Source of the DNA: a virus
Length of the DNA: 64,000 nucleotides
Strand: one strand, 5' to 3'
Virus record (IMG/VR): IMGVR_UViG_3300025168_014097
Coordinates: 17,686 to 81,685 of that record
Part shown: piece after piece, positions 1 to 64,000 of the stretch
How positions within the stretch are numbered: position 1 is the stretch's first letter
How the letters are laid out: the number at the start of each line of letters is the position of its first letter
The notes under the pieces: generated by a model
What the model was told of the DNA's origin: nothing
Databases searched by the model: none
Seen by the model: the letters and a program-made list of their open reading frames with translations, nothing else
Made by a program: the position numbers and the translations under genes

Positions 1-691
1 AATACGCCTTGATCGCGTCATCTATATGATTATAGGTTCTAACAGAATTTAAGTTTCCATGTCGTACTTCATATATTCCATTTTTCTCTCCTTTTGCGAT
101 TTGACGTGCAAACGATGATACTGCAAATTCTTTTCCTCTTCTAGCTCCTTCATGACTAAACATTCGAGTAGTTATAATTTTCATTCCAAACGCTTTGTGA
201 TAATATTGAGACATTAAATCATGTCCTACTTTCGATATTGAATATGGATTAGCTGGTCGAATTGGATTATTTTCAGTTATTGGAATTTCATGTGGTTCTG
301 GATTACCATATACCTCACTTGTAGACACACTTATTATAACCGGATCCATTTCATTTGATTTTATTGATTCTAATAAATGAGTTGTTCCCAATACATTTGT
401 ATGCAATGTTACAATTGGATTTTTGAAGCTAGATTCTGGAAAACTTTGAGCTGCAAAGTGAAATACTTTATCCGGTTTGGATAGCTTAATCGCTCTATCA
501 ATACTAGCATAATCCATTAAATCGCCTCCATAAAGTACAACTCTCGGATTGTCGATTAGATGCTCTATATTTGTAGTATCTTCCATCCATCTTTTAAACC
601 CATAAATTTGATCATCTGTGTGTTCCAGAATATAGTCTGCCATATGGCTACCTACAAATCCTGTAATGCCTGTGATAAATATTTTACTCAT
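1..691 (-). CDS. NDP-sugar 4,6-dehydratase, GDP-mannose dehydratase type (partial, C-terminus off window)
   Basis: Short-chain dehydrogenase of the sugar-nucleotide epimerase/dehydratase family; the likely reaction is NAD-dependent conversion of GDP-mannose to GDP-4-keto-6-deoxymannose. About 230 residues are present; the 3' end lies beyond base 1. Seen directly: Rossmann motif TGITGFVGSH at residues 7-16, FHFAAQSF, the STSEVYG strand, a YSISK catalytic Tyr/Lys pair, and TRMFSHEGARRG, which is characteristic of GDP-mannose dehydratases. The start is the ATG at 691, giving MSKIFITG. It is the last gene of the sugar island in this window and overlaps the end of the epimerase gene upstream by a few bases. 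An RmlB-type dTDP-glucose dehydratase is the main alternative. Confidence 0.85.
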   Translation of the reverse strand, partial: MSKIFITGITGFVGSHMADYILEHTDDQIYGFKRWMEDTTNIEHLIDNPRVVLYGGDLMDYASIDRAIKLSKPDKVFHFAAQSFPESSFKNPIVTLHTNVLGTTHLLESIKSNEMDPVIISVSTSEVYGNPEPHEIPITENNPIRPANPYSISKVGHDLMSQYYHKAFGMKIITTRMFSHEGARRGKEFAVSSFARQIAKGEKNGIYEVRHGNLNSVRTYNHIDDAIKAY

Positions 692-1166
692 TTTTATCTC
701 TTCCCCATAGAATTGGATTATTATGTGGCCATTTGAAATTCCACGATGGATCATTCCAATGTACAACAAATTGATTTTCTATATCATTATAAGAACCCTC
801 AAACGCTTGCTTGTAATGGAACGTGCATGTATCACTTAATACAAAATGACCATTTGCACAACCTGGAGGAACCAATACTTGTTTTCTATTAGCATCTGAT
901 AATACAAACCATTCTGATTCACCGTAGGTTTCTGACTCCTTACGACAATCAGCTACAACTAGATAGAATTCACCCTGCACACAATTGATCAGCTTCCATG
1001 TTTTATCATCACCGTGTAATCCTCGCAGTACATCTTTTTTAGAATGTGAAAACTTATCCAATCTCCAATTCAAATCTGGATAATCATCACTGGTCCACGT
1101 TGTGTATATGTCTCCACGAAAGTCTTCATGATGAGTTGGATTAAAAGTTTTTAGATCTTGAATCAT
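684..1166 (-). CDS. dTDP-4-dehydrorhamnose 3,5-epimerase-like cupin (RmlC family)
   Basis: About 160 residues, close to but shorter than typical RmlC (about 180). The family epimerises 4-keto-6-deoxy sugar nucleotides. Seen: an early RGDIYTTW segment, the RGLHGD motif carrying the expected catalytic His, GEFYLVVADCR in the core beta barrel, and PPGCANGHFVLSD. I chose the ATG at 1166, which forms an ATGA overlap with the stop of the preceding epimerase gene; a longer reading to 1202 would add 12 residues unlike the family. Together with the flanking dehydratase and reductase it suggests a 6-deoxysugar pathway. Substrate nucleotide (GDP or dTDP) is not decidable from sequence. Confidence 0.82.
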   Translation of the reverse strand: MIQDLKTFNPTHHEDFRGDIYTTWTSDDYPDLNWRLDKFSHSKKDVLRGLHGDDKTWKLINCVQGEFYLVVADCRKESETYGESEWFVLSDANRKQVLVPPGCANGHFVLSDTCTFHYKQAFEGSYNDIENQFVVHWNDPSWNFKWPHNNPILWGRDKNE

Positions 1167-2071
1167 GCAACTACCTCTTCTGATACATTCTCCAGATACC
1201 ACTCAATGGTTTTACGGACACCTTCTTCAAAACTAGTTTGTGGTGTGAATCCATATTTTTTTGCTCGACTTGTATCTAATACTCTTCTCATATCACCTTC
1301 TGGTTTTTCTGGCGAATATTCAATAGTTCTATCAAAATAATTAGCTACTATTTCAGCCACAGCTTTGATTGATATACCATGTCCGCTAGCTAAGTTTACT
1401 GGTTCAGTAACTTTATTTTCTACCATATGAATCATTCCCTGAGCTACATCTTCTGAATAGATTAAATCTCTAACGGGTGCGCCAGTTCCCCAAACGTTTA
1501 GTATTTCATTCAAATGTCCTTTCTTAATTAAAGATGGAACAACCATTGAATGCTCACCAAAATTATCATGCGGTCCATATACATTTGCAGGTCTTACTAT
1601 TGATACTTTATTCCAATCGTTTTCAATTGCATATGCTTGTGCTTGCAATTCACCCATTCTCTTTGCCCAAGCTGGGAATGTATCATTTTTTGTAGGAAAT
1701 GTTTTCCACACATCATCTTCGGTTAATACTTCAGCTTGCTCATATACTCCAACAGAACTTGTATACAAATACCATTCTACTCCTGCATCTTTAGCAGCTT
1801 CCATCATATTAGTGTTAAACTGTAACATTGGTACAAAGTATCTTGCTGGTTTTTCTACAGCTGTTTGTGGACTACCTTTGATACCTGCTAGATGCATTAC
1901 GATATCCATTCCTTTACATATTTCTTGACATACACATCTTTCTCTTAGATCTGTTGGTAGGTCTGTTGGATATACACGTGCACCTTTTTCTTGTAACATT
2001 TTTACTAATGATTTTCCAATCATTCCGTTAGCACCCGTTACTAATATTTTTTTATCTTTTAAATTTATCAT
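1163..2071 (-). CDS. NAD-dependent epimerase/reductase, GDP-L-fucose synthase-like
   Basis: A 302-residue extended SDR enzyme. Seen: TGANGMIGKSL near residue 13 for NAD(P) binding, MHLAGIKG, YLYTSSVGVY, the IVRPANVYGPHDNF segment, and VWGTGAPVRDLIYSEDVAQ, a pattern common to GDP-fucose synthase and UDP-sugar epimerases. Odd point: at the canonical YxxxK site the sequence reads PAWAKRMGE, so the Tyr position is Pro while the Lys is kept. Either the Tyr role is taken by another residue or the chemistry differs. It sits between a methyltransferase gene and the RmlC-like gene. Assignment to the fold is firm; the exact reaction is inferred from neighbours. Confidence 0.8.
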   Translation of the reverse strand: MINLKDKKILVTGANGMIGKSLVKMLQEKGARVYPTDLPTDLRERCVCQEICKGMDIVMHLAGIKGSPQTAVEKPARYFVPMLQFNTNMMEAAKDAGVEWYLYTSSVGVYEQAEVLTEDDVWKTFPTKNDTFPAWAKRMGELQAQAYAIENDWNKVSIVRPANVYGPHDNFGEHSMVVPSLIKKGHLNEILNVWGTGAPVRDLIYSEDVAQGMIHMVENKVTEPVNLASGHGISIKAVAEIVANYFDRTIEYSPEKPEGDMRRVLDTSRAKKYGFTPQTSFEEGVRKTIEWYLENVSEEVVA

Positions 2072-2075
2072 ATCT

Positions 2076-2858
2076 TTACTCTACTACAAAATAAGAAACT
2101 CTTGATGCAAATTTATATCGTTTCAATGTTATATTATTCAATCCAAAAACTTCCATTAATGCTAATGTTTCACCTGGTGAATCTGGATCATTTAATTCAT
2201 CAAAAGCCACTACACTACCTTTTGTAAGTCGTGGTCTGATTGCTTCCAAACACTCCTTGGTAGGTTTATATAAATCAAAATCAAAATATGCTAATGATAT
2301 GATAGTCTCTGTATTGTCTTCTAGGTATTTATGTATTGTTTTAGTTGCATCACCTTTTACTAATTCAAATTTCTTAATATGTGATAAAGGATTATCATCC
2401 TCAATATTCTGGACTACTTTGGATAAGTATTTATCATAGTCATCTGTAAGTGCTAATCCTCCTTCAACCATCAGAGATGATTCGCCATCTTCTGGTGTAA
2501 TTTCTGGAAACCCTTCGAAGGTGTCAAATGCTACTATCTTTTTATGTCTATTGAAAGGTTCGTATATACCACGGAGGGCTGCAAATAATGCTGCATTGTG
2601 TCCCCATCTAGTCCCAAGATCCATCACAATACCATGTACATCAATTTGTTTTTGATATATGTGATTCATAAATAAAATCCTAGATAGATTTTTTGAATTT
2701 AAAAATAATCCTAGATTTGGTAGTACTTGTTCTTTCGGTATCGGACATTCTCTCAATAATTCGTATAATTCGAGTCGTTTCTTTGTTTCTAATTTATTCT
2801 CATACTCACCATAAAAAGGGTCTTGGCCGTTTGCATGCTTTGTGTTGTTGTCAGTCAT
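2076..2858 (-). CDS. TylF/MycF-like SAM-dependent O-methyltransferase
   Basis: 260 residues resembling macrocin-O-methyltransferase family proteins, which methylate sugar hydroxyls. Seen: the SAM-binding strand DLGTRWGHNAALFAAL, FDTFEGFPEI, a FDFDLYKPTKECLEAI segment matching the family's metal/catalytic region, and GSVVAFDELND. A strong ribosome site (AAAGGAG) precedes the ATG. The neighbours are sugar-nucleotide enzymes, so a sugar methyl ether is the likely product. Family confidence is good; acceptor unknown. Confidence 0.82.
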   Translation of the reverse strand: MTDNNTKHANGQDPFYGEYENKLETKKRLELYELLRECPIPKEQVLPNLGLFLNSKNLSRILFMNHIYQKQIDVHGIVMDLGTRWGHNAALFAALRGIYEPFNRHKKIVAFDTFEGFPEITPEDGESSLMVEGGLALTDDYDKYLSKVVQNIEDDNPLSHIKKFELVKGDATKTIHKYLEDNTETIISLAYFDFDLYKPTKECLEAIRPRLTKGSVVAFDELNDPDSPGETLALMEVFGLNNITLKRYKFASRVSYFVVE

Positions 2859-2877
2859 TTTTATTCTCCTTTATTGT

Positions 2878-3981
2878 TTATTTTTCCCAAACTAGTGCTG
2901 GGATTTCTTTGTTCCATCCAAAAGCTATTACCCAAGCCCAAAATCTTAACCTACCTTCGATCAAATCAAATTGAGTATCGTTTACACGCTTGAGCCTGAT
3001 AGGCTTTAGGAATATTCCTTGTTCTATTTCTTCTGATAATTCTATTGGGGATGGCGTCATTCCCATTGCATTTTCTTTTGCTTCTTCTATTGTTTGATAT
3101 ACTTTACGATTGTAGTCATTAGAAACTCTAATCTGCTTTGTATCTATATTTCTTGTCGGTGTTACCAACTGTACTGACATTGATTCATAATCATGGTCTG
3201 TTAATTCTATATCAGCTGATTTTGCATTTTCCAATGCACGTGATGGTTTTGACGTATTTGGGATTACTATTACGTTTGGATCTTGTATCAACCACCTTAA
3301 AACTATTTGTCCTGGAGTACATTTATATTTCTCTGAAAGAGCATTTAGATATTCTGATTGGTATGATCCATTTGCCAACTTTCCTTGTGCTAATGGACTA
3401 TATGCGATGAGCTTGATATCATTATTTTCACAGAAGGGTAATATGTCCTTCTCTACTGACCGTTCAAAAAAATTATATTCTGCTTGTATGCAAGCTAAGT
3501 GATGACCTTCAGAAGTTAATGCAGTAACCGCATCTTGTGCTTCTGATAGTAGAAAATTACTGACACCTACATGTCTAACCTTCCCTTCCTTTACTAAAGT
3601 ATTCATTGCTCTCATCGTTTCACTAATTGGGAAATTTGGATTTGGCCAATGTACTTGGAATAGATCGATTCGGTCTGTTTGCAATCTTATAAGACTATCT
3701 TCAGCTGATTTTATAACACCTTCGTATGTAGTATCGTTTGGAGATACTTTACTTGCTAAAAATACTTTTTCTCTACCTATTTTTTTCAATGCAGATCCCA
3801 ATAAAGTTTCAGATAATCCATCTCCATATACTGGTGCAGTATCTATAAAATTTACACCATTATCTACAAAGCATGATAGTGTTAGGTCTAGATTCTTTCC
3901 ATCTTCCTTATCTGGTAGGTGGAATCCAGTACCAAAACCTATTGCAGAGACGCTATCCGATCCTAAGTTACGATAAATCAT
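2878..3981 (-). CDS. Aldo/keto reductase fused to a C-terminal ParB-like domain
   Basis: 367 residues in two parts. Residues 1 to about 272 are a (beta/alpha)8 aldo/keto reductase: GFGTGFHLP, DTAPVYGDG (Asp and Tyr of the tetrad), ASKVSP (Lys), QVHWPNP (His), and IPNTSKPSRALENAKS for NADPH. Residues about 273-367 read like a ParB/sulfiredoxin-type N-terminal domain: a run of polar residues, a helix ending in SEEIEQG, then FLKPIRLKRV, FDLIEGRLRFWAW (the GxRRxxA-like site) and NKEIPALVWE. I know the two families separately; their fusion here is a direct reading, and its purpose is unknown. The gene overlaps the transketolase gene upstream by one base. Confidence 0.82.
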   Translation of the reverse strand: MIYRNLGSDSVSAIGFGTGFHLPDKEDGKNLDLTLSCFVDNGVNFIDTAPVYGDGLSETLLGSALKKIGREKVFLASKVSPNDTTYEGVIKSAEDSLIRLQTDRIDLFQVHWPNPNFPISETMRAMNTLVKEGKVRHVGVSNFLLSEAQDAVTALTSEGHHLACIQAEYNFFERSVEKDILPFCENNDIKLIAYSPLAQGKLANGSYQSEYLNALSEKYKCTPGQIVLRWLIQDPNVIVIPNTSKPSRALENAKSADIELTDHDYESMSVQLVTPTRNIDTKQIRVSNDYNRKVYQTIEEAKENAMGMTPSPIELSEEIEQGIFLKPIRLKRVNDTQFDLIEGRLRFWAWVIAFGWNKEIPALVWEK

Positions 3982-4874
3982 TATATATCTCTAATCTTAG
4001 TAATTATTGAATCAACATCTATTCCATATTTTTGATGTAGCCATTTTCTATCTCCATACTCAAAATATTGTTTATCTTCCAATGCTATCCTTTTCAGTTT
4101 AATAGAGAGGTTATTGTCTGTGATGAACTCGCTGATTGCACTACCAATTCCACCAGTTATTGAATTTTCTTCAATGGTGATAATTTGTCGAGCGTGATAT
4201 ATTAATTGTTCTAAATTATTTGGTAATGGACTTATTCTAATTAAATCTATCAATCCATACTTTAATTCCTTTGCAACTTCTAATGCTACATGAGTCATGT
4301 ATCCAGTACTTATAATAACTGTATCATCAAATTCGCGTATTTCATTTGCAGCTTCACATCCATCCGTATACAATTCTGGGAATGTTCCTTTATCAATTCT
4401 TACATAAGCTGGTGATGAATTGTTATAAACTTTTTGTGCACAATCTTTAGCTGACTCAGCATCGGATGGGTTAAAAATTTTCATCTCAGGCATTACTCTC
4501 ATAACACCTATATCATGTATTGCATGATGAGTTGGTCCATCTTTGGAAAATGACAATCCTGCTCCACATCCTATTATAGTAACATCTAAATTCATACTAC
4601 ATATATTTGCTTTTATATGCTCATAACACCTCATTGTAATGAACGGAATTATAGAATACACGAATACTTTTTTTCCAGCTAACGCTAACCCAGTTGCTAT
4701 TAATACCATGTTTTGTTCTTGTACACCCACATTTATGAATTGGTCTGGAAAATCTTTTTTATATTTTCTAATACTGAACGCATCTGCATCCGCCGTTATG
4801 AATACTACGTTTTTATCTTTTGCTGCAATATCATATATTTCGTCGAAGAAAGCATCTCTAATATCTATACCCAT
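3981..4874 (-). CDS. Transketolase C-terminal subunit-like (TPP pyrimidine-binding half)
   Basis: 297 residues matching the second half of split transketolases and DXPS-like enzymes. Seen: FINVGVQEQNMVLIATGLAL with the catalytic Glu (VQEQ) that activates thiamine diphosphate, SFSKDGPTHHAIHDIGVMR, and a C-terminal transketolase domain around IITIEENSITGGIGSAI. The partner half is the upstream gene, overlapping by 10 bases. Split transketolases are known in cell-surface polysaccharide clusters, which fits this location. Start at 4874 begins MGIDIRDAF. The sugar substrate cannot be read. Confidence 0.87.
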   Translation of the reverse strand: MGIDIRDAFFDEIYDIAAKDKNVVFITADADAFSIRKYKKDFPDQFINVGVQEQNMVLIATGLALAGKKVFVYSIIPFITMRCYEHIKANICSMNLDVTIIGCGAGLSFSKDGPTHHAIHDIGVMRVMPEMKIFNPSDAESAKDCAQKVYNNSSPAYVRIDKGTFPELYTDGCEAANEIREFDDTVIISTGYMTHVALEVAKELKYGLIDLIRISPLPNNLEQLIYHARQIITIEENSITGGIGSAISEFITDNNLSIKLKRIALEDKQYFEYGDRKWLHQKYGIDVDSIITKIRDI

Positions 4875-5686
4875 TTTAGAATCTCCTCTTTTAATTCTAC
4901 TTCAGCTAAATCAAATTCTTCATCTGTTGGAACAGAGTGGTGCCATTTTATTCCAGATTCCATAAATGAAACTCCTTTTCCTTTTACGGTGTCTGCTATA
5001 ATAACTGTTGGTTTATTTATTTTTAGATATCGGTGTTCTAAGCCATGACATATTGAATCGTGATTATGGCCGTCTATTGTTTCAACATTCCAACCACAAG
5101 CTGTAAATTTTTCTTCAAGATTATCATTTTCGATAAAATCTGTAACGGATAGTCTATTTCTATCAACAATCACAGTCAAGTTAGTTACATTTTTCTGAGC
5201 TGCAAACATGACGGACTCCCAAATGGATCCTTCTTCACATTCTCCATCTCCCACTAAAGAATACATGTGTTGATCTGGTTTTGCCATAGCTAATCCAGTT
5301 GCAATTCCAATCGCATGTCCGAGTGATCCAGTGTTTGTTTCTACTCCTGGTATATTAAAGTCTAATTGTCCACCATAAATACTACCATCAATTCCATACA
5401 TTGCTATTTCAGATTTAGATATGATTCCAAGATCAGCTAAGATTGCATATATTCCCAAACACGCGTGTCCTTTACCTACTATTAATCTATCCCTATCTTC
5501 CCAATCTGGATCGTTAACTCTGTAGCAAAATGCACTTGGTCCGTAGTACAAAGCTACTAATATATCCATACAAGAATATATTCCTCCAAAATGTCCGAGT
5601 CGAGCTTGTTTTATCATTTCCAAAACTTTTAATCTCATCTCAGCTGATTTTTTCTGCAAACTTCCTGTTGGATATAAATTATCCAT
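4865..5686 (-). CDS. Transketolase N-terminal subunit-like (TPP diphosphate-binding half)
   Basis: 273 residues covering the first domain of transketolase. Seen: ARLGHFGGIYSCMDILVAL, GKGHACLGIYA, TGSLGHAIGIATGLA, and the thiamine-diphosphate motif VGDGECEEGSIWE continuing to VIVDRNRLS (GDG-x-N pattern). It is complete for a split subunit. With the downstream half it should form an alpha2beta2 enzyme that moves a two-carbon ketol unit. The stop of the upstream acetolactate-synthase-like gene overlaps its start by one base, implying translational coupling. Confidence 0.88.
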   Translation of the reverse strand: MDNLYPTGSLQKKSAEMRLKVLEMIKQARLGHFGGIYSCMDILVALYYGPSAFCYRVNDPDWEDRDRLIVGKGHACLGIYAILADLGIISKSEIAMYGIDGSIYGGQLDFNIPGVETNTGSLGHAIGIATGLAMAKPDQHMYSLVGDGECEEGSIWESVMFAAQKNVTNLTVIVDRNRLSVTDFIENDNLEEKFTACGWNVETIDGHNHDSICHGLEHRYLKINKPTVIIADTVKGKGVSFMESGIKWHHSVPTDEEFDLAEVELKEEILKWV

Positions 5687-7341
5687 TATACATTTCCTCC
5701 AAAAGGTTCTATAATTTTTTGATTACAGTCACAAACAACTTCTACCAACATAGGTGTATTAGTTGAAAATATTTTTTTAAGATCCGATTCAATATTATTA
5801 TAATCTTCAATAATATAAAATGGCAACTCAAACGCTGCAGCTACTTTTTTAAAATTCAATACCGTATCATCATCTGTATATCTAGCACCAGTCATATCAT
5901 CTTGCGATTTTCGGATAGATGCGTATCCACCGTTATTTATTACAAATGTTTTTATGTTTAGATTGTTATACGATATAGTTCGCAACTCTTGTATATTCAA
6001 TTCAATTGAACCATCTCCTACAATAGTAATTACCTGAGAGTCTGGTTGAGTTGCGCTAGCTCCTATGGATAAAGGTACTGCTAATCCCATACTATAAAAA
6101 GCTCCAGAAGTTAAATCTCGCTGTCCTTGTTTTAGTTTAAGTGTTTGAGATACTGCATAATTAGAACTTCCCGCATCACTAACAAATACTGCATTTTCAG
6201 CTGCATACTTACTTACAGTTTGTAAAAAACGGTATGAGTTTATTGGATTTCCTATCTGCTCTGTAGTTACAATTGGATTGGATGTTTGATATTCTTTACA
6301 TGTATCTAACCATCCACTATATCGATTCCACTCAGTGGTTTTTTCAATCTCTGAATTCAGCTCAGTCATAAATAATTTCAAATCAACTTGTAATGGAATA
6401 TCAACTTTAAGACCTGGTTTTTTCATTTCAGTTTTATCAATATTTACCATTATTAGTTTTTTCACAGATTCAAAATAATTATACTCCGGACCTGCCTGTG
6501 CATGGGTTAGACTAGTTCCTAGAGCTAATACTAAATCACATTCCTTCATAATTTTAGATGATGATAAATTTCCTCTTATACCACCCATTCCAAAATAACA
6601 CTCATCTTCATCTGTTAGAATATCATTAGCTAATCTTGCAGATATTGCTGGAATTCTCAATTCGTTCAGTAAGAATCTTAACTCGTCAATACTATCAGAT
6701 GTTCTGACTCCTTGTCCAAATACAACCAAAGGTTTTTTACACTTACGCAGTTCAGTCAATACTTTTCCTATATTAATTTTTTTGCTTTTATGTTGATGTG
6801 GTTTAAATCCTTTTAAATTAGAGATATTGATTTCTTGTGATTGTACATCGAATGGAATATCTAACCAAACTGGTCCTGGTCTTCCTGTCGTTGCTTCGTG
6901 AATAGCTTTTTCTAAATGAAATCGAATATCATTTGGATCATCAACACGAACTGCATATTTTGTTATATTTTTTACATTGTCAATAATATTGAATCCTTGA
7001 ATACCAAATGTTCTAGCTTTATCTGATAACTGTTTAGTTCCTACTTGTCCTGATATTACGAGTACTGGTGCTGAGTCCACCCACGCTTCCGCTACACCAC
7101 TAATTGCATTCGTTCCACCAGGTCCGGTTGTTGCTATAACAACTCCTACATCATTCAAAAGTTTAGAATATGCAGAAGCCATTCCAACAGCTGCAGCTTC
7201 GTGTCTTGCACAAATATATCTCATACCTTTTTGATGAGCAAATGCATCATCTAAGTATATAGAACCAGTACCCGAAAGCATGAATACATTCTTTACTCCA
7301 TGATTATTTAAGAATTCAGCTATAAATTCTGATGCATTCAC
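5686..7341 (-). CDS. Thiamine-diphosphate enzyme, acetolactate synthase-like
   Basis: 551 residues, the normal length for the acetohydroxyacid synthase/pyruvate decarboxylase group. Seen: VKNVFMLSGTGSIYL, CARHEAAAVGMASAYSK (the activating Glu), ATTGPGGTNAISGVAEAW, a central domain with LVVFGQGVR, and the C-terminal TPP motif VGDGSIELNIQELRTI running to VINNGGYASIRK. In the sugar-cluster setting a possible role is adding a two-carbon branch to a keto sugar, as described for YerE-type enzymes; branched-chain amino acid synthesis is the textbook alternative. No regulatory small subunit is nearby. Confidence 0.87.
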   Translation of the reverse strand: MNASEFIAEFLNNHGVKNVFMLSGTGSIYLDDAFAHQKGMRYICARHEAAAVGMASAYSKLLNDVGVVIATTGPGGTNAISGVAEAWVDSAPVLVISGQVGTKQLSDKARTFGIQGFNIIDNVKNITKYAVRVDDPNDIRFHLEKAIHEATTGRPGPVWLDIPFDVQSQEINISNLKGFKPHQHKSKKINIGKVLTELRKCKKPLVVFGQGVRTSDSIDELRFLLNELRIPAISARLANDILTDEDECYFGMGGIRGNLSSSKIMKECDLVLALGTSLTHAQAGPEYNYFESVKKLIMVNIDKTEMKKPGLKVDIPLQVDLKLFMTELNSEIEKTTEWNRYSGWLDTCKEYQTSNPIVTTEQIGNPINSYRFLQTVSKYAAENAVFVSDAGSSNYAVSQTLKLKQGQRDLTSGAFYSMGLAVPLSIGASATQPDSQVITIVGDGSIELNIQELRTISYNNLNIKTFVINNGGYASIRKSQDDMTGARYTDDDTVLNFKKVAAAFELPFYIIEDYNNIESDLKKIFSTNTPMLVEVVCDCNQKIIEPFGGNV

Positions 7342-8270
7342 TATTGGTCTCCTTTTGAAGTTCTTGGCGTCACACTATGTTTTGGCTCTGCTTTATTTTC
7401 TACTCTATCAGCTTCATATTTCCACTTCGAATCACCTAATAACTTTTCTAATTCATCTTCCTTGATTTCATAGAAATTTTCTGATGCTGGGAAAACTCCA
7501 CCTCTTACCTCATCTCTATATTGTTCTAACGATGATTTAATTAACTGTCCTGCTTCACAATATCTCTTTACAAATTTAGATTTAAAGTCCCAGAATAATC
7601 CTATTAAGTCATGCATGATTACCAATTGACCATCTACTTCATCACCTGCTCCAATACCGTAAACTGGTATATCCAATTCTTTAGCTATCATTGCAGCTGG
7701 TTCTTTTGGCATTGCTTCTAACAATAATGCTGAGCATCCTGCTTCTTGTAAAGCTATAGCTTGATTAAGTACAAGTTCAGCTTGGTCAGCTGTTTTACCT
7801 TGCACTCTATATCCACCCATTTTTGCTCTCGTATGAGGAGTCAATCCTAAATGACTCATAACCATAATCCCAGAATCGCATATAGCTTTAATTCTTTCTA
7901 CCATTGCTCCTTCCACTTTAACCATATCCATTCCCGCTTTTATAAATCTACCAGCGTTTTCTACTGCGCTTTCATTTGATATTTGATATGACATGTAAGG
8001 CATATCACCTATTAAAAATGCATCACTAGCACCTCTTGATACAGACTCTGCTGCTGATATCATTTGATCCATAGTTACTGGGATTGTTGTTTTATGACCT
8101 AATGTAGTCATCCCCAACGAATCACCAACTAGAATTACATCTACTCCTGCTCCATCTGCAATATATGCTTGTGGATAATCGTAAGCTGTTACAGCTACAG
8201 TTTTAATTCCTTCTCTTTTGTGCTTTCTCAACTTAATAATAGTTGTTTTTGTTTTGCTATCTGCTGCCAT
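7341..8270 (-). CDS. panB: 3-methyl-2-oxobutanoate hydroxymethyltransferase-like (PanB)
   Basis: 309 residues; about 265 is usual, the extra being a charged C-terminal tail. The family transfers a hydroxymethyl group from methylene-tetrahydrofolate to 2-oxoisovalerate, making ketopantoate. Residues matching the active site are intact: TAYDYPQA, VGDSLGM (Asp), IGDMPYMSY (Asp), VKVEGA (Lys, Glu), MSHLGLTP, LLLEAMPKEP (catalytic Glu) and YGIGAGDEVDGQLVIMHD. It sits between two TPP-enzyme genes, overlapping the acetolactate-synthase-like gene by one base. Because no other pantothenate gene is visible, I infer a role in the island's own product, but coenzyme A support of the host is possible. Confidence 0.9.
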   Translation of the reverse strand: MAADSKTKTTIIKLRKHKREGIKTVAVTAYDYPQAYIADGAGVDVILVGDSLGMTTLGHKTTIPVTMDQMISAAESVSRGASDAFLIGDMPYMSYQISNESAVENAGRFIKAGMDMVKVEGAMVERIKAICDSGIMVMSHLGLTPHTRAKMGGYRVQGKTADQAELVLNQAIALQEAGCSALLLEAMPKEPAAMIAKELDIPVYGIGAGDEVDGQLVIMHDLIGLFWDFKSKFVKRYCEAGQLIKSSLEQYRDEVRGGVFPASENFYEIKEDELEKLLGDSKWKYEADRVENKAEPKHSVTPRTSKGDQ

Positions 8271-8282
8271 GTTATTTCTCCT

Positions 8283-8813
8283 TTATTTATCGTTATAATG
8301 ATCACCATACTCTATTAGTAATGTCGATCCTTTCCTTTCATATGCCTTTTCAAATTCAGACACAATTTCTTTTGGTTCGTTTAATAGTACTATTTTTATT
8401 TCACCCAATATAGATTGCAATGCTTCTGTATAATCTATAGTGTGTTGGACGCCTCCGTTCAATGGAGTCGTAGACCCAATTGAAGTTCTTATGATTACTT
8501 TTGGTTTCCAATTATTCTCAGTCATTATTTGAAATTTATCTAAATGATTTACTAATTGATCCATTGCTCTCATTAGGAAATCAAACCGTGGATAGCAACT
8601 AATTGGCGTTAAACCTTCCAATGCCATACCAGTTGCTATACCCATTTGTACTTCTTCAAATACTGGCATTTCCAGTCTTTTATCTTCTGATACTGTACTT
8701 AATGTATTAAATATAGCATTGCCACTATACGATACTGATTGACCTAAAAAAATCGTATCATCTTTTTCAGCTAGCCATTCCATTGCTTTAATTATTTCGT
8801 CTTTATATTTCAT
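8283..8813 (-). CDS. 2-oxoacid dehydrogenase E1 beta-like protein (short)
   Basis: About 176 residues, roughly half of a normal E1 beta (about 325), corresponding to its pyrimidine-binding domain. Seen: IFLGQSVSYSGNAIF, MPVFEEVQMGIATGMAL with the catalytic Glu (FEE), SCYPRFDFLMRAMDQLVNH and a GGVQHTIDY segment. I chose the ATG at 8813, with AGGAGAG five bases upstream; the reading frame stays open to 8873 but the extra residues overlap the partner gene. Works with the E1 alpha-like gene just upstream. The transketolase-C-type lipoyl-interacting domain is missing, so it is probably not a true pyruvate dehydrogenase. Confidence 0.8.
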   Translation of the reverse strand: MKYKDEIIKAMEWLAEKDDTIFLGQSVSYSGNAIFNTLSTVSEDKRLEMPVFEEVQMGIATGMALEGLTPISCYPRFDFLMRAMDQLVNHLDKFQIMTENNWKPKVIIRTSIGSTTPLNGGVQHTIDYTEALQSILGEIKIVLLNEPKEIVSEFEKAYERKGSTLLIEYGDHYNDK

Positions 8814-8823
8814 AACATCTCTC

Positions 8824-9447
8824 CTAGAATAAAACCCAATTGCCAGTTCCGTGGTGTGGAAATACTCTATCATATTTATAATAAATTACATCCTCTGGAA
8901 CATCTCTTTTTACACCACCCCAAGTTTCGTCAGTTGGTGTGTTAGTACTCATATTATTATCTTCTACTACAAACTGTAATGGTAAATCAAAATTCTTTGC
9001 ATATTTATATGCTTCATAAAACAATCCACTTTCAAATGTCATATCACCAATGAAACACCAAGTCTTTCTATCACTTCCCATTTCTTTCTGAGCTTTAGCT
9101 GTACCTAATGCTATTGGAATAGTTCCTCCTACAATAGATGAAGTATACAGTTTTGGTTCTTTAGAATAAACACTCATACTTTTTCCACGAACAATTAGGT
9201 CCTTCAAGATTTCTTGATCGACACCGTGTAATAATGCGTGATAATGATTTCTCCAACTAGAGAATACCCAATCATCTGGGTGAACATATTGAAATATATC
9301 TATCAGATTATCTTCATTCCCTCCTGATAAATGAACAGGGCCTGGTATTTTTCCAGCTTCATATATTAATTTAATATCTTCCTCAAAATCTATGAGATCT
9401 TTTGCTGTTAAGTTAACATCTTTATGTTTTATCAATCCTGGCTTCAT
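8824..9447 (-). CDS. 2-oxoacid dehydrogenase E1 alpha-like protein (short)
   Basis: 207 residues, shorter than standard E1 alpha (320-370). Seen: FSSWRNHYHALLHGVD, the SSIVGGTIPIALGTAKA segment, and the thiamine-diphosphate motif FIGDMTFESGLFYEAYKYA running to VVEDNNMSTNTPTD. No phosphorylation loop or E2-binding region is evident. It pairs with the beta-like gene ten bases downstream. Such trimmed E1-like pairs occur in surface-polysaccharide clusters; the acyl or ketol donor and acceptor are unknown. Confidence 0.8.
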   Translation of the reverse strand: MKPGLIKHKDVNLTAKDLIDFEEDIKLIYEAGKIPGPVHLSGGNEDNLIDIFQYVHPDDWVFSSWRNHYHALLHGVDQEILKDLIVRGKSMSVYSKEPKLYTSSIVGGTIPIALGTAKAQKEMGSDRKTWCFIGDMTFESGLFYEAYKYAKNFDLPLQFVVEDNNMSTNTPTDETWGGVKRDVPEDVIYYKYDRVFPHHGTGNWVLF

Positions 9448-10442
9448 GTTAAGTATCCCTCTTTATTTTTATTATACCATTCTATAGTTTTTTTGATTCC
9501 TTCATCAATATTAACTTCAGGCTTCCACCCTAACTCATCAAAAGCTTTTTGTGAATTAAGTGCTAATTTTGTATTAATGCTTGGCTTTGTCAAATCGTGA
9601 GTTATCGTCAGATTTTTTCCTGAGTGTTTTACTATTTTATTTACAATATCTTTTACCGAAATACTTGTACCATTTCCAACGTTATATAACTTGTATATAG
9701 ATTTTTGCAAATTTACAGCCTTATCAATAAAATTTACAACATCTGAAACATATAGTAGGTCTCGCTCAGTTGATCCATCTCCCCAAACTACCATTTCATC
9801 TCCTTCAGTTGCTTCCATTGCTTTTGTAATAGTTGCACCAAACATATGAGATTTTTCTAAATCGTATTTATCGTAAGGGCCGTAAGTGTTTGAATGACGT
9901 ATGACAGTATGTTTAGTTCTTCCTAATTTAGAGTAAAATTCACACATTTTTTCTACATAAACTTTTGTCCACCCAACTCCAAAATATGCATCAAATATAC
10001 CCTCATCTAATGAAAAATCCATCTCAGTTACTGGCGATCTTTCTGGATTGTACATTACTCCACAACTTAGAAATAAAAAGTGGCCAACATTATAATCATA
10101 ACATGCTCGTAACAATAATGAATTCATTACTGCATTGTCAGTAACATGTAGGTATGGCTTTTCTAATATATCCTTTGCTCCAGATGTATTTGCAGCTGCC
10201 ATAATTACAACATCGTATTGTGGTGTACGCTTAAATACATGATCTATTCCTGATTGTGTTGTTATATCACATGAGAGATGTTGTTGACCAGTTACACCTT
10301 TATATCTCCACGGTCTAGTATTACATACAGTCCATACATCATATTGCTCTGGCTTAGATTTATAATAATTGTAGATGTTCATTCCCATGAATCCAGTTGC
10401 ACCTACTATCAATACGCTAGTTTTATCTTGTTTTTTACTCAT
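9444..10442 (-). CDS. GDP-L-fucose synthase-like epimerase/reductase
   Basis: 332 residues, an extended SDR. Seen: VGATGFMGMNIYNYY at residues 13-27, VIMAAANTSGAKD, FLFLSCGVMYNPE, FGVGWTKVYVEKM, RHSNTYGPYDKYD, and VVWGDGSTERDLLYVSDV, close to GDP-fucose synthase. As in the other SDR of this island, the exact YxxxK position lacks Tyr (VGWTK), although Tyr occurs just upstream (AYFGV). It is the first gene after a clear early-type promoter within the preceding glycosyltransferase gene, and its stop overlaps the E1 alpha-like start. Confidence 0.82.
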   Translation of the reverse strand: MSKKQDKTSVLIVGATGFMGMNIYNYYKSKPEQYDVWTVCNTRPWRYKGVTGQQHLSCDITTQSGIDHVFKRTPQYDVVIMAAANTSGAKDILEKPYLHVTDNAVMNSLLLRACYDYNVGHFLFLSCGVMYNPERSPVTEMDFSLDEGIFDAYFGVGWTKVYVEKMCEFYSKLGRTKHTVIRHSNTYGPYDKYDLEKSHMFGATITKAMEATEGDEMVVWGDGSTERDLLYVSDVVNFIDKAVNLQKSIYKLYNVGNGTSISVKDIVNKIVKHSGKNLTITHDLTKPSINTKLALNSQKAFDELGWKPEVNIDEGIKKTIEWYNKNKEGYLT

Positions 10443-10467
10443 AACCTTTTCTTTTAATATTAATTGT

Positions 10468-10496
10468 AATATACGAAATTTATTTCAATTGTGCAA
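10468..10496 (-). promoter_or_regulatory. Early/middle sigma70-type promoter
   Basis: Read on the minus strand: TTGCAC at 10496-10491, a 17-base spacer ending TTTCG, then TATATT at 10473-10468. It lies over the 3' end of a glycosyltransferase gene and 26 bases before the GDP-fucose-synthase-like gene, so it likely drives the nucleotide-sugar half of the island. It matches six other sites in the window almost base for base. Confidence 0.8.
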
Positions 10497-11265
10497 CTTC
10501 CAAGCCATTTATTACACGTTGTACATCATCTTCTATTATGTTGTAATGTGCTGTGATTCCATCCGGTCTGGTTGGTGGTAATTCATCTCGCACGTGTTCT
10601 CCACCCATACATTTATGTGACAGTTGAATGTTAGGTTCAATAATTTCGAAATTATAACCTTTCGTTTTTGCTATATTATTCCAAACAGTCCATTTGGTAT
10701 CCGTAGATGCGTGAAACTCCATATAACCTTGGAGCTCTATAATTTTACTGTGGATAAATGGAATTGCAAGAAAGTCTTCAGTTGTAAACCCTTCCCCCGA
10801 AAATCCATTTACTCCATCTAAAAAAGTAGATTTTACGATACTCACTTTACCGCTATTGCTCTCCATTATACCTTCCCATCCAACCGTTTTCATAGTTACA
10901 TCATCGCTAAAAGGAAGTATGAATTCTCCTTCAGCTGCTGTAGCAAGTTCGTTCCACATCCTCCACAGATCTACATAACCTCCATACCTATCTCCTTTCA
11001 ATAACTTCATATCAAATACTTTATCGTATTTGTCTAATAAATGAAGATTGTCTAAAGTATTATGGTCATCATTATCAACACGTAAAATTATTTCTATCTT
11101 ATCTTTATGTTCTGTAGTATTGTAGATCGATTCTAATGATGGGATCAACCCTCCTTCTTGAGCAAATCCATCATTATGAAAAGTTGGTATCATTCTATTT
11201 CTTGTAGGCATGATTATAGATACCAACTTTTTATATTGGTTTGGTTTGATTGTAAATTCTTTCAT
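10480..11265 (-). CDS. Family 2-like glycosyltransferase
   Basis: 261 residues with a GT-A fold start: KLVSIIMPTRNRM, a long first helix, then IEIILRVDNDDHNT, a WNELATAAEGEFILPFSDDV segment carrying the DxD-like metal site (SDD), and an HKCMGGEHVRDELP tail. The C-terminal region is unlike common GT2 proteins. Sugar donor and acceptor are unknown. It neighbours five other glycosyltransferase-like genes in the same direction. The fold call is fairly safe, the family number less so. Confidence 0.78.
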   Translation of the reverse strand: MKEFTIKPNQYKKLVSIIMPTRNRMIPTFHNDGFAQEGGLIPSLESIYNTTEHKDKIEIILRVDNDDHNTLDNLHLLDKYDKVFDMKLLKGDRYGGYVDLWRMWNELATAAEGEFILPFSDDVTMKTVGWEGIMESNSGKVSIVKSTFLDGVNGFSGEGFTTEDFLAIPFIHSKIIELQGYMEFHASTDTKWTVWNNIAKTKGYNFEIIEPNIQLSHKCMGGEHVRDELPPTRPDGITAHYNIIEDDVQRVINGLEVAQLK

Positions 11266-11266
11266 A

Positions 11267-11965
11267 TTATATATCTACTTTTATCCATTTTAACCATCCT
11301 CGTATTTCTACTGTAAATTTTTCTTCAACATCAGCTGGTCTGAAATCCTTATCAGCATATTGTTGTCCTTCATGTAATATTTTTTCATTATTTTGGAAGT
11401 CTGTATCTGAATCTAGAGGTTTATTATCTTTATGGTGAAATGCATAAAACATTCCTTCATCATTTCTATGCCATTCTATATTTAATAACTCTTTTGCTCG
11501 AGTTCTCGTATCATCATCTTCCTTGCCCCATCCTATATACATAGAATTCAATCCTTTCATTTGATTCCAATGACTACGTGTTAAAATAAATACTCCTCCA
11601 GAATGATCACCAACATCTATGTGGAATTTTTGATATCCTAATGGAATATCCATCTTGCCTAAAGATTTATCATTTTCATCTAAGAATATAACATTTCTAA
11701 CTGGGTATGTTGGTTTATTGTCTATAACATCATATGATACATTGTCTGATGGCCAATGATCCACATCGTGAAATATAAGTACCTCACCCTGTGCTTGTTC
11801 TGCAGCTATATTATAGAGTGTATTCTTTCTAAACTTGTTAGCTCCTAACTGTTCTGATACAATAATCTCATACTCTGTATCTTTAAACTTTTCATGTAAT
11901 CGTGGTAATAACTTTTTAAGATGTTCTTCACGATCTCTGTATGTAATTATAATTGAATACTTCAT
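11267..11965 (-). CDS. Glycosyltransferase with beta-1,4-galactosyltransferase-like (GT7) C-domain
   Basis: 232 residues. Seen: YSIIITYRDREEHLKKLLP, an FHDVDHWP metal-binding DxD, then GGVFILTRSHWNQMKG followed by YIGWGKEDDD. The last block is the signature of the GT7 C-terminal domain (animal B4GalT and bacterial relatives), where the WGxEDDD loop binds the acceptor. It likely adds a hexose or hexosamine to a surface or virion glycan. The start overlaps the following gene's stop by four bases, consistent with one operon. Confidence 0.83.
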   Translation of the reverse strand: MKYSIIITYRDREEHLKKLLPRLHEKFKDTEYEIIVSEQLGANKFRKNTLYNIAAEQAQGEVLIFHDVDHWPSDNVSYDVIDNKPTYPVRNVIFLDENDKSLGKMDIPLGYQKFHIDVGDHSGGVFILTRSHWNQMKGLNSMYIGWGKEDDDTRTRAKELLNIEWHRNDEGMFYAFHHKDNKPLDSDTDFQNNEKILHEGQQYADKDFRPADVEEKFTVEIRGWLKWIKVDI

Positions 11966-12837
11966 GATGAATACTTCTTTGTAAGTTTATCATACCATCC
12001 AGGCACTCGTTCATATTGATGTAGTATTGGAAATATATTTCCATCTTCATTCATTACATATCCATCATCATTCATAATAGGAGCTGGTTCAAGAATGGTG
12101 TCTCCTAATTTAGGTCTCGCCTCTATAAGTGCACCAATCTGTGCAGCCCAATATTCTTTCGTCCCTGCCCATTGAGTTCTATCCTTATATACTGTATTCA
12201 CTATCAGATTAAATGCTGGTTGATCTGAGTGCCATTGACCTACCGTCAGCAGGTATATATGGAGGCATAAATCGATTGCTGTATCTGCATTAGCTGCAAA
12301 GGAGCCCACATTAGATACCATCATATCGTTTGCAAGATTCATAAATGTAATATCTCCAAACGATTTTCTGAAATTGTCTCTGTTCCAAGGTTCATTCCAA
12401 TACTTCACACTTTCCGATGGTGAAATAATCTCTTTGGTCATATTATGATCTAACCATACAGTTGGATCATTCTGGAATATAATATCTCTCACGTCTGTAT
12501 GTATTATGCGATTGAATGTTCTTCCTTCTGATCTAAATTGGCATAGGAGCTGCCACATGTGAAAAAATCGTACATTATGTACTAGTAGATGTGCATTGGA
12601 TGCATTTACTTGACTGCTGTTTGTTATGAAGTTATCTACGACTTGCCCTTTTGCATCTGTCGTTATTTCATATACTTCTATATCATTCTCACGGAGCTCA
12701 TCTATAAGTGCTTTATTAGAGTTATAAGATACCAATATCTTGTCTCCTTTAAATCCACACTGATTAACTGAATTTACCCAATTTTGTATTTGATCGAATT
12801 GATAATCTCCAATCGCTCCTATTATTAAATCCTTCAT
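11962..12837 (-). CDS. Probable glycosyltransferase (GT-A fold, family unassigned)
   Basis: 291 residues. No close family recognised. Features suggesting a GT-A transferase are an N-terminal DLIIGAIGDYQFDQI strand-helix, KILVSYNSN, and RIIHTDVRDIIFQNDP, a DxxD metal-binding style motif, followed by SNVGSFAANADTAIDL and a conserved-looking SDQPAFNLIV segment as in nucleotide-diphospho-sugar transferases that act on glycans. Overlaps of one and four bases with its neighbours place it in the glycosyltransferase operon. Confidence 0.6.
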   Translation of the reverse strand: MKDLIIGAIGDYQFDQIQNWVNSVNQCGFKGDKILVSYNSNKALIDELRENDIEVYEITTDAKGQVVDNFITNSSQVNASNAHLLVHNVRFFHMWQLLCQFRSEGRTFNRIIHTDVRDIIFQNDPTVWLDHNMTKEIISPSESVKYWNEPWNRDNFRKSFGDITFMNLANDMMVSNVGSFAANADTAIDLCLHIYLLTVGQWHSDQPAFNLIVNTVYKDRTQWAGTKEYWAAQIGALIEARPKLGDTILEPAPIMNDDGYVMNEDGNIFPILHQYERVPGWYDKLTKKYSS

Positions 12838-13460
12838 TATATTCCTCTATAGAATTCGTTTTGTGCTTCTTGTTTTGTTATTGATTTATGGTGTTGTATG
12901 GCGTATTTTGCATCGAATGGTAATCTACCGAATGCCTCATATCCATCTAACCGTTCGTGTACTGGTTGTATCCATTTTATGATTCCATTATTTTTATATA
13001 TCCGCATTTGAGCATCTGGCCAGTTAATCCAATTTTTATCATTTACCTGCCAGTTCCACTTCTCTACATGCTCATCAGTGATTCCTTCTACTGTATTCAC
13101 TCTTGGCATCCAGATTGCATCAACTTCATCATTCATCTTTATTATATCAGGTAATATACGAATTAAATCTAAGGGAAGCAACTCATCCGCATCTAAATTC
13201 ACAATCCAATCTCCTGAGCATTTGCTTGTTAAAAAATTCTTCTGTGCTGCAAAGTCTTTATTGAGTGGATGAGTATACCATTTGAAATGGTTGTTACTTC
13301 GCGCATATGAATCACATATGAATTGAACTTTTTTTGTATGAGTCGTTTCATCTAAGACTACGACTACTTCGTCTGAAGTTCTAATATTTTCTAGCGATGT
13401 TAATAGTTCGTTGAGTTCTCTAGCTTCATTACATGCTAGTATTGCATAACTAATTTTCAT
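12837..13460 (-). CDS. Family 2 glycosyltransferase
   Basis: 207 residues. Seen: ISYAILACNEARELNELLTSL, DEVVVVLDETT, HPLNKDFAAQKNFLTSKC, and the DxD-type motif GDWIVNLDADELLP, then MPRVNTVEGI and a WPDAQMRIYKN block. This order matches short GT2 enzymes of the WaaE/KdtX type. The protein ends soon after the second domain (QNEFYRGI), so it is compact. It sits between two other glycan genes and overlaps one of them by a single base. Confidence 0.83.
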   Translation of the reverse strand: MKISYAILACNEARELNELLTSLENIRTSDEVVVVLDETTHTKKVQFICDSYARSNNHFKWYTHPLNKDFAAQKNFLTSKCSGDWIVNLDADELLPLDLIRILPDIIKMNDEVDAIWMPRVNTVEGITDEHVEKWNWQVNDKNWINWPDAQMRIYKNNGIIKWIQPVHERLDGYEAFGRLPFDAKYAIQHHKSITKQEAQNEFYRGI

Positions 13461-13466
13461 AACGTA

Positions 13467-14030
13467 TTATTCCTTAGGCGGTTTTGGTGGTGCGGTAAAA
13501 TCCATTTTATATTGTATATCTGTAAAATTATACTGTACTACGTGACATCCTTTAATTCTATCTATATCGTAACTTCGATAATTTTCAACAAGTGCTTTTA
13601 TACCTTTAATCCTGTCCCATTTAGCAAGTCCGTTCATCCCTGGAATATCTATGATTGGTATGAGGTTCCTGGCTACTCGAGTGACTGTTGGTTCTGGATG
13701 TTTGGGTTGTACTCGGGCTCCTATTTTAGGACCTGCCCACTGAACATCATAAGGCCTTGCTGCGAATATTAGGAATTGAGTTGGGGTAATTTTTTCCAAG
13801 TCTATTCCCCACATATAGAATCCACGTGAATCAACATCATCTCCTCCTCCAGCTTGTCTTCCAAAATAAGGATCCGATACCCATAATAATCTTTTAACGT
13901 TTCTCGGTCCTTTTGGAGACTTTCCACTCCTATGATACGAACTTTGATACATGAATTCAACAATCATTCCTGCTTCTACCTTCATCTTACTTATCGGAAA
14001 CTTTACCTTTGTATGTACGGCTGGATGCAT
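13467..14030 (-). CDS. Conserved phage protein of unknown function
   Basis: 187 residues, not assigned. An N-terminal KVEAGMIVEFMYQSSYH and VKRLLWVSDPYFGR pattern suggests a small beta-barrel, and NYRSYDIDRIKGCHVVQYNF near the C-terminus resembles a block repeated in small uncharacterised phage proteins. The C-terminus is proline-rich (APPKPPKE). No membrane segments or catalytic motifs. It interrupts the run of glycosyltransferase genes and is separated by one base from the next unknown gene, suggesting the two work together. Confidence 0.75.
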   Translation of the reverse strand: MHPAVHTKVKFPISKMKVEAGMIVEFMYQSSYHRSGKSPKGPRNVKRLLWVSDPYFGRQAGGGDDVDSRGFYMWGIDLEKITPTQFLIFAARPYDVQWAGPKIGARVQPKHPEPTVTRVARNLIPIIDIPGMNGLAKWDRIKGIKALVENYRSYDIDRIKGCHVVQYNFTDIQYKMDFTAPPKPPKE

Positions 14031-14031
14031 A

Positions 14032-14499
14032 TTATTTTGTTTCTTCGATTACTAGGCCTAAATTAGCTATTGCATCTGCAAATTGCCAACTTTCATATGC
14101 TATACTATTTTCCATATCAAGTCTATTAGTATAGAATTTTCCGTCTTGACCTTCAATTGGCCATTTTTGTTGTTCTTCTTCTGGAATTTCTATCTCAGGA
14201 GCAAATCTATACCCCCACTGATCCTTACTTGTTCCATCAGGAAAAACTATACCTTTTTCTGGAATTTGTATTACTGATGGGATCCAAACTATTCCTCGTG
14301 CCTCATCTTCAACTGCCAAATCTGTAATTAATTGTGGAGCATCTCTTAGCACATTTTCAATTGCTTCTGATCCTATTTTGTAATGTTCATTTGACGCATA
14401 CCCACAATCAAATGACATATATGCGTCGCCTTCTTCAAGTCTTTCGTGGAAGCAATTACCTAATCCATCCACCGGACATGTTATTTTTGTTCTAGACAT
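14032..14499 (-). CDS. Hypothetical protein
   Basis: 155 acidic residues, not recognised. The N-terminus reads TKITCPVDGLGNCFHERLEEGD, followed by YMSFDCGYASNEHY; two Cys and a His near the start could bind metal, but the spacing fits no motif I know. The rest contains IPSVIQIPEKGIVFPDG and a tail QFADAIANLGLVIEE. Tightly spaced with both neighbours (one and two bases), so part of the glycan operon. Confidence 0.7.
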   Translation of the reverse strand: MSRTKITCPVDGLGNCFHERLEEGDAYMSFDCGYASNEHYKIGSEAIENVLRDAPQLITDLAVEDEARGIVWIPSVIQIPEKGIVFPDGTSKDQWGYRFAPEIEIPEEEQQKWPIEGQDGKFYTNRLDMENSIAYESWQFADAIANLGLVIEETK

Positions 14500-14501
14500 T
14501 A

Positions 14502-15806
14502 TTATTCTCCCGCTTTTTGTAAGGTTGGTAACTCAATTGAATCAAATGATGGTAACGTCATTGGTATTTCCGATGCTGGTTTTGGAACATACTTTTCAAC
14601 TAGTTGTGTGAACTTATCATTCATCACATCCATACTGCCATTTTTTGTTATATAATGACGTTGACGTCTTCCCAAATCTTTAATATTTTTATATTTATTA
14701 AATGCATCTTGCATTGCTTTTTTAGCAAATTTATAGTTTGCATAAAACCAAGATGATTCTTTCAATATAACCTTATCCCAGACTGCACTTTCATGAACTG
14801 GAGTTACACTACCGACGAGTCTAACTGAATGTTTTAGAAAGTCCTTGTGTCCGGACCACCACGTTGATATGATTGGCTTTCCACTTGTACTGAATTCTGC
14901 TAATGGTCGCCCATACCCCTCTCCGTGAGTAAATGATACCATAGTTTTTACCTTTGGATGATTGTATAGTGAGTTTACTTCTGAATCTGTTAGTTCACCA
15001 TGAATAAGATAAATCTTTGGTGGATTATCAAATCTATCAGTGATATCTTTAATCTTAGCTTTCATTTGCTCTCTATCAATTATACTGAAGGTTGCATGTG
15101 ATGTTTTTAGAATCATTGCAGGTTGTTTTGATTTACCATCAAACGCACTACAAAATGTTTCAATACATCCTCCGATATCTTTCCTGTCGTGGGTATGACC
15201 TCCTGATAGCCAATGACCCATTTGTAAGAAGCAGAAATCTTCTGGTATTACATCAAGCATTTCTTGAATAGATGTATCTATAGTATTTTTAGAATCGTGC
15301 TTAGTTATGGCAAAATAAGTATCTAGATCCACTCCTTCTAACAAAACTTCTATTGGTTTTTGTAACTGTAGTTTTGCGACCTCATTCCCATTATCCATTT
15401 TGGAATATACAGTCTCTATCAAAGTTTGCTTAGAATGGTGGGAAGGTACAATTATTAGATCCATTCTATTACATCCATCTAACCATTCATTATGTACTAA
15501 TGTAGTTTCCATACCAGCTGTTATTCCTATATTGTAATTCCCTAACGGTTGAAATTCGTTTGGTACTGATAGTTGTACAAATACGTCTGGTTTTGGAAGA
15601 CTACCTGCTTGTGGGTTATGTATTAAATTAGTGATATCACTATCACCTTCTCCTAATGCATTCATTGGAGTGTTTCCCCACCTTAAGCTAATTACCTTTA
15701 TATCAAATTTATCCATTGCAATTAAACTTCTTACAAGATCTCTTGCATGATCACCATATCCTGATCTAGTTGCTATTGGTCCTTGAAATACTAAAAATGG
15801 TCTCAT
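14502..15806 (-). CDS. Family 4-type glycosyltransferase (GT-B)
   Basis: 434 residues with a GT-B layout. Seen: PFLVFQGPIATRSGYGDHARDL at the N-terminus, DVFVQLSVPNEF, IIVPSHHSKQTLIE at the hinge, FLQMGHWLSGG, IYLIHGELTDSEVNSLY, and the C-terminal nucleotide-sugar motif FTHGEGYGRPLAEFSTSGKP, where the family's E-x7-E pattern falls (GEGYGRPLAE). A retaining transferase is expected. Overlaps the upstream GT4 gene by four bases. Confidence 0.87.
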   Translation of the reverse strand: MRPFLVFQGPIATRSGYGDHARDLVRSLIAMDKFDIKVISLRWGNTPMNALGEGDSDITNLIHNPQAGSLPKPDVFVQLSVPNEFQPLGNYNIGITAGMETTLVHNEWLDGCNRMDLIIVPSHHSKQTLIETVYSKMDNGNEVAKLQLQKPIEVLLEGVDLDTYFAITKHDSKNTIDTSIQEMLDVIPEDFCFLQMGHWLSGGHTHDRKDIGGCIETFCSAFDGKSKQPAMILKTSHATFSIIDREQMKAKIKDITDRFDNPPKIYLIHGELTDSEVNSLYNHPKVKTMVSFTHGEGYGRPLAEFSTSGKPIISTWWSGHKDFLKHSVRLVGSVTPVHESAVWDKVILKESSWFYANYKFAKKAMQDAFNKYKNIKDLGRRQRHYITKNGSMDVMNDKFTQLVEKYVPKPASEIPMTLPSFDSIELPTLQKAGE

Positions 15807-17293
15807 TGTTTATCTCCTAATATACTGTCAAAAATTATCCCAGATGGGTACTTTGGTGTTGGTGTTGACATATCTAACATTGCAAATTTTGGTCTAGGTT
15901 TCCACACATCTAACGTTGTTTCAACTGCATTTATAAAGTCATTGCACATATCTTCTGATTTGAATCCAGTTGCCATAGCCCACGTTCGACCTGCCATACC
16001 TCTACGATTCCGTTCGTCTGGTCCTAACTTATATACTTCCACCATTTTCTTTGCAATATCTTTTACACTTGCTCTACTATCATAAATGTATGGTGTTTGT
16101 GGCGATCCTTGTAGATTTATTTGTGGGAATACTGGAAATGCCCATTCACCATGCTTTTTATGCTTTCCATTACTATTCGACGGCCAGGTGTCTGTATAAT
16201 CAGTTTCCTTGATCAACGAGCCATCCTCTTTTACAAAACCGCATTGGTCTTGTAATCCACCAGTTACGTTTACAAGTACTGGAGTTCCTGACATTATAGT
16301 CTCCATGCAACTTAATCCAAATCCTTCTGCTGAACTTGTATTAATTCCACAATCTGATATATTATAAAAATAGTTTAATGTTCTTGAATCTATCTTTGCT
16401 GTAGAGAATCCGACTTTATAATCAGCACAGAGTGCTTTAGCTACTGCTGGAAGATCAGTACCATTTGGATCTACTGTATCCGTGTGTAAAAGGAATAAGC
16501 ACTTATCTGCTTGTTCTTTTGGAAGTGTATCACAGAAAAGTCTATATGCTAACATAGCGTCTGATACCATTTTCCTTCTGATATTTCTACTGTTAAACGT
16601 AAATATCATTTCTGCATCTATATTATCTCCAAGCAATTCTACTTTAAAGTTTTGCATATCATTCCACTCTGGGTGGTCATCAGCTATCGGATAATATTCA
16701 CTTGGATTGATACCATGAGGTACGTAGAATAAATCTTTTCCTTCTACTCTAGGTTTTCGTTGACAGACGTGTTTGTTAATATTATACGTTTGCTTTGAGA
16801 TAGCCATAATAAAATCACACGACTCATATGCATTTTCATTCCAATGAGGAAATGGAAGATCATCCCATATATTTAGATATCCTAAAGGTATAGTTTGTCT
16901 GATTTCATGTTCCATTTGATATAACCATTCCCAAAATCTAGGATCCGTAAAGTGAATAATTACATCTGGTTTTTCTTGGTTTATGACATGTCTTAATAGA
17001 TCTGGATTGCCATATCCATCAGTTGGATATATTTTGCAATATGCATTTTGAACCCCAGTTTCTTTTACAAGATCTTGAGATATATCCACTAGCTTTCCTC
17101 CATCTGGATGTTTGATTGCTCCTCCTATTTGAACCCAATCATATTTATGACACGTACCTTTTACTGTATTACGAGATACTGTTCCCACACCTGAGTGCAT
17201 TCTCATATCATCTGATAATAGTAAAATTTTCTTTTTTGCTTGAATAGGCTGATTATGTACCATTGAATTAGTTGGTAAATTTTGAATTTCCAT
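15803..17293 (-). CDS. Family 4-type glycosyltransferase (GT-B)
   Basis: 496 residues. Seen: KKKILLLSDDMRMHSGVGTVS, a VIIHFTDPRFWEWL segment in the N-domain, FIMAISKQTYNIN and FYVPHGINPSEYYP at the hinge, then MIFTFNSRNIRRKMVSDAM, ISDCGINTSSAEGFGLSCME (E-x7-E region) and GTPVLVNVTGGLQDQ. A complete retaining GT4 enzyme. It is the first gene of the glycan operon after a small ribbon-helix-helix gene; I see no strong promoter in the 22-base gap. Confidence 0.87.
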   Translation of the reverse strand: MEIQNLPTNSMVHNQPIQAKKKILLLSDDMRMHSGVGTVSRNTVKGTCHKYDWVQIGGAIKHPDGGKLVDISQDLVKETGVQNAYCKIYPTDGYGNPDLLRHVINQEKPDVIIHFTDPRFWEWLYQMEHEIRQTIPLGYLNIWDDLPFPHWNENAYESCDFIMAISKQTYNINKHVCQRKPRVEGKDLFYVPHGINPSEYYPIADDHPEWNDMQNFKVELLGDNIDAEMIFTFNSRNIRRKMVSDAMLAYRLFCDTLPKEQADKCLFLLHTDTVDPNGTDLPAVAKALCADYKVGFSTAKIDSRTLNYFYNISDCGINTSSAEGFGLSCMETIMSGTPVLVNVTGGLQDQCGFVKEDGSLIKETDYTDTWPSNSNGKHKKHGEWAFPVFPQINLQGSPQTPYIYDSRASVKDIAKKMVEVYKLGPDERNRRGMAGRTWAMATGFKSEDMCNDFINAVETTLDVWKPRPKFAMLDMSTPTPKYPSGIIFDSILGDKQ

Positions 17294-17315
17294 ATATTAT
17301 AACCCTTTTTTTTAT

Positions 17316-17504
17316 TTATAAGTTTCGTCCTAAGGTCTCCACCCTATTTATTTTCTTTCTAAACGATTCCTCATTAACATATAAGTATATCGATCGATTA
17401 ACTAATTTTTGTAAATTTATATCTGTTTCTAGACAAGTTTTTTTGAAATCTTTACGCAGTCCTTCTTTAATTTTGACTGACGTGAGTCGTATTTCTTCCG
17501 GCAT
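17316..17504 (-). CDS. Small ribbon-helix-helix-like protein
   Basis: 62 residues from the ATG at 17504, preceded by AAGGGAG seven bases upstream; a longer frame reaches 17546 but lacks a ribosome site. The pattern EEIRLTSVKIKEGLRKDFKKTC, then a second helix INLQKLVNRSIYLYV, fits the strand-helix-helix of MetJ/Arc-type DNA-binding proteins. Such a protein placed directly before the glycan operon could be its regulator; that is inference only. Confidence 0.62.
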   Translation of the reverse strand: MPEEIRLTSVKIKEGLRKDFKKTCLETDINLQKLVNRSIYLYVNEESFRKKINRVETLGRNL

Positions 17505-17548
17505 AACTGTTCTCCCTTTATATATACATATATACGAGTCGTACAAAA

Positions 17549-17947
17549 CTAACTAATTATTACAACTTTTTTCTTATATTTTTTAGCTTCACTTATCGTA
17601 TGATTAGTTTCTTTACCATCCTCTCCATTTGGAGTAAATATTATCATTACATCACAGTATTTTGCTAGCATAGTGTTTCTCGTAAAGAAGTTTCCTGGGT
17701 TGTATGTCTTATTATAATAATTTTCATGTAATGCTGAATATAAATTTTTTGGAGTGTGAGATGGATTGAACTCTAAGTATTCACATCCTAACTCTAACGC
17801 ATATTTCTTTGCATATTTATCCGCTCCTTGTTTGCATCCACTAGATGCTATTAATAAAGATTCACACTCATTCTTCAATTTATATATACATTCTTTTATC
17901 TTACGTTTATTTTCGTAATTGCGACTACCTACAATACCAACCTTCAT
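17549..17947 (-). CDS. SLOG-family (YspA-like, DUF2493-type) nucleotide-binding protein
   Basis: 132 residues. Seen: KVGIVGSRNYENKRKIKECI, the SSGCKQGADKYAKKYA block (family GGA-x-GAD pattern with Cys replacing one Gly), RNTMLAKYCDVMIIFTPNG, and a TNHTISEAKKYKKKVVII end. This is the Rossmann-like fold of SLOG proteins, which bind or process nucleotides or nucleotide sugars. It overlaps the Smr-like gene by four bases. Role in the phage unknown; nucleotide sensing or modified-base metabolism are both plausible. Confidence 0.75.
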   Translation of the reverse strand: MKVGIVGSRNYENKRKIKECIYKLKNECESLLIASSGCKQGADKYAKKYALELGCEYLEFNPSHTPKNLYSALHENYYNKTYNPGNFFTRNTMLAKYCDVMIIFTPNGEDGKETNHTISEAKKYKKKVVIIS

Positions 17948-18171
17948 AATTTTATCACCAATTTACCTTCATTCGGTGAATAACGTTCCAGTACTTCTAA
18001 GTTATATTCATCTAGTACTTCACATACTAGCTCTTTCATTCTATCACTATATCCAGTTACTATTTCAAATCTTTGCACTGGTTTGTCTGCTAGAATAATA
18101 TCATTGATAAATTTATCTACGATATCATATACATCTCTATGTCGTATTCCATGTAGATCTAATTTATTCAA
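17944..18171 (-). CDS. Smr-like domain protein (short)
   Basis: 75 residues. The start KLDLHGIRHRDVYDIVDKF matches the conserved LDLHG opening of the Smr (small MutS-related) domain; the second motif, usually H-G-K/R-G, reads VTGYSDRMKELV here, so it is degenerate. Smr domains cut or bind RNA or branched DNA. It overlaps both neighbours (SLOG-like and a RecB-like nuclease gene), suggesting a three-gene unit. Confidence 0.66.
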   Translation of the reverse strand: MNKLDLHGIRHRDVYDIVDKFINDIILADKPVQRFEIVTGYSDRMKELVCEVLDEYNLEVLERYSPNEGKLVIKL

Positions 18172-19063
18172 CTACTCTCTCCTTTGATGGACATAAGTCT
18201 GGTCGAGTCTTGAAGTCACAGTATTTACAATTTTTATTATTCTTTCCTTTGACTGCAATGTAATCACGATCCGTATTATGCGATCCATCTACATTGAAAG
18301 CAGATCTAACAAACTCATCTACCGAGCTATTAATCTTATTCATGGTAGGCTTACCTGCAGCTGGATTAAATATTTGTACTCTCTTTTGTGGAAAGTCCAT
18401 GTTTTCATATAGCTTGCGTTTTACAATAAAATATTCCACTCTGATATTATCTAATGGTACGTTGAACTGCTTTGCATAATACGATTTATATAATACCAAC
18501 TGAGCAGTTTTAGTCGAATCAGCTTTCTGATACTTATTCCATCCCATTGTACTAGTTTTGATATCAATGATCTTATAAGTATTATCTCTAGTATCTTTAA
18601 TAATCAAATCAATATAACCTCTGAACTTCACATTCTGATTTACACTCATAGGAACAAGTAATGGTACCTCTACACCAATGAGTTCATGATTCTTTTTCTG
18701 GAAGTATTCTCCTCGTTTACTCAATACATAATCTAATATCAGAATACCATGTTCGTAGAATTCACCCATTTCAGCTGCATTAGTAAATTTAGGATCTTGT
18801 CCCATAGCACATGCTTTGCGATATTCTTTAGCCATCATCTTTTTCAAGATTTCATGCCAGTCTTCCTTATTAGCAGCTACTGCTGATTCTTCATACATAA
18901 TAGTAAGATACGATTGTAGAGTTTCGTGGAACGCACTACCGAATAATGTATGTATTGATTGTGTATATACAGATAACTTATCTACATAGTTAAGCTTCCA
19001 CTGACGTGGACAGTTAGCATACTGAGTATACTGTGAGTATGATATTTTATTTCCAGTCGCCAT
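18164..19063 (-). CDS. PD-(D/E)XK exonuclease, RecB/Cas4-like
   Basis: 299 residues. Seen: SYSQYTQYANCPRQWKLNYV (first cluster Cys), FGSAFHETLQSYL (motif His), FRGYIDLIIKDTRDN then KIIDIKTSTMGWNK (catalytic D and D-x-K), and a C-terminal NCKYCDFKTRPDLCPS that gives three more Cys. One N-terminal and three C-terminal Cys are the arrangement of [4Fe-4S] AddB/Cas4-type nucleases. Likely processes DNA ends in replication or recombination. It follows a DUF1599 gene with a 17-base overlap. Confidence 0.85.
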   Translation of the reverse strand: MATGNKISYSQYTQYANCPRQWKLNYVDKLSVYTQSIHTLFGSAFHETLQSYLTIMYEESAVAANKEDWHEILKKMMAKEYRKACAMGQDPKFTNAAEMGEFYEHGILILDYVLSKRGEYFQKKNHELIGVEVPLLVPMSVNQNVKFRGYIDLIIKDTRDNTYKIIDIKTSTMGWNKYQKADSTKTAQLVLYKSYYAKQFNVPLDNIRVEYFIVKRKLYENMDFPQKRVQIFNPAAGKPTMNKINSSVDEFVRSAFNVDGSHNTDRDYIAVKGKNNKNCKYCDFKTRPDLCPSKERVVE

Positions 19064-19385
19064 TGATTACTATTTGTGATATTATTCCATATATTGATAG
19101 ATCCTGAAACGTATCTTTTACAGATTCAGTTGTTACTTTTGCATCTTGCTTCAACAGTACTAATTGCTTTAATCTTTGAATCTTATCATTCATTCTAAAC
19201 CATAATCCTGTTAATGCAACATGTACTTCTTGCTCAGTCTCTAAATTAGATCCTACTGATATATTACCTTTACCATAATCCATCATCTTACTGGCAAACA
19301 ATTCATATTGTTCTGCATGTATCTGTTCATATGCTTTTGCAATGTCTGGATACTTAGCTTTCAACTCGTCTCTACTATTCGTCAT
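19047..19385 (-). CDS. DUF1599-like protein (nucleotide modification associated domain 1)
   Basis: 112 residues. The block QIHAEQYELFASKMMDYGKGNI, followed by a helix LWFRMNDKIQRLKQLVLL and SIYGIISQIVINGDW, matches the DUF1599 family, which computational work linked to phage nucleotide modification because of its gene neighbours. The family is all-alpha and MazG-like in character. Here it overlaps the gp62 gene by four bases. The link to modified bases is established only by association. Confidence 0.77.
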   Translation of the reverse strand: MTNSRDELKAKYPDIAKAYEQIHAEQYELFASKMMDYGKGNISVGSNLETEQEVHVALTGLWFRMNDKIQRLKQLVLLKQDAKVTTESVKDTFQDLSIYGIISQIVINGDWK

Positions 19386-19825
19386 TTCTTTATCTTTATT
19401 AGTTTTTTAATCAGCTTACGGTCCATGCCGTAAGTCTCAAGTATATTAGATATATACAATATCCCCCTTTTTTCTCGAAAAAGCAACAATAAATACGATT
19501 TTATTTCAGTTTTTCCTACTTCAAAATGTCGTGATAAATACTCAAGTAATTCGGGATTATATTTGTCAGCTTTTGCAGCCTTTACATACTTGCTAAACAT
19601 TTTCTTCTTTGGAAGAATGCTAGAATACAATTTATACAATTGCTTCTTATCTGTAATATTTAGTGATTGGACTTCGTTTACTATCTCAAGTAAATCAGAG
19701 TTCATAGAGAGCCATCTACTTACCATAAACGAACTCCATGACTTCCAATCACTTTCTGAGTAACTAGTAGCTGGAAGTTTGTTTACAGTTATATTATTGA
19801 TGTGCTCAATTATGCTTTTACTCAT
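19382..19825 (-). CDS. 62: Sliding-clamp loader small subunit (gp62-like)
   Basis: 147 residues from the ATG at 19825 (MSKSIIEHIN); T4 gp62 is 187. The frame is open to 19861 but that would run further into the preceding gene. The tail-heavy helical pattern, SESDWKSWSSFMVSRWLSM, LLEIVNEVQS, KKKMFSKYVKAAKAD and the final KRGILYISNILETYGMD, is typical of T4-like gp62. It lies in the replisome cluster, separated from gp44 by one small zinc-ribbon gene. Confidence 0.82.
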   Translation of the reverse strand: MSKSIIEHINNITVNKLPATSYSESDWKSWSSFMVSRWLSMNSDLLEIVNEVQSLNITDKKQLYKLYSSILPKKKMFSKYVKAAKADKYNPELLEYLSRHFEVGKTEIKSYLLLLFREKRGILYISNILETYGMDRKLIKKLIKIKK

Positions 19826-20090
19826 CTGATGATGTTGGCATCTTCGGAATAAATTCTTCATTCACCCACTTACATGATGAGCATTCAAATACTTGCATTG
19901 GTGCTAGTGTTGGTTTCCCCGATGGTGATAACGACGCTGGAAGTTTCTTGAACATTGATGCTGGTGTGAATGTTGGATTCTCACACTTTTCACATATGAC
20001 ATCTTCTAGTGTATTTGGATCAATACTGATTGGTGTTGGTTCAGAGTTCTTCGGTCCTGAATTCCTTCCTCTATTGTTTACTACTTTCAT
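19818..20090 (-). CDS. Small zinc-ribbon protein
   Basis: 90 residues. Two CxxC knuckles are visible, ICEKCENP near residue 34 and FECSSCKWV near residue 69, separated by a proline- and serine-rich linker with LPASLSPSGKPTLAP. Such zinc ribbons mediate protein or nucleic acid contacts. It sits between the two clamp-loader genes, overlapping gp44 by four bases and gp62 by eight, which suggests a role with the loader or with transcription on the clamp; unproven. Confidence 0.75.
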   Translation of the reverse strand: MKVVNNRGRNSGPKNSEPTPISIDPNTLEDVICEKCENPTFTPASMFKKLPASLSPSGKPTLAPMQVFECSSCKWVNEEFIPKMPTSSDE

Positions 20091-21004
20091 TTTACAGTCT
20101 CTTTTAGCTTTACTAATAAGGCCATGATATTAATTTCTTTATCAACTACCATAGCATCTTTATATTGTGCTTCTGCTATATACATTATAGCTTCTGCTGT
20201 TTGTGTTGTGTATTCATCAGTATTATCGTATAAGAATCTATATACATCTGTAAAATCTGTCGATTTACTGTCTACAACAATTTGTCTCATTTTTGATATA
20301 TTTTCATTGGCTTGGATTGATTTTAATAAATCGTTCATCCAATCAGCTTGAAGCATTGACGTCTCATCAATGACTAATCTACCATCTACTATCTGTCTTT
20401 GCAAACCGTTAATAGCTCTACGTATATCTGGATAAGTGGATTGTACAATTTGAACCAATGCTTGTGCGTATCCAGGTCCATTTCCAACTAATTCTTCATC
20501 ACATATATGCTTTAATCGTATTGCAACTTCTTTTCTTGATGGTGGAGTAATTCCAAATACCTGACATCTACTTTGTATAGGATCAATGATCTTTTCAACG
20601 TAGTTACAAGTAAGAATGAATCTAGTAGTCTTACTGAACGTCTCCATTAAGTTTCGTAATGCTGCTTGTGCATTTGGAGTCAGATAATCTGCTTCATCTA
20701 GAATTACAACCTTTAAAGGACTGAATCCCATTGAGCTTGCAAAATCTCTAATCTTAGTTCTGACCGTATCAACATTGTTTTCATCAGATGCATTAATGTA
20801 CATATGATCACATTCAATATTGTTAACTACGATCTTACCAAGAGTGGTTTTACCAGTTCCAGCTTTCCCATATAATAACAAATGGGGAATATCCCCACTT
20901 GCTATATATGATTGTACCTTTGAAACTATTGCTTCAGATCCAATATACCCTTCCAATGTGTCAGGTCTATACTTTTCTACCCAAAGTGTATTTTCTATAT
21001 TCAT
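20087..21004 (-). CDS. 44: Sliding-clamp loader large subunit (gp44-like AAA+ ATPase)
   Basis: 305 residues (T4 gp44 is 319). Seen: WVEKYRPDTLEGYIGS, Walker A LLYGKAGTGKTTLGK, Walker B VVILDEADYLT, AALRNLMETFS, sensor 1 FILTCNYVEKIIDPIQSRCQ (SRC motif). With gp62 it opens the gp45 ring using ATP. A strong early-type promoter begins seven bases before the start codon, so the leader is very short. Confidence 0.96.
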   Translation of the reverse strand: MNIENTLWVEKYRPDTLEGYIGSEAIVSKVQSYIASGDIPHLLLYGKAGTGKTTLGKIVVNNIECDHMYINASDENNVDTVRTKIRDFASSMGFSPLKVVILDEADYLTPNAQAALRNLMETFSKTTRFILTCNYVEKIIDPIQSRCQVFGITPPSRKEVAIRLKHICDEELVGNGPGYAQALVQIVQSTYPDIRRAINGLQRQIVDGRLVIDETSMLQADWMNDLLKSIQANENISKMRQIVVDSKSTDFTDVYRFLYDNTDEYTTQTAEAIMYIAEAQYKDAMVVDKEINIMALLVKLKETVK

Positions 21005-21010
21005 ATTATA

Positions 21011-21039
21011 AATATACGAAATTTATTTGGATTCTGCAA
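21011..21039 (-). promoter_or_regulatory. Early/middle sigma70-type promoter before gp44
   Basis: Minus strand: TTGCAG at 21039-21034, 17-base spacer ending TTTCG, TATATT at 21016-21011. The -10 box ends only seven bases before the gp44 ATG, implying a very short or near-leaderless transcript. The box overlaps the end of the preceding small gene (stop at 21023). Confidence 0.83.
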
Positions 21040-21247
21040 CTTTTTTATCGGTATTTATTAGTGATTTTAATGCTTCTAATTTACCATCAGATGTTGCAAT
21101 TGCATCTAGCAATTTATCCATTTCACCAACGACGTCAGGATGTTCTCCTACACCTACTGGATGTTGTAGATAAGTATTTAGATTAGCTACTGCCACAGCT
21201 CTGTCTGCTTCACATTTTTTTACTATTGCGTTTACATATATTTCCAT
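21023..21247 (-). CDS. Conserved small phage protein, unknown function
   Basis: 74 residues. The segment NLNTYLQHPVGVGEHPDVV followed by MDKLLDAIATSDGKLEAL recurs, as far as I recall, in marine T4-like phages, always as a small gene near replication genes. Helical, acidic, no catalytic motif. It lies seven bases after groEL and carries the gp44 promoter at its 3' end. Confidence 0.75.
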   Translation of the reverse strand: MEIYVNAIVKKCEADRAVAVANLNTYLQHPVGVGEHPDVVGEMDKLLDAIATSDGKLEALKSLINTDKKVAESK

Positions 21248-21254
21248 AATCTCT

Positions 21255-23193
<1,939 letters not shown>

Positions 23194-23205
23194 AACTACT
23201 CTCCT

Positions 23206-23937
23206 TTAATTGTTTTGTGTTTGTACTAAATAATAAACAGACTTATAGTCTGGGCCTTCTATTGTTACTCTAGCTAATCCGTCAGGACTAACCTCCATTA
23301 ATCCTGAAGTCATATCTCTATTGGCTAGTAATATTTCCTTCATATGATCTGCTGAAAAAGAAATATATTCTAAATCAGGTACTTCTGTATTTGCGTTTGT
23401 TACATCAAATATAATCTTATTAGTCGCCATCGAGTCTGAGTGACCTATAATTACTTGCAATTTGTCTCCGAAATCATTTGCTACTACTGTGAAATTTGTT
23501 TCTTCAGATAAAGCTGCTTTTGCTCTGATAAATCTAGACACAAAGTCTCCATCTACTGTAATAGTTGTAGTGAATTCTGGTATCTGTTTAAGTTTTGGAG
23601 CTTTTGGTATTATCGATTCTTCTGATAGAATGTACTCTAACATTGTAGTACTGTCAGTCATCCCTATTGAATAATTGCGACCTTCTTGATGATTTACCAA
23701 TACGTTAATATCAGTATCTAATACGCTAATAAGTTTTTTGAGTTGTGATGTTGTGTATATACAATAATCACCTTCTGTGAATCCGATGCCCTTATACTTA
23801 ACGTTTCCTAATAACGTCTTGTCATCAGATATAAAGTTTGTGCGCATCTCTTCTTTAGATACATTCCACTTTACAGATTCGACACCACCTCCTAATGAGT
23901 ATTTGTCTATAAAACCATTTAATTTTTGTTTGTCCAT
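23206..23937 (-). CDS. 45: DNA polymerase sliding clamp (gp45-like)
   Basis: 243 residues (T4 gp45 is 228). The PCNA-like two-domain fold shows FIDKYSLGGGVESVKWN, a central strand with YCIYTTSQLKKLISVLD, FVSRFIRAKAALSEETNF, and the C-terminal LARVTIEGPDYKSVYYLV. It tethers the polymerase and, in T4, activates late transcription. A late-type AT box lies 24 bases upstream. Confidence 0.9.
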   Translation of the reverse strand: MDKQKLNGFIDKYSLGGGVESVKWNVSKEEMRTNFISDDKTLLGNVKYKGIGFTEGDYCIYTTSQLKKLISVLDTDINVLVNHQEGRNYSIGMTDSTTMLEYILSEESIIPKAPKLKQIPEFTTTITVDGDFVSRFIRAKAALSEETNFTVVANDFGDKLQVIIGHSDSMATNKIIFDVTNANTEVPDLEYISFSADHMKEILLANRDMTSGLMEVSPDGLARVTIEGPDYKSVYYLVQTQNN

Positions 23938-23958
23938 ATAATAACCTTTATTTTTTCT

Positions 23959-23972
23959 ATATATAAATATAT
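23959..23972 (-). promoter_or_regulatory. Late-type promoter box before gp45
   Basis: The sense (minus) strand reads ATATATTTATATAT, sharing the TATTTATA core with boxes before the tube, sheath, tape-measure and neck genes. It is 22-35 bases before the gp45 ATG, a good distance for a -10-like late element. No clear -35 is present. Confidence 0.5.
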
Positions 23973-23978
23973 ATTAAG

Positions 23979-26492
23979 TTAACTAAAATCGAAAAATTTC
24001 CGTATCATTTTCGTATTTTTTGCTGGTAATTTACCCCACTTCAATGCAGTGTAAAAAGCCGATAATTTATTTTCTAAATCTGACTGAAAGTGTCTATTAT
24101 AGTCGATATATTTTTCTATATATTGAACTATCTCAATCGGATCGTCATATCCCTTCATTGCTAAACTGTCATATCCATAAGGATTCTGTTTCAAGTATAC
24201 CCATTTAATTTTATCACTACTCCGAATCTCACCTAAATGCGTCTGCTTGAGTGCTGTGATCATATCATTGTACGAAATGGCTGCTTTGACATGTGCTGGG
24301 CATCCTTTACGAGTTGCTGTTCGTGTAGACCCATCAAATTCCAACTTATACTTTTGAATATTCTTTACACCCGTCGGCTTAGCTACATCTAGTATAGGAA
24401 GAGTTTCTATCTCATCTCGAAAGTCTAATACTTTATTATCAACATACTCTTGTGTTTTATTTTGTAGAATATCTTGCAATACTCCTGCCATAAAAGTTCT
24501 AAGTGCAGCTGGAAAGTTTGATCGTACAACATCAATACCCTTGACATCTAATTTATCTACTGGGTGTCCCTCAACGTTAATGATCCATTGAGCATATCGT
24601 TTCTTAGCTATCCATATTCCCGCCTTTGCAATAGTCTCTTGTTTAATGTCAAATCTGTGATCGTCTATATTAAACAATTTCTTAGCCATAACATCATATG
24701 TTTTATTCATATGATCTTGAACATCTTTTGCAATGATAAGAATCTTCTCAGACATTATTTTATCGTCTGTTATATCAACGTTGGGATACCGCTTCTTAAC
24801 AAGTGGAAGAGCTGAGAAGAATACTGAGTCGGTATCTGTATAGATGCAATGTTCCTTAACTTCTTCTAACTCTTTGCTATAATACTGATCACCTATTTTA
24901 GCTGTGGTCTTAATTACAGTTTGTCCTGTAGTGGTTACAGCTTCTGCGTTGTCCAAGTCAAAGAATCTAAACGATGCTAAACCTAATACCCCATACATTG
25001 AGTTCAATAGGATCTTTTGAGTATATTGCTTTTGATCGTAGAATTCAGCCTTGACCGTATCACCTTCTTTCTCATACTTCTTACGTAGGTTTTTATACTC
25101 AACTCTTTCTTCAAACCACGTATTCAAAATAGATGGAACAAGTCCAGGTCGCGACTTATCAAACATAACACCATTAGCAGCTACTGAGTAATTCTTTTCT
25201 TCAATGAATTCTTTATACTCAGCCATATGCATTTTCTTATTAGTTTTACCTAACTGAACCGTAAAGTTTCTATCTTTATCCTTATTGAACGCATCTTGAT
25301 CCCAATCAATTACCTTTCCCATTTTAGTTTCAGGACTGATATTGAGTGACATAATAATAGAAGGATATAGGGATGTTAAATCTAAATCGTATATCCACTC
25401 ATACCTACCAGGGTTTGGTACCTTAACAAATGCTCCAGTAAACTTACCTTCCCGCTTACGCTTTTCCGGTTTATTCTTTGTTACGATTCCTAGTCTATTA
25501 CAATATGTAAGAATTGCTCCTTCGAGATAATTAGATGTAATATGGATATACTCATATCGTACATGACCCTTATGACATATTGCTCTAGTCAGATCTAAGA
25601 ATTTTAACTTATCATCTAACCGCTTTACGATCTCAACATCATTTAAGTTATACTCAATATACTTATCAATATCCTTTTCGAATAAATCATCTAGAGTTCC
25701 ATCATACTCAATCTTCCCCAATCCAACTTCAGTCTGTCCTATTGCGTCTAGTCTATACGATGATCTTTCACCAATAGTATATTTACGATATAATGGTAGG
25801 TAATCTAAACAAGACACTCCTTCTATATAATAGCGATCTAAATGCTCTCTATAGTTTACCTTTCCAATGGGACTCAATGAGTTTGCATAATCATCACCCA
25901 ATACAGTTTTTATTCTATTGTAAAGATACGGTACATCAAATCCTTCAATGTTCCATCCAGTGAGAATCGTTGGATCTAATTCTACATACTTCTCTAGAAA
26001 TTTGTATAGAAGTTCTCCTTCAGTTTTACATATTACTACTTCACAATTGTCTTTAGATACACTCTTTACACGATCCTTTTCATCTAATACGAAAACTCCA
26101 TACTTATCTATCGATCGTTCATACCAAGCTATTGCTGTAATCTTATTTACTGGATCTCTCCAATCAGGGAAGCCTTGAAGTATTTCAGTCTCAATATCAA
26201 AGAACACTTCTCTATGATTTGTAGATGGAAAGTCTGAGTCTCCATACTCATGAATCAATGCTTTAGTTTCCATTGGAACATCATATTCATATAGTTTACC
26301 CGATCGTTCATCTTCTTCCGACCATCGTTTAACAACTCGTACAGTTTTACCATCAATAGCTTTCCTCTGACCTCTTGGATCTTTGAGGTAAGCATATCGA
26401 TACTTACTTATCGGGTTCTTGATATGACCTAACTCGTCATCCCAAATATGAACCGTACGAGTTTTGTAATCTACATAAATATTTTGATACAT
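23979..26492 (-). CDS. 43: Family B DNA polymerase (gp43-like)
   Basis: 837 residues (T4 gp43 is 898). Exonuclease motifs: FFDIETEIL near residue 97, LTGWNIEGFDVPYLYNR, and IEYNLNDVEIV. Polymerase motifs: DLDLTSLYPSIIMSLN, KILLNSMYGVLG and YTDTDSVFFS, all intact. The C-terminus carries a clamp-binding-like end. It is the replicative polymerase, grouped with clamp and loader. The start at 26492 (MYQNIYVDY) follows a five-base gap after the small membrane protein gene. Confidence 0.97.
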   Translation of the reverse strand: MYQNIYVDYKTRTVHIWDDELGHIKNPISKYRYAYLKDPRGQRKAIDGKTVRVVKRWSEEDERSGKLYEYDVPMETKALIHEYGDSDFPSTNHREVFFDIETEILQGFPDWRDPVNKITAIAWYERSIDKYGVFVLDEKDRVKSVSKDNCEVVICKTEGELLYKFLEKYVELDPTILTGWNIEGFDVPYLYNRIKTVLGDDYANSLSPIGKVNYREHLDRYYIEGVSCLDYLPLYRKYTIGERSSYRLDAIGQTEVGLGKIEYDGTLDDLFEKDIDKYIEYNLNDVEIVKRLDDKLKFLDLTRAICHKGHVRYEYIHITSNYLEGAILTYCNRLGIVTKNKPEKRKREGKFTGAFVKVPNPGRYEWIYDLDLTSLYPSIIMSLNISPETKMGKVIDWDQDAFNKDKDRNFTVQLGKTNKKMHMAEYKEFIEEKNYSVAANGVMFDKSRPGLVPSILNTWFEERVEYKNLRKKYEKEGDTVKAEFYDQKQYTQKILLNSMYGVLGLASFRFFDLDNAEAVTTTGQTVIKTTAKIGDQYYSKELEEVKEHCIYTDTDSVFFSALPLVKKRYPNVDITDDKIMSEKILIIAKDVQDHMNKTYDVMAKKLFNIDDHRFDIKQETIAKAGIWIAKKRYAQWIINVEGHPVDKLDVKGIDVVRSNFPAALRTFMAGVLQDILQNKTQEYVDNKVLDFRDEIETLPILDVAKPTGVKNIQKYKLEFDGSTRTATRKGCPAHVKAAISYNDMITALKQTHLGEIRSSDKIKWVYLKQNPYGYDSLAMKGYDDPIEIVQYIEKYIDYNRHFQSDLENKLSAFYTALKWGKLPAKNTKMIRKFFDFS

Positions 26493-26496
26493 ATAT

Positions 26497-26652
26497 CTAA
26501 ACTAATTCTTCAATTATTCCTACAATTTCACTAACAATTAATACTCCCATTGCTATCGTTAAATCGAAAGGTAATAATATATACCCTAGTATTCTTATTC
26601 CTGATTTTACAAAACTAATTGTCTGATGCATTTTTGCGTCTGGTTGTTTCAT
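26497..26652 (-). CDS. Small conserved membrane protein
   Basis: 51 residues from the ATG at 26652 (MKQPDAKMHQ); the frame is open to 26694 but that would overlap the upstream gene. A short N-terminal amphipathic part precedes hydrophobic stretches GYILLPFDLTIAMGVLIVSE and VGIIEEL. Tiny membrane proteins with a similar GYxLLPF block occur in marine T4-like phages. Function unknown. Confidence 0.7.
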   Translation of the reverse strand: MKQPDAKMHQTISFVKSGIRILGYILLPFDLTIAMGVLIVSEIVGIIEELV

Positions 26653-26653
26653 T

Positions 26654-27499
26654 TTACTTCTCCAATATATTGCGCATCCAATTAATATTTGCATTAATCA
26701 TTTTTTCTACCGACATTTGTTTATTGTCAATACTATGCTTCTTAGCTGTTCTCTGAATATGAAAGTCCACCTCTAATTCTGACTTACCGTTCTTCAATCC
26801 AGTTGTACTATCATCTAATAATACACCATTGATCCCATGCCAAAAAGGTGAAGAGCTATCATTCGTGTCCATAACACCTAAAGCTCTCTGTGTGATCAAT
26901 TCTCTTGGTCCATCGCCCAATCCTAAATAGTGATGGGAAAGATCTTTTCTTTGAGATACTAATCCTTCTCTACACATATAAGCAGTTGCAAAAATTCTAT
27001 TAGCTGCTATATCGTTCGTACCAGTCAACCCACAAAATGCATTAGGCATTCCTAATATAGACATTCCCATAACTTTTACTTCTGGAAGCTCTGCTAATCT
27101 TTTATAGCATTCTAACCATCCTTTATAGTTTCCCGTCTCTGATTGTGGTACTGCCATTATTTCATAGTCTTCATCCTTAGCCATTTCAATAAAAGCAACT
27201 GTGGAGTCGTATGTTACACTCCAAGGCTCGAATGGATAATCTGGCGCTACTACATAAGTTGGCTTCACACCACTGTCTGCAATTAACTTCATTAGTGGTT
27301 CTGGATCTAAACTCTTTTTAAATTCAAATGCACCATTATCACATATGATGGTATCACCTCTATCAGCTTTTTCTCTATAATAAGCTGCGTATTGTTTATC
27401 TTTTAATAAATGTGCTAATATCAAGTGAAAATCAGCATCTTCCGGTATAAGGTCTAAATACTCTACTGGAGCTATGTAACCAAATTTAGTTTTTTTCAT
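26654..27499 (-). CDS. DpdA-like tRNA-guanine transglycosylase-family protein (DNA 7-deazaguanine insertion)
   Basis: 281 residues. The pattern DFHLILAHLLKDKQYAAYY, DTIICDNGAFEF, TYVVAPDYPFEPWSVTYDS, MAVPQSETG and HYLGLGDGPREL fits the TIM-barrel of phage DpdA proteins, relatives of bacterial Tgt that exchange guanine in DNA for a 7-deazaguanine. DNGAFE carries the likely catalytic Asp. It lacks the zinc site of classical Tgt. Together with FolE, QueE and QueD in this window it forms a near-complete DNA-modification pathway. The family call is from pattern memory; a profile search would settle it. Confidence 0.72.
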   Translation of the reverse strand: MKKTKFGYIAPVEYLDLIPEDADFHLILAHLLKDKQYAAYYREKADRGDTIICDNGAFEFKKSLDPEPLMKLIADSGVKPTYVVAPDYPFEPWSVTYDSTVAFIEMAKDEDYEIMAVPQSETGNYKGWLECYKRLAELPEVKVMGMSILGMPNAFCGLTGTNDIAANRIFATAYMCREGLVSQRKDLSHHYLGLGDGPRELITQRALGVMDTNDSSSPFWHGINGVLLDDSTTGLKNGKSELEVDFHIQRTAKKHSIDNKQMSVEKMINANINWMRNILEK

Positions 27500-27947
27500 A
27501 TTTTTTCTTTTCCATATATTGTTTAACTTCTTGTAATCCTAATTCATTATCTTTAAGTAAATATTCTTCAAATGTATTTCGATCAAATTCAATATCCTTT
27601 GAATCTCCTCTACTACAAAATCGTTCAAAACACATATCTAAAGGTGTATTCATCCAAATCATTTCTGCTTCTGGATATGCTGATACAATCTCTACTTGTC
27701 TTGGCCCACTTATTACTACTCCTTTTTTCTTAGTAGTTCGTCTAAGTTCTCCAATCTGATAGATAATTTGTGTAGATATCTCTGGATGACCTTGTAGTTT
27801 ATCTCGCTTATTTGTATCTAATATTCCTCTGACTATGTCTGAGATTTCTATAAGATCATAATCTAAATCATCTGATAGTAATCTAGCTTCATAAGTTTTT
27901 CCGCTACAGATTGTTCCTGCGACAAATATTATATGATCTCTATACAT
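27486..27947 (-). CDS. P-loop nucleotide kinase-like protein
   Basis: About 153 residues. Walker A is FVAGTICSGKTYEARLL; a lid or substrate region includes EISDIVRGILDTNKRD, and MIWMNTPLDMCFERFCSRGD resembles the LID of deoxynucleotide monophosphate kinases and dephospho-CoA kinases. The frame extends to 27977 through a TTG; I prefer the ATG at 27947, overlapping the upstream stop, although the ATG at 27962 has a better spaced GAGG. It lies between a T-fold gene and the DpdA-like gene, so a role in the modification pathway is possible. Confidence 0.72.
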   Translation of the reverse strand: MYRDHIIFVAGTICSGKTYEARLLSDDLDYDLIEISDIVRGILDTNKRDKLQGHPEISTQIIYQIGELRRTTKKKGVVISGPRQVEIVSAYPEAEMIWMNTPLDMCFERFCSRGDSKDIEFDRNTFEEYLLKDNELGLQEVKQYMEKKKYEKN

Positions 27948-28287
27948 AGACCTCTGCACCATTCTCGTTATCCTCAAATACGGAGACGTATACGCATTTG
28001 AATTCTTTTAATATTTCTTCAGCTAACATTTCACAGGACTTAGCTCCGAACTCATGTGTCCTGGATTGTAGATTATAATATGTATGTCCTAACCATTGTT
28101 CAATATCTCTCTTGAACATGATAAACTCTACATCTCTATCATCATGATTAACTTGTTTCTTAGCAGTGATAAACCATTTATGTCTATGCATACTTGATAA
28201 GAATCCTACTTCTGGGACTATTGATTGAGCATCTGGCCAATTATGTAATCCTTCTATTTCTAACTTTACTATTACGTTTGTCTTCAT
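27940..28287 (-). CDS. QueD-like T-fold protein, second copy lacking the catalytic Cys (DpdL candidate)
   Basis: 115 residues. It can be laid on the QueD/PTPS fold: an early LEIEGLHNWPDA (first His), SSMHRHKWFITAKKQV (His-x-His), DRDVEFIMFKRDIEQWL for the substrate strand-helix, KSCEMLAEEIL (family T/S-x-E-x-L-A) and VSVFEDNENGAEV at the end. The three zinc His are kept but the Cys four residues before HRH is absent, so it is probably not a carboxytetrahydropterin synthase. A decarboxylase of 7-carboxy-7-deazaguanine (DpdL-type) is my main hypothesis. Confidence 0.6.
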   Translation of the reverse strand: MKTNVIVKLEIEGLHNWPDAQSIVPEVGFLSSMHRHKWFITAKKQVNHDDRDVEFIMFKRDIEQWLGHTYYNLQSRTHEFGAKSCEMLAEEILKEFKCVYVSVFEDNENGAEVYV

Positions 28288-28296
28288 ATTACTCTT

Positions 28297-28325
28297 AATA
28301 TACGATTTTTTATTCGATCTAGCTA
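28297..28325 (-). promoter_or_regulatory. Weak early-type promoter
   Basis: Minus strand -10 TATATT at 28302-28297 preceded by ATCG, as in the stronger sites, but the -35 position 17 bases upstream reads TAGCTA rather than TTGCAN. Located ten bases before the T-fold gene. Retained with low confidence because the -10 block is conserved. Confidence 0.4.
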
Positions 28326-28841
28326 CTAAACCTTTAGAAACTTTTTATATGCACTTGACATTCTATCAAAAAATTTAGTTTTAAGAATAGCAGAATGAGC
28401 TTTATTAAGCTCTTCTCTATCTGCTATATTTATTAAAAATGTTGGTGCAAATGATCTGGGGTTGTATCCATCTATCTCAGTAACTTCATCGTTAGGATTA
28501 AAGCATATGATTTTATATTGTGGATATCTATTCTTTTTAAGTAGTTTGTTTAGAAAACTCTGATAGGATCTAGTTTCATTAGATGATAATTCACCTGAGT
28601 TTACTAGAGCAAATAAAGCTGACTTGTACTTACTTTTATGAAAAACCTCAACACGTTCTATAAACGTTTCAATATTTGGATCAAATACATCTATCATCAT
28701 TAGATCTTTATCTAATTCAGTACCAACAAATGGACAGACCGGCATATTTCCATATTCAGGACGTTTTTGTTTTATGATAAAGTCGAGATAACCCCTAACT
28801 CTCTTTTTTAGAGTTGTATATGGACATCCTGACTTTTTCAT
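28326..28841 (-). CDS. Hypothetical phage protein
   Basis: 171 residues, not assigned. Distinctive blocks are NMPVCPFVGTELDKDLMMID near residue 32 and GYNPRSFAPTFLINIADREE near residue 125. Basic at both ends, mixed alpha/beta in between, no membrane segment. It sits between the T-fold gene and the dCTP deaminase-like gene, within the nucleotide and modification region, but I see no catalytic signature. Confidence 0.7.
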   Translation of the reverse strand: MKKSGCPYTTLKKRVRGYLDFIIKQKRPEYGNMPVCPFVGTELDKDLMMIDVFDPNIETFIERVEVFHKSKYKSALFALVNSGELSSNETRSYQSFLNKLLKKNRYPQYKIICFNPNDEVTEIDGYNPRSFAPTFLINIADREELNKAHSAILKTKFFDRMSSAYKKFLKV

Positions 28842-28844
28842 ATC

Positions 28845-29339
28845 TTACTTAACGTCTTTATCTTTTTGCCACTGACCATCATATAATTCTGCAGAATTGT
28901 TCTCAAACATAATAATTTGAGCTAACCGTGCACCTTTTTCCAATACAACTGATTTGGTAAGTGTCATTACACCACCCATCTGATCCACTTCAAATCCTGG
29001 ATCATACACACCACTTGTTACAGTTCCACCCATTCTAAGAATAGATGATCTCTGACGGATGAATGCAGTTGTCTTATCATCTAGCTTACATCCTTGTTCA
29101 AACGTAACACTATAAATCCCTGGATGTAGTACCCACACATTCCGTTCATCACCTTCTGATTTTTCTACAGTTGATAATGTAACATCATCATATTTATCCA
29201 ACATAGTAGCATCTGAGAATAACATTCCACCTCTGATAGCTTTTACATCTACTACGGTTAGATCATAACCTACTTGAGCTTTTTTTCCTTTACCATTTGT
29301 GGTAAGCATTTGCTCAACTTGATTTGCATTTAATAACAT
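28845..29339 (-). CDS. dcd: dCTP deaminase/dUTPase-family protein
   Basis: 164 residues. Seen: GKKAQVGYDLTVVD, FIRQRSSILRMGGTVTSG followed by VYDPGFE, GARLAQIIMFE and ELYDGQWQ. These are the trimeric beta-fold motifs shared by dCTP deaminases and dUTPases; the SSxxR block and YxGQ tail fit dCTP deaminase better. It supplies dUMP for dTTP and keeps uracil out of DNA. No thymidylate synthase lies in the window. Confidence 0.85.
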   Translation of the reverse strand: MLLNANQVEQMLTTNGKGKKAQVGYDLTVVDVKAIRGGMLFSDATMLDKYDDVTLSTVEKSEGDERNVWVLHPGIYSVTFEQGCKLDDKTTAFIRQRSSILRMGGTVTSGVYDPGFEVDQMGGVMTLTKSVVLEKGARLAQIIMFENNSAELYDGQWQKDKDVK

Positions 29340-29340
29340 A

Positions 29341-29490
29341 TTATATCTCGAATCCTAAATTCAATACCATAAGCCTAAATTTACTCCCATACCACTTTAC
29401 TTCTAATACAGTGAAGGTTCCAATTCTACATTCTAAATAATACTTTTCTTTTTTGTTTCCAGCATCAAAGCCGTTTATCCAATTTACCAT
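29341..29490 (-). CDS. Small hypothetical protein (49 aa)
   Basis: An uninterrupted 49-codon frame filling the gap between the HPRT and dCTP deaminase-like genes. The protein begins MVNWINGFDAGNKKEKYY and continues LECRIGTFTVLEVKWYG. The ATG at 29490 begins two bases after the HPRT stop and the stop ends one base before the next start, the tight spacing typical of this genome. Predicted beta-rich; no family recognised. Confidence 0.66.
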   Translation of the reverse strand: MVNWINGFDAGNKKEKYYLECRIGTFTVLEVKWYGSKFRLMVLNLGFEI

Positions 29491-29492
29491 TT

Positions 29493-30032
29493 TTATTCTC
29501 CGTTTTCTAATTTGTAAATAGCAGGAAGATTTCTACTTAATCCATTGTCGTCTAATCCATAACCAACGACCCACTCGTCGTTAATTTCAAATCCGTAAAC
29601 ATCCATTGGATGATCTCCACCTTTTCTTTTTAATAATGTTACTATCTTGATACTATTTGGTAATTGTGAACTGAGATGTAAATATACCTCTTTCATTGTT
29701 TCACCCGTATCAATTATATCTTCTATAATATACACATTTTTTCCCTGAATAGCAACTTCTATATCTTTTAATATTTTAACTCCTCCTGAGTTATCCTTTC
29801 CTTCATATGACTTAGCTCTTATAAAATCTATTTCACACAATCCGTGGTATTGTTTTACCAAGTCACTGAAGAACATAAATGCTCCATTTAATACGCATAT
29901 AAATACCGGTGGTGAGGATGCATTTCTTTTATCTTCAACTTGTTCTATCATTTGAGCCATCTCTACAATCCTTGATTGTATCTGGTCGTGTGTTATCATT
30001 TGTTCCATACTAAATATCTTTTCTTGTTTCAT
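29493..30032 (-). CDS. hpt: Hypoxanthine(-guanine) phosphoribosyltransferase
   Basis: 179 residues from the ATG at 30032, one base after the queD stop; the frame is open to 30065 but that would overlap queD. Seen: FICVLNGAFMFFSDLV, IDFIRAKSYEG, the PRPP-binding VYIIEDIIDTGETMKEVY, TLLKRKGG and DEWVVGYGLDDNGLSRNLP. Salvages purines to IMP/GMP. Its place next to queD is of interest because guanine freed by base exchange could be recycled; that link is inference. Confidence 0.92.
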   Translation of the reverse strand: MKQEKIFSMEQMITHDQIQSRIVEMAQMIEQVEDKRNASSPPVFICVLNGAFMFFSDLVKQYHGLCEIDFIRAKSYEGKDNSGGVKILKDIEVAIQGKNVYIIEDIIDTGETMKEVYLHLSSQLPNSIKIVTLLKRKGGDHPMDVYGFEINDEWVVGYGLDDNGLSRNLPAIYKLENGE

Positions 30033-30033
30033 G

Positions 30034-30498
30034 TTATTCTTTATATATCGCTGAATTATTGCCATTTTCCATAAACTCTACACTTGAGATTTTAACACGG
30101 CCATCAGTTTCTAGTTGTACAAACTTGTTTAGTTTATTAAACACATACTCTGCAAACTTCTCTGCTCCAGTAGCTTCAACTTCTCTTAACTGTATAACTC
30201 CTAGATCAGATAATGATTGAAACATTAATGCTTCTGGATCATCTTTAGCTATAACGACTGTATGATCAAACATATAGTCCATCCATGCTTTTGGTTGCAT
30301 ACCATCTATAAGATTTTTAGCTCTCTTCATGCCTCCGAAGTCCCATACCCAATTTTTATGATCCAACTCTCCTTCAAATACTACCTTGAATGATACAGCG
30401 TATCCATGTAAATATTTACAATGAGTTTCTACTGCTTTCCATTGTCTAAAGCAGCAAGTGAATCCACTGAATAGTTTGGTTGATTGATATTTTGCCAT
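30034..30498 (-). CDS. queD: 6-carboxytetrahydropterin synthase-like (QueD)
   Basis: 154 residues from the ATG at 30498 (MAKYQSTKLFSGF). Makes 6-carboxy-tetrahydropterin from dihydroneopterin triphosphate, second step of 7-deazaguanine synthesis. Seen: FSGFTCCFRQWKAVETHC, then CKYLHGYAVSFKVVFEG with the catalytic Cys four residues before HG, WVWDFGGMKRAKNLID, FDHTVVI and VEATGAEKFAEYVF. The usual HGH zinc motif reads HGY, so one His ligand is replaced by Tyr. The upstream frame to 30531 would collide with another small gene. Confidence 0.87.
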   Translation of the reverse strand: MAKYQSTKLFSGFTCCFRQWKAVETHCKYLHGYAVSFKVVFEGELDHKNWVWDFGGMKRAKNLIDGMQPKAWMDYMFDHTVVIAKDDPEALMFQSLSDLGVIQLREVEATGAEKFAEYVFNKLNKFVQLETDGRVKISSVEFMENGNNSAIYKE

Positions 30499-30505
30499 AT
30501 TGTAT

Positions 30506-30664
30506 TTACCCTTTATTGTTTTGTTTATCATATTGATGTATAGCTATTCTTAACTTTGTAATTAAATCTTTTACATCATCTGGATCTAGTGTTATTGCGC
30601 AACATGTATCCTCAATATGATCTTCTAGTTCTTTTACAATAGCATATATTTCTTTTACAGTCAT
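30506..30664 (-). CDS. Small hypothetical protein (52 aa)
   Basis: A 52-codon frame filling the space between queE and queD. It begins MTVKEIYAIVKELEDHIEDT, carries Cys-Cys at residues 21-22, and continues LDPDDVKDLITKLRIAIH; helical and acidic. Its ATG forms a TAATG overlap with the queE stop, and the stop lies seven bases before queD, so translation is likely. No function recognised; the position in the que operon is suggestive. Confidence 0.66.
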   Translation of the reverse strand: MTVKEIYAIVKELEDHIEDTCCAITLDPDDVKDLITKLRIAIHQYDKQNNKG

Positions 30665-31437
30665 TATACACCACGTTCTATGTCATATGCTATAATATGA
30701 TCTCTCCCAGTCATATTATATCCATGTTCTGCTACCATTTCGAATACTAAAGGATACATCTGAATTAACGTTTCTCTCGTATCTCCTGCAGGCATTATAT
30801 AAGTCTTATCTTTCGGAATATCTAATTCAATCCTATACGCTTCAATTTCTGCAAGATTTTCATCTGTTCCATCCCATACTGGCTTGAAATGGTAATCTTT
30901 GTGAAATGACATCATTTGTTTTATTGCTTCCGTATTTTGTCTTTTTCTGTTATGTGTATCTATAAATCTTTGGTCAATAACTTTCCCAGCTGGAGTAATA
31001 GCTCCAACAACAGGAACGGAATTACTAAACTTAGGACTAAGACTAATAAGATCAATAGGATAATCGGTTTCAACAAAAGCAGATCCTTCAGTTTCAATAG
31101 TAATAATAATATTTCTTTCATAAGCAAAGTGTGTTAACTCATTAACCAACGCTGGGTGCATTGTTGGTGATCCACCAGTTAACATCATTTCTTTTACTTG
31201 TGGATTCTCGTCATATATTTTGACTATATCATTAAAGGTAAATGTACCTTTTTCTGGATGTATGGAGGTATACCATGAGTCGCACCATCCTCCTTCACCA
31301 AAGTAGCAACGGTGAGTACAACCAGTAGTTCTAACTGCAATTGTTGGTCTTCCAAACCTACTTCCTTCGGATTGAACACACCTATATACTTCTAGTATAG
31401 GTAATACCTTATCGTAATCTAAAATTCGTTTATTCAC
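30664..31437 (-). CDS. queE: 7-carboxy-7-deazaguanine synthase (QueE), radical SAM
   Basis: 257 residues. Converts 6-carboxytetrahydropterin to 7-carboxy-7-deazaguanine. Seen: VYRCVQSEGSRFGRPTIAV, the cluster region RTTGCTHRCYFGEGGWCDSW, MMLTGGSPTMHP, ITIETEGSAF, LISLSPKFSNSVP and YIMPAGDT. The cysteines read CX3C-X7-C instead of CX3CX2C, a five-residue insertion before the third cluster Cys. Overlaps folE by one base. Confidence 0.92.
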   Translation of the reverse strand: MNKRILDYDKVLPILEVYRCVQSEGSRFGRPTIAVRTTGCTHRCYFGEGGWCDSWYTSIHPEKGTFTFNDIVKIYDENPQVKEMMLTGGSPTMHPALVNELTHFAYERNIIITIETEGSAFVETDYPIDLISLSPKFSNSVPVVGAITPAGKVIDQRFIDTHNRKRQNTEAIKQMMSFHKDYHFKPVWDGTDENLAEIEAYRIELDIPKDKTYIMPAGDTRETLIQMYPLVFEMVAEHGYNMTGRDHIIAYDIERGV

Positions 31438-32078
31438 TATGCCAATCTACTTTGATCTATTAGATTAAAAAATTCTGCCCTTGTAATATCAGCTTCGATA
31501 AATCTTCCAGACATTTGAGATGTTTTCATAACACTATCATGTTTAATACCTCTACACTTAACACAATTATGTTGTGATTCAATAACTACTGCAACTCCTC
31601 TATGTCCTTCACACAATTTTTCAACGTGATCGTGAATTTGCTTCGTCAATGATTCTTGAATATTTGGTCTTCTTGAATAAAAGTCAACTATACGGTTCAA
31701 CTTACTTAACCCAACTACCATATCAGTCTTCTCTTTTCCTGGGATGTAAGCTACATGAGCTACTCCTGAGAATGTAAGATTATGATGTGCACACATACTC
31801 ATTACCGGTATTCTTGTTTGGCATATTAGTCCCGTATAACCTTCATCGTTTGGGAATGCAGTAATAACTGGTTCAGCTCCTATCGATCCTGCGATCAGGT
31901 CATTTACCCATGCTTTTGCAACTCTTTGTGGAGTTCGATCACTATGCTTGTCGGCTTTCCAATCAAATCCTAATGCTTCTAAAAATTGACCGTAATGTAC
32001 TGCAGCTTGTTCAATCATTAAAGCTTTCTCAGCTTCTGTTCTTGGCATATTGCCATTCGCTTTTTTTAATAAATCCAT
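31437..32078 (-). CDS. folE: GTP cyclohydrolase I
   Basis: 213 residues. Makes dihydroneopterin triphosphate from GTP, the entry step for 7-deazaguanines (or folate). Seen: [32 protein letters not shown] with zinc Cys and catalytic His, [49 protein letters not shown] with the second zinc Cys pair, and [10 protein letters not shown]. First gene of the folE-queE-queD run, directly after an early-type promoter. Confidence 0.96.
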
Positions 32079-32111
32079 AACCTTTTCTTTTCTTTATTAT
32101 TATATTACTTA

Positions 32112-32140
32112 AATATAAGAAATATAATTCGTTTATACAA
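32112..32140 (-). promoter_or_regulatory. Early/middle sigma70-type promoter before folE
   Basis: Minus strand: TTGTAT at 32140-32135, 17-base spacer ending TTTCT, TATATT at 32117-32112. About 34 bases before the folE ATG. Would drive folE, queE, the small gene, queD and hpt together. Confidence 0.78.
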
Positions 32141-32155
32141 CAGTTTCTACTTTTT

Positions 32156-32350
32156 TTATTTGATCCATTCTTCTAGTTCAGTTGGTGTTGGCCATGTTAA
32201 AGCTTTTTGACACTTATCACACACCCATCTTGTATCACTTACCTTTACAGTCTTTATCGTTTGATTTTTGTGCCTGCACTTGTTTTGATAGTCCTCTATT
32301 TCCTTCTCGATTTGCTTCAACCGTTTGGTCATATCGTTCATGTTTATCAT
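32156..32350 (-). CDS. Small zinc-knuckle protein
   Basis: 64 residues from the ATG at 32350, with GGAGAG five bases upstream (start MINMNDMTKR). A coiled-coil-like RLKQIEKEIEDYQNKC leads to a CRH and then WVCDKCQKALTWPTP, so a C-x-H plus C-x2-C metal site is likely. Ends EEWIK. The frame is open to 32401 but without a ribosome site. Function unknown. Confidence 0.7.
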   Translation of the reverse strand: MINMNDMTKRLKQIEKEIEDYQNKCRHKNQTIKTVKVSDTRWVCDKCQKALTWPTPTELEEWIK

Positions 32351-32426
32351 GAGATCTCTCCGTAGTGTTACGTAACATTTCCTCATAATATAACCGTTCA
32401 ATCCAATCTTCTTTATACAATCTCAC
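32235..32426 (-). CDS. Possible small overlapping gene after nrdJ
   Basis: A 63-codon frame starting at a GTG at 32426, five bases after GGAGG, within the last codons of nrdJ. The first 25 residues (RLYKEDWIERLYYEEMLRN and a few more) look protein-like; the remainder overlaps the zinc-knuckle gene in another frame and looks like shadow sequence. It may be a real short gene, or the two frames may be one gene broken by a frameshift. Confidence 0.35.
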   Translation of the reverse strand: MRLYKEDWIERLYYEEMLRNTTERSHDKHERYDQTVEANREGNRGLSKQVQAQKSNDKDCKGK

Positions 32427-34272
32427 AAGAACCTCCTGCGCAGGCTAGTTCACCTTTAAGATCAGTTTCATCTTTTTCTTCTACAATATTAGATAAGTCT
32501 ATTTCAGTTAACGACTTTAACATTTCGTTATATTTTTCTTCTGTGATATCTTCGAATGGTGCTTGTGTATATGTTCCACCATTATAAGGTAGTACTGATA
32601 AACCATTATAGTGTTTTCTATTTTCCCACATCCATTCACCCGCATATTCCCACTCATTGTCTCTTAACGAAACGGTTGCAGACACGTTATGTGTATTAGA
32701 TCCATTCCTATGTCCTGGAGACACCCATTCTTGAGCTACCTTCTTTACTCGTTCTAATAACTGGAATGGAGATTCAGTTCGCAATATTGAACCTTCTGGT
32801 GATTTCTGTGGTATTTGAATTACAGCTGTATCGTGTGGACTGAAGTATTCGTCTTCAACTAGCTCTGGATGGTGTTCGTTGAGATATTTATACATTGATT
32901 CATTTTTACCAACTCTAATTCTTCTGATATAATAATCGTTGTGCCATGCGTGGATACCTGATGATGTACCTAATGTCAATGAGGTAGTTCCTGCAGGCTT
33001 GACTGTTGTACATCTTGCTGATTGCTTAATTCCTATAAGTTTTGCAACTCTAGCATTTTCCTTCTTAACAATTTTTGCAGCTGATTTCATATCATATCCT
33101 AATACTACACCCGAGCCAATACCTGTCATTGATATTCCTATCAATGCATCTTTTTCAGTAGTATCTTGCCATACCTCTCTTAAATAGTGAAAGTTTGTAT
33201 ATCCTGCTTGAAGAGTTCCAATAAATGCAGCTGACTTTACCCTTGCTTCAAAATCTTCTTGTGATTCTATATCACTAGCATTTACTTCACATAGATTACA
33301 AAATTGATACGGTCGTAAAGCTATTTCACAGCAAGGATTAGTTCCCCAGTCTTTATCATTGTTAAGATATATACCAGGTTCTCCTGCTCCAGACAACTCT
33401 ACTCTTTTCCAAAGATCCATGAAAAATTCTTTAGTTATTTTGTGTCTCATTAAACATGCTGAGTTATTTGCTCTACCCCTCTGTGGATTCAATTCCCACC
33501 AATTACCACTTTTACAACCGATCATTTCATTATCATCAGCGCTAAATAAACTAATAAGAGCAGCTCTTCTTATTCCTCCTGCTAATACAGCATCTGCAAT
33601 GTGGCAAACTATATCGTGGACTTCAATTGTCGATAATTTATCTCCCGATTCTTTTTCCTTCAACATTCCATCAATCTTAACCAAACATTCTTTTAATGGT
33701 TGAGGTCCTGGTGCTTTACCACCCGATGTTACAAGTCTTGCACCTTTTGGTCTAATATCAGAATAATCAAATTCAACACGACTTCCACCACCATTCATGT
33801 ATGATTTCATAAGAACTTTTACTGCGTCTGCCCATCCTTCAATACTATCACTAATCAAATATCTTTTCTTCCTTTTAGGATATGGTTTTTGAATTACTGA
33901 GAGTTGACTTACATGATGTTTCTGCACTGAATACCCCACTCCCGTTCCACCTAGCAATAAGAACATGCATTCACTGAATGATTCAATTGAATCGATTGGA
34001 AGATATGCACAGTTATATACTCTATTAGGTGATATCTCAATTGGCTTACCTGCAAATTGCATAGATCTCATAGATGGTAATATCTTTTTATCATATACCA
34101 TTTTATACACTTCTTCAATATCAGCTTTGAGTGCTGGGTATTTTTTTTGATGCATTTGCATATTACGCGTTACTAATTCTTCCCATGTCTCTCTTCTATT
34201 CAGTTCTGGCACGTACTTTGCATACTTCATATAGACAGTAATGTCTGATAGAATTTTGTTTGAAATTTCCAT
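32413..34272 (-). CDS. nrdJ: Adenosylcobalamin-dependent ribonucleotide reductase (class II)
   Basis: 619 residues, a single-chain class II enzyme, shorter than the 739-residue Lactobacillus enzyme. Seen: LPSMRSMQFAGKPIEIS, RVYNCAYLPID, LLLGGTGVGYSVQKHHV, CCEIALRPYQFCNLCE carrying active-site Cys, TVKPAGTTSLTLGTSSGIHA, and a C-terminal CAGGSCEIV redox pair. Supplies deoxynucleotides in the presence of host-derived B12. The ribosome site for the next small frame lies within its last codons. Confidence 0.94.
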   Translation of the reverse strand: MEISNKILSDITVYMKYAKYVPELNRRETWEELVTRNMQMHQKKYPALKADIEEVYKMVYDKKILPSMRSMQFAGKPIEISPNRVYNCAYLPIDSIESFSECMFLLLGGTGVGYSVQKHHVSQLSVIQKPYPKRKKRYLISDSIEGWADAVKVLMKSYMNGGGSRVEFDYSDIRPKGARLVTSGGKAPGPQPLKECLVKIDGMLKEKESGDKLSTIEVHDIVCHIADAVLAGGIRRAALISLFSADDNEMIGCKSGNWWELNPQRGRANNSACLMRHKITKEFFMDLWKRVELSGAGEPGIYLNNDKDWGTNPCCEIALRPYQFCNLCEVNASDIESQEDFEARVKSAAFIGTLQAGYTNFHYLREVWQDTTEKDALIGISMTGIGSGVVLGYDMKSAAKIVKKENARVAKLIGIKQSARCTTVKPAGTTSLTLGTSSGIHAWHNDYYIRRIRVGKNESMYKYLNEHHPELVEDEYFSPHDTAVIQIPQKSPEGSILRTESPFQLLERVKKVAQEWVSPGHRNGSNTHNVSATVSLRDNEWEYAGEWMWENRKHYNGLSVLPYNGGTYTQAPFEDITEEKYNEMLKSLTEIDLSNIVEEKDETDLKGELACAGGSCEIV

Positions 34273-34359
34273 TATAATCTTCCTCTATTTTCTTTTGATC
34301 CTGTTGTGTCGGTATAAATGTTGTGTATATAATAATTATGTGTATATATGTATATAGCT

Positions 34360-35718
34360 CTATCCATCAGCCGGTTTATCTTTTAATTCCATGAATTTAT
34401 TGGCCAACCTTTTTCTCATAAATTCTGCCCCTCCATCCATTTGTTTCTGCGTGTCTTGTCCTGCAGCTGAAGCTCCTTCGTATATGTGAATTTGTCCATT
34501 TGATGTGTTCATTTTAGATGGTAATGTTATTCCATCTGGTCCAAATCTATTTTTAATAACATGCCACCTTCCAGTACCTGCTATCTTGTCTTCTACTTTT
34601 CTTGATAGTGATATTACAAAGTCTGCGGTCATAATTTTTGAATACGACTCTGCAATCTTTTCTGCTCCAATAACATCTTCTTCCAATGCTGATCTATTTG
34701 CTTGAGATGCAGTCCAAACTGGTATTTCATATTCTCCTGCCATACCTCTTAGATCTTCATATATGTTTCCAAGCTCATGTCTCACTTCCTTACCATTACC
34801 CCTTAATAGATCAGCATAATCTACAACAACTAAATCTGGCTTGAATCCTTGTATCGTGCATTTGTCTATATGTGCGCGTATTGTATTTACAGTCGCACCT
34901 TTAGTTGGAAAATACTTTACTATCAATTGGCCTTTTAGTTTCTTTACTCGCTTTTCAACATCTTCTTGGTGAAACTTCAAATTCTGAGCTGGGATACCAG
35001 TGAATACAGAGTCGAATCTTAACCCAACATATGCTTGATTTAATTCTAATGTATAATGAACTACAGTCTTACCATTCTTTACAGCATTTGCAGCTACATT
35101 AACTAATCCCCACGATTTACCAATTCCAGCTGGTGCTACAAATACTCCTAGTTCTCCTGCTCCCAATCCTCCATCAGCCATATCATCTATTACTTCCCAT
35201 CCTGTTTTTACAGTCTTACGTAAACTTTCTACATATCGGTCATTAATATCAACATTATAATCATGGCCAATATCTTTATCACCACCTGCTTTCATTGCTT
35301 CATCAATTATAGATTTGATACCATCATAATTTCCAAATTGCAACATTTCTACCGAACTTGTTATTGCTTGTTTTATTTTTTGATTCTTGCAGAACTTGAT
35401 AGTTTCATCTTTAATAAAATCTAAATCTTCAGCTTCAAAATTACGTACAGCATCTTTAAGATTTTGTACAATTTCAGTTTTAAGTACATCACTACTAACA
35501 TTCTCTAATTTTACTTTCATCACTTCTAATGTTGGTTGTGATTTGAAGTCGTTGTAATATTCGGTGATTGTATTCATCATCCATTTATTAGCTTCCGATT
35601 CAAAATATTCAGGATCTAGAATATCCATGATCTGTTGCAAGAATGGTTTATCCTTGAATAAGCAAGCCATCAATTTAGATTGAAAGCTATATCCATATTT
35701 TAAGAATGTATCTGACAT
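34360..35718 (-). CDS. 41: Replicative DNA helicase (gp41-like, DnaB family)
   Basis: 452 residues (T4 gp41 is 475). Seen: Walker A FVAPAGIGKSWGLVNVA, VVHYTLELNQAYVGLR, Walker B LVVVDYADLLRG, WTASQANRSALEEDVIG and SLSRKVEDKI. Unwinds the fork with the primase, which is not in this window. An early-type promoter lies nine bases upstream of the ATG. Confidence 0.94.
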   Translation of the reverse strand: MSDTFLKYGYSFQSKLMACLFKDKPFLQQIMDILDPEYFESEANKWMMNTITEYYNDFKSQPTLEVMKVKLENVSSDVLKTEIVQNLKDAVRNFEAEDLDFIKDETIKFCKNQKIKQAITSSVEMLQFGNYDGIKSIIDEAMKAGGDKDIGHDYNVDINDRYVESLRKTVKTGWEVIDDMADGGLGAGELGVFVAPAGIGKSWGLVNVAANAVKNGKTVVHYTLELNQAYVGLRFDSVFTGIPAQNLKFHQEDVEKRVKKLKGQLIVKYFPTKGATVNTIRAHIDKCTIQGFKPDLVVVDYADLLRGNGKEVRHELGNIYEDLRGMAGEYEIPVWTASQANRSALEEDVIGAEKIAESYSKIMTADFVISLSRKVEDKIAGTGRWHVIKNRFGPDGITLPSKMNTSNGQIHIYEGASAAGQDTQKQMDGGAEFMRKRLANKFMELKDKPADG

Positions 35719-35726
35719 ATGCTTCT

Positions 35727-35755
35727 AATATAAGAAAAATATTTGTAGTATGCAA
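35727..35755 (-). promoter_or_regulatory. Early/middle sigma70-type promoter before gp41
   Basis: Minus strand: TTGCAT at 35755-35750, 17-base spacer ending TTTCT, TATATT at 35732-35727. It ends nine bases before the helicase start codon. The -35 touches the base before the RNase H gene's stop. Confidence 0.8.
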
Positions 35756-36787
35756 CTAAACTAATGAAAAAGCATGTAGGGGCATAAAAACTTCTTTTAG
35801 CCAAAATTCATGATTTCTAATAGCCGTGTTCATCTTATCTTCAACCAACATTAATTGAAACTTCGGTTTATTCAAAGATGGTACTGGGTTGTGTACAATA
35901 TTTCTGATTGTTTCTTTTGCTCGTCCTGATATATCTACATCGTGGAGTTGCATAAGTTTGTGATTTAATTCTAGTAGATCGTAGTTCTCATTAATTGCAT
36001 TCAACATTTTTATTTTACTGTCTGCTGATAATTGAATGAGATCATCGATTGTAACTTTTTGTTCTTCTGATAGTTCTGGTACTCGTTTGAGTAATGACTT
36101 CAAACCCACTCCAGGTATTCCTGGAATATTGTCGGACTTATCACCACTTAAAACTCTATACATTAAATAATTTGGAGCTGATATTCCATATTCTTCTAAG
36201 ATATCATCTGCAAAGTACATTTTCTTTTTTGTTGGACTCCATACACCTATTCTATCATCTATTAACTGTAAAAAGTCTTTATCTGATGACATAATAAAAT
36301 GTCTTGATTCCGGAAGCACTTGCTGCGTTATATATGCAATTGCATCATCTGCTTCTATGTTATCGATCGACATGCAACTTACTGGTAACGTGTCCAAGTA
36401 GTTTATCAATCTTCCTAGTTGCATTTTCATATTCTCTTGCTGATCCGTTAACGATCCAGATTCATATGCTCTATTTAATTTTTGAGTGGGTTTTCTGTTT
36501 CCCTTATAAGCTGGAAATACTTTACGTCTTCTTGACGACCCACCTTTCCCATCAAAGCAAATAATCACTCTGGTAGGTTTGATCCTTTTAATTGCAGCTC
36601 CTATAGACATTAGAAATCCACTAATGCCACCCACGTGAATTCCATCATCATTTGTTGCTGGTGAAACTGACCATGATCTGATGAAGGTATTGAGGCCGTC
36701 AATAACTAATACCCTATCATTGATATTGCTACCAACAGCCTCATTTTCCTTTAACGAATCCAATATTGAAAAATATTTGTTCTTCAT
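35756..36787 (-). CDS. rnh: RNase H / 5'-3' exonuclease (T4 Rnh-like)
   Basis: 343 residues (T4 Rnh is 305). FEN-type nuclease. Seen: RVLVIDGLNTFIRSW with the first metal Asp, RVIICFDGKGGSSRRRKVFP, CMSIDNIEADDAIAYI with the acidic cluster, HFIMSSDKDFLQLIDD and LSGDKSDNIPGIPGVG in the helix-hairpin-helix. Removes RNA primers from lagging strands. Twelve bases after uvsX. Confidence 0.93.
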   Translation of the reverse strand: MKNKYFSILDSLKENEAVGSNINDRVLVIDGLNTFIRSWSVSPATNDDGIHVGGISGFLMSIGAAIKRIKPTRVIICFDGKGGSSRRRKVFPAYKGNRKPTQKLNRAYESGSLTDQQENMKMQLGRLINYLDTLPVSCMSIDNIEADDAIAYITQQVLPESRHFIMSSDKDFLQLIDDRIGVWSPTKKKMYFADDILEEYGISAPNYLMYRVLSGDKSDNIPGIPGVGLKSLLKRVPELSEEQKVTIDDLIQLSADSKIKMLNAINENYDLLELNHKLMQLHDVDISGRAKETIRNIVHNPVPSLNKPKFQLMLVEDKMNTAIRNHEFWLKEVFMPLHAFSLV

Positions 36788-36799
36788 AACCTTTATTCT

Positions 36800-37930
36800 T
36801 TATCCTTCTGGTACTGGTTCGCTACTTAGATCAATATCATCTACTCCTAATTTGTCAGTTTTGTATTTCATAATACTAACCTCACACATTTTTTCATAGA
36901 TTTGATTTTTTAGATCTTCATCTTTCTCAAGTAATTCTTTCCAATCCTTAGATAGGAATTTATGAACTTCTCCAGTGTCTGTATCTGTATATCCATACCA
37001 CGCACCTGATTGCGTAACTAACTTGTGGTTTTTCAATACATTTAACCATCCACCTAAATCATCCACACCACTTTCAAATAGAATTTCAAACTCAGCTTTT
37101 CTCAAAGGAGGTCCCATTCTATTCTTAACTACTTGAGCACTTGTTTTCATTCCAACTACTACATCCTGCTTGTCAACTTTCGTTTTCAATTGTCCCATAG
37201 ATTTCAATCTAAGTCTACAGCTAGAGTGAAACCCTACTGCTTTACCACCCGATGTTGTCCATGGATCACCAAACATTACTCCCAACTTCTGACGGAGCTG
37301 GTTTGTGAATACTAGACAAATTCGTTGTCTACCAATCATTTGAGTAACTTTTCTCATTGCTTTTGACAGAATGATAGCTTTTGAAGTTGCCCAACCGTCT
37401 TTCTCATAATCCGCTTCCATTTCTACTTTAGTAGATGCTCCAGCTAACGAATCTACAACGATTGTTACCAATCTGTCTTTACTAGACTCCCTAACTTTGT
37501 TTATGATGTTTTCAATTGACTCAAAAATGTCTTCAATTGTTTCCAACTGTACATATAACATCTTTGATACATCCATACCGATAGCACGTAAGAACTCTTC
37601 GTTCATTGCATTCTCAGTATCTATGTAAACTGCTAAGCCACCTTTCTTTTGAGTATTAGCCAATAGGTGAGCTGCAAGTAATGATTTACCTGAAGCTTCT
37701 AGACCAGTTATTTCGGTAATTCTACCAACTGGTATTCCACCATGAGGTCTATTTGCAATAGCTAGATCAAGCGTAGATGATCCAGTTGATATCCATTCAG
37801 TCAAATCTGTTGGTGTATCTTCCGATCCATCTAGAAAATGTGCTACTTTGTAATCTTTGAATTGTTTATTCAACGATGCTGCCAGCACCGTAGCCAGTTC
37901 GTCCCTGACTCCTGCTTTATCTTTTGCCAT
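36800..37930 (-). CDS. uvsX: RecA-like recombinase (UvsX)
   Basis: 376 residues (T4 UvsX is 391). Seen: PHGGIPVGRITEITGLEASGKS (as EITGLEASGKSLLAAH, Walker A), VYIDTENAMNEEFLRA, LVTIVVDSLAGAS (Walker B), VFTNQLRQKLGVMFGDPW and TTSGGKAVGFHSSCRLRL. Catalyses strand exchange and recombination-dependent replication. Located with gp32 and RNase H, as in other T4-like phages. Confidence 0.95.
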   Translation of the reverse strand: MAKDKAGVRDELATVLAASLNKQFKDYKVAHFLDGSEDTPTDLTEWISTGSSTLDLAIANRPHGGIPVGRITEITGLEASGKSLLAAHLLANTQKKGGLAVYIDTENAMNEEFLRAIGMDVSKMLYVQLETIEDIFESIENIINKVRESSKDRLVTIVVDSLAGASTKVEMEADYEKDGWATSKAIILSKAMRKVTQMIGRQRICLVFTNQLRQKLGVMFGDPWTTSGGKAVGFHSSCRLRLKSMGQLKTKVDKQDVVVGMKTSAQVVKNRMGPPLRKAEFEILFESGVDDLGGWLNVLKNHKLVTQSGAWYGYTDTDTGEVHKFLSKDWKELLEKDEDLKNQIYEKMCEVSIMKYKTDKLGVDDIDLSSEPVPEG

Positions 37931-37940
37931 AACTTACCTC

Positions 37941-38711
37941 TTACTTAAATAATTCATCAAATGCGTCATTGACGTCATCTACTTTTTTGGTAGATGATTG
38001 TGCATTTGTTTGAGTTGATGCTGCTCCGGTTGGTCCTGCAGGAGTTTCATCACCTGATCCTGGTTCTAACCATTCAGCTAATGCTTGCTTCAAGTCATCA
38101 TAAGATACTTCTTTAAATATCTCAGTAATGTTCTTTTGCTCATTCATTATTTTGTTTGCCACATCTTTGTTGTCAGTAGCAGCTGTTTGGTTGGGCTTCA
38201 CGCGGATTGTAGTTTGAGGGAAGTTCTTTCCAGTTTCTTCTTTTGTCATGAATTCAACTGTAATGTCTCTTCCTGCTTGTAAATCTGTGATATCACCATA
38301 ATCTGGATCAGCAATAAAACTTAATAGTTCTTGGTAAACAGTTTTACCAAATCCCCATAATTTTACACCTTCTGATTCCTGTCCTCTTACTAATACCGGT
38401 ACATAAGTTCTCAATGTTGGATCAAGCTTTCTTGCCATTTGCCAATCATCTTTATTACCGGTAGCTTTCAATTGTTCTGCAAATTCCACTACTGGATCTG
38501 CTTTACCAAAAGTTACTGGTGATACATAGTTCTTCTGTCCTAAGTTGTAATGAAAGTACATTTCCCTAAAAGGGTTATCTTTATCATACTGATAAGGTAC
38601 TATTCTGATTTGTTGTTTGCCTGGTTCAGGCTTCCACAGATTTGAAGTTCTGTTGGTTTGGGATTGCAAGTTATTTAATTTCTTGCGGATTGCGTCTAAG
38701 TCAATAGCCAT
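37941..38711 (-). CDS. 32: Single-stranded DNA-binding protein (gp32-like)
   Basis: 256 residues (T4 gp32 is 301). Seen: a basic N-terminal segment, LWKPEPGKQQIRIVPYQYD, REMYFHYNLGQKNYVSPVTF, VPVLVRGQESEGVKLWGFGK, and an acidic, Gly/Pro/Ser-rich tail ending VNDAFDELFK, which in T4 docks partner proteins. The zinc-binding cysteines of T4 gp32 are absent. Two promoter-like elements lie upstream, one early-type and one late-type. Confidence 0.93.
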   Translation of the reverse strand: MAIDLDAIRKKLNNLQSQTNRTSNLWKPEPGKQQIRIVPYQYDKDNPFREMYFHYNLGQKNYVSPVTFGKADPVVEFAEQLKATGNKDDWQMARKLDPTLRTYVPVLVRGQESEGVKLWGFGKTVYQELLSFIADPDYGDITDLQAGRDITVEFMTKEETGKNFPQTTIRVKPNQTAATDNKDVANKIMNEQKNITEIFKEVSYDDLKQALAEWLEPGSGDETPAGPTGAASTQTNAQSSTKKVDDVNDAFDELFK

Positions 38712-38762
38712 TTTTTAATCTCCGTTTGTTAATTAGTTAATAAAATTATTTGTCATTAGTTA

Positions 38763-38776
38763 CCTATATAAATAGG
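38763..38776 (-). promoter_or_regulatory. Late-type promoter box before gp32
   Basis: Sense strand GCCTATTTATATAG with the same TATTTATA core as the virion-gene boxes, about 55 bases before the gp32 ATG and downstream of the early-type promoter. It is part of a short inverted repeat (CCTAT/ATAGG), so a hairpin role is an alternative. Confidence 0.45.
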
Positions 38777-38797
38777 CTTCTAAAATGATTTACATTA

Positions 38798-38826
38798 AAT
38801 ATACAAAATAAAATTTGTATTTGCAA
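38798..38826 (-). promoter_or_regulatory. Early/middle sigma70-type promoter before gp32
   Basis: Minus strand: TTGCAA at 38826-38821, 17-base spacer ending TTTTG, TATATT at 38803-38798. About 87 bases before the gp32 ATG, leaving an AT-rich leader that could hold translational control as in T4. Confidence 0.8.
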
Positions 38827-38827
38827 C

Positions 38828-39172
38828 TTATTTCCAGATTATTTGTATGCCAACTAAAATTAAGGCTAGTAATAAGGAAACGAGTGTTTTTGTGTTGATA
38901 CCCTCATTCATATAGACACTCGTCAATACTGCGAATGATGATATACCGGTTGCAAATCCTATAAATCTTCCAGGCCATAGTGACCCGTTAAAGTATCCGA
39001 CTACATAGGTTGTTGCTATAATAAATGCGTATGATATAGGAACGGCAAATATACATGCCATTGCAAATGGGTGATCTTTGGCCCACTTCCAAACGAATTG
39101 ACCGTTTGTTTGATACCAGATTAGTGTTTGCCCAAAGAAGAATAATAATATTCCGAATAATAATTTTACCAT
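38828..39172 (-). CDS. Small multi-pass membrane protein
   Basis: 114 residues with about four hydrophobic segments: LLFGILLFFFGQTLIWY, MACIFAVPISYAFIIATTYV, GFATGISSFAVLTSVYM and LVSLLLALILVGIQIIW. Short loops, no signal cleavage site. Membrane proteins of similar pattern exist in marine T4-like phages; function unknown, with superinfection immunity or membrane anchoring possible. It has its own strong early-type promoter. Confidence 0.75.
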   Translation of the reverse strand: MVKLLFGILLFFFGQTLIWYQTNGQFVWKWAKDHPFAMACIFAVPISYAFIIATTYVVGYFNGSLWPGRFIGFATGISSFAVLTSVYMNEGINTKTLVSLLLALILVGIQIIWK

Positions 39173-39197
39173 AGTCTTTACCTTTTTATTTAGACTA

Positions 39198-39226
39198 AAT
39201 ATACGAAATTATTTTGGAGTATGCAA
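39198..39226 (-). promoter_or_regulatory. Early/middle sigma70-type promoter before the membrane protein gene
   Basis: Minus strand: TTGCAT at 39226-39221, 17-base spacer ending TTTCG, TATATT at 39203-39198, 26 bases before the ATG. Confidence 0.82.
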
Positions 39227-39230
39227 CTAT

Positions 39231-39632
39231 TTAGTTGTTTTTTTTGATATAGATTACGTCTTCGATCTCAGTATTAATTTTTCGAAGTCCATCATCATTT
39301 GTAACAAGCATTGTATTTTTATAGTTATCCCAATCTATCTGATATGATGTATCCAATACACCATTGTTTAATAGTTTGATGAGATTGTTTAATGCATTTA
39401 TAGTATATAATGTGTTTGTATTTTTCTTACGGTGAAGTGATATAGTATTATCCATTATTGTAAAGTCGCCTGATGCATCGATATTATACGTGCACATTAG
39501 ATCATTTGCACTTCCCGCTTCTCTCAATATAAATATTTTATTATACAGTACTGTGTATGTCTGTATGATAATATCTACCGTTTCAGTTAAGTGTGGTTTT
39601 TGCGTGAATGTACATAGTAGTTGAGTCCTCAT
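39231..39632 (-). CDS. Hypothetical protein
   Basis: 133 residues, not recognised. Mixed alpha/beta composition with TQLLCTFTQKPHLTETV at the start, FTIMDNTISLHRKKN in the middle and a Lys/Asn-rich end. No metal motif or membrane segment. It ends the three-gene unit that starts with the polymerase-like gene at 42705, three bases after its neighbour. Confidence 0.7.
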   Translation of the reverse strand: MRTQLLCTFTQKPHLTETVDIIIQTYTVLYNKIFILREAGSANDLMCTYNIDASGDFTIMDNTISLHRKKNTNTLYTINALNNLIKLLNNGVLDTSYQIDWDNYKNTMLVTNDDGLRKINTEIEDVIYIKKNN

Positions 39633-39635
39633 ATC

Positions 39636-41417
39636 TTACTCTATCAAGCTTTGGAGTTTATGGTTCACAGGATACGGTCCTAATAGTTTTGTTCCTTCCA
39701 TTATCATTGTTAGTTTTGAACTGCTGTTAGTTCCAGTTCTTAATAGTGTATAATACTTTTGATTATCCTTTGTAAGTTCAGATAATACCCAACATGTAAT
39801 TGTATAGTATGTTTTCTTAGGAGAAGGTTCAGCTTTTACAGCTAACATTTTGAAATCGATTTCATTCTCACTCAACCGTTTTTCAACTGCATCTGCTGTA
39901 CCTAGATATGTATATGGAGTTTTACCAAATGCACCATATACTTTCCATACAGGTAATTTTGTTCCACCAAATAACATCTCCGCTGTTAGATCGCTAATAA
40001 TTCCTTTCATCTTGCTTACATCAGATACTAAATCAATTATCAATTGAGCTGTTGCTATATTTGCAATTAATGATAATACTGTGGTACTTCCTGGATGTTT
40101 ATCATTCGACAGTTTTATATTTTTTACGGGCTTTACTTTTTTGAATGTTCCTATTGCGTATTTATTAGATTTTACTTTTTTATTTAGAGTATCTATATAT
40201 CCATTTACATTTTTAATCGCTTGCATTGGATTTTTTGCAACCTCATCAATTTCAGCTTCTAGTTTTCCTGATATTGTACCTTCTTTTATTGTATATCCTG
40301 ATAGTAGAGCTGATACCGCTGATGGTGGAATAGATTGTCCGTTTTGCAATCCTCCTAGGAATTTATTTCTAAAAGAAGAAATTGCGGAATTGAACTTATT
40401 CTTTATAGTATTAAATGATTTAGTCGCAAAAGCTTTTATATTATCAAGAAAACCTTCTGTGAGTACTTCATATACCAAGCCTTCATTTGTAGTAGGCTTT
40501 TCGCCTTTTAGAATACTAGTTGCATCTCCAGTCGATATTCCAAGATCATATACACCCCTGAGACTTTTCGTAACTTTACCCATTTGTGCACCTGATGCTG
40601 ATTTCTTTAGTGAAACTTGCCAATACTTGATACTATCTCCAACTTTCACATATCCATCAGTTGTTCCTTCTATAGCATTACTTTCATCTGCGATTGCTGC
40701 TAGTAATGCACTTTTTGATACATTGGATATCACACAGTCTGCAGTATTAGCTTTAGAACCTTTTCTTGTTAGTCCTCTAGTTTTTTCTGCAGTGTAGAAG
40801 TCTCTAATTCCTGCATGGATGAAGTGCTTTGCCGAACCTCCTACCACCTTACTACAATATATGCTCATTCCTTTTGCAAGTGCACAGCATAATGCTATAT
40901 CTTGCATACTATTTTCATGGAATTCTAGGTTTGTTGAGTCGAATGTTGGTAGTGTAAAATTACCGATAATTGATGTTCCTGATCCATCCCAATCACCTGA
41001 GCCAAACTTTAACTGTTTTAGTGCAGTTGTTGTTATCTTGATAACATTTTTACATTGAGCGATATAATCTTCTACATCCTTTTGCTTTTTAACTTTTATT
41101 TTCTTAAATACTGATGGGAGATTCAATAAAGGATCTATTGCACTGGTAGAGATACCACCAATGCCAATACAAGCTGCAGTTTCCATCATTGCTGTATTTA
41201 ACGAAGCATCCCTCTTACTTTCAAATATGTGACCTTTTCCCGATAAAGAGCTTATAGCATTTTCAATTAATTGGGTTGAATATTTTTTAGATACCAATAC
41301 TTCACGTAATATTGCAAGATCTTTTGCGTTATATGGTTTATCAGCATATCCGTGTGGATGTGTGTAAAACCAATCTTCTATTACATCATCAATTAGGTAG
41401 TTTAAGTTCATGTTCAA
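39636..41417 (-). CDS. Large protein of unknown function with a PD-(D/E)XK-like segment
   Basis: 593 residues. N-terminal part (DDVIEDWFYTHPHG, then AKDLAILREVL) is helical. Around residues 215-285 the order KANTADCVISNV, DGYVKVGDSIKYWQV and VSLKKSASGAQMGKV resembles the D...(S)LK-K core of PD-(D/E)XK-type nuclease-like proteins that recur in T4-like phages. The C-terminal half has GPYPVNHKLQ and an amphipathic AFATKSFNTIKNKFNSAIS. The gene overlaps the polymerase-like gene by 29 bases and is read from an early-type promoter, so a DNA-metabolism role is likelier than a virion role; a virion protein remains possible. Confidence 0.6.
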   Translation of the reverse strand: MNMNLNYLIDDVIEDWFYTHPHGYADKPYNAKDLAILREVLVSKKYSTQLIENAISSLSGKGHIFESKRDASLNTAMMETAACIGIGGISTSAIDPLLNLPSVFKKIKVKKQKDVEDYIAQCKNVIKITTTALKQLKFGSGDWDGSGTSIIGNFTLPTFDSTNLEFHENSMQDIALCCALAKGMSIYCSKVVGGSAKHFIHAGIRDFYTAEKTRGLTRKGSKANTADCVISNVSKSALLAAIADESNAIEGTTDGYVKVGDSIKYWQVSLKKSASGAQMGKVTKSLRGVYDLGISTGDATSILKGEKPTTNEGLVYEVLTEGFLDNIKAFATKSFNTIKNKFNSAISSFRNKFLGGLQNGQSIPPSAVSALLSGYTIKEGTISGKLEAEIDEVAKNPMQAIKNVNGYIDTLNKKVKSNKYAIGTFKKVKPVKNIKLSNDKHPGSTTVLSLIANIATAQLIIDLVSDVSKMKGIISDLTAEMLFGGTKLPVWKVYGAFGKTPYTYLGTADAVEKRLSENEIDFKMLAVKAEPSPKKTYYTITCWVLSELTKDNQKYYTLLRTGTNSSSKLTMIMEGTKLLGPYPVNHKLQSLIE

Positions 41418-42705
41418 TGTCCATCATATTATTGTAATTATACCCATGTTTCACCTTTACTGGAAACTTGATGGTGTTTATTACGTCTTTTATAAATATC
41501 TCTTTGTCGGACAAATCAAAGTCAAATAAGAAGGAATCGTACGTATATAGTACAAGTTTTGATTGATACTTCTGCATAACCCCGTAAATCTCCGATAAAA
41601 TCGAAATATTACTCTCTGTTTCAAGTGATTGGATGTAATAATTAAACAATTTCTGTGGTGTCATGTTATTTAACACATGTTTATACATCGGTCTCTTAAA
41701 TAAGTATGTAGGAATGTACTTTTCCGCGTTAAATTGATGCCATAACTCTTTTATTAGCTTATCTACTTTTGCAAAGAACTCTATCTGCAGGAATTCTTTT
41801 GGTACTCCACCATAAAGTATTCTAAAACTTATCTCCTTAGACTCCTTATACTCTTTCTTAGTTAGAGTCTGCTTATCAAAATACTGTCTACCAAGATACT
41901 CGTGTATAGATCCATCTGGTAGTTCGTAATCGAGAACATCAGCTATCAATCTCAAGTGATAAGCATCGAAATCCATCTCTATGAGTTTACCATTTGGAAA
42001 CCTACTTATAAATCTTTCTCGAGAACCATCTTCTTTGTTAAGTGCGGCATAGTTTATGCTCTGGAATCTGTTTGAGGGTCTTCCAGTCGTTGTATATGGG
42101 TTATACTGTGTGTATTCGAAGCCATCTTTTGTATACAATCCCTGTTTTTCTATTTCATGTAATAATGGAATAGTTATATTATTATATTTATCAAAATATT
42201 CTTGGTTAATAACCGTTTCAGGATCTTTGGAAATAAAATCATAATTAGATCTAACACGGTCTATAGATGATGCTCTCTCAACGTGTTTAGTTATTGGAAT
42301 AATTAAATTTGTATCTTTACGATTCCAAAACTTAGATGTAAAAAAATCATGAGCTGTAGTACTCGTTTCATCTATAGGTATAATTTGTCCGTAATTTATC
42401 CACTCCACCATATTCATATCAATCAATTCAATAGTTGGTAACATAAAATACATCAGACTTTTCTTGTCTATTGTATTTAATTTTTTACCACTTAGCTTTG
42501 TATTGACTTGTTCTAAAGTAGCTGTCCAAACAGCTTCTGGGTGGTTCATGGGAATTACATGAATTTCATTCATATTGAAAAAAATCAACATACTCAATGA
42601 ATTATACATTGGATGATCCGTATCATTACAATATATGGGGATTATTACGGAATAATCCGGAATATCAAATTCCATTAGTGATTCATGTGATTCTATTATA
42701 TTCAT
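41389..42705 (-). CDS. Family A DNA polymerase-like protein
   Basis: 438 residues. The C-terminal half carries recognisable Pol I palm/finger motifs: PYTTTGRPSNRFQSINYA (residues 203-220), motif A LIEMDFDAYHLRL with Asp245, motif B K290-EIS-F294-RIL-Y298-G299 (O helix), and motif C LVLYTYDSFLF with Asp390. Both catalytic Asp are present, though motif C lacks the usual His-Asp-Glu. The first 160 residues show no intact exonuclease. Since the phage also encodes a family B replicase, this would be an accessory enzyme. It starts an early-type operon. Confidence 0.75.
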   Translation of the reverse strand: MNIIESHESLMEFDIPDYSVIIPIYCNDTDHPMYNSLSMLIFFNMNEIHVIPMNHPEAVWTATLEQVNTKLSGKKLNTIDKKSLMYFMLPTIELIDMNMVEWINYGQIIPIDETSTTAHDFFTSKFWNRKDTNLIIPITKHVERASSIDRVRSNYDFISKDPETVINQEYFDKYNNITIPLLHEIEKQGLYTKDGFEYTQYNPYTTTGRPSNRFQSINYAALNKEDGSRERFISRFPNGKLIEMDFDAYHLRLIADVLDYELPDGSIHEYLGRQYFDKQTLTKKEYKESKEISFRILYGGVPKEFLQIEFFAKVDKLIKELWHQFNAEKYIPTYLFKRPMYKHVLNNMTPQKLFNYYIQSLETESNISILSEIYGVMQKYQSKLVLYTYDSFLFDFDLSDKEIFIKDVINTIKFPVKVKHGYNYNNMMDIEHELKLPN

Positions 42706-42722
42706 AACCTAAATTTTTATCT

Positions 42723-42751
42723 AATATACGAAATTATATTCGAATACGCAA
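42723..42751 (-). promoter_or_regulatory. Early/middle sigma70-type promoter before the polymerase A-like gene
   Basis: Minus strand: TTGCGT at 42751-42746, 17-base spacer ending TTTCG, TATATT at 42728-42723, about 18 bases before the ATG. It directly follows the stop of the last virion gene, marking the border between late and early blocks. Confidence 0.8.
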
Positions 42752-43564
42752 CTAATAGCCGCCTGAGCTTCCACCTGAGCTTCCACCTGAGCTTCCACCT
42801 GAGTTATAGCTAGAGTCTCCAGAAGATGTATCAGTTCCACCAGCTGGTGGTGTGATAACTGGAGAATCTCCAGTTGAATTATCCATCATATCAGAATCTT
42901 TCATCATAGTTCCATCCGGCATCCGGTGCATGCCATCTTCCATTTCCATTGGATGTGGCTTCCAAGCTTTACACCAATAATTTTTCCGAATCCATACATC
43001 CCCCCAATTAGTACATTTTCCCGCGATGTTGAAATGGCAATTTGAGCACTTTTGAAATCCACTAGATCCTGGTGCATATGCTGCAGGTAGAGATCTTGGT
43101 ATTGGTGTGTTATCATCATATTTTCTTCCAGGAATATCAGGTAGTACATCCGGTTCCAGTAAAGCAAATAATGTAAATGATCTAACTACCTTTATAATTT
43201 TTGGATTATCCTTAGCTACTCGAGCTACGTTTTTACGATTTACTGTGTCAACACCTTTTTTATGGATAATTCCATTAAGATGTCTGTCGAATCGTGGGCC
43301 TTTCAACTTCCACGTGATTTTTACAACCTTCCATAGGTACGGACTTATTCCTTCTGTAGCACTTGCTGATGTGTCAAATTGTTTTTGGTCTATTTCAACT
43401 ACAACATTACCAAGTTCACTTATTGCAAAGTATCTATCGAATTTACCATTCTTATATTGTTGTCCTGTTGGTATTGGACTTATAGCTTTTGGTGAAGAAA
43501 ATACTGTATGGTCTTTCAAATTAGGGTCTTCTCTCACCAGTTTATCATAGATATAGTCAGCCAT
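42752..43564 (-). CDS. Virion-region protein with HiPIP-like four-Cys motif and Gly/Ser repeat tail
   Basis: 270 residues. Residues 1-165 form an unknown domain (DKLVREDPNLKDHTVF, YFAISELGNVVVEIDQ). Residues 173-201 read CSNCHFNIAGKC then VWIRKNYWCKAW: C-x2-C-x7-C-x13-C with a WCxxW end, much like high-potential iron-sulfur proteins. A Met/His-rich MHRMPDGTMM follows, then a low-complexity tail of GGSS units ending in Tyr. It is the last gene of the tail operon, overlapping the hub gene by one base, so a baseplate tip or packaging-protease-like role is possible. Confidence 0.68.
   Translation of the reverse strand: MADYIYDKLVREDPNLKDHTVFSSPKAISPIPTGQQYKNGKFDRYFAISELGNVVVEIDQKQFDTSASATEGISPYLWKVVKITWKLKGPRFDRHLNGIIHKKGVDTVNRKNVARVAKDNPKIIKVVRSFTLFALLEPDVLPDIPGRKYDDNTPIPRSLPAAYAPGSSGFQKCSNCHFNIAGKCTNWGDVWIRKNYWCKAWKPHPMEMEDGMHRMPDGTMMKDSDMMDNSTGDSPVITPPAGGTDTSSGDSSYNSGGSSGGSSGGSSGGY
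42763..42801 (-). repeat. 12-base tandem repeat encoding GGSS units
   Basis: About three and a quarter copies of a 12-base unit (TCAGGTGGAAGC on the sense strand) at the 3' end of the virion-region gene, encoding repeated Gly-Gly-Ser-Ser. Copy number of such a repeat can vary by slippage without changing frame. Confidence 0.85.
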
Positions 43565-46500
43565 TAGCTTTCTCCTCCAATTCCTTCAGTATCGGTTGTA
43601 TTATTAGCATATGTTTTATTTTCTGGTAAGTCTACTCCTTCTTTCTTCCAACTAATTGGATCTCTTGTAAATGAAAGTTCTGAAGGTGACTTCTTATCGA
43701 GTTGATTTGGATCGAATCTTCCACCTCCCGATCCTATTTTATATACACTCATATCTATTGGACGTCTACGCATTATAGATTCTACCGTTGTTTTCCATCC
43801 AGAAGTTGTAATGGAATGTTTTACGTTAGTAACTTGAAAGCATACTGTATCCTTATACCGTGCAGGTAAGTGAGTTGATAATAATGCATGACCGTAATGA
43901 ATTCCACTTATTCCATCCAATTCAAAACTCATCTTAACTGGTACTATATTATGATCTAATAATGCATTATCTCCTACATTCGCATTAGCTTTATCATTTA
44001 GTATAGTTTCTAACAATCTACCAGCATTTGATACATGTTCTTCAGTAAGATTATCATGTATATGATATGTTAATAAATGCACAAGTCCTTGAACCCTTCC
44101 TTTTACATCTTTAGGGATTATGAACGTATTATCATCAGCTGTGGGTTCTGCGTTTGATATGGGTACTTGTATATTTTCGTGAGCTAAATCCACAAACATA
44201 TTTCCCAACTCATATAACTTGTTTGGAACCGTCCCATCATCAAAAGCAGTATTATTACCATACAAAGCCATTACAGCCATTGCGTTTGGTATTTTACTCT
44301 GCAGAGAATATCCAGTCACTATGCTGTTCATTCGTTGAACTGGGAATTGAGCTACTACATCTACATGTGAGTTTGCATAATTAGCATCTATAATCTTAGT
44401 AGTTCCCGAATCTCCTTCTCCATCTATTTGAAATTTGAAATTCCAAATATTTCCACATGATTGTGACATTCCATCCAATACCTTTTGCATTGCATCTTTT
44501 ATTGTTGTTGCATTTTTAAAACACTTATTTATAAAGTTTGTATTTATAAGTATATGTGGAAGGAATCCATACGTTCTTTCGGTCTTATCTTGATCAGTAA
44601 ATAATTTAAAACTTTGAAGTCCCTCAAGTTTCTCGTTTCCTGCTGCATCGGAGATAAATTCAACTTGATTTTGAGTTTGATCGTCAAAGGAGACAACTTG
44701 AGATACACCAGTTTGGCCTGGTAGTATACATATTCTTGGATCTGTTGATGCTAGATATTGATGATTACATATTTTTGTAGGCAAGCTAACTAATTGATAC
44801 ATTTCACTTGGAAATGGCGTATCCGGTTCTTCTGGAGCTGTTGAGTAAAAATAAGCTGCTAGATTTTGAGAGCTGTTTTTGAATCCAAAATGATGGCCGT
44901 ATTGTTCTACTCCTGATGCAGCTTCTTCTTTTGATTCTCCAGAAGCTTGGACGGTTTCATCTACTAACTCCTTTTCTCTTCCTTCTATATCTATAGGCTG
45001 TATTCCTACTGCTGAAGAATCTGGAAGAGGGGCTCCCTCTTCTATTGTAAGTCTAGTTTCCGAATCGTTATATTCATTCACTAATGTTTGGAATGCCTCT
45101 GCACTTAGTTTTTTACCTGCGGAATCAGAAGCTTCTGGGATTCTATTAGGCGGTCCTGCTAGTAGATGGTCTCCACTATCAAACCTAGTATATTTTACTC
45201 CTTCTGGGGATTGTAGTGATATATTATCATTTACTATCTGTTCTAGTACGCTAAATGGTATGAATACGTCTCCATCTGTAATCTTTCTGAATTCTTCGTA
45301 TATTTTATATGCATCTGAAAATGCTATTCCTTTGGCTAGTGCGCCTGACTGTTTTGATTGTTGTAATTGACCTTTGAAGCTTGCCTTATTATCTGCGATT
45401 GTTTGTACAAATGCAAAGTTACCAGATGAATCCAATTTCTGGTAGTGTCCCCACATTGGCATAGGATAATCTACCACACGTGGTGTACTAGACTTTAATA
45501 TGGTTGATTTGAGTGTTCGAATTTGATTACCTGATCCAATTCCACTATTATTTTCTTTATAACCACCATATATTCCATAAGGACCTCCTGATGAAGGTGC
45601 TAGTGGGTTTTGAGCACCAGTGCCTGACCCCAGTTTTCCAGCATCTATTCCAGAATGTTGTCGTAACGCGACCTCATTGTCTAATGCAAGGTGTATAACA
45701 CCAAAATGTCTACTAACGTCTCCTGCTGTGAATTTGTGAGGGAATCCAAATGATTTATCACCATCATTACCACCTTTACCTACCACTGCATCTAGCCCCG
45801 CCCAAACTGATATTGCAGTTGAACCGGCTCCAGGTTTGTATTTGGTGAAGTAATGTGGACCTTTACTAGTACCAGACATAGCTTTGACAATATCTGATGC
45901 ACCTGGAATCTTATTGTTATTATTCTCTTTGATAAATGCATGAAATTCTTCTAATCCTTTGCCAAATCCAAGTATTGATTCTCCTTGGGGGTGTCGTTTA
46001 CAAGCTATCCGCATGGCATATCCGAATGCAGATAGAGGATTTCCTGCTGATAAAAATTTTGGCATAGTATCTGGTACAGTATACTTTTGATGACCCATTC
46101 CTTTTGATCCTTTGGTAATGATGTATTCTTTTGAGACTACAGACATCATAGGATTAATGTAATCATCTGGACTAACACCATTACCACCAGTAAAAGCATT
46201 TCCATGATAAGTATAAGTGGGATCAGTAGCCCCCACTGGTATATATACCGTTGCATAATGATTGTAGAATGCATCCATTAGATTGTTTTCATTCATATAT
46301 TTGAAATTATTTGTAACGGGATCATCTAATGATTGGGCCCAATTCTTATCCTCACCTACTCCTTTACCAAAAGGATGATATGCTCCAAATAATAAACTAT
46401 AATTTCCAACAGTTGGTCTGTAAAGCATATCGAACCCAGGCGAACCCCCTGAAGACACACCTCTATCTCCAAAACTCATTGGTTTAGGTGCATGTCCACC

Positions 46501-48126
46501 AGAACTACTATTATTATCACGATAATTCTTTACTACCATGGCAAATTTTTGAGATTCCGTAGCTGTACCAAAACCATTATAACTCATTGGTTGACCGATA
46601 TATTTACCGGCATCCATATAAGACCCATTCCCAGCTATCGATTTTAAACCATTAGGTTCGACTCTAGCTTTCCCCATTACTCCTGTTACATAATCAGGTG
46701 CTGGGTTTCCTTTTTTACCACTTCCATAGCTATTTTTCTTGATAGCCGGAAATACAACGGTAGCTACATAATTTGCAATTGTATCTTGAATTATATTATT
46801 AGCTTGCTGTGCTACTATAGATGCTTTTTTATCTCCTTGTATCATTGAATTTTGAGCTCTATCTTTAAGTGCTCTTCTTTCGTCAGTAGCTTGTGATGCT
46901 TTATATGTATAATAAAATCTAGGGAAAGGTTTATTTTCATTGTGTACATTATCCCCTGAAATTGTATCCGTGTATCCAGGTATAGCTTTTCCGTTAATGG
47001 AATCTCCTAATGCTGCATGGAATGATGGATAGTAATTATTAGCCGTTGTTCCTAGATTATTTTTTAAGTACTCTTGAGCTTTGTTTCCGTGCGCATCAAA
47101 CGATTCTCCTCTTTTATCACGTGTAGATGTTTTTTTATTTTTGATTTGATAAAAGGCTTCGTTAGTAGAACCGTCTGGGGCTGATAATTTTTTTATGGAT
47201 TCCAAAAGTGGAGCGTGGGCTGACTGAACTTGTGTGCCTAACATAGCTTCACCACGCGATCTTAAAGAAACGTTACAACTGAAGGATCCATTTTCCTTTG
47301 CTGACCAGTTATAATTTGTTATTGTTGCGATTGCACCTTCATAAGAGAATTTATTAGCTTTCGCTTTCTCTAACAGTTCTTGGTGGAGATTTGTTACATT
47401 TTTTAGTTTATCACCTTGTGACAAATCAATTAAGGTACTAGTAATATCAGATCCTGCTGTATTTACCGACCATCCCCATTCAAGTAATACTGTTATACCT
47501 GGTGACATGTATAATGATTCAATCATTTGTAATTGTGCAAAATCGTGACATTCTATTTCTAAGTCGATTTTCTTTAAAGATCCTAATGTTCCAACATTTT
47601 CTACAGTAACACTTTTGATACCTGGCATTGGAACTCCCGTACGTGAATTTTCATCATTATATGCAGAAGTTTTATAACCCGTCAGTTTATCTTGAAGATG
47701 ACCGTCATATCCAGTATTATAGAATGAAAAATCATCCATCATGTTAGTCCAACCATCCTGCATTTCTGTTGGAATTGAATTGTTTTGATTTTGCATCCCA
47801 CCATATAAAACATTTTTTAATCTATGATAGTGTTTGTTGGGATCTGATTGAACGCCATCAGGAACTTCTTCCCGTGCAGTAACAAGTTTATTATTTATTG
47901 CATCGTTATATGCAGTTACAAATTCTTGCGTATATGAATCTCGAACAACTGCGAATGAAGCTGCTCGTACAAATGGTGTTCTACCATATGCCCACTGTAG
48001 ACCCTTATCGCTTTGCATTTTTGATAGATCAACACGAGATGCTTCAGCTGAGTTTCCTAGTAGTTTACTACGTTTCTCTAACTCATCTATAACAGCCGTA
48101 GGGATTGGTGTTAGAAATAATGCCAT
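43564..48126 (-). CDS. Very large baseplate protein, probable central hub
   Basis: 1520 residues. N-terminal region: IECHDFAQLQMIESLYMSPG then LLEWGWSVN and NYNWSAKENGSFSCNVSLRSRGE, a pattern seen in hub-type domains. C-terminal region: MSFELDGISGIHYGHALLS, then FQVTNVKHSITTSGWKTTVE and SIMRRRPID, the F-x-V-x-x-V-x-H-x-I...W-x-T-x-x-x-x-x-M/R ending typical of gp27/gpD-like hub proteins. The 800-residue middle is Gly/Ser/Asn-rich. T4 gp27 is only 391, so this is either a hub with a large insert or a hub-spike fusion. Placed between the LysM gene and the four-Cys gene. Confidence 0.62.
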   Translation of the reverse strand: MALFLTPIPTAVIDELEKRSKLLGNSAEASRVDLSKMQSDKGLQWAYGRTPFVRAASFAVVRDSYTQEFVTAYNDAINNKLVTAREEVPDGVQSDPNKHYHRLKNVLYGGMQNQNNSIPTEMQDGWTNMMDDFSFYNTGYDGHLQDKLTGYKTSAYNDENSRTGVPMPGIKSVTVENVGTLGSLKKIDLEIECHDFAQLQMIESLYMSPGITVLLEWGWSVNTAGSDITSTLIDLSQGDKLKNVTNLHQELLEKAKANKFSYEGAIATITNYNWSAKENGSFSCNVSLRSRGEAMLGTQVQSAHAPLLESIKKLSAPDGSTNEAFYQIKNKKTSTRDKRGESFDAHGNKAQEYLKNNLGTTANNYYPSFHAALGDSINGKAIPGYTDTISGDNVHNENKPFPRFYYTYKASQATDERRALKDRAQNSMIQGDKKASIVAQQANNIIQDTIANYVATVVFPAIKKNSYGSGKKGNPAPDYVTGVMGKARVEPNGLKSIAGNGSYMDAGKYIGQPMSYNGFGTATESQKFAMVVKNYRDNNSSSGGHAPKPMSFGDRGVSSGGSPGFDMLYRPTVGNYSLLFGAYHPFGKGVGEDKNWAQSLDDPVTNNFKYMNENNLMDAFYNHYATVYIPVGATDPTYTYHGNAFTGGNGVSPDDYINPMMSVVSKEYIITKGSKGMGHQKYTVPDTMPKFLSAGNPLSAFGYAMRIACKRHPQGESILGFGKGLEEFHAFIKENNNNKIPGASDIVKAMSGTSKGPHYFTKYKPGAGSTAISVWAGLDAVVGKGGNDGDKSFGFPHKFTAGDVSRHFGVIHLALDNEVALRQHSGIDAGKLGSGTGAQNPLAPSSGGPYGIYGGYKENNSGIGSGNQIRTLKSTILKSSTPRVVDYPMPMWGHYQKLDSSGNFAFVQTIADNKASFKGQLQQSKQSGALAKGIAFSDAYKIYEEFRKITDGDVFIPFSVLEQIVNDNISLQSPEGVKYTRFDSGDHLLAGPPNRIPEASDSAGKKLSAEAFQTLVNEYNDSETRLTIEEGAPLPDSSAVGIQPIDIEGREKELVDETVQASGESKEEAASGVEQYGHHFGFKNSSQNLAAYFYSTAPEEPDTPFPSEMYQLVSLPTKICNHQYLASTDPRICILPGQTGVSQVVSFDDQTQNQVEFISDAAGNEKLEGLQSFKLFTDQDKTERTYGFLPHILINTNFINKCFKNATTIKDAMQKVLDGMSQSCGNIWNFKFQIDGEGDSGTTKIIDANYANSHVDVVAQFPVQRMNSIVTGYSLQSKIPNAMAVMALYGNNTAFDDGTVPNKLYELGNMFVDLAHENIQVPISNAEPTADDNTFIIPKDVKGRVQGLVHLLTYHIHDNLTEEHVSNAGRLLETILNDKANANVGDNALLDHNIVPVKMSFELDGISGIHYGHALLSTHLPARYKDTVCFQVTNVKHSITTSGWKTTVESIMRRRPIDMSVYKIGSGGGRFDPNQLDKKSPSELSFTRDPISWKKEGVDLPENKTYANNTTDTEGIGGES

Positions 48127-48130
48127 AACC

Positions 48131-48433
48131 TTATCTTTCTTGATTTAATTGTTTTAGAGCTGAATTAATGCTCGCTAAATCCATTGGTATTCTTATTTGA
48201 GATCCTGGTTTTACGAACAATGTTCCTCCAGTAATATTATTAGATTGTGCTATCACCCACCATAATTTTGCATCTTTGTAATATTGATCAGCTAGTGTAT
48301 CAAGACGTTGTCCGTCTCTCACTACTACATACAAATCTGATGATTTTGGAATTATTGGTGGATACAAAGTCTGTCCTTGTATTCGATTATTATCCTTTTT
48401 GATAATTGGTTTATTGAAATCATATCTATTCAT
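48131..48433 (-). CDS. LysM-type baseplate protein (gp53-like)
   Basis: 100 residues. A single LysM-like domain: LYVVVRDGQRLDTLADQYY, LWWVIAQSNNI, and VKPGSQIRIPMD. In contractile tails this domain is found in gp53 and its relatives, which link wedges to the central hub. The short N-terminal arm is basic. Overlaps the 1200-residue gene by one base and precedes the hub gene by four. Confidence 0.77.
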   Translation of the reverse strand: MNRYDFNKPIIKKDNNRIQGQTLYPPIIPKSSDLYVVVRDGQRLDTLADQYYKDAKLWWVIAQSNNITGGTLFVKPGSQIRIPMDLASINSALKQLNQER

Positions 48434-51400
48434 TAGAATTTACCTCCTGCTATTCCAGTTAAAAATTTTCCAGCTCCTGATTTTGCAAAAGCTCCTGCTG
48501 CTCCTCCAAGGCCTAGGCCTCCCATCAATCGATCCATTGCTGATTTCTTAGGAAGTCCCGTTTCTCCATGGATCCAAGAACCATCTGGATTAATAGCTCC
48601 AAACATATCACCACCTACTTTTCTATTAGCTGATGCCATTGATGTGAAGCCTAGAGTTATATCTACAACGTGTGGTAGTTGTGCTACCTGTTTTCCTTTT
48701 GTATCAATACTTTTGTTCAGCAATGTTCCCTTTGCTAGATCTTTTACCTTATTCAATCCCGTGTTAAGTGCACCTTGTATTCCACCCGACTTAAATGAGT
48801 CTAATAATTGACCTCCAACTCCATCAGCAGCTGAACCATATCTTTCATCTTCTAGATTAATTTCCCACGGTGATGAAGTGTCTACTGTGATATTAATAGA
48901 ATCAAAAAATCCAGGTTCGTCGTTGAACCAATCTCCCAATGTTAATCCTACCACTGGTCCTATCATTTGCCCTGAAGGACTTACATGAGGATAACATAAA
49001 CTAGATAAGTAATTTATTTTTGTCCACATCATCTGAACATCATATCGCGATAATGCAGCTACTTTAAGATTAAAGCTTAGTTTTCTATCCGAAGCTCCTT
49101 CATATAAATATAAATTACTTGGTCTTCCAATATATTTCACTCCTGTCCAAGATGCACCGAGTGAATCGTTTATAGCTGTTATATACGATCTGAATCTTAG
49201 CATTTTACCTCCAATTGGATCTTTAATATAGAATTTTATTAAATCTCCATAATCCTTTTCAAAAGATTCTATATTAGTCCCGCTAATCGTTTGCTGTGTA
49301 ATTGCATCACCTCCATATGGAGCTACTTTTGAAGTAGGTTGTCTATAATCTCTACGCATTAATCCAGGTTTACCTTGATTATACGATCCTCCTCTTGCAA
49401 ATAAATTATTTACTGGATAATTTGCTATAGTAGCTTCACCATAGAATCCTGCTAATGGATCGTTTATTAATGCTCTAAAATCTACATGCATCATTGAGCC
49501 TGCACTCGCCATTGCTCCTGCTACCATAAGTCCTGGATATCCTAATACCGAGTAGTATTTGTTTGATGTTGAATTTCCATTAGAGATCATATTAGTTACC
49601 TCAGGGAACCATCCATCTGCTATAGAGCTTCCACCAGCTGCAATTCCAAAATGCTCAAGTCCTTTATGTAGACCTCTATTTCCTTGTAGGGTATAGCTAT
49701 TATGAGTTTCCCAAACTCTATAATTTTTGCCTCCCTTCCGTTTCATCATTTTCTTTAATTCATCCACTCCCATTTTAGCTGAGGATATATTTCTTCCTGC
49801 TAGCATTGGGAATGCACTTTCCGCCCACGATTCTACTTCACCACTCCTTATGCTTTTTGCAACAAAATCTCCATATCGTTCACCGATCGGGAGTATACTT
49901 GCATCGTAGTTTGTTTGAATTTCTAGTGGTTTGCTTCCTAAAGGTACTCCATATTCAGCTGCTCCATTACCGTATAATTTAGGTAGATCGTCTCTTACTG
50001 CTTGTGAGATTGTAGGATTTGATACGGTAGTATCCATTCCATATGCACCTAAGCGGTGGATATACACACCTCCTGCAGTACGTGACAATTGAGCTTGTAA
50101 TTCTTCACTAATAAATTCCAAATTATTACTAGCATTTGTTTGAAGATAGTTTATAGGATTAGTTTGATTAGTCGTAAATTGTTTTAGAACTCCTGGTGTT
50201 AGATGATTATTTTCATCATATGCTATTGCAGTAGAATCTCCAACATTTGCATCACCTGGTGTAGAGTCCGTACCAAATGCTGATTGATAAATTCCTATAT
50301 GACTATATTGAGCACCTAATCCTGGATGTGTATACGCTTCTCCTTCAATTCCTATATAATTAGATCCCTCTTCTCCTCCTGCTGAGAAATTTTGCATCAT
50401 ATTCGGTGAAAATGAAAATATTCCATCTTCTATTTGAGTTTCTAACGAAATTGCTTCTTCTATGAGTGTTGGATCCAATATTCCAATTTGCTCATATGTC
50501 TTTCCTCCAAATAATGAAGTACTTATTACTTGACTATTATCTAAAGTTGATTGATCGAATGAGTTTTTTATACCAGTTATCGTAACCGTACTAATTGGTG
50601 TAAGAGTATCTTGCCCGTCTACTACAAATGTTTGTACCATATCCAATCCTGCTTTTGATGAGTCATTTTGAAATAAGGTATCTATGTTCCCAGTATGCAA
50701 TCCAGTTATTGTAACATCAGCATATGGTGAAGTTGTAGATGATGGTACCGTAAATGTCTGTCCTTGATTTGATAGTATTGCATTTGTAATTATATCATAT
50801 CCAAAATTAAATACTACTGAATTGGAGTCAGTTGAATTGAAAGGTATTGTATAATTAGCCGGAATTGGAACTAGTCCATCCATATATGTGTCTGGTTGTG
50901 TTTCTGGAGCTCCTAAAATATTTGATAATGAGTATTGCGTTACTCCGTCCGGATCTACATATCCTATTAAGCCGTTAATATACGATGTATCATATAAATT
51001 TTTAACCACATCAAATAATTCAGTAGTAGGATCTATCAAATATGATATTCCTCGCAATGGTTGGTCGATTGAAGGAATAGATAAGCTATATGCTAGATCA
51101 CTTTCAGTTACATGATCGTGTATAATAGTATTACCAACTTCAATTCCATCTACCGTCAATGTATCTACTGTATCTACTGCACTTCGTCGTGTTCCATGTC
51201 CCATATTACCGTTTAATATTGAATATTCCGGTAAAGGAAAGAATTTTGGAGTAGGTTGCAAGGATGTTATGTTACTATACATGCTATTTGCAGTACTAGG
51301 AATACGTCCATTGTAATCTAAGAATGTGTTAGCTTCATTTATGCTAACCAATCCAGGGACTCCGAATGAATCCATTACTACCGTTTTACCATATTGGAAT

Positions 51401-52035
51401 ATGGCTGGGCCTTCTTCATCTGGATTTTGGATTCCAAATGTTGTCGTATTTTTTATCTCTATGATGCTTGGAAGATTATTACCATTTGTATCTATTTTTG
51501 CATGGCGGCCTTCTAATATCGATTCTATTGGTTCTACATTGCTTGTTTCAAATCTACCCTTCAATACGGATATAAGTGGATCTATACCACTTACTGTGAA
51601 CCTCCCCGTTGGATCTAAGTCCGGGATAACTACAGTAGAACTATCATTTCTACCTTGAGGATTTGTTTGTTGTGGATCAACCGTACTAGTTTCATTGTTG
51701 CCGGAAGTTGGTACTTCAGTTACTTTTACTGGGCTTGATTCAAACCTTCCTTCCAATTGTGTCTTAGTTATATCTACAGATGCTAATCGTACTAACCGTG
51801 ATTCAAAATTATCTGTATATCTTTTATGTGTGTCGGGTTGATCAAAATTTGTTGGAATTATTGGATTACCGGCTACATCGTTTTGTATCTCTGGACGTTT
51901 GTACGTTTCCAGCTTTCCATGAACGTCTAAATCGGACATAGTTCTATCTGGTTGTTGAAACCTTCCCGTTGGTTTAGGTGGATCTTTCTTTTTGAAATAA
52001 TCCGATAAATCTGATGTTAAGTTTTTTAATGCCAT
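48433..52035 (-). CDS. Large baseplate protein, probable tail-tube initiator
   Basis: 1200 residues. The last 300 residues contain the best clues: DYGDLIKFYIKDPIGGKML, FRSYITAINDSLGASWTGVK, YIGRPSNLYLYEGASDRKLS and FNLKVAALSRYDVQMMW then NYLSSLCYP, the tube-like fold of gp48/gp54-type proteins that cap the baseplate and start the tube. N-terminal residues 95-190 are six 16-residue repeats with a GRFExS core; the middle is an extended beta-rich region. Placed next to the tape measure as gp48/gp54 are in T4. Far longer than those (about 320-365), so extra domains may decorate the baseplate. Confidence 0.62.
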   Translation of the reverse strand: MALKNLTSDLSDYFKKKDPPKPTGRFQQPDRTMSDLDVHGKLETYKRPEIQNDVAGNPIIPTNFDQPDTHKRYTDNFESRLVRLASVDITKTQLEGRFESSPVKVTEVPTSGNNETSTVDPQQTNPQGRNDSSTVVIPDLDPTGRFTVSGIDPLISVLKGRFETSNVEPIESILEGRHAKIDTNGNNLPSIIEIKNTTTFGIQNPDEEGPAIFQYGKTVVMDSFGVPGLVSINEANTFLDYNGRIPSTANSMYSNITSLQPTPKFFPLPEYSILNGNMGHGTRRSAVDTVDTLTVDGIEVGNTIIHDHVTESDLAYSLSIPSIDQPLRGISYLIDPTTELFDVVKNLYDTSYINGLIGYVDPDGVTQYSLSNILGAPETQPDTYMDGLVPIPANYTIPFNSTDSNSVVFNFGYDIITNAILSNQGQTFTVPSSTTSPYADVTITGLHTGNIDTLFQNDSSKAGLDMVQTFVVDGQDTLTPISTVTITGIKNSFDQSTLDNSQVISTSLFGGKTYEQIGILDPTLIEEAISLETQIEDGIFSFSPNMMQNFSAGGEEGSNYIGIEGEAYTHPGLGAQYSHIGIYQSAFGTDSTPGDANVGDSTAIAYDENNHLTPGVLKQFTTNQTNPINYLQTNASNNLEFISEELQAQLSRTAGGVYIHRLGAYGMDTTVSNPTISQAVRDDLPKLYGNGAAEYGVPLGSKPLEIQTNYDASILPIGERYGDFVAKSIRSGEVESWAESAFPMLAGRNISSAKMGVDELKKMMKRKGGKNYRVWETHNSYTLQGNRGLHKGLEHFGIAAGGSSIADGWFPEVTNMISNGNSTSNKYYSVLGYPGLMVAGAMASAGSMMHVDFRALINDPLAGFYGEATIANYPVNNLFARGGSYNQGKPGLMRRDYRQPTSKVAPYGGDAITQQTISGTNIESFEKDYGDLIKFYIKDPIGGKMLRFRSYITAINDSLGASWTGVKYIGRPSNLYLYEGASDRKLSFNLKVAALSRYDVQMMWTKINYLSSLCYPHVSPSGQMIGPVVGLTLGDWFNDEPGFFDSINITVDTSSPWEINLEDERYGSAADGVGGQLLDSFKSGGIQGALNTGLNKVKDLAKGTLLNKSIDTKGKQVAQLPHVVDITLGFTSMASANRKVGGDMFGAINPDGSWIHGETGLPKKSAMDRLMGGLGLGGAAGAFAKSGAGKFLTGIAGGKF
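51466..51753 (-). repeat. Six 48-base tandem repeats coding 16-residue units
   Basis: In the 1200-residue baseplate gene, units begin at residues 95, 111, 127, 143, 159 and 175. The core is (E/K/T)GRFExSxVxPIxSxL, for example EGRFESSPV, QGRNDSSTV, TGRFTVSGI and KGRFETSNV. The exact 16-residue spacing suggests a solenoid or a string of identical binding loops. A looser seventh unit may precede residue 95. Confidence 0.75.
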
Positions 52036-52044
52036 TTATTATTC

Positions 52045-54093
52045 TTACTGTACGTAGCTTTTTGACATTGATAATGCCTCGCCAACTAAACGTCCATCTA
52101 ATTTTACTTCACCTGGTTGAGCTAGTAAACTTGCTATATTATTTAATGCAGTTAGAATAGCTTGGTTACTTTCACTTCCTCCACGTCCTAATGCTTGATC
52201 TAGTTTAGTTCCTCCTATTACTAAATCGTCTTTTCGGAACCGTCTCGTTCTACCTCCTCGTGATATGAAATCTGCATCAACTTGATCACTTCTTCCTCCA
52301 GTTCTTTCTGATTCTGTGGTAGTCACGTCTCTATACACTATCCCAGCATCGATAGCTAATGAAGCTGCAGAACCTACTCCAGGAGCCACTATATTAGCTA
52401 GGTTTGCAAGTCCTGAAGCTATCTCCATTCCAGCTCCTACATAATCACCTTTAGAAAATCTTGAGACTGCGAACCCAAAACTTACTAGTGAACCAATAAT
52501 AGGTAGCTTTTTGAATACTTTTAGAAATTTTGGTCCCCATTTACCAACTGCAGTTGAAGCTTTTGTAAACATAGCTGATATTGTTTGGCCAAATAAGGGT
52601 TTGATCTTAGTAAAGATACTTCCAATATTTGTCAACATATTTTTGGCTATAGTTGAGAATATTCCACCCAATTGCTGATGCATTGCTGTTGCTTTGTCAA
52701 TCACCCATTTCATCGCGCTTCCTATTCCTCTAATAGCACCAGTAATAAGACTGGTTTTTTCTTCAGCCGCTTCAGCTTCTTTACCTCCGAGTACACCCAT
52801 AAGCCATTTAGCAGCATCTATCACGTAGGGCAATACTTCTTTTCCAAATTTTACAAACTTTTTTACCAATTCTGTTATTTGCTTTTTACCTTTATCGGAT
52901 GAGATCCACGCCATAAACTCCTCAGCTGGTCCTCTCATTATTTCTGCTAAGATTTTTCCCATCTGATGCATACGATCGTTAAGTGCTTCCATAGTGGTTG
53001 CAATCATTTTAACACCTTTCGCTTGATCCATTTGGGTATTTCTCATATCATCAGCACGTTTTTCTTCTAAATCTTTTTCCTTATCTTTTACTCCTAGAGA
53101 TTTTTTCAATTCAACTAGTCCCATACCAGTTGCAGCTGCTAATGATTTCTGTTGAATAACGTTCATCTTGTTGAATTCACCAATACCACCTACTTGTGAC
53201 AGCATTTCTTTTGCTGCTCCAACTGTATCACCTTGTAAAGCAAGGCCTCTTGCTTTGTCAAAATTTAATGTCTTACCAGTAAGAATCTGAGCTTCCATTT
53301 CCTTTTCAATACTAGATTCAAAATCTAATAAACTGTCTGCTACCTTTGCCGTTGCGGATAGAGATAGACCTAAACGTCTAGCTTCTATTGTCGCCTTTAC
53401 TAATTCTTCTGGATTAGATCCAAGATATCCCGAAACATCATCTGTTATATTTGCTAGATCATCCATTACTAAATTAATTGGCACACCAGCCGCGTTTGAT
53501 AAATCTTTTGCAAAGTTCTGTGCTTGTATTGCTGTATCTTCCGTTGCGCCTTGTGTTAGCATCATAGTAGATAGGATTTTAGCTGAAGTATCTTTACCAA
53601 TTCCCGCACCTAATGAGAATCTAGTTATGTGATCAGCTGATTTTCCAGTTGCGTAATCTACATTACCCATTGCATTATGCAGTCCAGTAACAGTTTGTAT
53701 ACTACCATCTATTCCTTCACCAAACATTCTATACCTTTCATGTAGCTGGCTGACTGTTTTTGATGTTTCTTTAAGGTTAGAGCCCATCAATCCAGTGGCT
53801 CGAGCTGTTGCAGTTGCTCTTACTTCAGACTCAGTTAAATACTTTAACGATAATGCAAATAAACCAACCATCCCTTTCAATGGATTCATTATACCACCAA
53901 CCACTGCGGCTCCTACAGCTGCAAGTTTGGTACCAATCTCTCCAGTTTGCTCTGCAATATTTTTAGTCGTGTTTGCAACGTCAGACATTCTTTTTCCAAT
54001 GTTATTTTTAACAGAGGAACCAGCTTGTTTCACCGCTCCTGCAAATTTCTTTGTTCCAGAAATTGCTTGTTGAAATTTTGATTTTATTTCCAT
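52045..54093 (-). CDS. Tail tape-measure protein
   Basis: 682 residues (T4 gp29 is 590). Seen: a long helical N-terminus (SKFQQAISGTKKFAGAVKQAG), hydrophobic GTKLAAVGAAVVGGIMNPLKG then LKGMVGLFALSLKYL, extended coiled coil to about residue 400, further hydrophobic segments LPIIGSLVSFGFAVSRF and GMEIASGLANLANIVAPG. This alternation is typical of tape measures. It follows the gp26/gp51-like pair, the normal place for a tape measure, and has a late-type box 16 bases upstream. Confidence 0.82.
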   Translation of the reverse strand: MEIKSKFQQAISGTKKFAGAVKQAGSSVKNNIGKRMSDVANTTKNIAEQTGEIGTKLAAVGAAVVGGIMNPLKGMVGLFALSLKYLTESEVRATATARATGLMGSNLKETSKTVSQLHERYRMFGEGIDGSIQTVTGLHNAMGNVDYATGKSADHITRFSLGAGIGKDTSAKILSTMMLTQGATEDTAIQAQNFAKDLSNAAGVPINLVMDDLANITDDVSGYLGSNPEELVKATIEARRLGLSLSATAKVADSLLDFESSIEKEMEAQILTGKTLNFDKARGLALQGDTVGAAKEMLSQVGGIGEFNKMNVIQQKSLAAATGMGLVELKKSLGVKDKEKDLEEKRADDMRNTQMDQAKGVKMIATTMEALNDRMHQMGKILAEIMRGPAEEFMAWISSDKGKKQITELVKKFVKFGKEVLPYVIDAAKWLMGVLGGKEAEAAEEKTSLITGAIRGIGSAMKWVIDKATAMHQQLGGIFSTIAKNMLTNIGSIFTKIKPLFGQTISAMFTKASTAVGKWGPKFLKVFKKLPIIGSLVSFGFAVSRFSKGDYVGAGMEIASGLANLANIVAPGVGSAASLAIDAGIVYRDVTTTESERTGGRSDQVDADFISRGGRTRRFRKDDLVIGGTKLDQALGRGGSESNQAILTALNNIASLLAQPGEVKLDGRLVGEALSMSKSYVQ

Positions 54094-54108
54094 GTATAGT
54101 CTCCGTGC

Positions 54109-54122
54109 GTATATAAATATCG
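54109..54122 (-). promoter_or_regulatory. Late-type promoter box before the tape measure
   Basis: Sense strand CGATATTTATATAC; core TATTTATA, 16-29 bases before the tape-measure ATG. Similar boxes precede the tube and sheath genes at matching distances. Confidence 0.58.
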
Positions 54123-54136
54123 AGGAGATGGAATAA

Positions 54137-54493
54137 TTACCTTCTGGTTACCTTAGGATTAATCGTTATATTTTTTGATGGTTTAATATCCGGTCGTTGA
54201 ATTGCGTTTGAAGTTTGTTGATTTTTTGCAAAGTTTTTATTTTCATTATTGAACTTTTCTTGATCATCATTCTGTCTATCAATCGCTTCATTTACTAATT
54301 GAATGTAGTTTCGTCGCATCCATATAGGCATATGATATACTTCATTATGAGTAAATCCTTTTCCATGATACGTTAAATCAAAAATTTGTTGAAATAAGTG
54401 TTTTCTGTAGCTAAGACTTAGGCCAAAAAAACCCGGCGGTGATCGGGAAATCCGACACCTCCTCATAATCACATTTATCACATTCAAAATCAA
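54137..54493 (-). CDS. gp51-like tail assembly chaperone segment, probably made by +1 frameshift from the gp26-like gene
   Basis: The meaningful part begins after the T7 run at 54431-54425 and reads FFGLSLSYRKHLFQQIFDLT, YHGKGFTHNEVYHMP and IWMRRNYIQLVNEAI, then a charged, disordered tail. The IWMRRNYIQ block is typical of small proteins after gp26 in T4-like phages. The frame upstream to a TTG at 54493 has no convincing start with its own ribosome site. Reading on from the gp26-like frame by one slip would give a fusion, as in gpG-gpT of other tails. Confidence 0.68.
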   Translation of the reverse strand: MILNVINVIMRRCRISRSPPGFFGLSLSYRKHLFQQIFDLTYHGKGFTHNEVYHMPIWMRRNYIQLVNEAIDRQNDDQEKFNNENKNFAKNQQTSNAIQRPDIKPSKNITINPKVTRR

Positions 54494-55238
54494 ACGTCAT
54501 ATCACTGTCCGGTGTAATCGATTTTATTTCTGTTCTGAAAGCTTGGGAATCTCTTGATAGAAATTCATTATCAACAAAATTTTCTATATATGATTGCTCA
54601 TCATTTCCATCAACCTGTGTGATGCAACATTTCATTCTAGTTGTCAACTCTGGATCTATCCCCGATCTTTTTGTTTTCTTTTTTGCCAATTTCAATAAGT
54701 CATCAACTTTACGTTCTAATCCATGCGTCATCAATTGGTATTGAATTGTTCGCTTAGATGCAGGTAATGTCATTTCGAATCGTTGAGTTCCTTTGGTATG
54801 TTTATCGAATGCTAATTCTTTATCTTCTACTTCTGATAAGTTTAGAACTTGATGTGATTTTGCACCACAACTTGGGCATGTAGTTTCAAACGGATAATCT
54901 GATCCATACGCTAGAATACGTCCAGCTATCATTAACGCGTTTTTATCACCTATCAGCAAATCATTATAATTGATTTTAGATACTATAATAGACTGCATAA
55001 ATTTATCTACTACAGTTCCTTGCTTAATGAGATTTTGCGATGTTAGTATATCCTCTTCTTTAGCAGTTGGATATTTTATTTCTAACATTCCCGATGATAA
55101 CGGTCCTTCTGGATCGTAAAAATACCCTTTACTTGGTAGTTCTATTGTTTCTGTTGGGAATTTGTAATCATCCGATTGGATTGATTCTGCTACGAGTTTT
55201 AATTTTAACTCATCATCTGATAGTTTGTTCTGTGCCAT
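54411..55238 (-). CDS. 26: gp26-like baseplate/tail assembly protein with zinc ribbon
   Basis: 275 residues. Matches the T4 gp26-type family: ETIELPSKGYFYDPEGPLSS, LEIKYPTAKEEDILTSQNLI, DLLIGDKNALMIAGRI. Two Cys pairs, FETTCPSCGAKSHQ and DFECDKCDYEE, form a likely zinc ribbon not found in T4 gp26. It ends GFFWPKS after a run of T residues shared with the next frame. In phage tails this gene precedes the tape measure, as here, and probably acts as assembly chaperone rather than final structure. Confidence 0.85.
   Translation of the reverse strand: MAQNKLSDDELKLKLVAESIQSDDYKFPTETIELPSKGYFYDPEGPLSSGMLEIKYPTAKEEDILTSQNLIKQGTVVDKFMQSIIVSKINYNDLLIGDKNALMIAGRILAYGSDYPFETTCPSCGAKSHQVLNLSEVEDKELAFDKHTKGTQRFEMTLPASKRTIQYQLMTHGLERKVDDLLKLAKKKTKRSGIDPELTTRMKCCITQVDGNDEQSYIENFVDNEFLSRDSQAFRTEIKSITPDSDMTFDFECDKCDYEEVSDFPITAGFFWPKS
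54425..54434 (-). other. Candidate +1 slippery site (GGG TTT TTT T)
   Basis: At the 3' end of the gp26-like frame, codons GGG TTT TTT TGG run into a seven-T tract. Slipping forward one base lets both TTT codons re-pair perfectly and continues into the gp51-like frame, eight bases before the zero-frame TAG region. A small GC stem (CCCG/CGGG) lies just upstream. A homopolymer sequencing error is the competing explanation. Confidence 0.6.
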
Positions 55239-55289
55239 AACTTTTTCTCCTTAATTAATTGGTCTATATATACATATGTATGCAAACAG

Positions 55290-55313
55290 AAAAATGCCCA
55301 AAAATATGGGCAT
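55290..55313 (-). terminator. Intrinsic terminator downstream of the tail tube gene
   Basis: Sense strand: ATGCCC stem, a loop of T and A, GGGCAT, then TTTTT. It lies about 26 bases after the gp19 stop and before the gp26-like gene, so high-level tube transcripts would end here. Confidence 0.8.
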
Positions 55314-55338
55314 CTTTTCTTTATTATATATTTTACTA

Positions 55339-55827
55339 TTAGAATTGTAAGATTGCGTAGTCGTATTTCAGTGTTAATGAGATTGCCATTGGATCTTGTG
55401 TCGACCAATCCATTTCACCAAATCCTGCTTCACCAATGTAAGCTCCTTTTAACGTCCATTCTTCTACCTTATCACCTACTGGTCCTAACATATTGAAAGT
55501 TACATCTTTCTTATAAAAATCTGAGTATCCTGCTCTACCCGTAACAGATTCATGGTGTAGTCTAACCCATTCCATAACAGCTTGAGCTGCTGATGGTACA
55601 ACTGGATCGTATAATTCTACCGTTACATCCGACCACGTCGCTTTACCTTTGATTTTTCTTTGTACATTGATGTGATCTAATACGATCTCTTCAAATGTTA
55701 CTGTAGGTCTTGACGCTTTTCTTACAAGATAAGCTGGGATACCTTCAATAAACATAATGAATCTATTCGCAACCTTTGGTTCAAAGGGTGTAAAGAATAT
55801 TTCATTTGAGTCTAATAATTGTGCCAT
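55339..55827 (-). CDS. 19: Tail tube protein (gp19-like)
   Basis: 162 residues, matching T4 gp19 (163). Seen: FFTPFEPKVANRFIMFIEG, PAYLVRKASRPTVTFEEI, INVQRKIKGKATWSDVTVEL, PSAAQAVMEWVRLHHE and KDVTFNMLGPVGDKVEEWTL, ending in LTLKYDYAIL. Monomers form the hexameric rings of the inner tube. A late box lies 16 bases upstream and a terminator follows. Confidence 0.95.
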   Translation of the reverse strand: MAQLLDSNEIFFTPFEPKVANRFIMFIEGIPAYLVRKASRPTVTFEEIVLDHINVQRKIKGKATWSDVTVELYDPVVPSAAQAVMEWVRLHHESVTGRAGYSDFYKKDVTFNMLGPVGDKVEEWTLKGAYIGEAGFGEMDWSTQDPMAISLTLKYDYAILQF

Positions 55828-55842
55828 CTAAGTTCTCCTCTT

Positions 55843-55857
55843 TAATATAAATATCTA
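55843..55857 (-). promoter_or_regulatory. Late-type promoter box before the tube gene
   Basis: Sense strand TAGATATTTATATTA; core GATATTTATA, 16-30 bases before the gp19 ATG, with AGGAG between them. Confidence 0.6.
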
Positions 55858-55869
55858 TCTTCCCTAGTT

Positions 55870-58473
55870 TTACTCAGGAAAAGTAGCTCCTGTTGGTAAT
55901 ACTGTGAAGTCTAATACAATAAATTCTGCTGTTCTTGTTGGTTGAATCATTATATTACCTACTAATTTGTTTCTATCTACTACATCTGGTGTGTTGTTAG
56001 TTTCATCCATTACTACTTTAAATGCATGTAATCCACTTCTTTGTTGTACACTTTCTAAATATGGATTAACTGTACCTAAGAATCTATTTCTCGTTGCTGC
56101 AGTGTTTTGCTCAAACACTAAGAATCTTGAAGTCGATGCAATGAATTTCTTCAACGCTATTAATAATCGTCTTACGTTAATTCTATCAAGAGCTGATCTT
56201 TTCTTCTGTAAAGTCTTTTGACCCCATACACATACTCCTTGATTAGGGAATGTTGCTATTGGGTTTACTCTACCTTCATATAAAGTATCTCTCTCACCGT
56301 GAGTCAGTCTTGTAGTTGCTTCAGTAATTGCTGTTAATAATCCTCTATTAAGACCAGCTGGTGCGAACCATGGTTCTCCACCGCCTGAATCATTTCCTGC
56401 AAATACACTTGGCATGATAGCTGATGGAGGTAATGGTGTTACTACATTATTTACCGCATCATTATACATTAACCATGGGAAGTAAGTACCTGCGTAGCTT
56501 GAATCGTAATTACCTGCATCTGTTACTGCATCTGATATTGCAGTTGATACTACTTGCGATGGTGAATCATCGTATTTTGCTACATCAAATATTAAGAAAC
56601 AATCACCTCTCTGTTCAGTCTTATTGATTGCATGTGTAATTGTTGCAGAAGCATTGTCAGATATTATTCCTGGCAGTGTCAATAAGTTGATATCATACTC
56701 GTCTTGATTTGATAGAGCATTAATTGCTTTTTTATATGCTTTTGTTCCTTCTGAAGTTGAATCGGTAAAGTCCATTCCAAATGTATTTGTTGTTGTCATG
56801 CTTTTACCAGTTAGAGCAACTTGTGCAGGGTGTTTTCCATCTTGACCGCCTTGGAAAGGAACCATAAATCTTCTTTGAAGTTGATGTGAAGTAGTTCCCA
56901 TCGAGATCAATGTTGCGTTGTCTGCTACAGTACCCGTTAATACATCTGATGCTGATACATGACCAAACATATTTGATAAATTAAAGAGTGTATTTGCTCC
57001 TACACTACTATCAGTTGATGGTGTTGGTGTAAGATAATTTACATTATCCGTTGTTGCAAAATCAAAGTTAAATCCGTAGAATACTCCTGGTTCATAAATA
57101 CCTACAGATTCTTCTTGCACTGATGTGTAAGAAGCTGATGGCATAAATCCAGATGTAGATGGAATTGCTTGTAAAAGTGGCATAAATCCAAATGGAGCGT
57201 CTGATGCTGGAATTCCTTGGTTTTTAACTGCATCTGATACCTCAACTCTGATATATCTAGATACATTTGGATAAGTGTTTACACCTATCACCTTACCTTC
57301 TGCGTTTATTTTATAATATCTATCACCAAGCCTTCTTGCAATATAATTTGTATCTCTTGGGTCTAATGTCAATCCAGTATGCTCTTCTACTACATTAGCA
57401 CTGTTATCATCTGTTGCATCGTATGTGTATGGTGAATCAAACGGTAATCCTGATTGCTTGATTGTTCTTATTTGTAAGTCGAATGTTGGATATTTTGTAT
57501 CTGTTCCACCATTCTCCGCTTTCATATTTAGAACAGCTACTTTCATCTCATAGTTTGTAGTTTCGCCATGACCTAAGTGATGTAATTTGAATAGATTTGT
57601 TCCTGCTGATCCCGTATATTGGTTTGTTATCCATGGAGTTGAAGAGCCTTTATATCCATCTGCGTATAAGTGATCTATACCACGTATTACTTTAAAAGTT
57701 GAAGCTTTTACTTGAGTTTCAGCTGTGAATGTTTTGTTGTAATATTTCACAAAAGCTTCTTTTGTAGAATTAGGGCTTGTACCTAATACTGTATCAATTG
57801 AATTATTATCTGAAGCTAGTAGAGAAGCTGATATTCCGAATGTCATTCCAGCTGCTCCTACCGTTCCATCACCTGATCCCGATACCTTAGCTGCAATTGC
57901 ATTTCCTGCAGCTGTATTACCAGATCCGGTTAAATGAAGTACAAAATTACTGAATGAAGCTGATGGAGTATTTCTATCAATTGCTTGTTTGTTAGCTGAT
58001 AACACCGCGTCTGATACTTCTACATAAGATGCTGATAAATTCAGTTCTTTGCTTGCAAGCTCATGTTCCGTTGGATATAATACTGCAACTACATTTTGTT
58101 TTTGACCATTACTTGTAAATGTATCAGATGTGGCAGCTGCCGATGCTACTGGAGTAGTGTTTGTTAGTTGTAATACTAACGGGCTCGTTACAGTTATATC
58201 TGCTGAGCTCAATACTCTTACAACAGTCATTACATTACCACCCTGCTCGAAGTATTCTCTTACAGTGTGTGGAACGTATGTTGTTGGGTTTCTTTCTAAT
58301 CCACCAAATTTTGATTCAAATTCAATATATGATGTTACTTGTGTAGGCCAGAATGCTGGGCCTTTTTGGGTTGTACCTATTACTGCTGCACCTATTTCTG
58401 CGACACCTTGCGGTATAAACGAAAGGTCCTTTTCTCGTGTGAATACACCAGGACTTACAATTCTTTCAGCCAT
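55870..58473 (-). CDS. 18: Contractile tail sheath protein (gp18-like)
   Basis: 867 residues; T4 gp18 is 659. N-terminus ERIVSPGVFTREKDLSFIPQ and IGAAVIGTTQKGPAFWPTQV is the classical sheath start; the conserved C-terminal domain shows RRLLIALKKFIASTSRFLVF, VGNIMIQPTRTAEFIVLDFT. About 200 extra residues in the middle (Ser/Ala/Thr-rich) form additional protruding domains compared with T4. A late box precedes it. Confidence 0.95.
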   Translation of the reverse strand: MAERIVSPGVFTREKDLSFIPQGVAEIGAAVIGTTQKGPAFWPTQVTSYIEFESKFGGLERNPTTYVPHTVREYFEQGGNVMTVVRVLSSADITVTSPLVLQLTNTTPVASAAATSDTFTSNGQKQNVVAVLYPTEHELASKELNLSASYVEVSDAVLSANKQAIDRNTPSASFSNFVLHLTGSGNTAAGNAIAAKVSGSGDGTVGAAGMTFGISASLLASDNNSIDTVLGTSPNSTKEAFVKYYNKTFTAETQVKASTFKVIRGIDHLYADGYKGSSTPWITNQYTGSAGTNLFKLHHLGHGETTNYEMKVAVLNMKAENGGTDTKYPTFDLQIRTIKQSGLPFDSPYTYDATDDNSANVVEEHTGLTLDPRDTNYIARRLGDRYYKINAEGKVIGVNTYPNVSRYIRVEVSDAVKNQGIPASDAPFGFMPLLQAIPSTSGFMPSASYTSVQEESVGIYEPGVFYGFNFDFATTDNVNYLTPTPSTDSSVGANTLFNLSNMFGHVSASDVLTGTVADNATLISMGTTSHQLQRRFMVPFQGGQDGKHPAQVALTGKSMTTTNTFGMDFTDSTSEGTKAYKKAINALSNQDEYDINLLTLPGIISDNASATITHAINKTEQRGDCFLIFDVAKYDDSPSQVVSTAISDAVTDAGNYDSSYAGTYFPWLMYNDAVNNVVTPLPPSAIMPSVFAGNDSGGGEPWFAPAGLNRGLLTAITEATTRLTHGERDTLYEGRVNPIATFPNQGVCVWGQKTLQKKRSALDRINVRRLLIALKKFIASTSRFLVFEQNTAATRNRFLGTVNPYLESVQQRSGLHAFKVVMDETNNTPDVVDRNKLVGNIMIQPTRTAEFIVLDFTVLPTGATFPE

Positions 58474-58519
58474 GTTTTTTACTCCTCTAAATTATCGATA
58501 GTTATATGGGTTGTTGACC

Positions 58520-58533
58520 GCATATAAATATGC
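58520..58533 (-). promoter_or_regulatory. Late-type promoter box before the sheath gene
   Basis: Sense strand TGCATATTTATATG; core ATATTTATA, about 47-60 bases before the sheath ATG. It is also imperfectly palindromic (GCATAT/ATATGC). Confidence 0.55.
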
Positions 58534-58552
58534 AGAAGTAAATCAAAACATA

Positions 58553-58840
58553 TTATTTTGCAGCTTGCGTTGGAGTAAATACACCGGTTTCTATATTAAC
58601 GTTACCTGCACCGTATTTAGTGTTTAAATCTGACACAAATTTCTTTTCTTCTGACTGAGTTGATTCATAATCTACAGTTAGTTCATCTTTACTTTGTGCT
58701 AATCTATCCATTGCTTGTTCTAATAATAGTCGATCTACTTCCAGTTGCCCCATCTTTGCTGTGATGGTTTGGTATTTTGTTTGTAAATCTTTAATCTTTG
58801 CTAATTCTTCCGAATCAAATTTTTTTTCTTCTGCGCTCAT
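58553..58840 (-). CDS. Small coiled-coil protein
   Basis: 95 residues, strongly helical and charged: SEELAKIKDLQTKYQTITAK, VDRLLLEQAMDRLAQSKDEL, then KKFVSDLNTKYGAGNVNIET and a short VFTPTQAAK end. The last block (NxKYGxGxVNIxTGVFTP) recurs in small proteins next to the sheath gene of marine T4-like phages, as far as I recall. Function unknown. Confidence 0.75.
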   Translation of the reverse strand: MSAEEKKFDSEELAKIKDLQTKYQTITAKMGQLEVDRLLLEQAMDRLAQSKDELTVDYESTQSEEKKFVSDLNTKYGAGNVNIETGVFTPTQAAK

Positions 58841-58914
58841 CTTATAACTCCTTTATTATAGTGTTTTATTCTTATTGTATATACATATATAACTGATAGG
58901 CCAAACAACGAATC

Positions 58915-59808
58915 TTATTCAGAATTTGTCGGAGGACTTTCTTCAATTTCTATCAATTGCCCATCTCGCATTACTGCTGACTTAGTATTGAATACTGTCT
59001 GAGTTGGTCCAAACGTTTTTACATTTTGATTTGCTAATTCTTTATTCATGGTATCAGTAATTATGTATCCTTCCATACTAATAGTAAATGACGATCTTAC
59101 TAATCTATCTGCTTCTGCTTCTAATTCCGTTTCTGATGAAAATTCTTCAACCATTGCTCTAAATTTAAACTTCTCAGCGTCTCCCCAATATGCGTTTTCT
59201 GCATAGTTGATGGACTCAACTATTTTATTCATCTGTTCAACATATTCTGTCCATATAATACAATCATATGTTAAAGTAACAAAGTCTGGTATTACTACGT
59301 TATAATTTTCAGTGCTCGGTTTTATATCATTCATTACTGAGAAATTATCATATCTATTTCTATTGTTGTATTGTTTTTGGAAAGTATAATGAAAGTGAGG
59401 ATTATTTGCATCTAACTTATTGGACAAGTTTCTATTCTTTGCTACTGAAGTTCTTCTATATACTATTGATGGTATTTGCAATTTGCCTTGTTTATCTCTA
59501 AGATAACCATTTTGTTGTATAGATTGCCACCTTTCCGGTGATCCATATATCATTGGAACCTTTACAATCTCATCTCCATCATCAACAGTCGGTCGGATAA
59601 CATTATCAAAATAATATTGAACGCATTCATCAATATCATACAAACCAAGATAATAATTCTTAACCTTATCATCCCGCTTGACTTGATGACCACGGTCAGT
59701 AGATACTATACCAGTATTAACATTTGCTAAGTCTGGAGTTCCTCCTTTTGCTTTGGGGATGTTGAATGCTGCGTCTGCAAGATTTCTATTTTGATCATAT
59801 TCAGCCAT
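58915..59808 (-). CDS. 15: Tail completion / sheath terminator protein (gp15-like)
   Basis: 297 residues (T4 gp15 is 272). Seen: VKNYYLGLYDIDECVQYYFD, EIVKVPMIYGSPERWQSIQ, IPSIVYRRTSVAKN, VVIPDFVTLTYDCIIWTEYV, FKFRAMVEEFSSETELEAE and FTISMEGYIITDTM. The VP-x-x-Y-x-S/K-x-E-x-W/F block and YD-x-x-I-W/F-T are the family's conserved segments. Caps the tail before head joining. One-base overlap with the neck gene. Confidence 0.83.
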   Translation of the reverse strand: MAEYDQNRNLADAAFNIPKAKGGTPDLANVNTGIVSTDRGHQVKRDDKVKNYYLGLYDIDECVQYYFDNVIRPTVDDGDEIVKVPMIYGSPERWQSIQQNGYLRDKQGKLQIPSIVYRRTSVAKNRNLSNKLDANNPHFHYTFQKQYNNRNRYDNFSVMNDIKPSTENYNVVIPDFVTLTYDCIIWTEYVEQMNKIVESINYAENAYWGDAEKFKFRAMVEEFSSETELEAEADRLVRSSFTISMEGYIITDTMNKELANQNVKTFGPTQTVFNTKSAVMRDGQLIEIEESPPTNSE

Positions 59809-60413
59809 TATATCCCTCTAACACCCAAACCTTTGGTTACTCGTTCAAATCCGTTACGTATTTCTTCTATTTTCAACTTACTCCTTCTTGATTGGTGTGT
59901 ATTTACTATTATTGATAAACTCGATCCAAATACTTCTTGGTATCCACCTATTTGGAATGGCGTTCCATATGCAGGATCTCCTACTACCATATCTCCAATA
60001 TCTTTATCTTCTTTTGCTGTGGTGGTCTTATCATGTTTACCCATAAAATATTGATTTTCCGTCACACCATCTACTTCCCAATATTTTTCATCCCAAGCTA
60101 TTACATCACCTACCTCTAATACTACATCAGCTATCGTTTCTAACTCATATTTTAAAAATGCAAATGTTGCTGTCTGATTCATATCAGGTCCAAATTCGTC
60201 TGAACTCCAAGCTTGATCCTCGTGGGTAATTAAACTTGCAACTCTTACACCTGGTTTGTATATTTTATTTATAGCTTCTCCGTATAGATTAGCTTTAGTG
60301 TCATATAACGATATTTTAAATATATCAATAGTAGTATCTACGATATTGTTCAACAACTCTCTGTTGACAGATCGTACAAGTGCTACATCTCTATCTCCTC
60401 CAAATAATGCCAT
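59808..60413 (-). CDS. 14: Neck protein (gp14-like)
   Basis: 201 residues (T4 gp14 is 256). Seen: DVALVRSVNRELLNNIVDT, TIDIFKISLYDTKANLYGEA, YKPGVRVASLITHEDQAWSS, FAFLKYELETIADVVLEVGD and AWDEKYWEVDGVTENQYFMG. The arrangement, a helix then a compact beta barrel, and its position between the gp13-like and gp15-like genes support a neck protein. Sequence identity to T4 gp14 is low. Confidence 0.68.
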   Translation of the reverse strand: MALFGGDRDVALVRSVNRELLNNIVDTTIDIFKISLYDTKANLYGEAINKIYKPGVRVASLITHEDQAWSSDEFGPDMNQTATFAFLKYELETIADVVLEVGDVIAWDEKYWEVDGVTENQYFMGKHDKTTTAKEDKDIGDMVVGDPAYGTPFQIGGYQEVFGSSLSIIVNTHQSRRSKLKIEEIRNGFERVTKGLGVRGI

Positions 60414-60417
60414 CTAT

Positions 60418-61572
60418 TTACCCCATGTATATGTGTAGTGGAACTCTGTTAAGTTGCTCTTGTTGAAATTCAGATATTTCTTTTTCACGTTCCATTAAAT
60501 TTCGCTTTGATGCTAATTCTAAATCTTCTCTAAGTTGTGTAACCAATTCTGCTTTTTCAGTAGCTGCTTCAGATCTGAGTGTATCTCCATCTAAAGTAGT
60601 TTCAGCTCCTGGAATTGGTATTGATCCATACTTACTTCTAATAGTCCCTAATAATTCCTTTGCACCCGCTAATGTATATTTTCTAATCCACTGTTTTCCC
60701 GCATCGTTTATTGAACTATACGTTAATGCATTATATGGTATATCGCTAAAATCACTTACAGAATTTGTATCAGATAAATGTGGTTTTCTAGCAGCCGTTT
60801 TAATATAATGAAAGTGCATCGTGTAAGTCTGTTGTGGTGATGGAAATATTTTTAGTTTATTATTTACTAATTCGAATGAATATGCTGACTTTCTTATATG
60901 ATCGTTGAATTCAATTGCTTGGATTCTTAATAGGTCTGCGTACATTGGCATCATCATGAAAGACGTCCCAGGTGACATTTCTCCCCAACCAAATCCATCT
61001 AACATATGTTGCGATCCTGCTCCTGTTCCTACATATGGATCAAAAAATCTTGATATTGCTGGGTCTTGTTGGTGAAATATTCTTTTTATTTCTATACCAT
61101 CAGTTCCTGGCGTTCCTGACTCATATGTTGTTACTGATGCATCTTCAAGATCGTACACTTGATTGCCACTTGTTACAGCGATAGATCCACTAAAATAATC
61201 TACATTACCACCTACACCTGCTTCTGTACCATATCCTTGTGATAATTCAATCACTCTAGCTAAAGATGGTGTAACATTTTTGCCCGACAATTCTGTCGAT
61301 GTCGCAGATCCTCGCATTTGTAGTAAATTATCTTTAATATTGAGAAAGTTTATCTGTGCTCCATATTCTGATACTGCTTCTTCAAAACATGCAAACAACC
61401 CATCTGTATTAAGTTCTATATCTACTATAGGATATCCCAATCTCTTGCAACACCACTTTGCAGTACTCGGTGCTTCTTGTTGAAATTCGCTATCAGAATC
61501 GTATAAACCAAAAGGTGTACTTGATCCACTTGTGAACGTTGCCGTTCCATCCCATATTTTTGCAGTTGCCAT
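60418..61572 (-). CDS. 13: Neck protein (gp13-like)
   Basis: 384 residues (T4 gp13 is 309). Seen: TAKWCCKRLGYPIVDIELNT followed by CFEEAVSEYGAQIN, a pattern (xLGxPxxxIELxxxxxxxxxEEAxxEY) common to gp13-like head-completion proteins; RIQAIEFNDHIRKSAYSFEL, NNKLKIFPSPQQTYTMHFHY, and a helical IRKYTLAGAKELLGTIRSKYG C-terminus. Read from a late box 27 bases upstream. Order gp13-gp14-gp15 matches T4. Confidence 0.7.
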   Translation of the reverse strand: MATAKIWDGTATFTSGSSTPFGLYDSDSEFQQEAPSTAKWCCKRLGYPIVDIELNTDGLFACFEEAVSEYGAQINFLNIKDNLLQMRGSATSTELSGKNVTPSLARVIELSQGYGTEAGVGGNVDYFSGSIAVTSGNQVYDLEDASVTTYESGTPGTDGIEIKRIFHQQDPAISRFFDPYVGTGAGSQHMLDGFGWGEMSPGTSFMMMPMYADLLRIQAIEFNDHIRKSAYSFELVNNKLKIFPSPQQTYTMHFHYIKTAARKPHLSDTNSVSDFSDIPYNALTYSSINDAGKQWIRKYTLAGAKELLGTIRSKYGSIPIPGAETTLDGDTLRSEAATEKAELVTQLREDLELASKRNLMEREKEISEFQQEQLNRVPLHIYMG

Positions 61573-61598
61573 ATAATTCCCTTTAGAGTCTAGTTGTG

Positions 61599-61612
61599 TA
61601 TATATAAATATC
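61599..61612 (-). promoter_or_regulatory. Late-type promoter box before the neck genes
   Basis: Sense strand GATATTTATATATA, 27-40 bases before the gp13-like ATG; its distal end touches the phoH stop. Confidence 0.6.
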
Positions 61613-62289
61613 TATGATATGCCCTTTTCAGTATATTTTGGAATCAAATTATCTAAGATTGGATGTCTATGGTTTTCTAACAATCTAATTGTGTGTAAGC
61701 CTTCTACATTTCGTATTTTTGATAGGAATGCTAGTCCACTATCCATCTGACGTTTCAAATCCACTTGATCGCTATCTCCACAAAACATCATTCTACTTCC
61801 TTTACCGATACGCTGTACTATCATGAAGGTTTGTTGGTTGTCTAAGTTTTGACATTCATCTACAATTACACAAGTATTTAAGAATGTCCTACCTCTCATG
61901 TAGGATACGGGTACAATTTCAATTTGTCCGTCTTGTACCATCTTATCTACCCGTTCTTTTCTAAGTAATTGGTACATATTGGAGTATATTGGGGCTACCC
62001 ATGGATCCATTTTTTCTTTTATGTTGCCTGGTAGATGTCCTATATCTTCTTTGGATATAGTTGGTCGAGTTATTACTATTTTGGTTATGTCTTTTTCAAG
62101 TAATTGATGTAATGCTATTTGACATGCTAGTAATGTTTTTCCTGATCCTGCTTTGCCAATAATTGTTGAAATTGTGTTTTGATAAATCTCCGTTTTTGCT
62201 TTTTTTTGTTCTTCATTGAGTGATAGTAGAAATCTGTAACCTTTTTTGTTGTTTTTTGGACGATCGTTTGCGAATCTGTACTTTGCCAT
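61612..62289 (-). CDS. phoH: PhoH-like P-loop ATPase
   Basis: 225 residues. Seen: RFLLSLNEEQKKAKTEIYQN, Walker A IIGKAGSGKTLLACQIAL, VITRPTISKEDIGHLPGNIK, YMRGRTFLNTCVIVDECQNL (Walker B DECQ), RMMFCGDSDQVD, DSGLAFL and VRLLENHRHP-like end. PhoH-like ATPases with helicase/RNA-related roles are near-universal in marine myoviruses. Here it lies among virion genes between the capsid and neck genes. Confidence 0.94.
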   Translation of the reverse strand: MAKYRFANDRPKNNKKGYRFLLSLNEEQKKAKTEIYQNTISTIIGKAGSGKTLLACQIALHQLLEKDITKIVITRPTISKEDIGHLPGNIKEKMDPWVAPIYSNMYQLLRKERVDKMVQDGQIEIVPVSYMRGRTFLNTCVIVDECQNLDNQQTFMIVQRIGKGSRMMFCGDSDQVDLKRQMDSGLAFLSKIRNVEGLHTIRLLENHRHPILDNLIPKYTEKGIS

Positions 62290-62340
62290 ATGAACTCTCC
62301 TATTATTTGGGTTTAGGATTACAAGGATTAATATCCTTTA

Positions 62341-62352
62341 GAATAAATATCA
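62341..62352 (-). promoter_or_regulatory. Late-type promoter box before phoH
   Basis: Sense strand TGATATTTATTC, 52-63 bases before the phoH ATG and just after the capsid terminator. It deviates from the core at the last position (TATTTATT). Confidence 0.45.
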
Positions 62353-62371
62353 AAATATACGTATATACAAA

Positions 62372-62400
62372 CAAAAAAAAGACCCGCACTAGGCGGGTCT
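62372..62400 (-). terminator. Strong intrinsic terminator after the major capsid gene
   Basis: Sense strand: AGACCCGC, a five-base loop, GCGGGTCT, followed by eight T. The stem is perfect and GC-rich in an AT-rich genome, 33 bases after the capsid stop. It limits read-through of the most abundant late transcript into phoH. Confidence 0.93.
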
Positions 62401-62432
62401 CTTAATATTAATCAATTATCAATAGTTAACTA

Positions 62433-64000
62433 TTAAATAGTATCTAAACCTTTAATTGCTACAGTACCATAAAATTCTGGTCTAACGATCTTCTTCGCAT
62501 AACGCGTCATTACACCTTTTCTCGGAGTAAAGTTTTTCGGATCGTAAACTAGAGGAGTCATAATCAATGGAACATAAGGAGCGTAAACCGCACCAGTTTC
62601 CAAGAATTGTCCACCTCTGAAGCCCATTAATATTTGGTTTTCTAACATGTAAGGGTTTTTGTAAACTTGGTATCTTGAATTAAGAGCACCAACTTTTTGA
62701 ACACCCATTGCAAAGTCTGATTTGTTTCCATCAGTATCAGCAGCATATCCTGGAATTGATTCTAGAATAGTTGCAACTTTTGGAGAACATACTAGGAAGT
62801 TTGCACCACCACGCATAGTTTTTTGGTGAATTTGGTTAGAAACTTTTTGTATTTTCGTACCTAAAGTTTGGAACCAAGTTCCTTGGTTGTAAGCTTGACC
62901 TGCAACAGCATCTGCAGTAACTGCAGTGAATGTATTAGTTCCAGCGTTGTAAGTTTCACCAATTTGAGCTGACCAGTAATCTTTCGTTAAAGCATTTCTG
63001 AATAACATGTCTAAGATCTCTAAGTCAATTTCCATAGAAACGTACTCAGATAACATAGAAGTTAATTCAGCTTCTGCATCGATAGAATGGTAAGCGTTAA
63101 GATCTTGAGCGAACTCAGGAGTCCAAACAGCTTTCAGTTTTCTAGTCTTAGCAACGATTGCTTCACTTCTTAACTGAACATCTATTTCTGGAATACCTAA
63201 ATCAGTTTCAGAGGTTGCATGAGTTCCACCTTGAGTTTGCTCAAAGTCACCTCTTGTTACATCTGTTGGAGCTTTGTGATATTCAACGTTAAATTCCGTA
63301 TCACCACCACTTAAAGAACCAGATAAAACAAACTGTACACAGTCGTTAGTACCAGTTGGAGCACCACCAGTTGTGTTTGTTAACTTAGTAAATTGTGGGA
63401 AGAAAGCACGTATTTCAGCTGCAGTTGCAGTTTTTGGAACAAATGCTCTAACACCTTCCTTATCAAACCCAGTTAAGTCAGATGCTAATACTCTAACTAC
63501 TTTAATTGCTTGGTCACCAGTCGCGCCTGCTGTTGAAAGGTATGAAGCAGAGAAATCAGAATCAAAATTAATTACATCATCATTCATTAGTGTTGCACCT
63601 AAAGCTGATCCAGAGAATAATTGTGGAACAGTTGAAACTGCCACAGTTGCTTCTTTAGTACCAAGTGTACCTGTATCAACTGAAACATTGTTGATAGAGA
63701 ATCCATACGCGCCTGCACCATATAGTCCACCAGTTGGGTCACCAGATTGGTCAGTTACACCGTGTAAAGTACCCGCTTGAGTTTGAGTTGTGTCGTTCAA
63801 CGTGAACGCACCGTTTAGTGCACCACCTGCTACCGATCCACCATATTTAAAATCTAACCAGAAAACTAGACCTGATGGTAAGTTCATTGGTTGTACGCTT
63901 ACAAAATCCTTTGCAGCGATTTCAGCGAATATTCTTCTAACCAACGGTAGAGCAACGCCCGACCATTCTTCGTAACCAGAAGCACCTGCGCCTCTGCCAC
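62433..64000 (-). CDS. 23: Major capsid protein (gp23-like), 5' end off window
   Basis: At least 522 residues. The frame continues beyond base 64000 without a start: upstream residues read GYEEWSGVALPLVRRIF, so the TTG at 63944 is an internal Leu, not a start. Seen: RRIFAEIAAKDFVSVQPMN and LPSGLVFWLDFKYG, the hallmark of T4 gp23 after its processing site; LRSEAIVAKTRKLKAVWTPE, FAQDLNAYHSIDAEAELTSM, LSEYVSMEIDLEILDM; C-terminal PYVPLIMTPLVYDP and MTRYAKKIVRPEFYG. Forms the hexamers of the head shell. A strong terminator follows. Confidence 0.97.
   Translation of the reverse strand, partial: GRGAGASGYEEWSGVALPLVRRIFAEIAAKDFVSVQPMNLPSGLVFWLDFKYGGSVAGGALNGAFTLNDTTQTQAGTLHGVTDQSGDPTGGLYGAGAYGFSINNVSVDTGTLGTKEATVAVSTVPQLFSGSALGATLMNDDVINFDSDFSASYLSTAGATGDQAIKVVRVLASDLTGFDKEGVRAFVPKTATAAEIRAFFPQFTKLTNTTGGAPTGTNDCVQFVLSGSLSGGDTEFNVEYHKAPTDVTRGDFEQTQGGTHATSETDLGIPEIDVQLRSEAIVAKTRKLKAVWTPEFAQDLNAYHSIDAEAELTSMLSEYVSMEIDLEILDMLFRNALTKDYWSAQIGETYNAGTNTFTAVTADAVAGQAYNQGTWFQTLGTKIQKVSNQIHQKTMRGGANFLVCSPKVATILESIPGYAADTDGNKSDFAMGVQKVGALNSRYQVYKNPYMLENQILMGFRGGQFLETGAVYAPYVPLIMTPLVYDPKNFTPRKGVMTRYAKKIVRPEFYGTVAIKGLDTI

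Follow-up and report, generated by a model that had tools for sequence, protein, structure and literature searches.

The closest described counterparts of the locus analysed here are the YerE-like pathways to yersiniose A, erwiniose and caryophyllose. Three classes of ThDP enzymes have each been tied to the branching of keto-sugars, the transketolases by proposal only, and ErwE builds erwiniose from 4-hydroxy-2-oxoacids and not from pyruvate (PMC12247030). In another study (PMC7611260), a wide range of 2-oxoacids was joined to formaldehyde by both the PanB of E. coli and the YfaU aldolase, giving 3-substituted 4-hydroxy-2-oxoacids. In the literature searched, mostly at the level of titles and opening lines of abstracts, nothing was found that couples PanB to a YerE-like enzyme or gives it a part in making branched sugars. 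The phage locus described below suggests that the product of such a pair is a rare branched sugar and not vitamin B5.

The window, a stretch of 64,000 nucleotides, belongs to an 81.7-kb record of a contractile-tailed phage. The original prediction, which covered 4865-9447, placed an E1-like pair, a PanB, an acetolactate synthase (ALS)-like ThDP enzyme and a split transketolase in one overlapping operon. ORF calls and Pfam profiles confirm this arrangement, with all operon genes on the minus strand and each matching its own family, and the C-terminal transketolase half lies mostly beyond that interval. From upstream to downstream the genes are:

14502-17293, minus strand: a pair of genes resembling group-1 glycosyltransferases (PF00534, at 5.2e-7 in one and at 1.2e-4, below cut-off, in the other)
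10480-13460, minus strand: four upstream ORFs, two of glycosyltransferase families (PF13733/PF02709 at 11267-11965; PF00535 at 12837-13460) and two with no Pfam match (10480-11265 and 11962-12837)
9444-10442, minus strand: NAD-dependent sugar epimerase/dehydratase, SDR2 (top NCBIfam model GDP-L-fucose synthase, below cut-off)
8824-9447, minus strand: short E1-alpha-like ThDP subunit, PP domain (E1_dh, 5.9e-17)
8283-8813, minus strand: short E1-beta-like ThDP subunit, PYR domain, start corrected (Transket_pyr, 8.4e-9)
7341-8270, minus strand: PanB-type ketopantoate hydroxymethyltransferase, proposed donor-forming enzyme (PF02548, 2.5e-97)
5686-7341, minus strand: YerE-like ThDP enzyme, annotated acetolactate synthase, proposed sugar-branching carboligase (all three TPP_enzyme domains)
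4865-5686, minus strand: split transketolase, N-terminal half (PF00456, 6.7e-32)
3981-4874, minus strand: split transketolase, C-terminal half, Transket_pyr plus Transketolase_C (PF02779, 8e-30; PF02780, 2.1e-18)
2878-3981, minus strand: aldo-keto reductase (PF00248, 1.9e-66) with a weak ParB_N-like C-terminal extension (PF02195, 0.0041, below cut-off)
2076-2858, minus strand: TylF-like methyltransferase (PF13578, 1.4e-5, just over cut-off; PF05711, 7.1e-4, below cut-off)
1163-2071, minus strand: NAD-dependent sugar epimerase, SDR1 (PF01370, 3e-39)
684-1202, minus strand: RmlC-type 3,5-epimerase (PF00908, 1e-35; below the NCBIfam rmlC cut-off)

Neighbouring operon genes abut or share bases at 9444/9447, 7341, 5686 and 4865/4874, and 12 bases separate E1-beta from PanB. 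The listed E1-beta ORF probably starts too early, since there is an in-frame ATG at 8813-8811 with an AGGAG ahead of it, which gives 8283-8813. The order E1-alpha, E1-beta, PanB, ALS, N-terminal transketolase half is repeated at 52-74% identity on a second contig (L028, continued in L323; together they also keep the C-terminal half after these five genes), a recurrence that indicates more than a chance grouping.

What holds together is a two-gene cassette of PanB and a YerE-like gene, in either order. The original prediction was to be judged by whether its genes lie scattered in relatives: PanB and the ALS-like gene do not, being immediate neighbours in 68/68 viral PanB loci (including L018, whose PanB and neighbours are identical to the window's, and near-copies such as L035-L037), while the remaining genes partly do. 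The carriers are uncultured, mostly marine phages. Their PanBs are 71-100% identical, a floor partly made by the search since a single-protein query recovers close relatives only, and their ALS partners diverge widely, to about 28% identity. Around ordinary PanB genes, an ALS-like neighbour was seen in 1 of 75 loci (L121).

At YerE-like loci PanB is exchanged for other 2-oxoacid-forming families. Exactly one of PanB, HpcH/HpaI aldolase and NeuB-type synthase was found in 97 of 105 non-redundant loci (within four genes: PanB 63, HpcH/HpaI 25, NeuB 9, none 8), and never two kinds. None of the three was detected in 58 control loci, the profiles having been built from clusters within the YerE-like loci themselves so that distant aldolases in the controls could escape. 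The 105 comprise 102 viral and three cell contigs (L073, L074 and L075), made non-redundant at 95% ALS identity and excluding L071, whose ALS is incomplete (295 aa). Two of the scans in the analysis covered the best 80 of 384 and the best 80 of 362 matches. The ALS-anchored scan alone gave HpaI 25, PanB 23, NeuB 9 and none 8 in 65 non-redundant loci; 52 of its 77 newly fetched loci had no PanB and were grouped by gene clusters, of which representatives were compared with Pfam. Among the eight loci partnerless by the three profiles, one (L185) carries two aldolases, an HpaI and an HMGL-like one, five have a DJ-1/PfpI family gene, and the remaining two are L182 and L218, the latter cut. All three families are capable of forming 4-hydroxy-2-oxoacids, the class from which ErwE takes its donors. 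A DHQ-synthase-like gene directly before the ThDP gene in 19/25 HpaI loci is not explained by a simple donor scheme.

The nearest solved structure to the window ThDP enzyme by sequence is JanthE (8rph), with 286 bits against 203 for 5ahk, which may itself be YerE-like. JanthE belongs to the YerE type and attaches to ketones a branch derived from a 2-oxoacid. JanthE also ranked first by sequence for 4/4 YerE-like representatives (nearly tied in the L005 group, 316 vs 313 bits for 5ahk), and was narrowly ahead for the predicted model (Z 44.9 vs 43.2). The catalytic Glu (Glu48) and the ThDP motif (GDG 442-444, NN 469-470) are invariant in alignments of 11 and 10 sequences. At positions read off E. 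coli IlvI, the AHAS Trp, which we take to serve the second 2-ketoacid and, with the RFDDR motif, to mark acetolactate/acetohydroxyacid synthases, is replaced by S, T, F or Y in 9/9 aligned relatives including the window enzyme; RFDDR is missing in the same 9/9, with its first Arg retained in six. The absence of both speaks against an identity as acetolactate/acetohydroxyacid synthase. The window enzyme thus appears closer to the YerE type by sequence and is nearly tied by model; the structure search confirmed the families of both PanB and ALS without sharply separating YerE-like from AHAS enzymes.

PanB itself scores 325.8 bits against PF02548 (cut-off 28.7) and 284 against NCBIfam panB (cut-off 207.55). 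The top matches of its predicted model are PanB structures (Z 26-33; 1m3u at Z 31.0, 2.8 A over 248 aligned residues), the model being weak (mean pLDDT 70.8, residues 266-309 under 50). Positions D45, S46, D84, K112, E114 and E181 (E. coli numbering, from the 1m3u alignment), presumably the metal- and substrate-binding residues, are invariant in 83/83 sequences, which bears out the earlier claim that the enzyme is catalytically intact. In a tree of these 83 sequences (those left after 90%-identity filtering, which removed L071 and L072), the ThDP-linked viral PanBs form a distinct clade with its own signature, Met187 within LE[AG]MP occurring in 37/37 rows of this lineage vs 1/46 others. A second, divergent viral clade of five rows is likewise ALS-linked, so that the pairing may have arisen more than once; support for the joining branch is just 88/55.

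On this evidence, PanB and its YerE-like neighbour probably constitute a cassette for a C-branched sugar, PanB making the donor and the YerE-like enzyme transferring it to a keto-sugar. The substrates, the acceptor and its destination we infer as follows. PanB, with methylene-tetrahydrofolate, would add a hydroxymethyl group to a small 2-oxoacid, the resulting 4-hydroxy-2-oxoacid being 4-hydroxy-2-oxobutanoate if the substrate is pyruvate and ketopantoate if it is 2-oxoisovalerate. The YerE-like enzyme would decarboxylate this product and pass the hydroxyacyl carbanion on to the keto group of a nucleotide-bound keto-deoxysugar, yielding a tertiary alcohol with a hydroxylated branch, whose ketone a neighbouring short-chain reductase may reduce before glycosyltransferases attach the sugar to a surface. 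The carbon-branched sugar of the original prediction appears the best reading, judging from the YerE-like partner and the RfbH-type 3-dehydratase and RmlB-like dehydratase genes of relatives (in L016, the neighbours include an RmlB-like dehydratase and an RfbH that scores above its cut-off). RfbH of the 3-dehydratase type is usual in relatives, and no DegT/RfbH-type gene was found in the window's own record, so its acceptor sugar may differ from that of most relatives.

The E1 pair and split transketolase look like modules separate from this cassette, which may act on the same or other keto-sugars. The alpha-like subunit has only a PP domain and the beta-like only a PYR domain, and Pfam profiles found no Transketolase_C in either; the pair is not a broken gene, since the viral family is equally short (E1-alpha median 211 aa, n=72; E1-beta median 182 aa, n=70), and in cyanophage S-SM2 the two are fused (402 aa). 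The halves of the transketolase occupy adjacent genes. It had been proposed that PanB and the three ThDP systems belong to a single pathway and act in sequence on one sugar to give a multiply branched monosaccharide, and the single operon, its full order kept in L028/L323 and the published ties of all three classes to branching (by proposal only for transketolases; PMC12247030) are in accord with this. However, a 114-kb phage record (L321) retains an otherwise window-like island, SDR2 still adjacent to the E1 pair, with PanB and ALS absent from the entire record; among 62 E1-anchored loci, ALS and PanB were each found in four within about 8 kb; and the E1-alpha family occurs in 6/68 viral PanB loci (L007, L013, L015, L018, L028 and L056). 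The L321 record and the E1-anchored scan weaken the single-pathway proposal, which we regard as unlikely. Scans with the aldo-keto reductase added one new contig, and those with the transketolase none beyond the window's and L028's.

Somewhat less probable still is that the PanB product acylates an amino sugar, as a pantoyl-like amide, with the ThDP enzyme in a parallel step. This would suit a Marinimicrobia single cell (L072), a case that counts against the cassette: its viral-type PanB, the sole PanB of the assembly, lies in a polysaccharide-type locus where some genes, going by their first residues only, look like those for an aminotransferase, an ATP-grasp enzyme and a formyltransferase, and no ALS-like gene occurs within about 10 kb. 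The acyl-group reading fits poorly with the strict PanB-ALS adjacency in viruses, the mutually exclusive replacement of PanB by aldolase families, and the lack of a DegT aminotransferase in the window record. In favour of the cassette, 4/5 cell genomes have a second PanB, which in one of them sits some 0.4 kb away from panC. Of these cell cases L074 and L075 alone are secure, since both L071, whose contig has gene clusters in common with phage locus L004, and L073 could be phage sequence that was binned with cells. PanB was found in 43/193 Omnitrophota genomes (E <= 1e-80), and among 20 such loci, taken with about 1.5 kb on either side, an ALS-like neighbour was seen at the already known one only; in two of the 20, ORF calling did not label a PanB. 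Isolated phages were set aside as support: 13 matching records held no close PanB (the best, 44.6%, is from Microcystis phage MaAM05, has panC and sufBCD nearby and is possibly bacterial sequence), and ALS matches, among those listed (the best 30 of 57 records), are 25-35% identical.

That the two genes are auxiliary metabolic genes raising pantothenate and coenzyme A, via acetolactate, 2-oxoisovalerate and ketopantoate, is very improbable in spite of a PanB above the panB equivalog cut-off and of a marine study naming a pantoate transferase the commonest viral vitamin gene in its samples and proposing raised pantothenate and CoA (PMC8940887), given the YerE-like partner with neither AHAS Trp nor RFDDR, the exchange of PanB for aldolases and the distinct PanB clade with its own signature. 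PanC, PanE and IlvD were each found in 0/31 viral records (30 chosen from the 68 PanB loci plus the window's), which are often fragments and whose hosts could supply these genes; pantothenate boosting was rejected on this absence, and PanB may, as predicted, have been recruited away from pantothenate, nothing in these records linking the two. Overall, the original interpretation is partly supported.

If PanB and its YerE-like partner do build a branched sugar, the interpretation of a reported viral 'vitamin gene' would change. The chances are about even that the abundant marine viral 'pantoate transferase' is largely no vitamin gene and is one of at least three exchangeable donor-makers (PanB, HpcH/HpaI aldolase and NeuB-type synthase), any of which phages can place close to a YerE-like carboligase in a combinatorial scheme that varies the branches of surface sugars. 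The gene assigned to vitamin and CoA supply in the marine study (PMC8940887) could move to glycan building if its sequences fall in this clade. The cassette also offers a testable statement on how phages diversify surface sugars, and a natural enzyme pair, with relatives in which the donor enzyme is swapped, as a route to tertiary alcohols that bear hydroxylated side chains.

Compared with known systems, the window PanB has the fold, catalytic residues and family score of PanB from pantothenate synthesis. It differs in belonging to its own clade with the LE[AG]MP signature and a longer tail, in the loss of two residues behind the KVEG loop that marks the main viral clade, and in having a ThDP neighbour and neither panC nor panE in its record. 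The E1 pair resembles the KbDH-type alpha-keto-acid dehydrogenase pairs (alphaKADH2) in its separate PP- and PYR-domain subunits within a sugar locus and, among viral relatives, in usually lying near a 3,5-epimerase-like gene, but both window subunits are truncated, with no C-terminal transketolase domain found. The two-gene transketolase recalls, by published description, those of the miharamycin/amipurimycin sugar pathways, the window's being phage-borne. With the YerE-like pathways the cassette shares a YerE-type ThDP carboligase and, in relatives, an adjacent RmlB-like dehydratase and RfbH-type gene, the RfbH-type gene being absent from the window's record, and with ErwE a hydroxylated 2-oxoacid donor, as proposed for the phage. 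Unlike in the yersiniose A, erwiniose and caryophyllose pathways, this donor would come from PanB with methylene-tetrahydrofolate, and the cassette is carried by phages.

The conserved unit of the sugar island is the pair formed by PanB and an acetolactate synthase (ALS)-like enzyme. The virus record, which is 81,685 bases long (the window being bases 17686-81685), encodes a tail sheath, a major head protein, a DNA polymerase and a ribonucleotide reductase, and is therefore that of a contractile-tailed phage. Its minus-strand operon has the order SDR2, E1a, E1b, PanB, ALS-like, TKTN, TKTC, AKR, MT, SDR1 and RmlC, in which SDR1/SDR2 are sugar epimerase/dehydratase genes, E1a/E1b short thiamine-diphosphate (ThDP) subunits, TKTN/TKTC split transketolase halves, AKR an aldo-keto reductase, MT a methyltransferase and RmlC an epimerase. 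The gene description in the original prediction is correct; its coordinates do not take in the flanking sugar genes or the greater part of the transketolase C half.

5686-7341, minus strand: ALS-like (YerE-like) ThDP enzyme
7341-8270, minus strand: PanB
2878-3981: aldo-keto reductase whose C-terminal extension gives a weak ParB_N match, seen also in phage locus L321 (7992-9104)
21255-22895: phage-encoded GroEL chaperonin (PHROG 5725, 7.5e-157)

A PanB query of viral contigs returned 68 loci at 71-100% identity, a range affected by the fact that a single query picks up close relatives only, and an ALS-family gene directly adjoins PanB in every one of them (upstream in 48, downstream in 20). These partners (71 sequences, three from cell contigs) form ten groups at <60% identity, the most distant being ~28% identical to the window's enzyme. 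Among the best 80 of 362 matches in bacterial genomes, four of the five at >=57% identity have an ALS-like neighbour (L071, L073, L074 and L075), L072 alone having none, as against 1/75 of the remaining loci (L121). L071 and L073 could be phage contigs that ended up in cell bins; gene clusters c111 and c112 are common to L071 and phage locus L004 and occur in no other row among those listed. The L072 locus (5058-15209), from a Marinimicrobia single cell, has a viral-type PanB and no ThDP gene, near genes that, judged on first residues only, look like an aminotransferase, a carbamoyltransferase, an ATP-grasp protein and a formyltransferase. In L321, which belongs to a 114-kb phage record, SDR2-E1a-E1b-TKTN-TKTC are followed by three ORFs without window counterpart (an SDR, a short ORF and a second AKR) and then by AKR, MT, SDR1 and RmlC in the window's order. 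PanB and ALS are missing between E1b and TKTN, and neither was found anywhere in the whole 114-kb record. Together with the 68/68 adjacency, this joint absence suggests that PanB and ALS are gained and lost together.

By sequence, the solved structure closest to the ALS-like enzyme is 8rph (286 bits vs 203 for 5ahk), named JanthE in PMC12188165. JanthE also ranks first for L016 (461 vs 267 bits), L003 (324 vs 278) and L005 (316 vs 313), and three JanthE entries (Z 44.9, 44.5 and 44.0) lead 5ahk (43.2), by a small margin, in a structure ranking of the predicted model (mean pLDDT 85.8). A specific tryptophan and an RFDDR motif are marks of acetolactate synthases; aligned with E. coli IlvI, 9/9 relatives, including the window, have S, T, F or Y in place of the tryptophan and lack RFDDR. 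YerE-like enzymes transfer 2-oxoacid-derived acyl units to keto-sugars.

The PanB belongs to a lineage of its own. A tree of 83 PanB proteins places the window inside a main viral clade (30 rows, support 100/100). A second viral clade of five rows is ALS-linked too, one SDR sitting between the two genes in L191, and the ALS-linked L074 (Chloroflexota) and L075 (Omnitrophota) form, with L076, a group next to the main clade (98/77). Seven active-site positions are invariant in 83/83 sequences. Met187, two residues past the catalytic glutamate, is present in 30/30 and 5/5 members of the two clades and in L074/L075 (2/2), and in 1/46 other rows (L115). The main clade differs from the second by a deletion of two residues following the KVEG loop (30/35 viral-type rows), and the tail is longer in viral-type rows (median 45 vs 19 residues). 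Of five cell genomes with a PanB of the viral or the L074/L075 type, four (L071 and L073 possibly being binned phage contigs) carry another PanB as well, which in G034 lies ~0.4 kb from panC. PanE, PanC and IlvD were found in 0/31 viral records, which are often fragments.

Many ALS-anchored loci without PanB have an HpcH/HpaI aldolase nearby (PF03328 6e-10 for a representative), as a rule with an SDR and then an AroB-like cyclase (TIGR04425, 316 bits, under its cut-off of 400) after it, and others a NeuB-family synthase (PF03102 5.6e-41). Among 105 ALS sequences non-redundant at 95%, PanB lies within four genes in 63, HpaI in 25, NeuB in nine and none in eight, two kinds never occurring together within that distance. 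Counted alone, against bias from PanB-based searching, the ALS-anchored scan (best 80 of 384 loci) gave HpaI 30, PanB 28, NeuB 10 and none 12, or 25, 23, 9 and 8 in its 65 non-redundant loci. As a control, 0/58 E1-anchored sugar loci without ALS hold any of the three. In L185, one of the eight loci with none, ALS is immediately preceded by an HpaI aldolase, and an HMGL-like aldolase is close by; in five (L172, L196, L202, L223 and L225) a DJ-1/PfpI family gene lies beside the YerE-like gene, L223 and L202 also having a cupin and a phosphatase-like gene. In 19/25 HpaI loci (L158:3571-7728 and 18 more non-redundant viral loci) the cyclase directly precedes ALS, the order being HpaI aldolase, usually SDR, AroB-like cyclase and YerE-like gene, an arrangement that hints at a branch or donor of cyclic (cyclitol-like) structure. 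The PanB, HpcH/HpaI and NeuB-type families are all able to form 4-hydroxy-2-oxoacids, and the E. coli aldolase YfaU is of the HpcH/HpaI family. PMC7611260 shows E. coli PanB and YfaU, side by side, making 4-hydroxy-2-oxoacids from many 2-oxoacids; PanB positions varied there, I202 and I212, align with I206 and L216 of the window.

A DegT-type gene cluster is present in 63/73 PanB loci, and 62 of 65 aligned members have His at the PLP-lysine position (residue pairs HH 47, HQ 8 and HV 7), three, including L072, keeping lysine. RfbH/ColD-type 3-dehydratases likewise have His there. The L016 member is above the RfbH cut-off (480 vs 423 bits), and an RmlB-like dehydratase in L016 (302 bits) is under its own cut-off of 365. 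As is generally known, RfbH/RmlB-type genes constitute the 3,6-dideoxy-4-keto-sugar route supplying YerE (PMC12247030). The window's own record has no DegT family gene; in its subgroup (window, L028/L323 and L073) a split transketolase accompanies the pair. L003 (13570-15105) and 15 more PanB loci have a B12-binding radical SAM protein (PF02310, PF04055) near the pair, which may act on the sugar as a methyl- or alkyl-modifying enzyme. In L002, a split HldE-like kinase and nucleotidyltransferase together with a sugar epimerase (15117-17055) are a sign that the same phage makes a heptose-like sugar; L002 also carries a 1158-aa protein (4856-8332) with many GCTDP..NYDPLANTDDGSC-type repeats.

For the most part, the E1 pair of short subunits forms a separate module. 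In 62 viral loci from a separate E1-pair scan, RmlC is <=2 genes away in 51 and E1b <=6 genes away in 57, and a single 402-residue protein of cyanophage S-SM2 combines an E1a match (7-199) with an E1b match (234-398). Related two-subunit enzymes make the C2 branches of antibiotic sugars, and keto-sugar branching by split transketolases has been proposed, not demonstrated (PMC12247030). The island therefore holds one member of each of the three classes of ThDP enzyme that have been connected with sugar branching, yet the idea that all three cooperate with PanB towards one product finds no tie in the comparative data, ALS and PanB each occurring in 4/62 E1-anchored loci.

The best supported reading is that PanB provides the donor and the YerE-like enzyme transfers it, giving a hydroxylated C-branched sugar. 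PanB would form a 4-hydroxy-2-oxoacid, which the YerE-like enzyme would move onto a keto-sugar destined for a glycan. A donor made from pyruvate or 2-oxobutanoate is likelier than ketopantoate, we infer, because a quaternary carbon beside the carbonyl would hinder ketone addition. In a marine virome study, which names pantoate transferase as its commonest viral vitamin gene, this gene was read as a sign of boosted CoA (PMC8940887); if those transferases fall in the viral PanB clade, that inference would need revising.

Follow-up and report, generated by a model that had tools for sequence, protein, structure and literature searches.

Here, we present an analysis of a tail gene locus in a 64,000-nucleotide stretch of viral DNA (hereafter, the window), which was taken from an 81,685-base virus contig. 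All genes described in the window are on the minus strand. A gene assigned to the sheath based on its position and size (58473-55870) is followed by a gene for a gp19-like tail tube protein (55827-55339), which matches phrog_4542 (5e-29) and, weakly, the Pfam gp19 family. The tube gene lies directly upstream of two open reading frames that together span 55238-54137, and our reading of the ORFs of the window confirmed these limits as originally given. The first is a gp26-like gene (55238-54411) encoding 275 aa; the second is a gp51-like region in the +1 frame, which from its GGC (54424-54137) would contribute 95 aa after a shift. At the junction is the block TTT TTT TGG CCT, which is in frame 0 (54431-54420). 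Directly downstream of the pair lies a gene for a 682-aa tape measure protein (54093-52045), identified by a BLASTP match to the annotated tape measure protein of Flavobacterium phage immuto (E 6e-20). The pair is thus located just before the tape measure gene, as predicted, and the order sheath, tail tube, gp26/gp51-like pair, and tape measure is the canonical one for a tail assembly chaperone (TAC).

The gp26-like ORF is preceded by a good Shine-Dalgarno sequence (ttaattaaGGAGaaaaagttATG) and ends, as the original prediction described, in GGG (54434) TTT (54431) TTT (54428) TGG (54425) CCT (54422) AAG TCT TAG (54411). Between stops at 54499 and 54137, the +1 frame stays open (from 54496) and runs across this TAG. 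Reading across the junction after a slip gives GFF-GLSLSYRKHLF...; the predicted fusion peptide spanning the junction is ITAGFFGLSLSYR, and the fused long form comprises 366 aa in all. The +1 frame contains TTG, GTG, and ATG codons at 54493-54464 (the ATG at 54466), all without a Shine-Dalgarno sequence, and the sole codon preceded by one is an ATT at 54451, behind GAGGAGG. The claim that the gp51-like frame has no good start is therefore correct, with the caveat that start codons without a Shine-Dalgarno sequence do exist. The junction in the window does not fit a classical −1 site (X_XXY_YYZ): it reads G_TTT_TTT_TGG, the domain is in +1, and reading in −1 would meet a stop within 11 codons.

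The gp26-like protein matches PF12322 (1.8e-11, 44.6 bits; cut-off 24.5) and phrog_150 (1.5e-12). T4 gp26 and residues 1-201 of T4 gp51 both match the PF12322 model over its length; T4 gp51 consists of a gp26-type domain in its first ~200 residues and an extra C-terminal extension of ~50 residues. The shifted peptide of the window matches PF20546 (about 3e-6 to 4.8e-6), and the shifted products of 5 of 49 relatives match phrog_634 ('baseplate hub assembly catalyst'). Based on hhalign, the +1 products align over their whole length with cyanophage products made in the −1 frame (95%, E 7e-9), and these in turn align with the C-terminus of T4 gp51 (94-96%, E about 1e-8). The direct comparison of the +1 products with T4 gp51 was not significant, and the link is made only via the cyanophage products. 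Accordingly, the name 'gp51-like' is apt for homology to the C-terminus of T4 gp51, by way of the cyanophages, but it covers only the ~50-residue extension and not the whole of gp51. Scans of GTDB contigs found no bacterial homologues, a PDB sequence search with a profile of the fused protein gave no match, and a viral scan with SP-15 gp26 returned SP-15 itself only. PF20546 is the Pfam family DUF6760, and it overlaps the C-terminal domain at 54137-54424; bacterial DUF6760 members may, we guess, be chaperone domains of contractile injection systems. We also note two CxxC pairs (CPSC and CDKC) in the gp26-like protein, which in an alignment are kept in many relatives and lost in Flavobacterium phage immuto.

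Because of position, two-form architecture, and family membership, the sequence evidence strongly supports that the pair represents the short and the long form of a TAC, as proposed in the original prediction, and not components of the baseplate hub. It could be argued that the frameshift is real while its products are structural proteins of the hub, and this would be in line with the database names (phrog_150, 'baseplate hub') and with older T4 genetics, which placed gp26 in the hub (PMC3004832). However, in the same T4 review both proteins appear among the hub assembly chaperones, with gp51 absent from the particle, and the location and short/long organization of the pair fit TACs, an assignment that has been published for T4-like phages. 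An AlphaFold2 model of the gp26-like protein (mean pLDDT 90.7; modelling and fold searches covered the short form only) matched predicted proteins of the gp26 family, and in a Foldseek search against the PDB the HK97 chaperone 2ob9_A ranked 2 of 350,542 chains, a non-significant match (E 2.1, prob 0.28, TMt 0.46) and no more than a hint. Altogether, we consider it unlikely that these are hub proteins.

Wide viral scans yielded 240 further loci, which together with the earlier ones were reduced to 198 distinct junctions. The frame break is at the same place in these related viral contigs and in several isolate genomes, among them Flavobacterium immuto and Microcystis Mel-JY01. All 198 junctions have the block (TTT/TTC/CTT)(TTT/CTT/CTA/TTC)(TGG/TAC/TTT/TTC)CCT, with TTT TTT TGG CCT in 144, TTT CTT TGG CCT in 35, and other forms being rare. 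In 196 of them, the domain is in the +1 frame and a re-pairable TTT.Y is present at the first or second codon; a slippery site is thus conserved in sister phages, and the pattern is kept among gp26-like proteins that are ~33-70% identical to that of the window. Codon choice in the block is also skewed compared with the background of the same genes: Phe in the first codon is TTT in 189/195 cases (background 0.75, p 9e-17) and Leu in the second is CTT in 36/40 (background 0.21, p 2e-20), p-values that are overstated because related sequences were treated as independent, while Pro is CCT in 198/198 (background 0.33). The codon-usage test and the conservation of the block rule out a chance T-run.

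The two remaining junctions (L231 and L266) both read AAT TTC TTC TGG CCT and, because TTC TTC replaces the TTT.Y site, are unable to shift +1 on TTT. Their domain lies in −1, and they have a heptamer of the classical −1 type, A_AAT_TTC. In a tree of gp26, the two group together (support 1.0) and are nested in the +1 clade, with a support of 0.74 for the node that joins them with their +1 neighbours.

Sequence conservation across the 196 junctions follows the change of frame. Upstream of the block, the third positions of frame 0 hold ~0.02-0.3 bits, mostly about 0.1, with the exception of the last codon ahead of the block; all 12 positions of the block hold 1.27-2.0 bits; and downstream of it, the degenerate position is the one expected of +1 codons. 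TGG CCT may be conserved because it codes in both frames (Trp-Pro in frame 0 and Gly-Leu in +1), and its conservation is by itself no proof of a stimulator; such dual coding, however, presupposes translation in both frames. In 23 junctions, a stop in the +1 frame lies three codons (nine bases) before the GGC of the block and, therefore, the shift is confined to the block.

Could the gp51-like stretch instead be a separate gene, translated from its own +1 start (ATG 54466 or ATT 54451) or by reinitiation after the gp26 stop? In the window, the ATG precedes the first +1 codon by 42 nt, the ATT follows a Shine-Dalgarno sequence, and some ATG, GTG, or TTG is found ahead of the conserved core in 138/198 relatives. 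However, the ATG of the window has no Shine-Dalgarno sequence and is replaced by ACG in the closest relative (L005); moreover, 60/198 junctions have no ATG, GTG, or TTG in the +1 frame between the last stop and the conserved domain, and 23 junctions have the late +1 stop nine bases before GGC. Nor would a separate gene account for the biased codons of the block, or for L231 and L266 having moved to the −1 frame, with a −1 heptamer, just where the +1 site is lost. A downstream gene that does begin on its own is known from one relative, the uncultured phage LR756511 (L017:4001-4950), in which there is no shift and the downstream domain starts at a TAATG overlap; this is a third solution, in which the second product is made separately. 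For the window, we regard a separate gene as very unlikely.

We give a similarly low probability to a ribosome slipping −2, or the polymerase slipping during transcription, on the T7 run. Phage Mu uses a −2 frameshift, and −2 and +1 slips reach the same frame; the T7 of the window is a homopolymer, and seven T's are short for transcriptional slippage. As a general mechanism, both are disfavoured by the relatives with TTT CTT (36) or TTT CTA (4) before TGG, TAC, or TTC, which keep the same frame relation without a run of more than three T's and without −2 re-pairing. Finally, although homopolymers are error-prone, a true run one T shorter, making a single long gene, is so improbable that it can be disregarded: a second IMG/VR contig is identical to the window over 1,400 bp of the locus, T7 included, the same break recurs in ~200 contigs from many samples and in isolates, and it is present in relatives without a homopolymer.

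Based on these sequence comparisons, a programmed +1 frameshift in the window is strongly supported, and we consider it highly probable that the two frames are one expression unit that would produce the short and the long form of a TAC. We suggest that the majority of ribosomes would reach the TAG of the gp26-like frame and synthesize the 275-aa short form (TAC-N), while peptidyl-tRNA-Phe (anticodon GAA) on TTT would most likely re-pair with the overlapping TTT or TTC in a minority, giving access to the C-terminal domain (TAC-C). By analogy to the gpG/gpGT of lambda, the short form may coat the tape measure protein in many copies, and the long form, in few copies, may recruit tail tube subunits via the extra domain. 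That ribosomes slip here, how often, and on which of the two codons is inferred, as is the role of the proteins as chaperones in this phage. TTT CTA TGG junctions need the first codon for the slip, whereas TTC TTT TGG and CTT TTT TGG junctions need the second; therefore, either codon can serve. The original proposal of forward slippage on T7 is supported in that the constant feature is a Phe codon able to pair again after moving one base 3'; the T7 itself, however, is not the conserved determinant because approximately one-fifth of the junctions read TTT CTT TGG or TTT CTA TGG.

We found no common Shine-Dalgarno-like element near the block; a 4-mer occurs in 70/196 junctions. The signal for downstream structure was weak on average in the junction set (z −0.89), and there was none in the window or the near-identical contig (z 0.42). 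UUU has a precedent for +1 shifting in the UCC_UUU_CGU of influenza PA-X (PMC3498833), and at the RF2 site it is one of the codons that come next in slipperiness (PMC10885494). In PA-X, as in bacterial prfB (CUU_UGA_C), the peptidyl-tRNA leaves UUU or CUU to pair one base further 3', and two relatives have comparable sequences (TTC TTT CGT in L015 and TCC TTT CTT in L009). PA-X is made in a eukaryotic host, unlike the proteins of the phage in the window, and prfB uses its shift for autoregulation at a stop codon with a Shine-Dalgarno stimulator, whereas the window has no A-site stop and no conserved Shine-Dalgarno sequence.

In the wider T4-like family, the same two domains are found with −1 sites. 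In 63 distinct junctions (loci L028-L114 and L027) from cyanophages (S-PM2 type), KVP40-like phages, pf16, ACP17, Menderavirus, and OLIVR6, gp26 ends with an in-frame T_TTT_TTC (T_TTT_TTT in pf16) and gp51 is in the −1 frame. The heptamer lies 9-12 nt before the gp26 stop, as in S-PM2 (L027:8472-9364), and in 14 of the 63 junctions gp51 has no start codon of its own. Sullivan et al. (2010, PMC3037559) noted that the ~200 N-terminal residues of T4 gp51 have no counterpart in cyanophage gp51, which a shifted C-terminal frame would explain. The jumbo phages RAS14, Ettore, SE_PL, and Atu_ph07 (L019-L022) have T_TTT_TTT or T_TTT_TTC and a −1 extension, which is unannotated or annotated only as a fragment, and no neighbouring gene is annotated as tape measure. 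The two Ackermannviridae sampled, VP-1 and Kevin (L112 and L115), lack the heptamer and have GTTTTT or GTTTTC instead, a pattern like the GTTTTT described in Vandenendeviridae (PMC12846349). SP-15 (TTT CAC) and Streptococcus phage GXN1 (TTT CGT) have a +1 extension; the junction of LIS04 reads TTT TTT AGT. T4 has two separate genes instead of overlapping frames; genes 26 and 51 are divergent, and their products are sisters in the tree, beside KVP40, which shifts, consistent with the pair having arisen by duplication in the T4 lineage. Taken together, we think it rather probable that a large aquatic T4-like clade, the Thornevirus/SP-15 group, and a Streptococcus phage use a +1 and not a −1 shift for their TAC, that TTT-YTT-TGG-CCT works without a stop codon, Shine-Dalgarno sequence, or downstream structure, that direction has flipped between +1 and −1 in this family with site and frame matched, and that T4 uses gene duplication instead.

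Frameshifting has reportedly been kept in several T4-like groups, with T4 itself using genes 26 and 51. Atkins et al. (2016) called T4 the exception to G-T frameshifting (PMC5009743). According to later papers (PMC10885494, PMC12846349), Vladimirov, Gautam and Davidson (2022, Virology 566:9-15) then identified which genes of T4-like phages encode TACs; that work is cited for −1 frameshifting on poly-T in these genes and for separate short and long TAC genes in some T4-like phages. It is thus already known that these proteins are chaperones and that T4-like phages use frameshifting, and the assertion that there was no report for the gp26-gp51 pair does not hold. The window shares with those genes PF12322, the C-terminal domain of gp51, short and long forms, and, in some groups, frameshifting; it differs in its predicted +1 shift at TTT-YTT-TGG-CCT in place of the −1 poly-T signals for which that paper is cited. 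In the literature searched, we found no report of the +1 class or of the direction switch within it, which is weak evidence of absence; the +1 class, its breadth over hundreds of aquatic phage contigs, and the direction switches appear to be new.

Among other systems, lambda gpG/gpGT (Xu et al. 2004; PMC5009743) is alike in its overlapping frames between the major tail protein and the tape measure and in a shift near the end of the first frame; however, it shifts −1 and is not recognizably homologous, whereas the predicted shift in the window is +1 and the first domain is PF12322. The TACs of Vandenendeviridae and Andersonviridae (PMC12846349) shift −1, at a site (GTTTTT) that is likewise T-rich and lies where TAC-N ends, ahead of the tape measure gene. 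The TAC of Halorubrum virus HSTV-2 likely shifts +1 and also belongs to a myovirus (PMC5009743); it is from an archaeal virus, unlike the phage of the window, and the comparison covers the direction of the shift.

The findings extend the gpG/gpGT rule, in the forward direction, to a large and abundant group of phages and account for gp51 being missed in annotation or entered as a tiny orphan; in isolate genomes, just a late fragment is called, as in Flavobacterium immuto (immuto35A_232, 36 aa) and SP-15 (SP15_046). The +1 site without an obvious stimulator makes this a clean system for asking why UUU slips forward in bacteria. Moreover, nested lineages that have swapped +1 for −1 represent a natural experiment: because both protein domains were kept through these swaps, it is the two-product output that is selected and not the direction of the shift.
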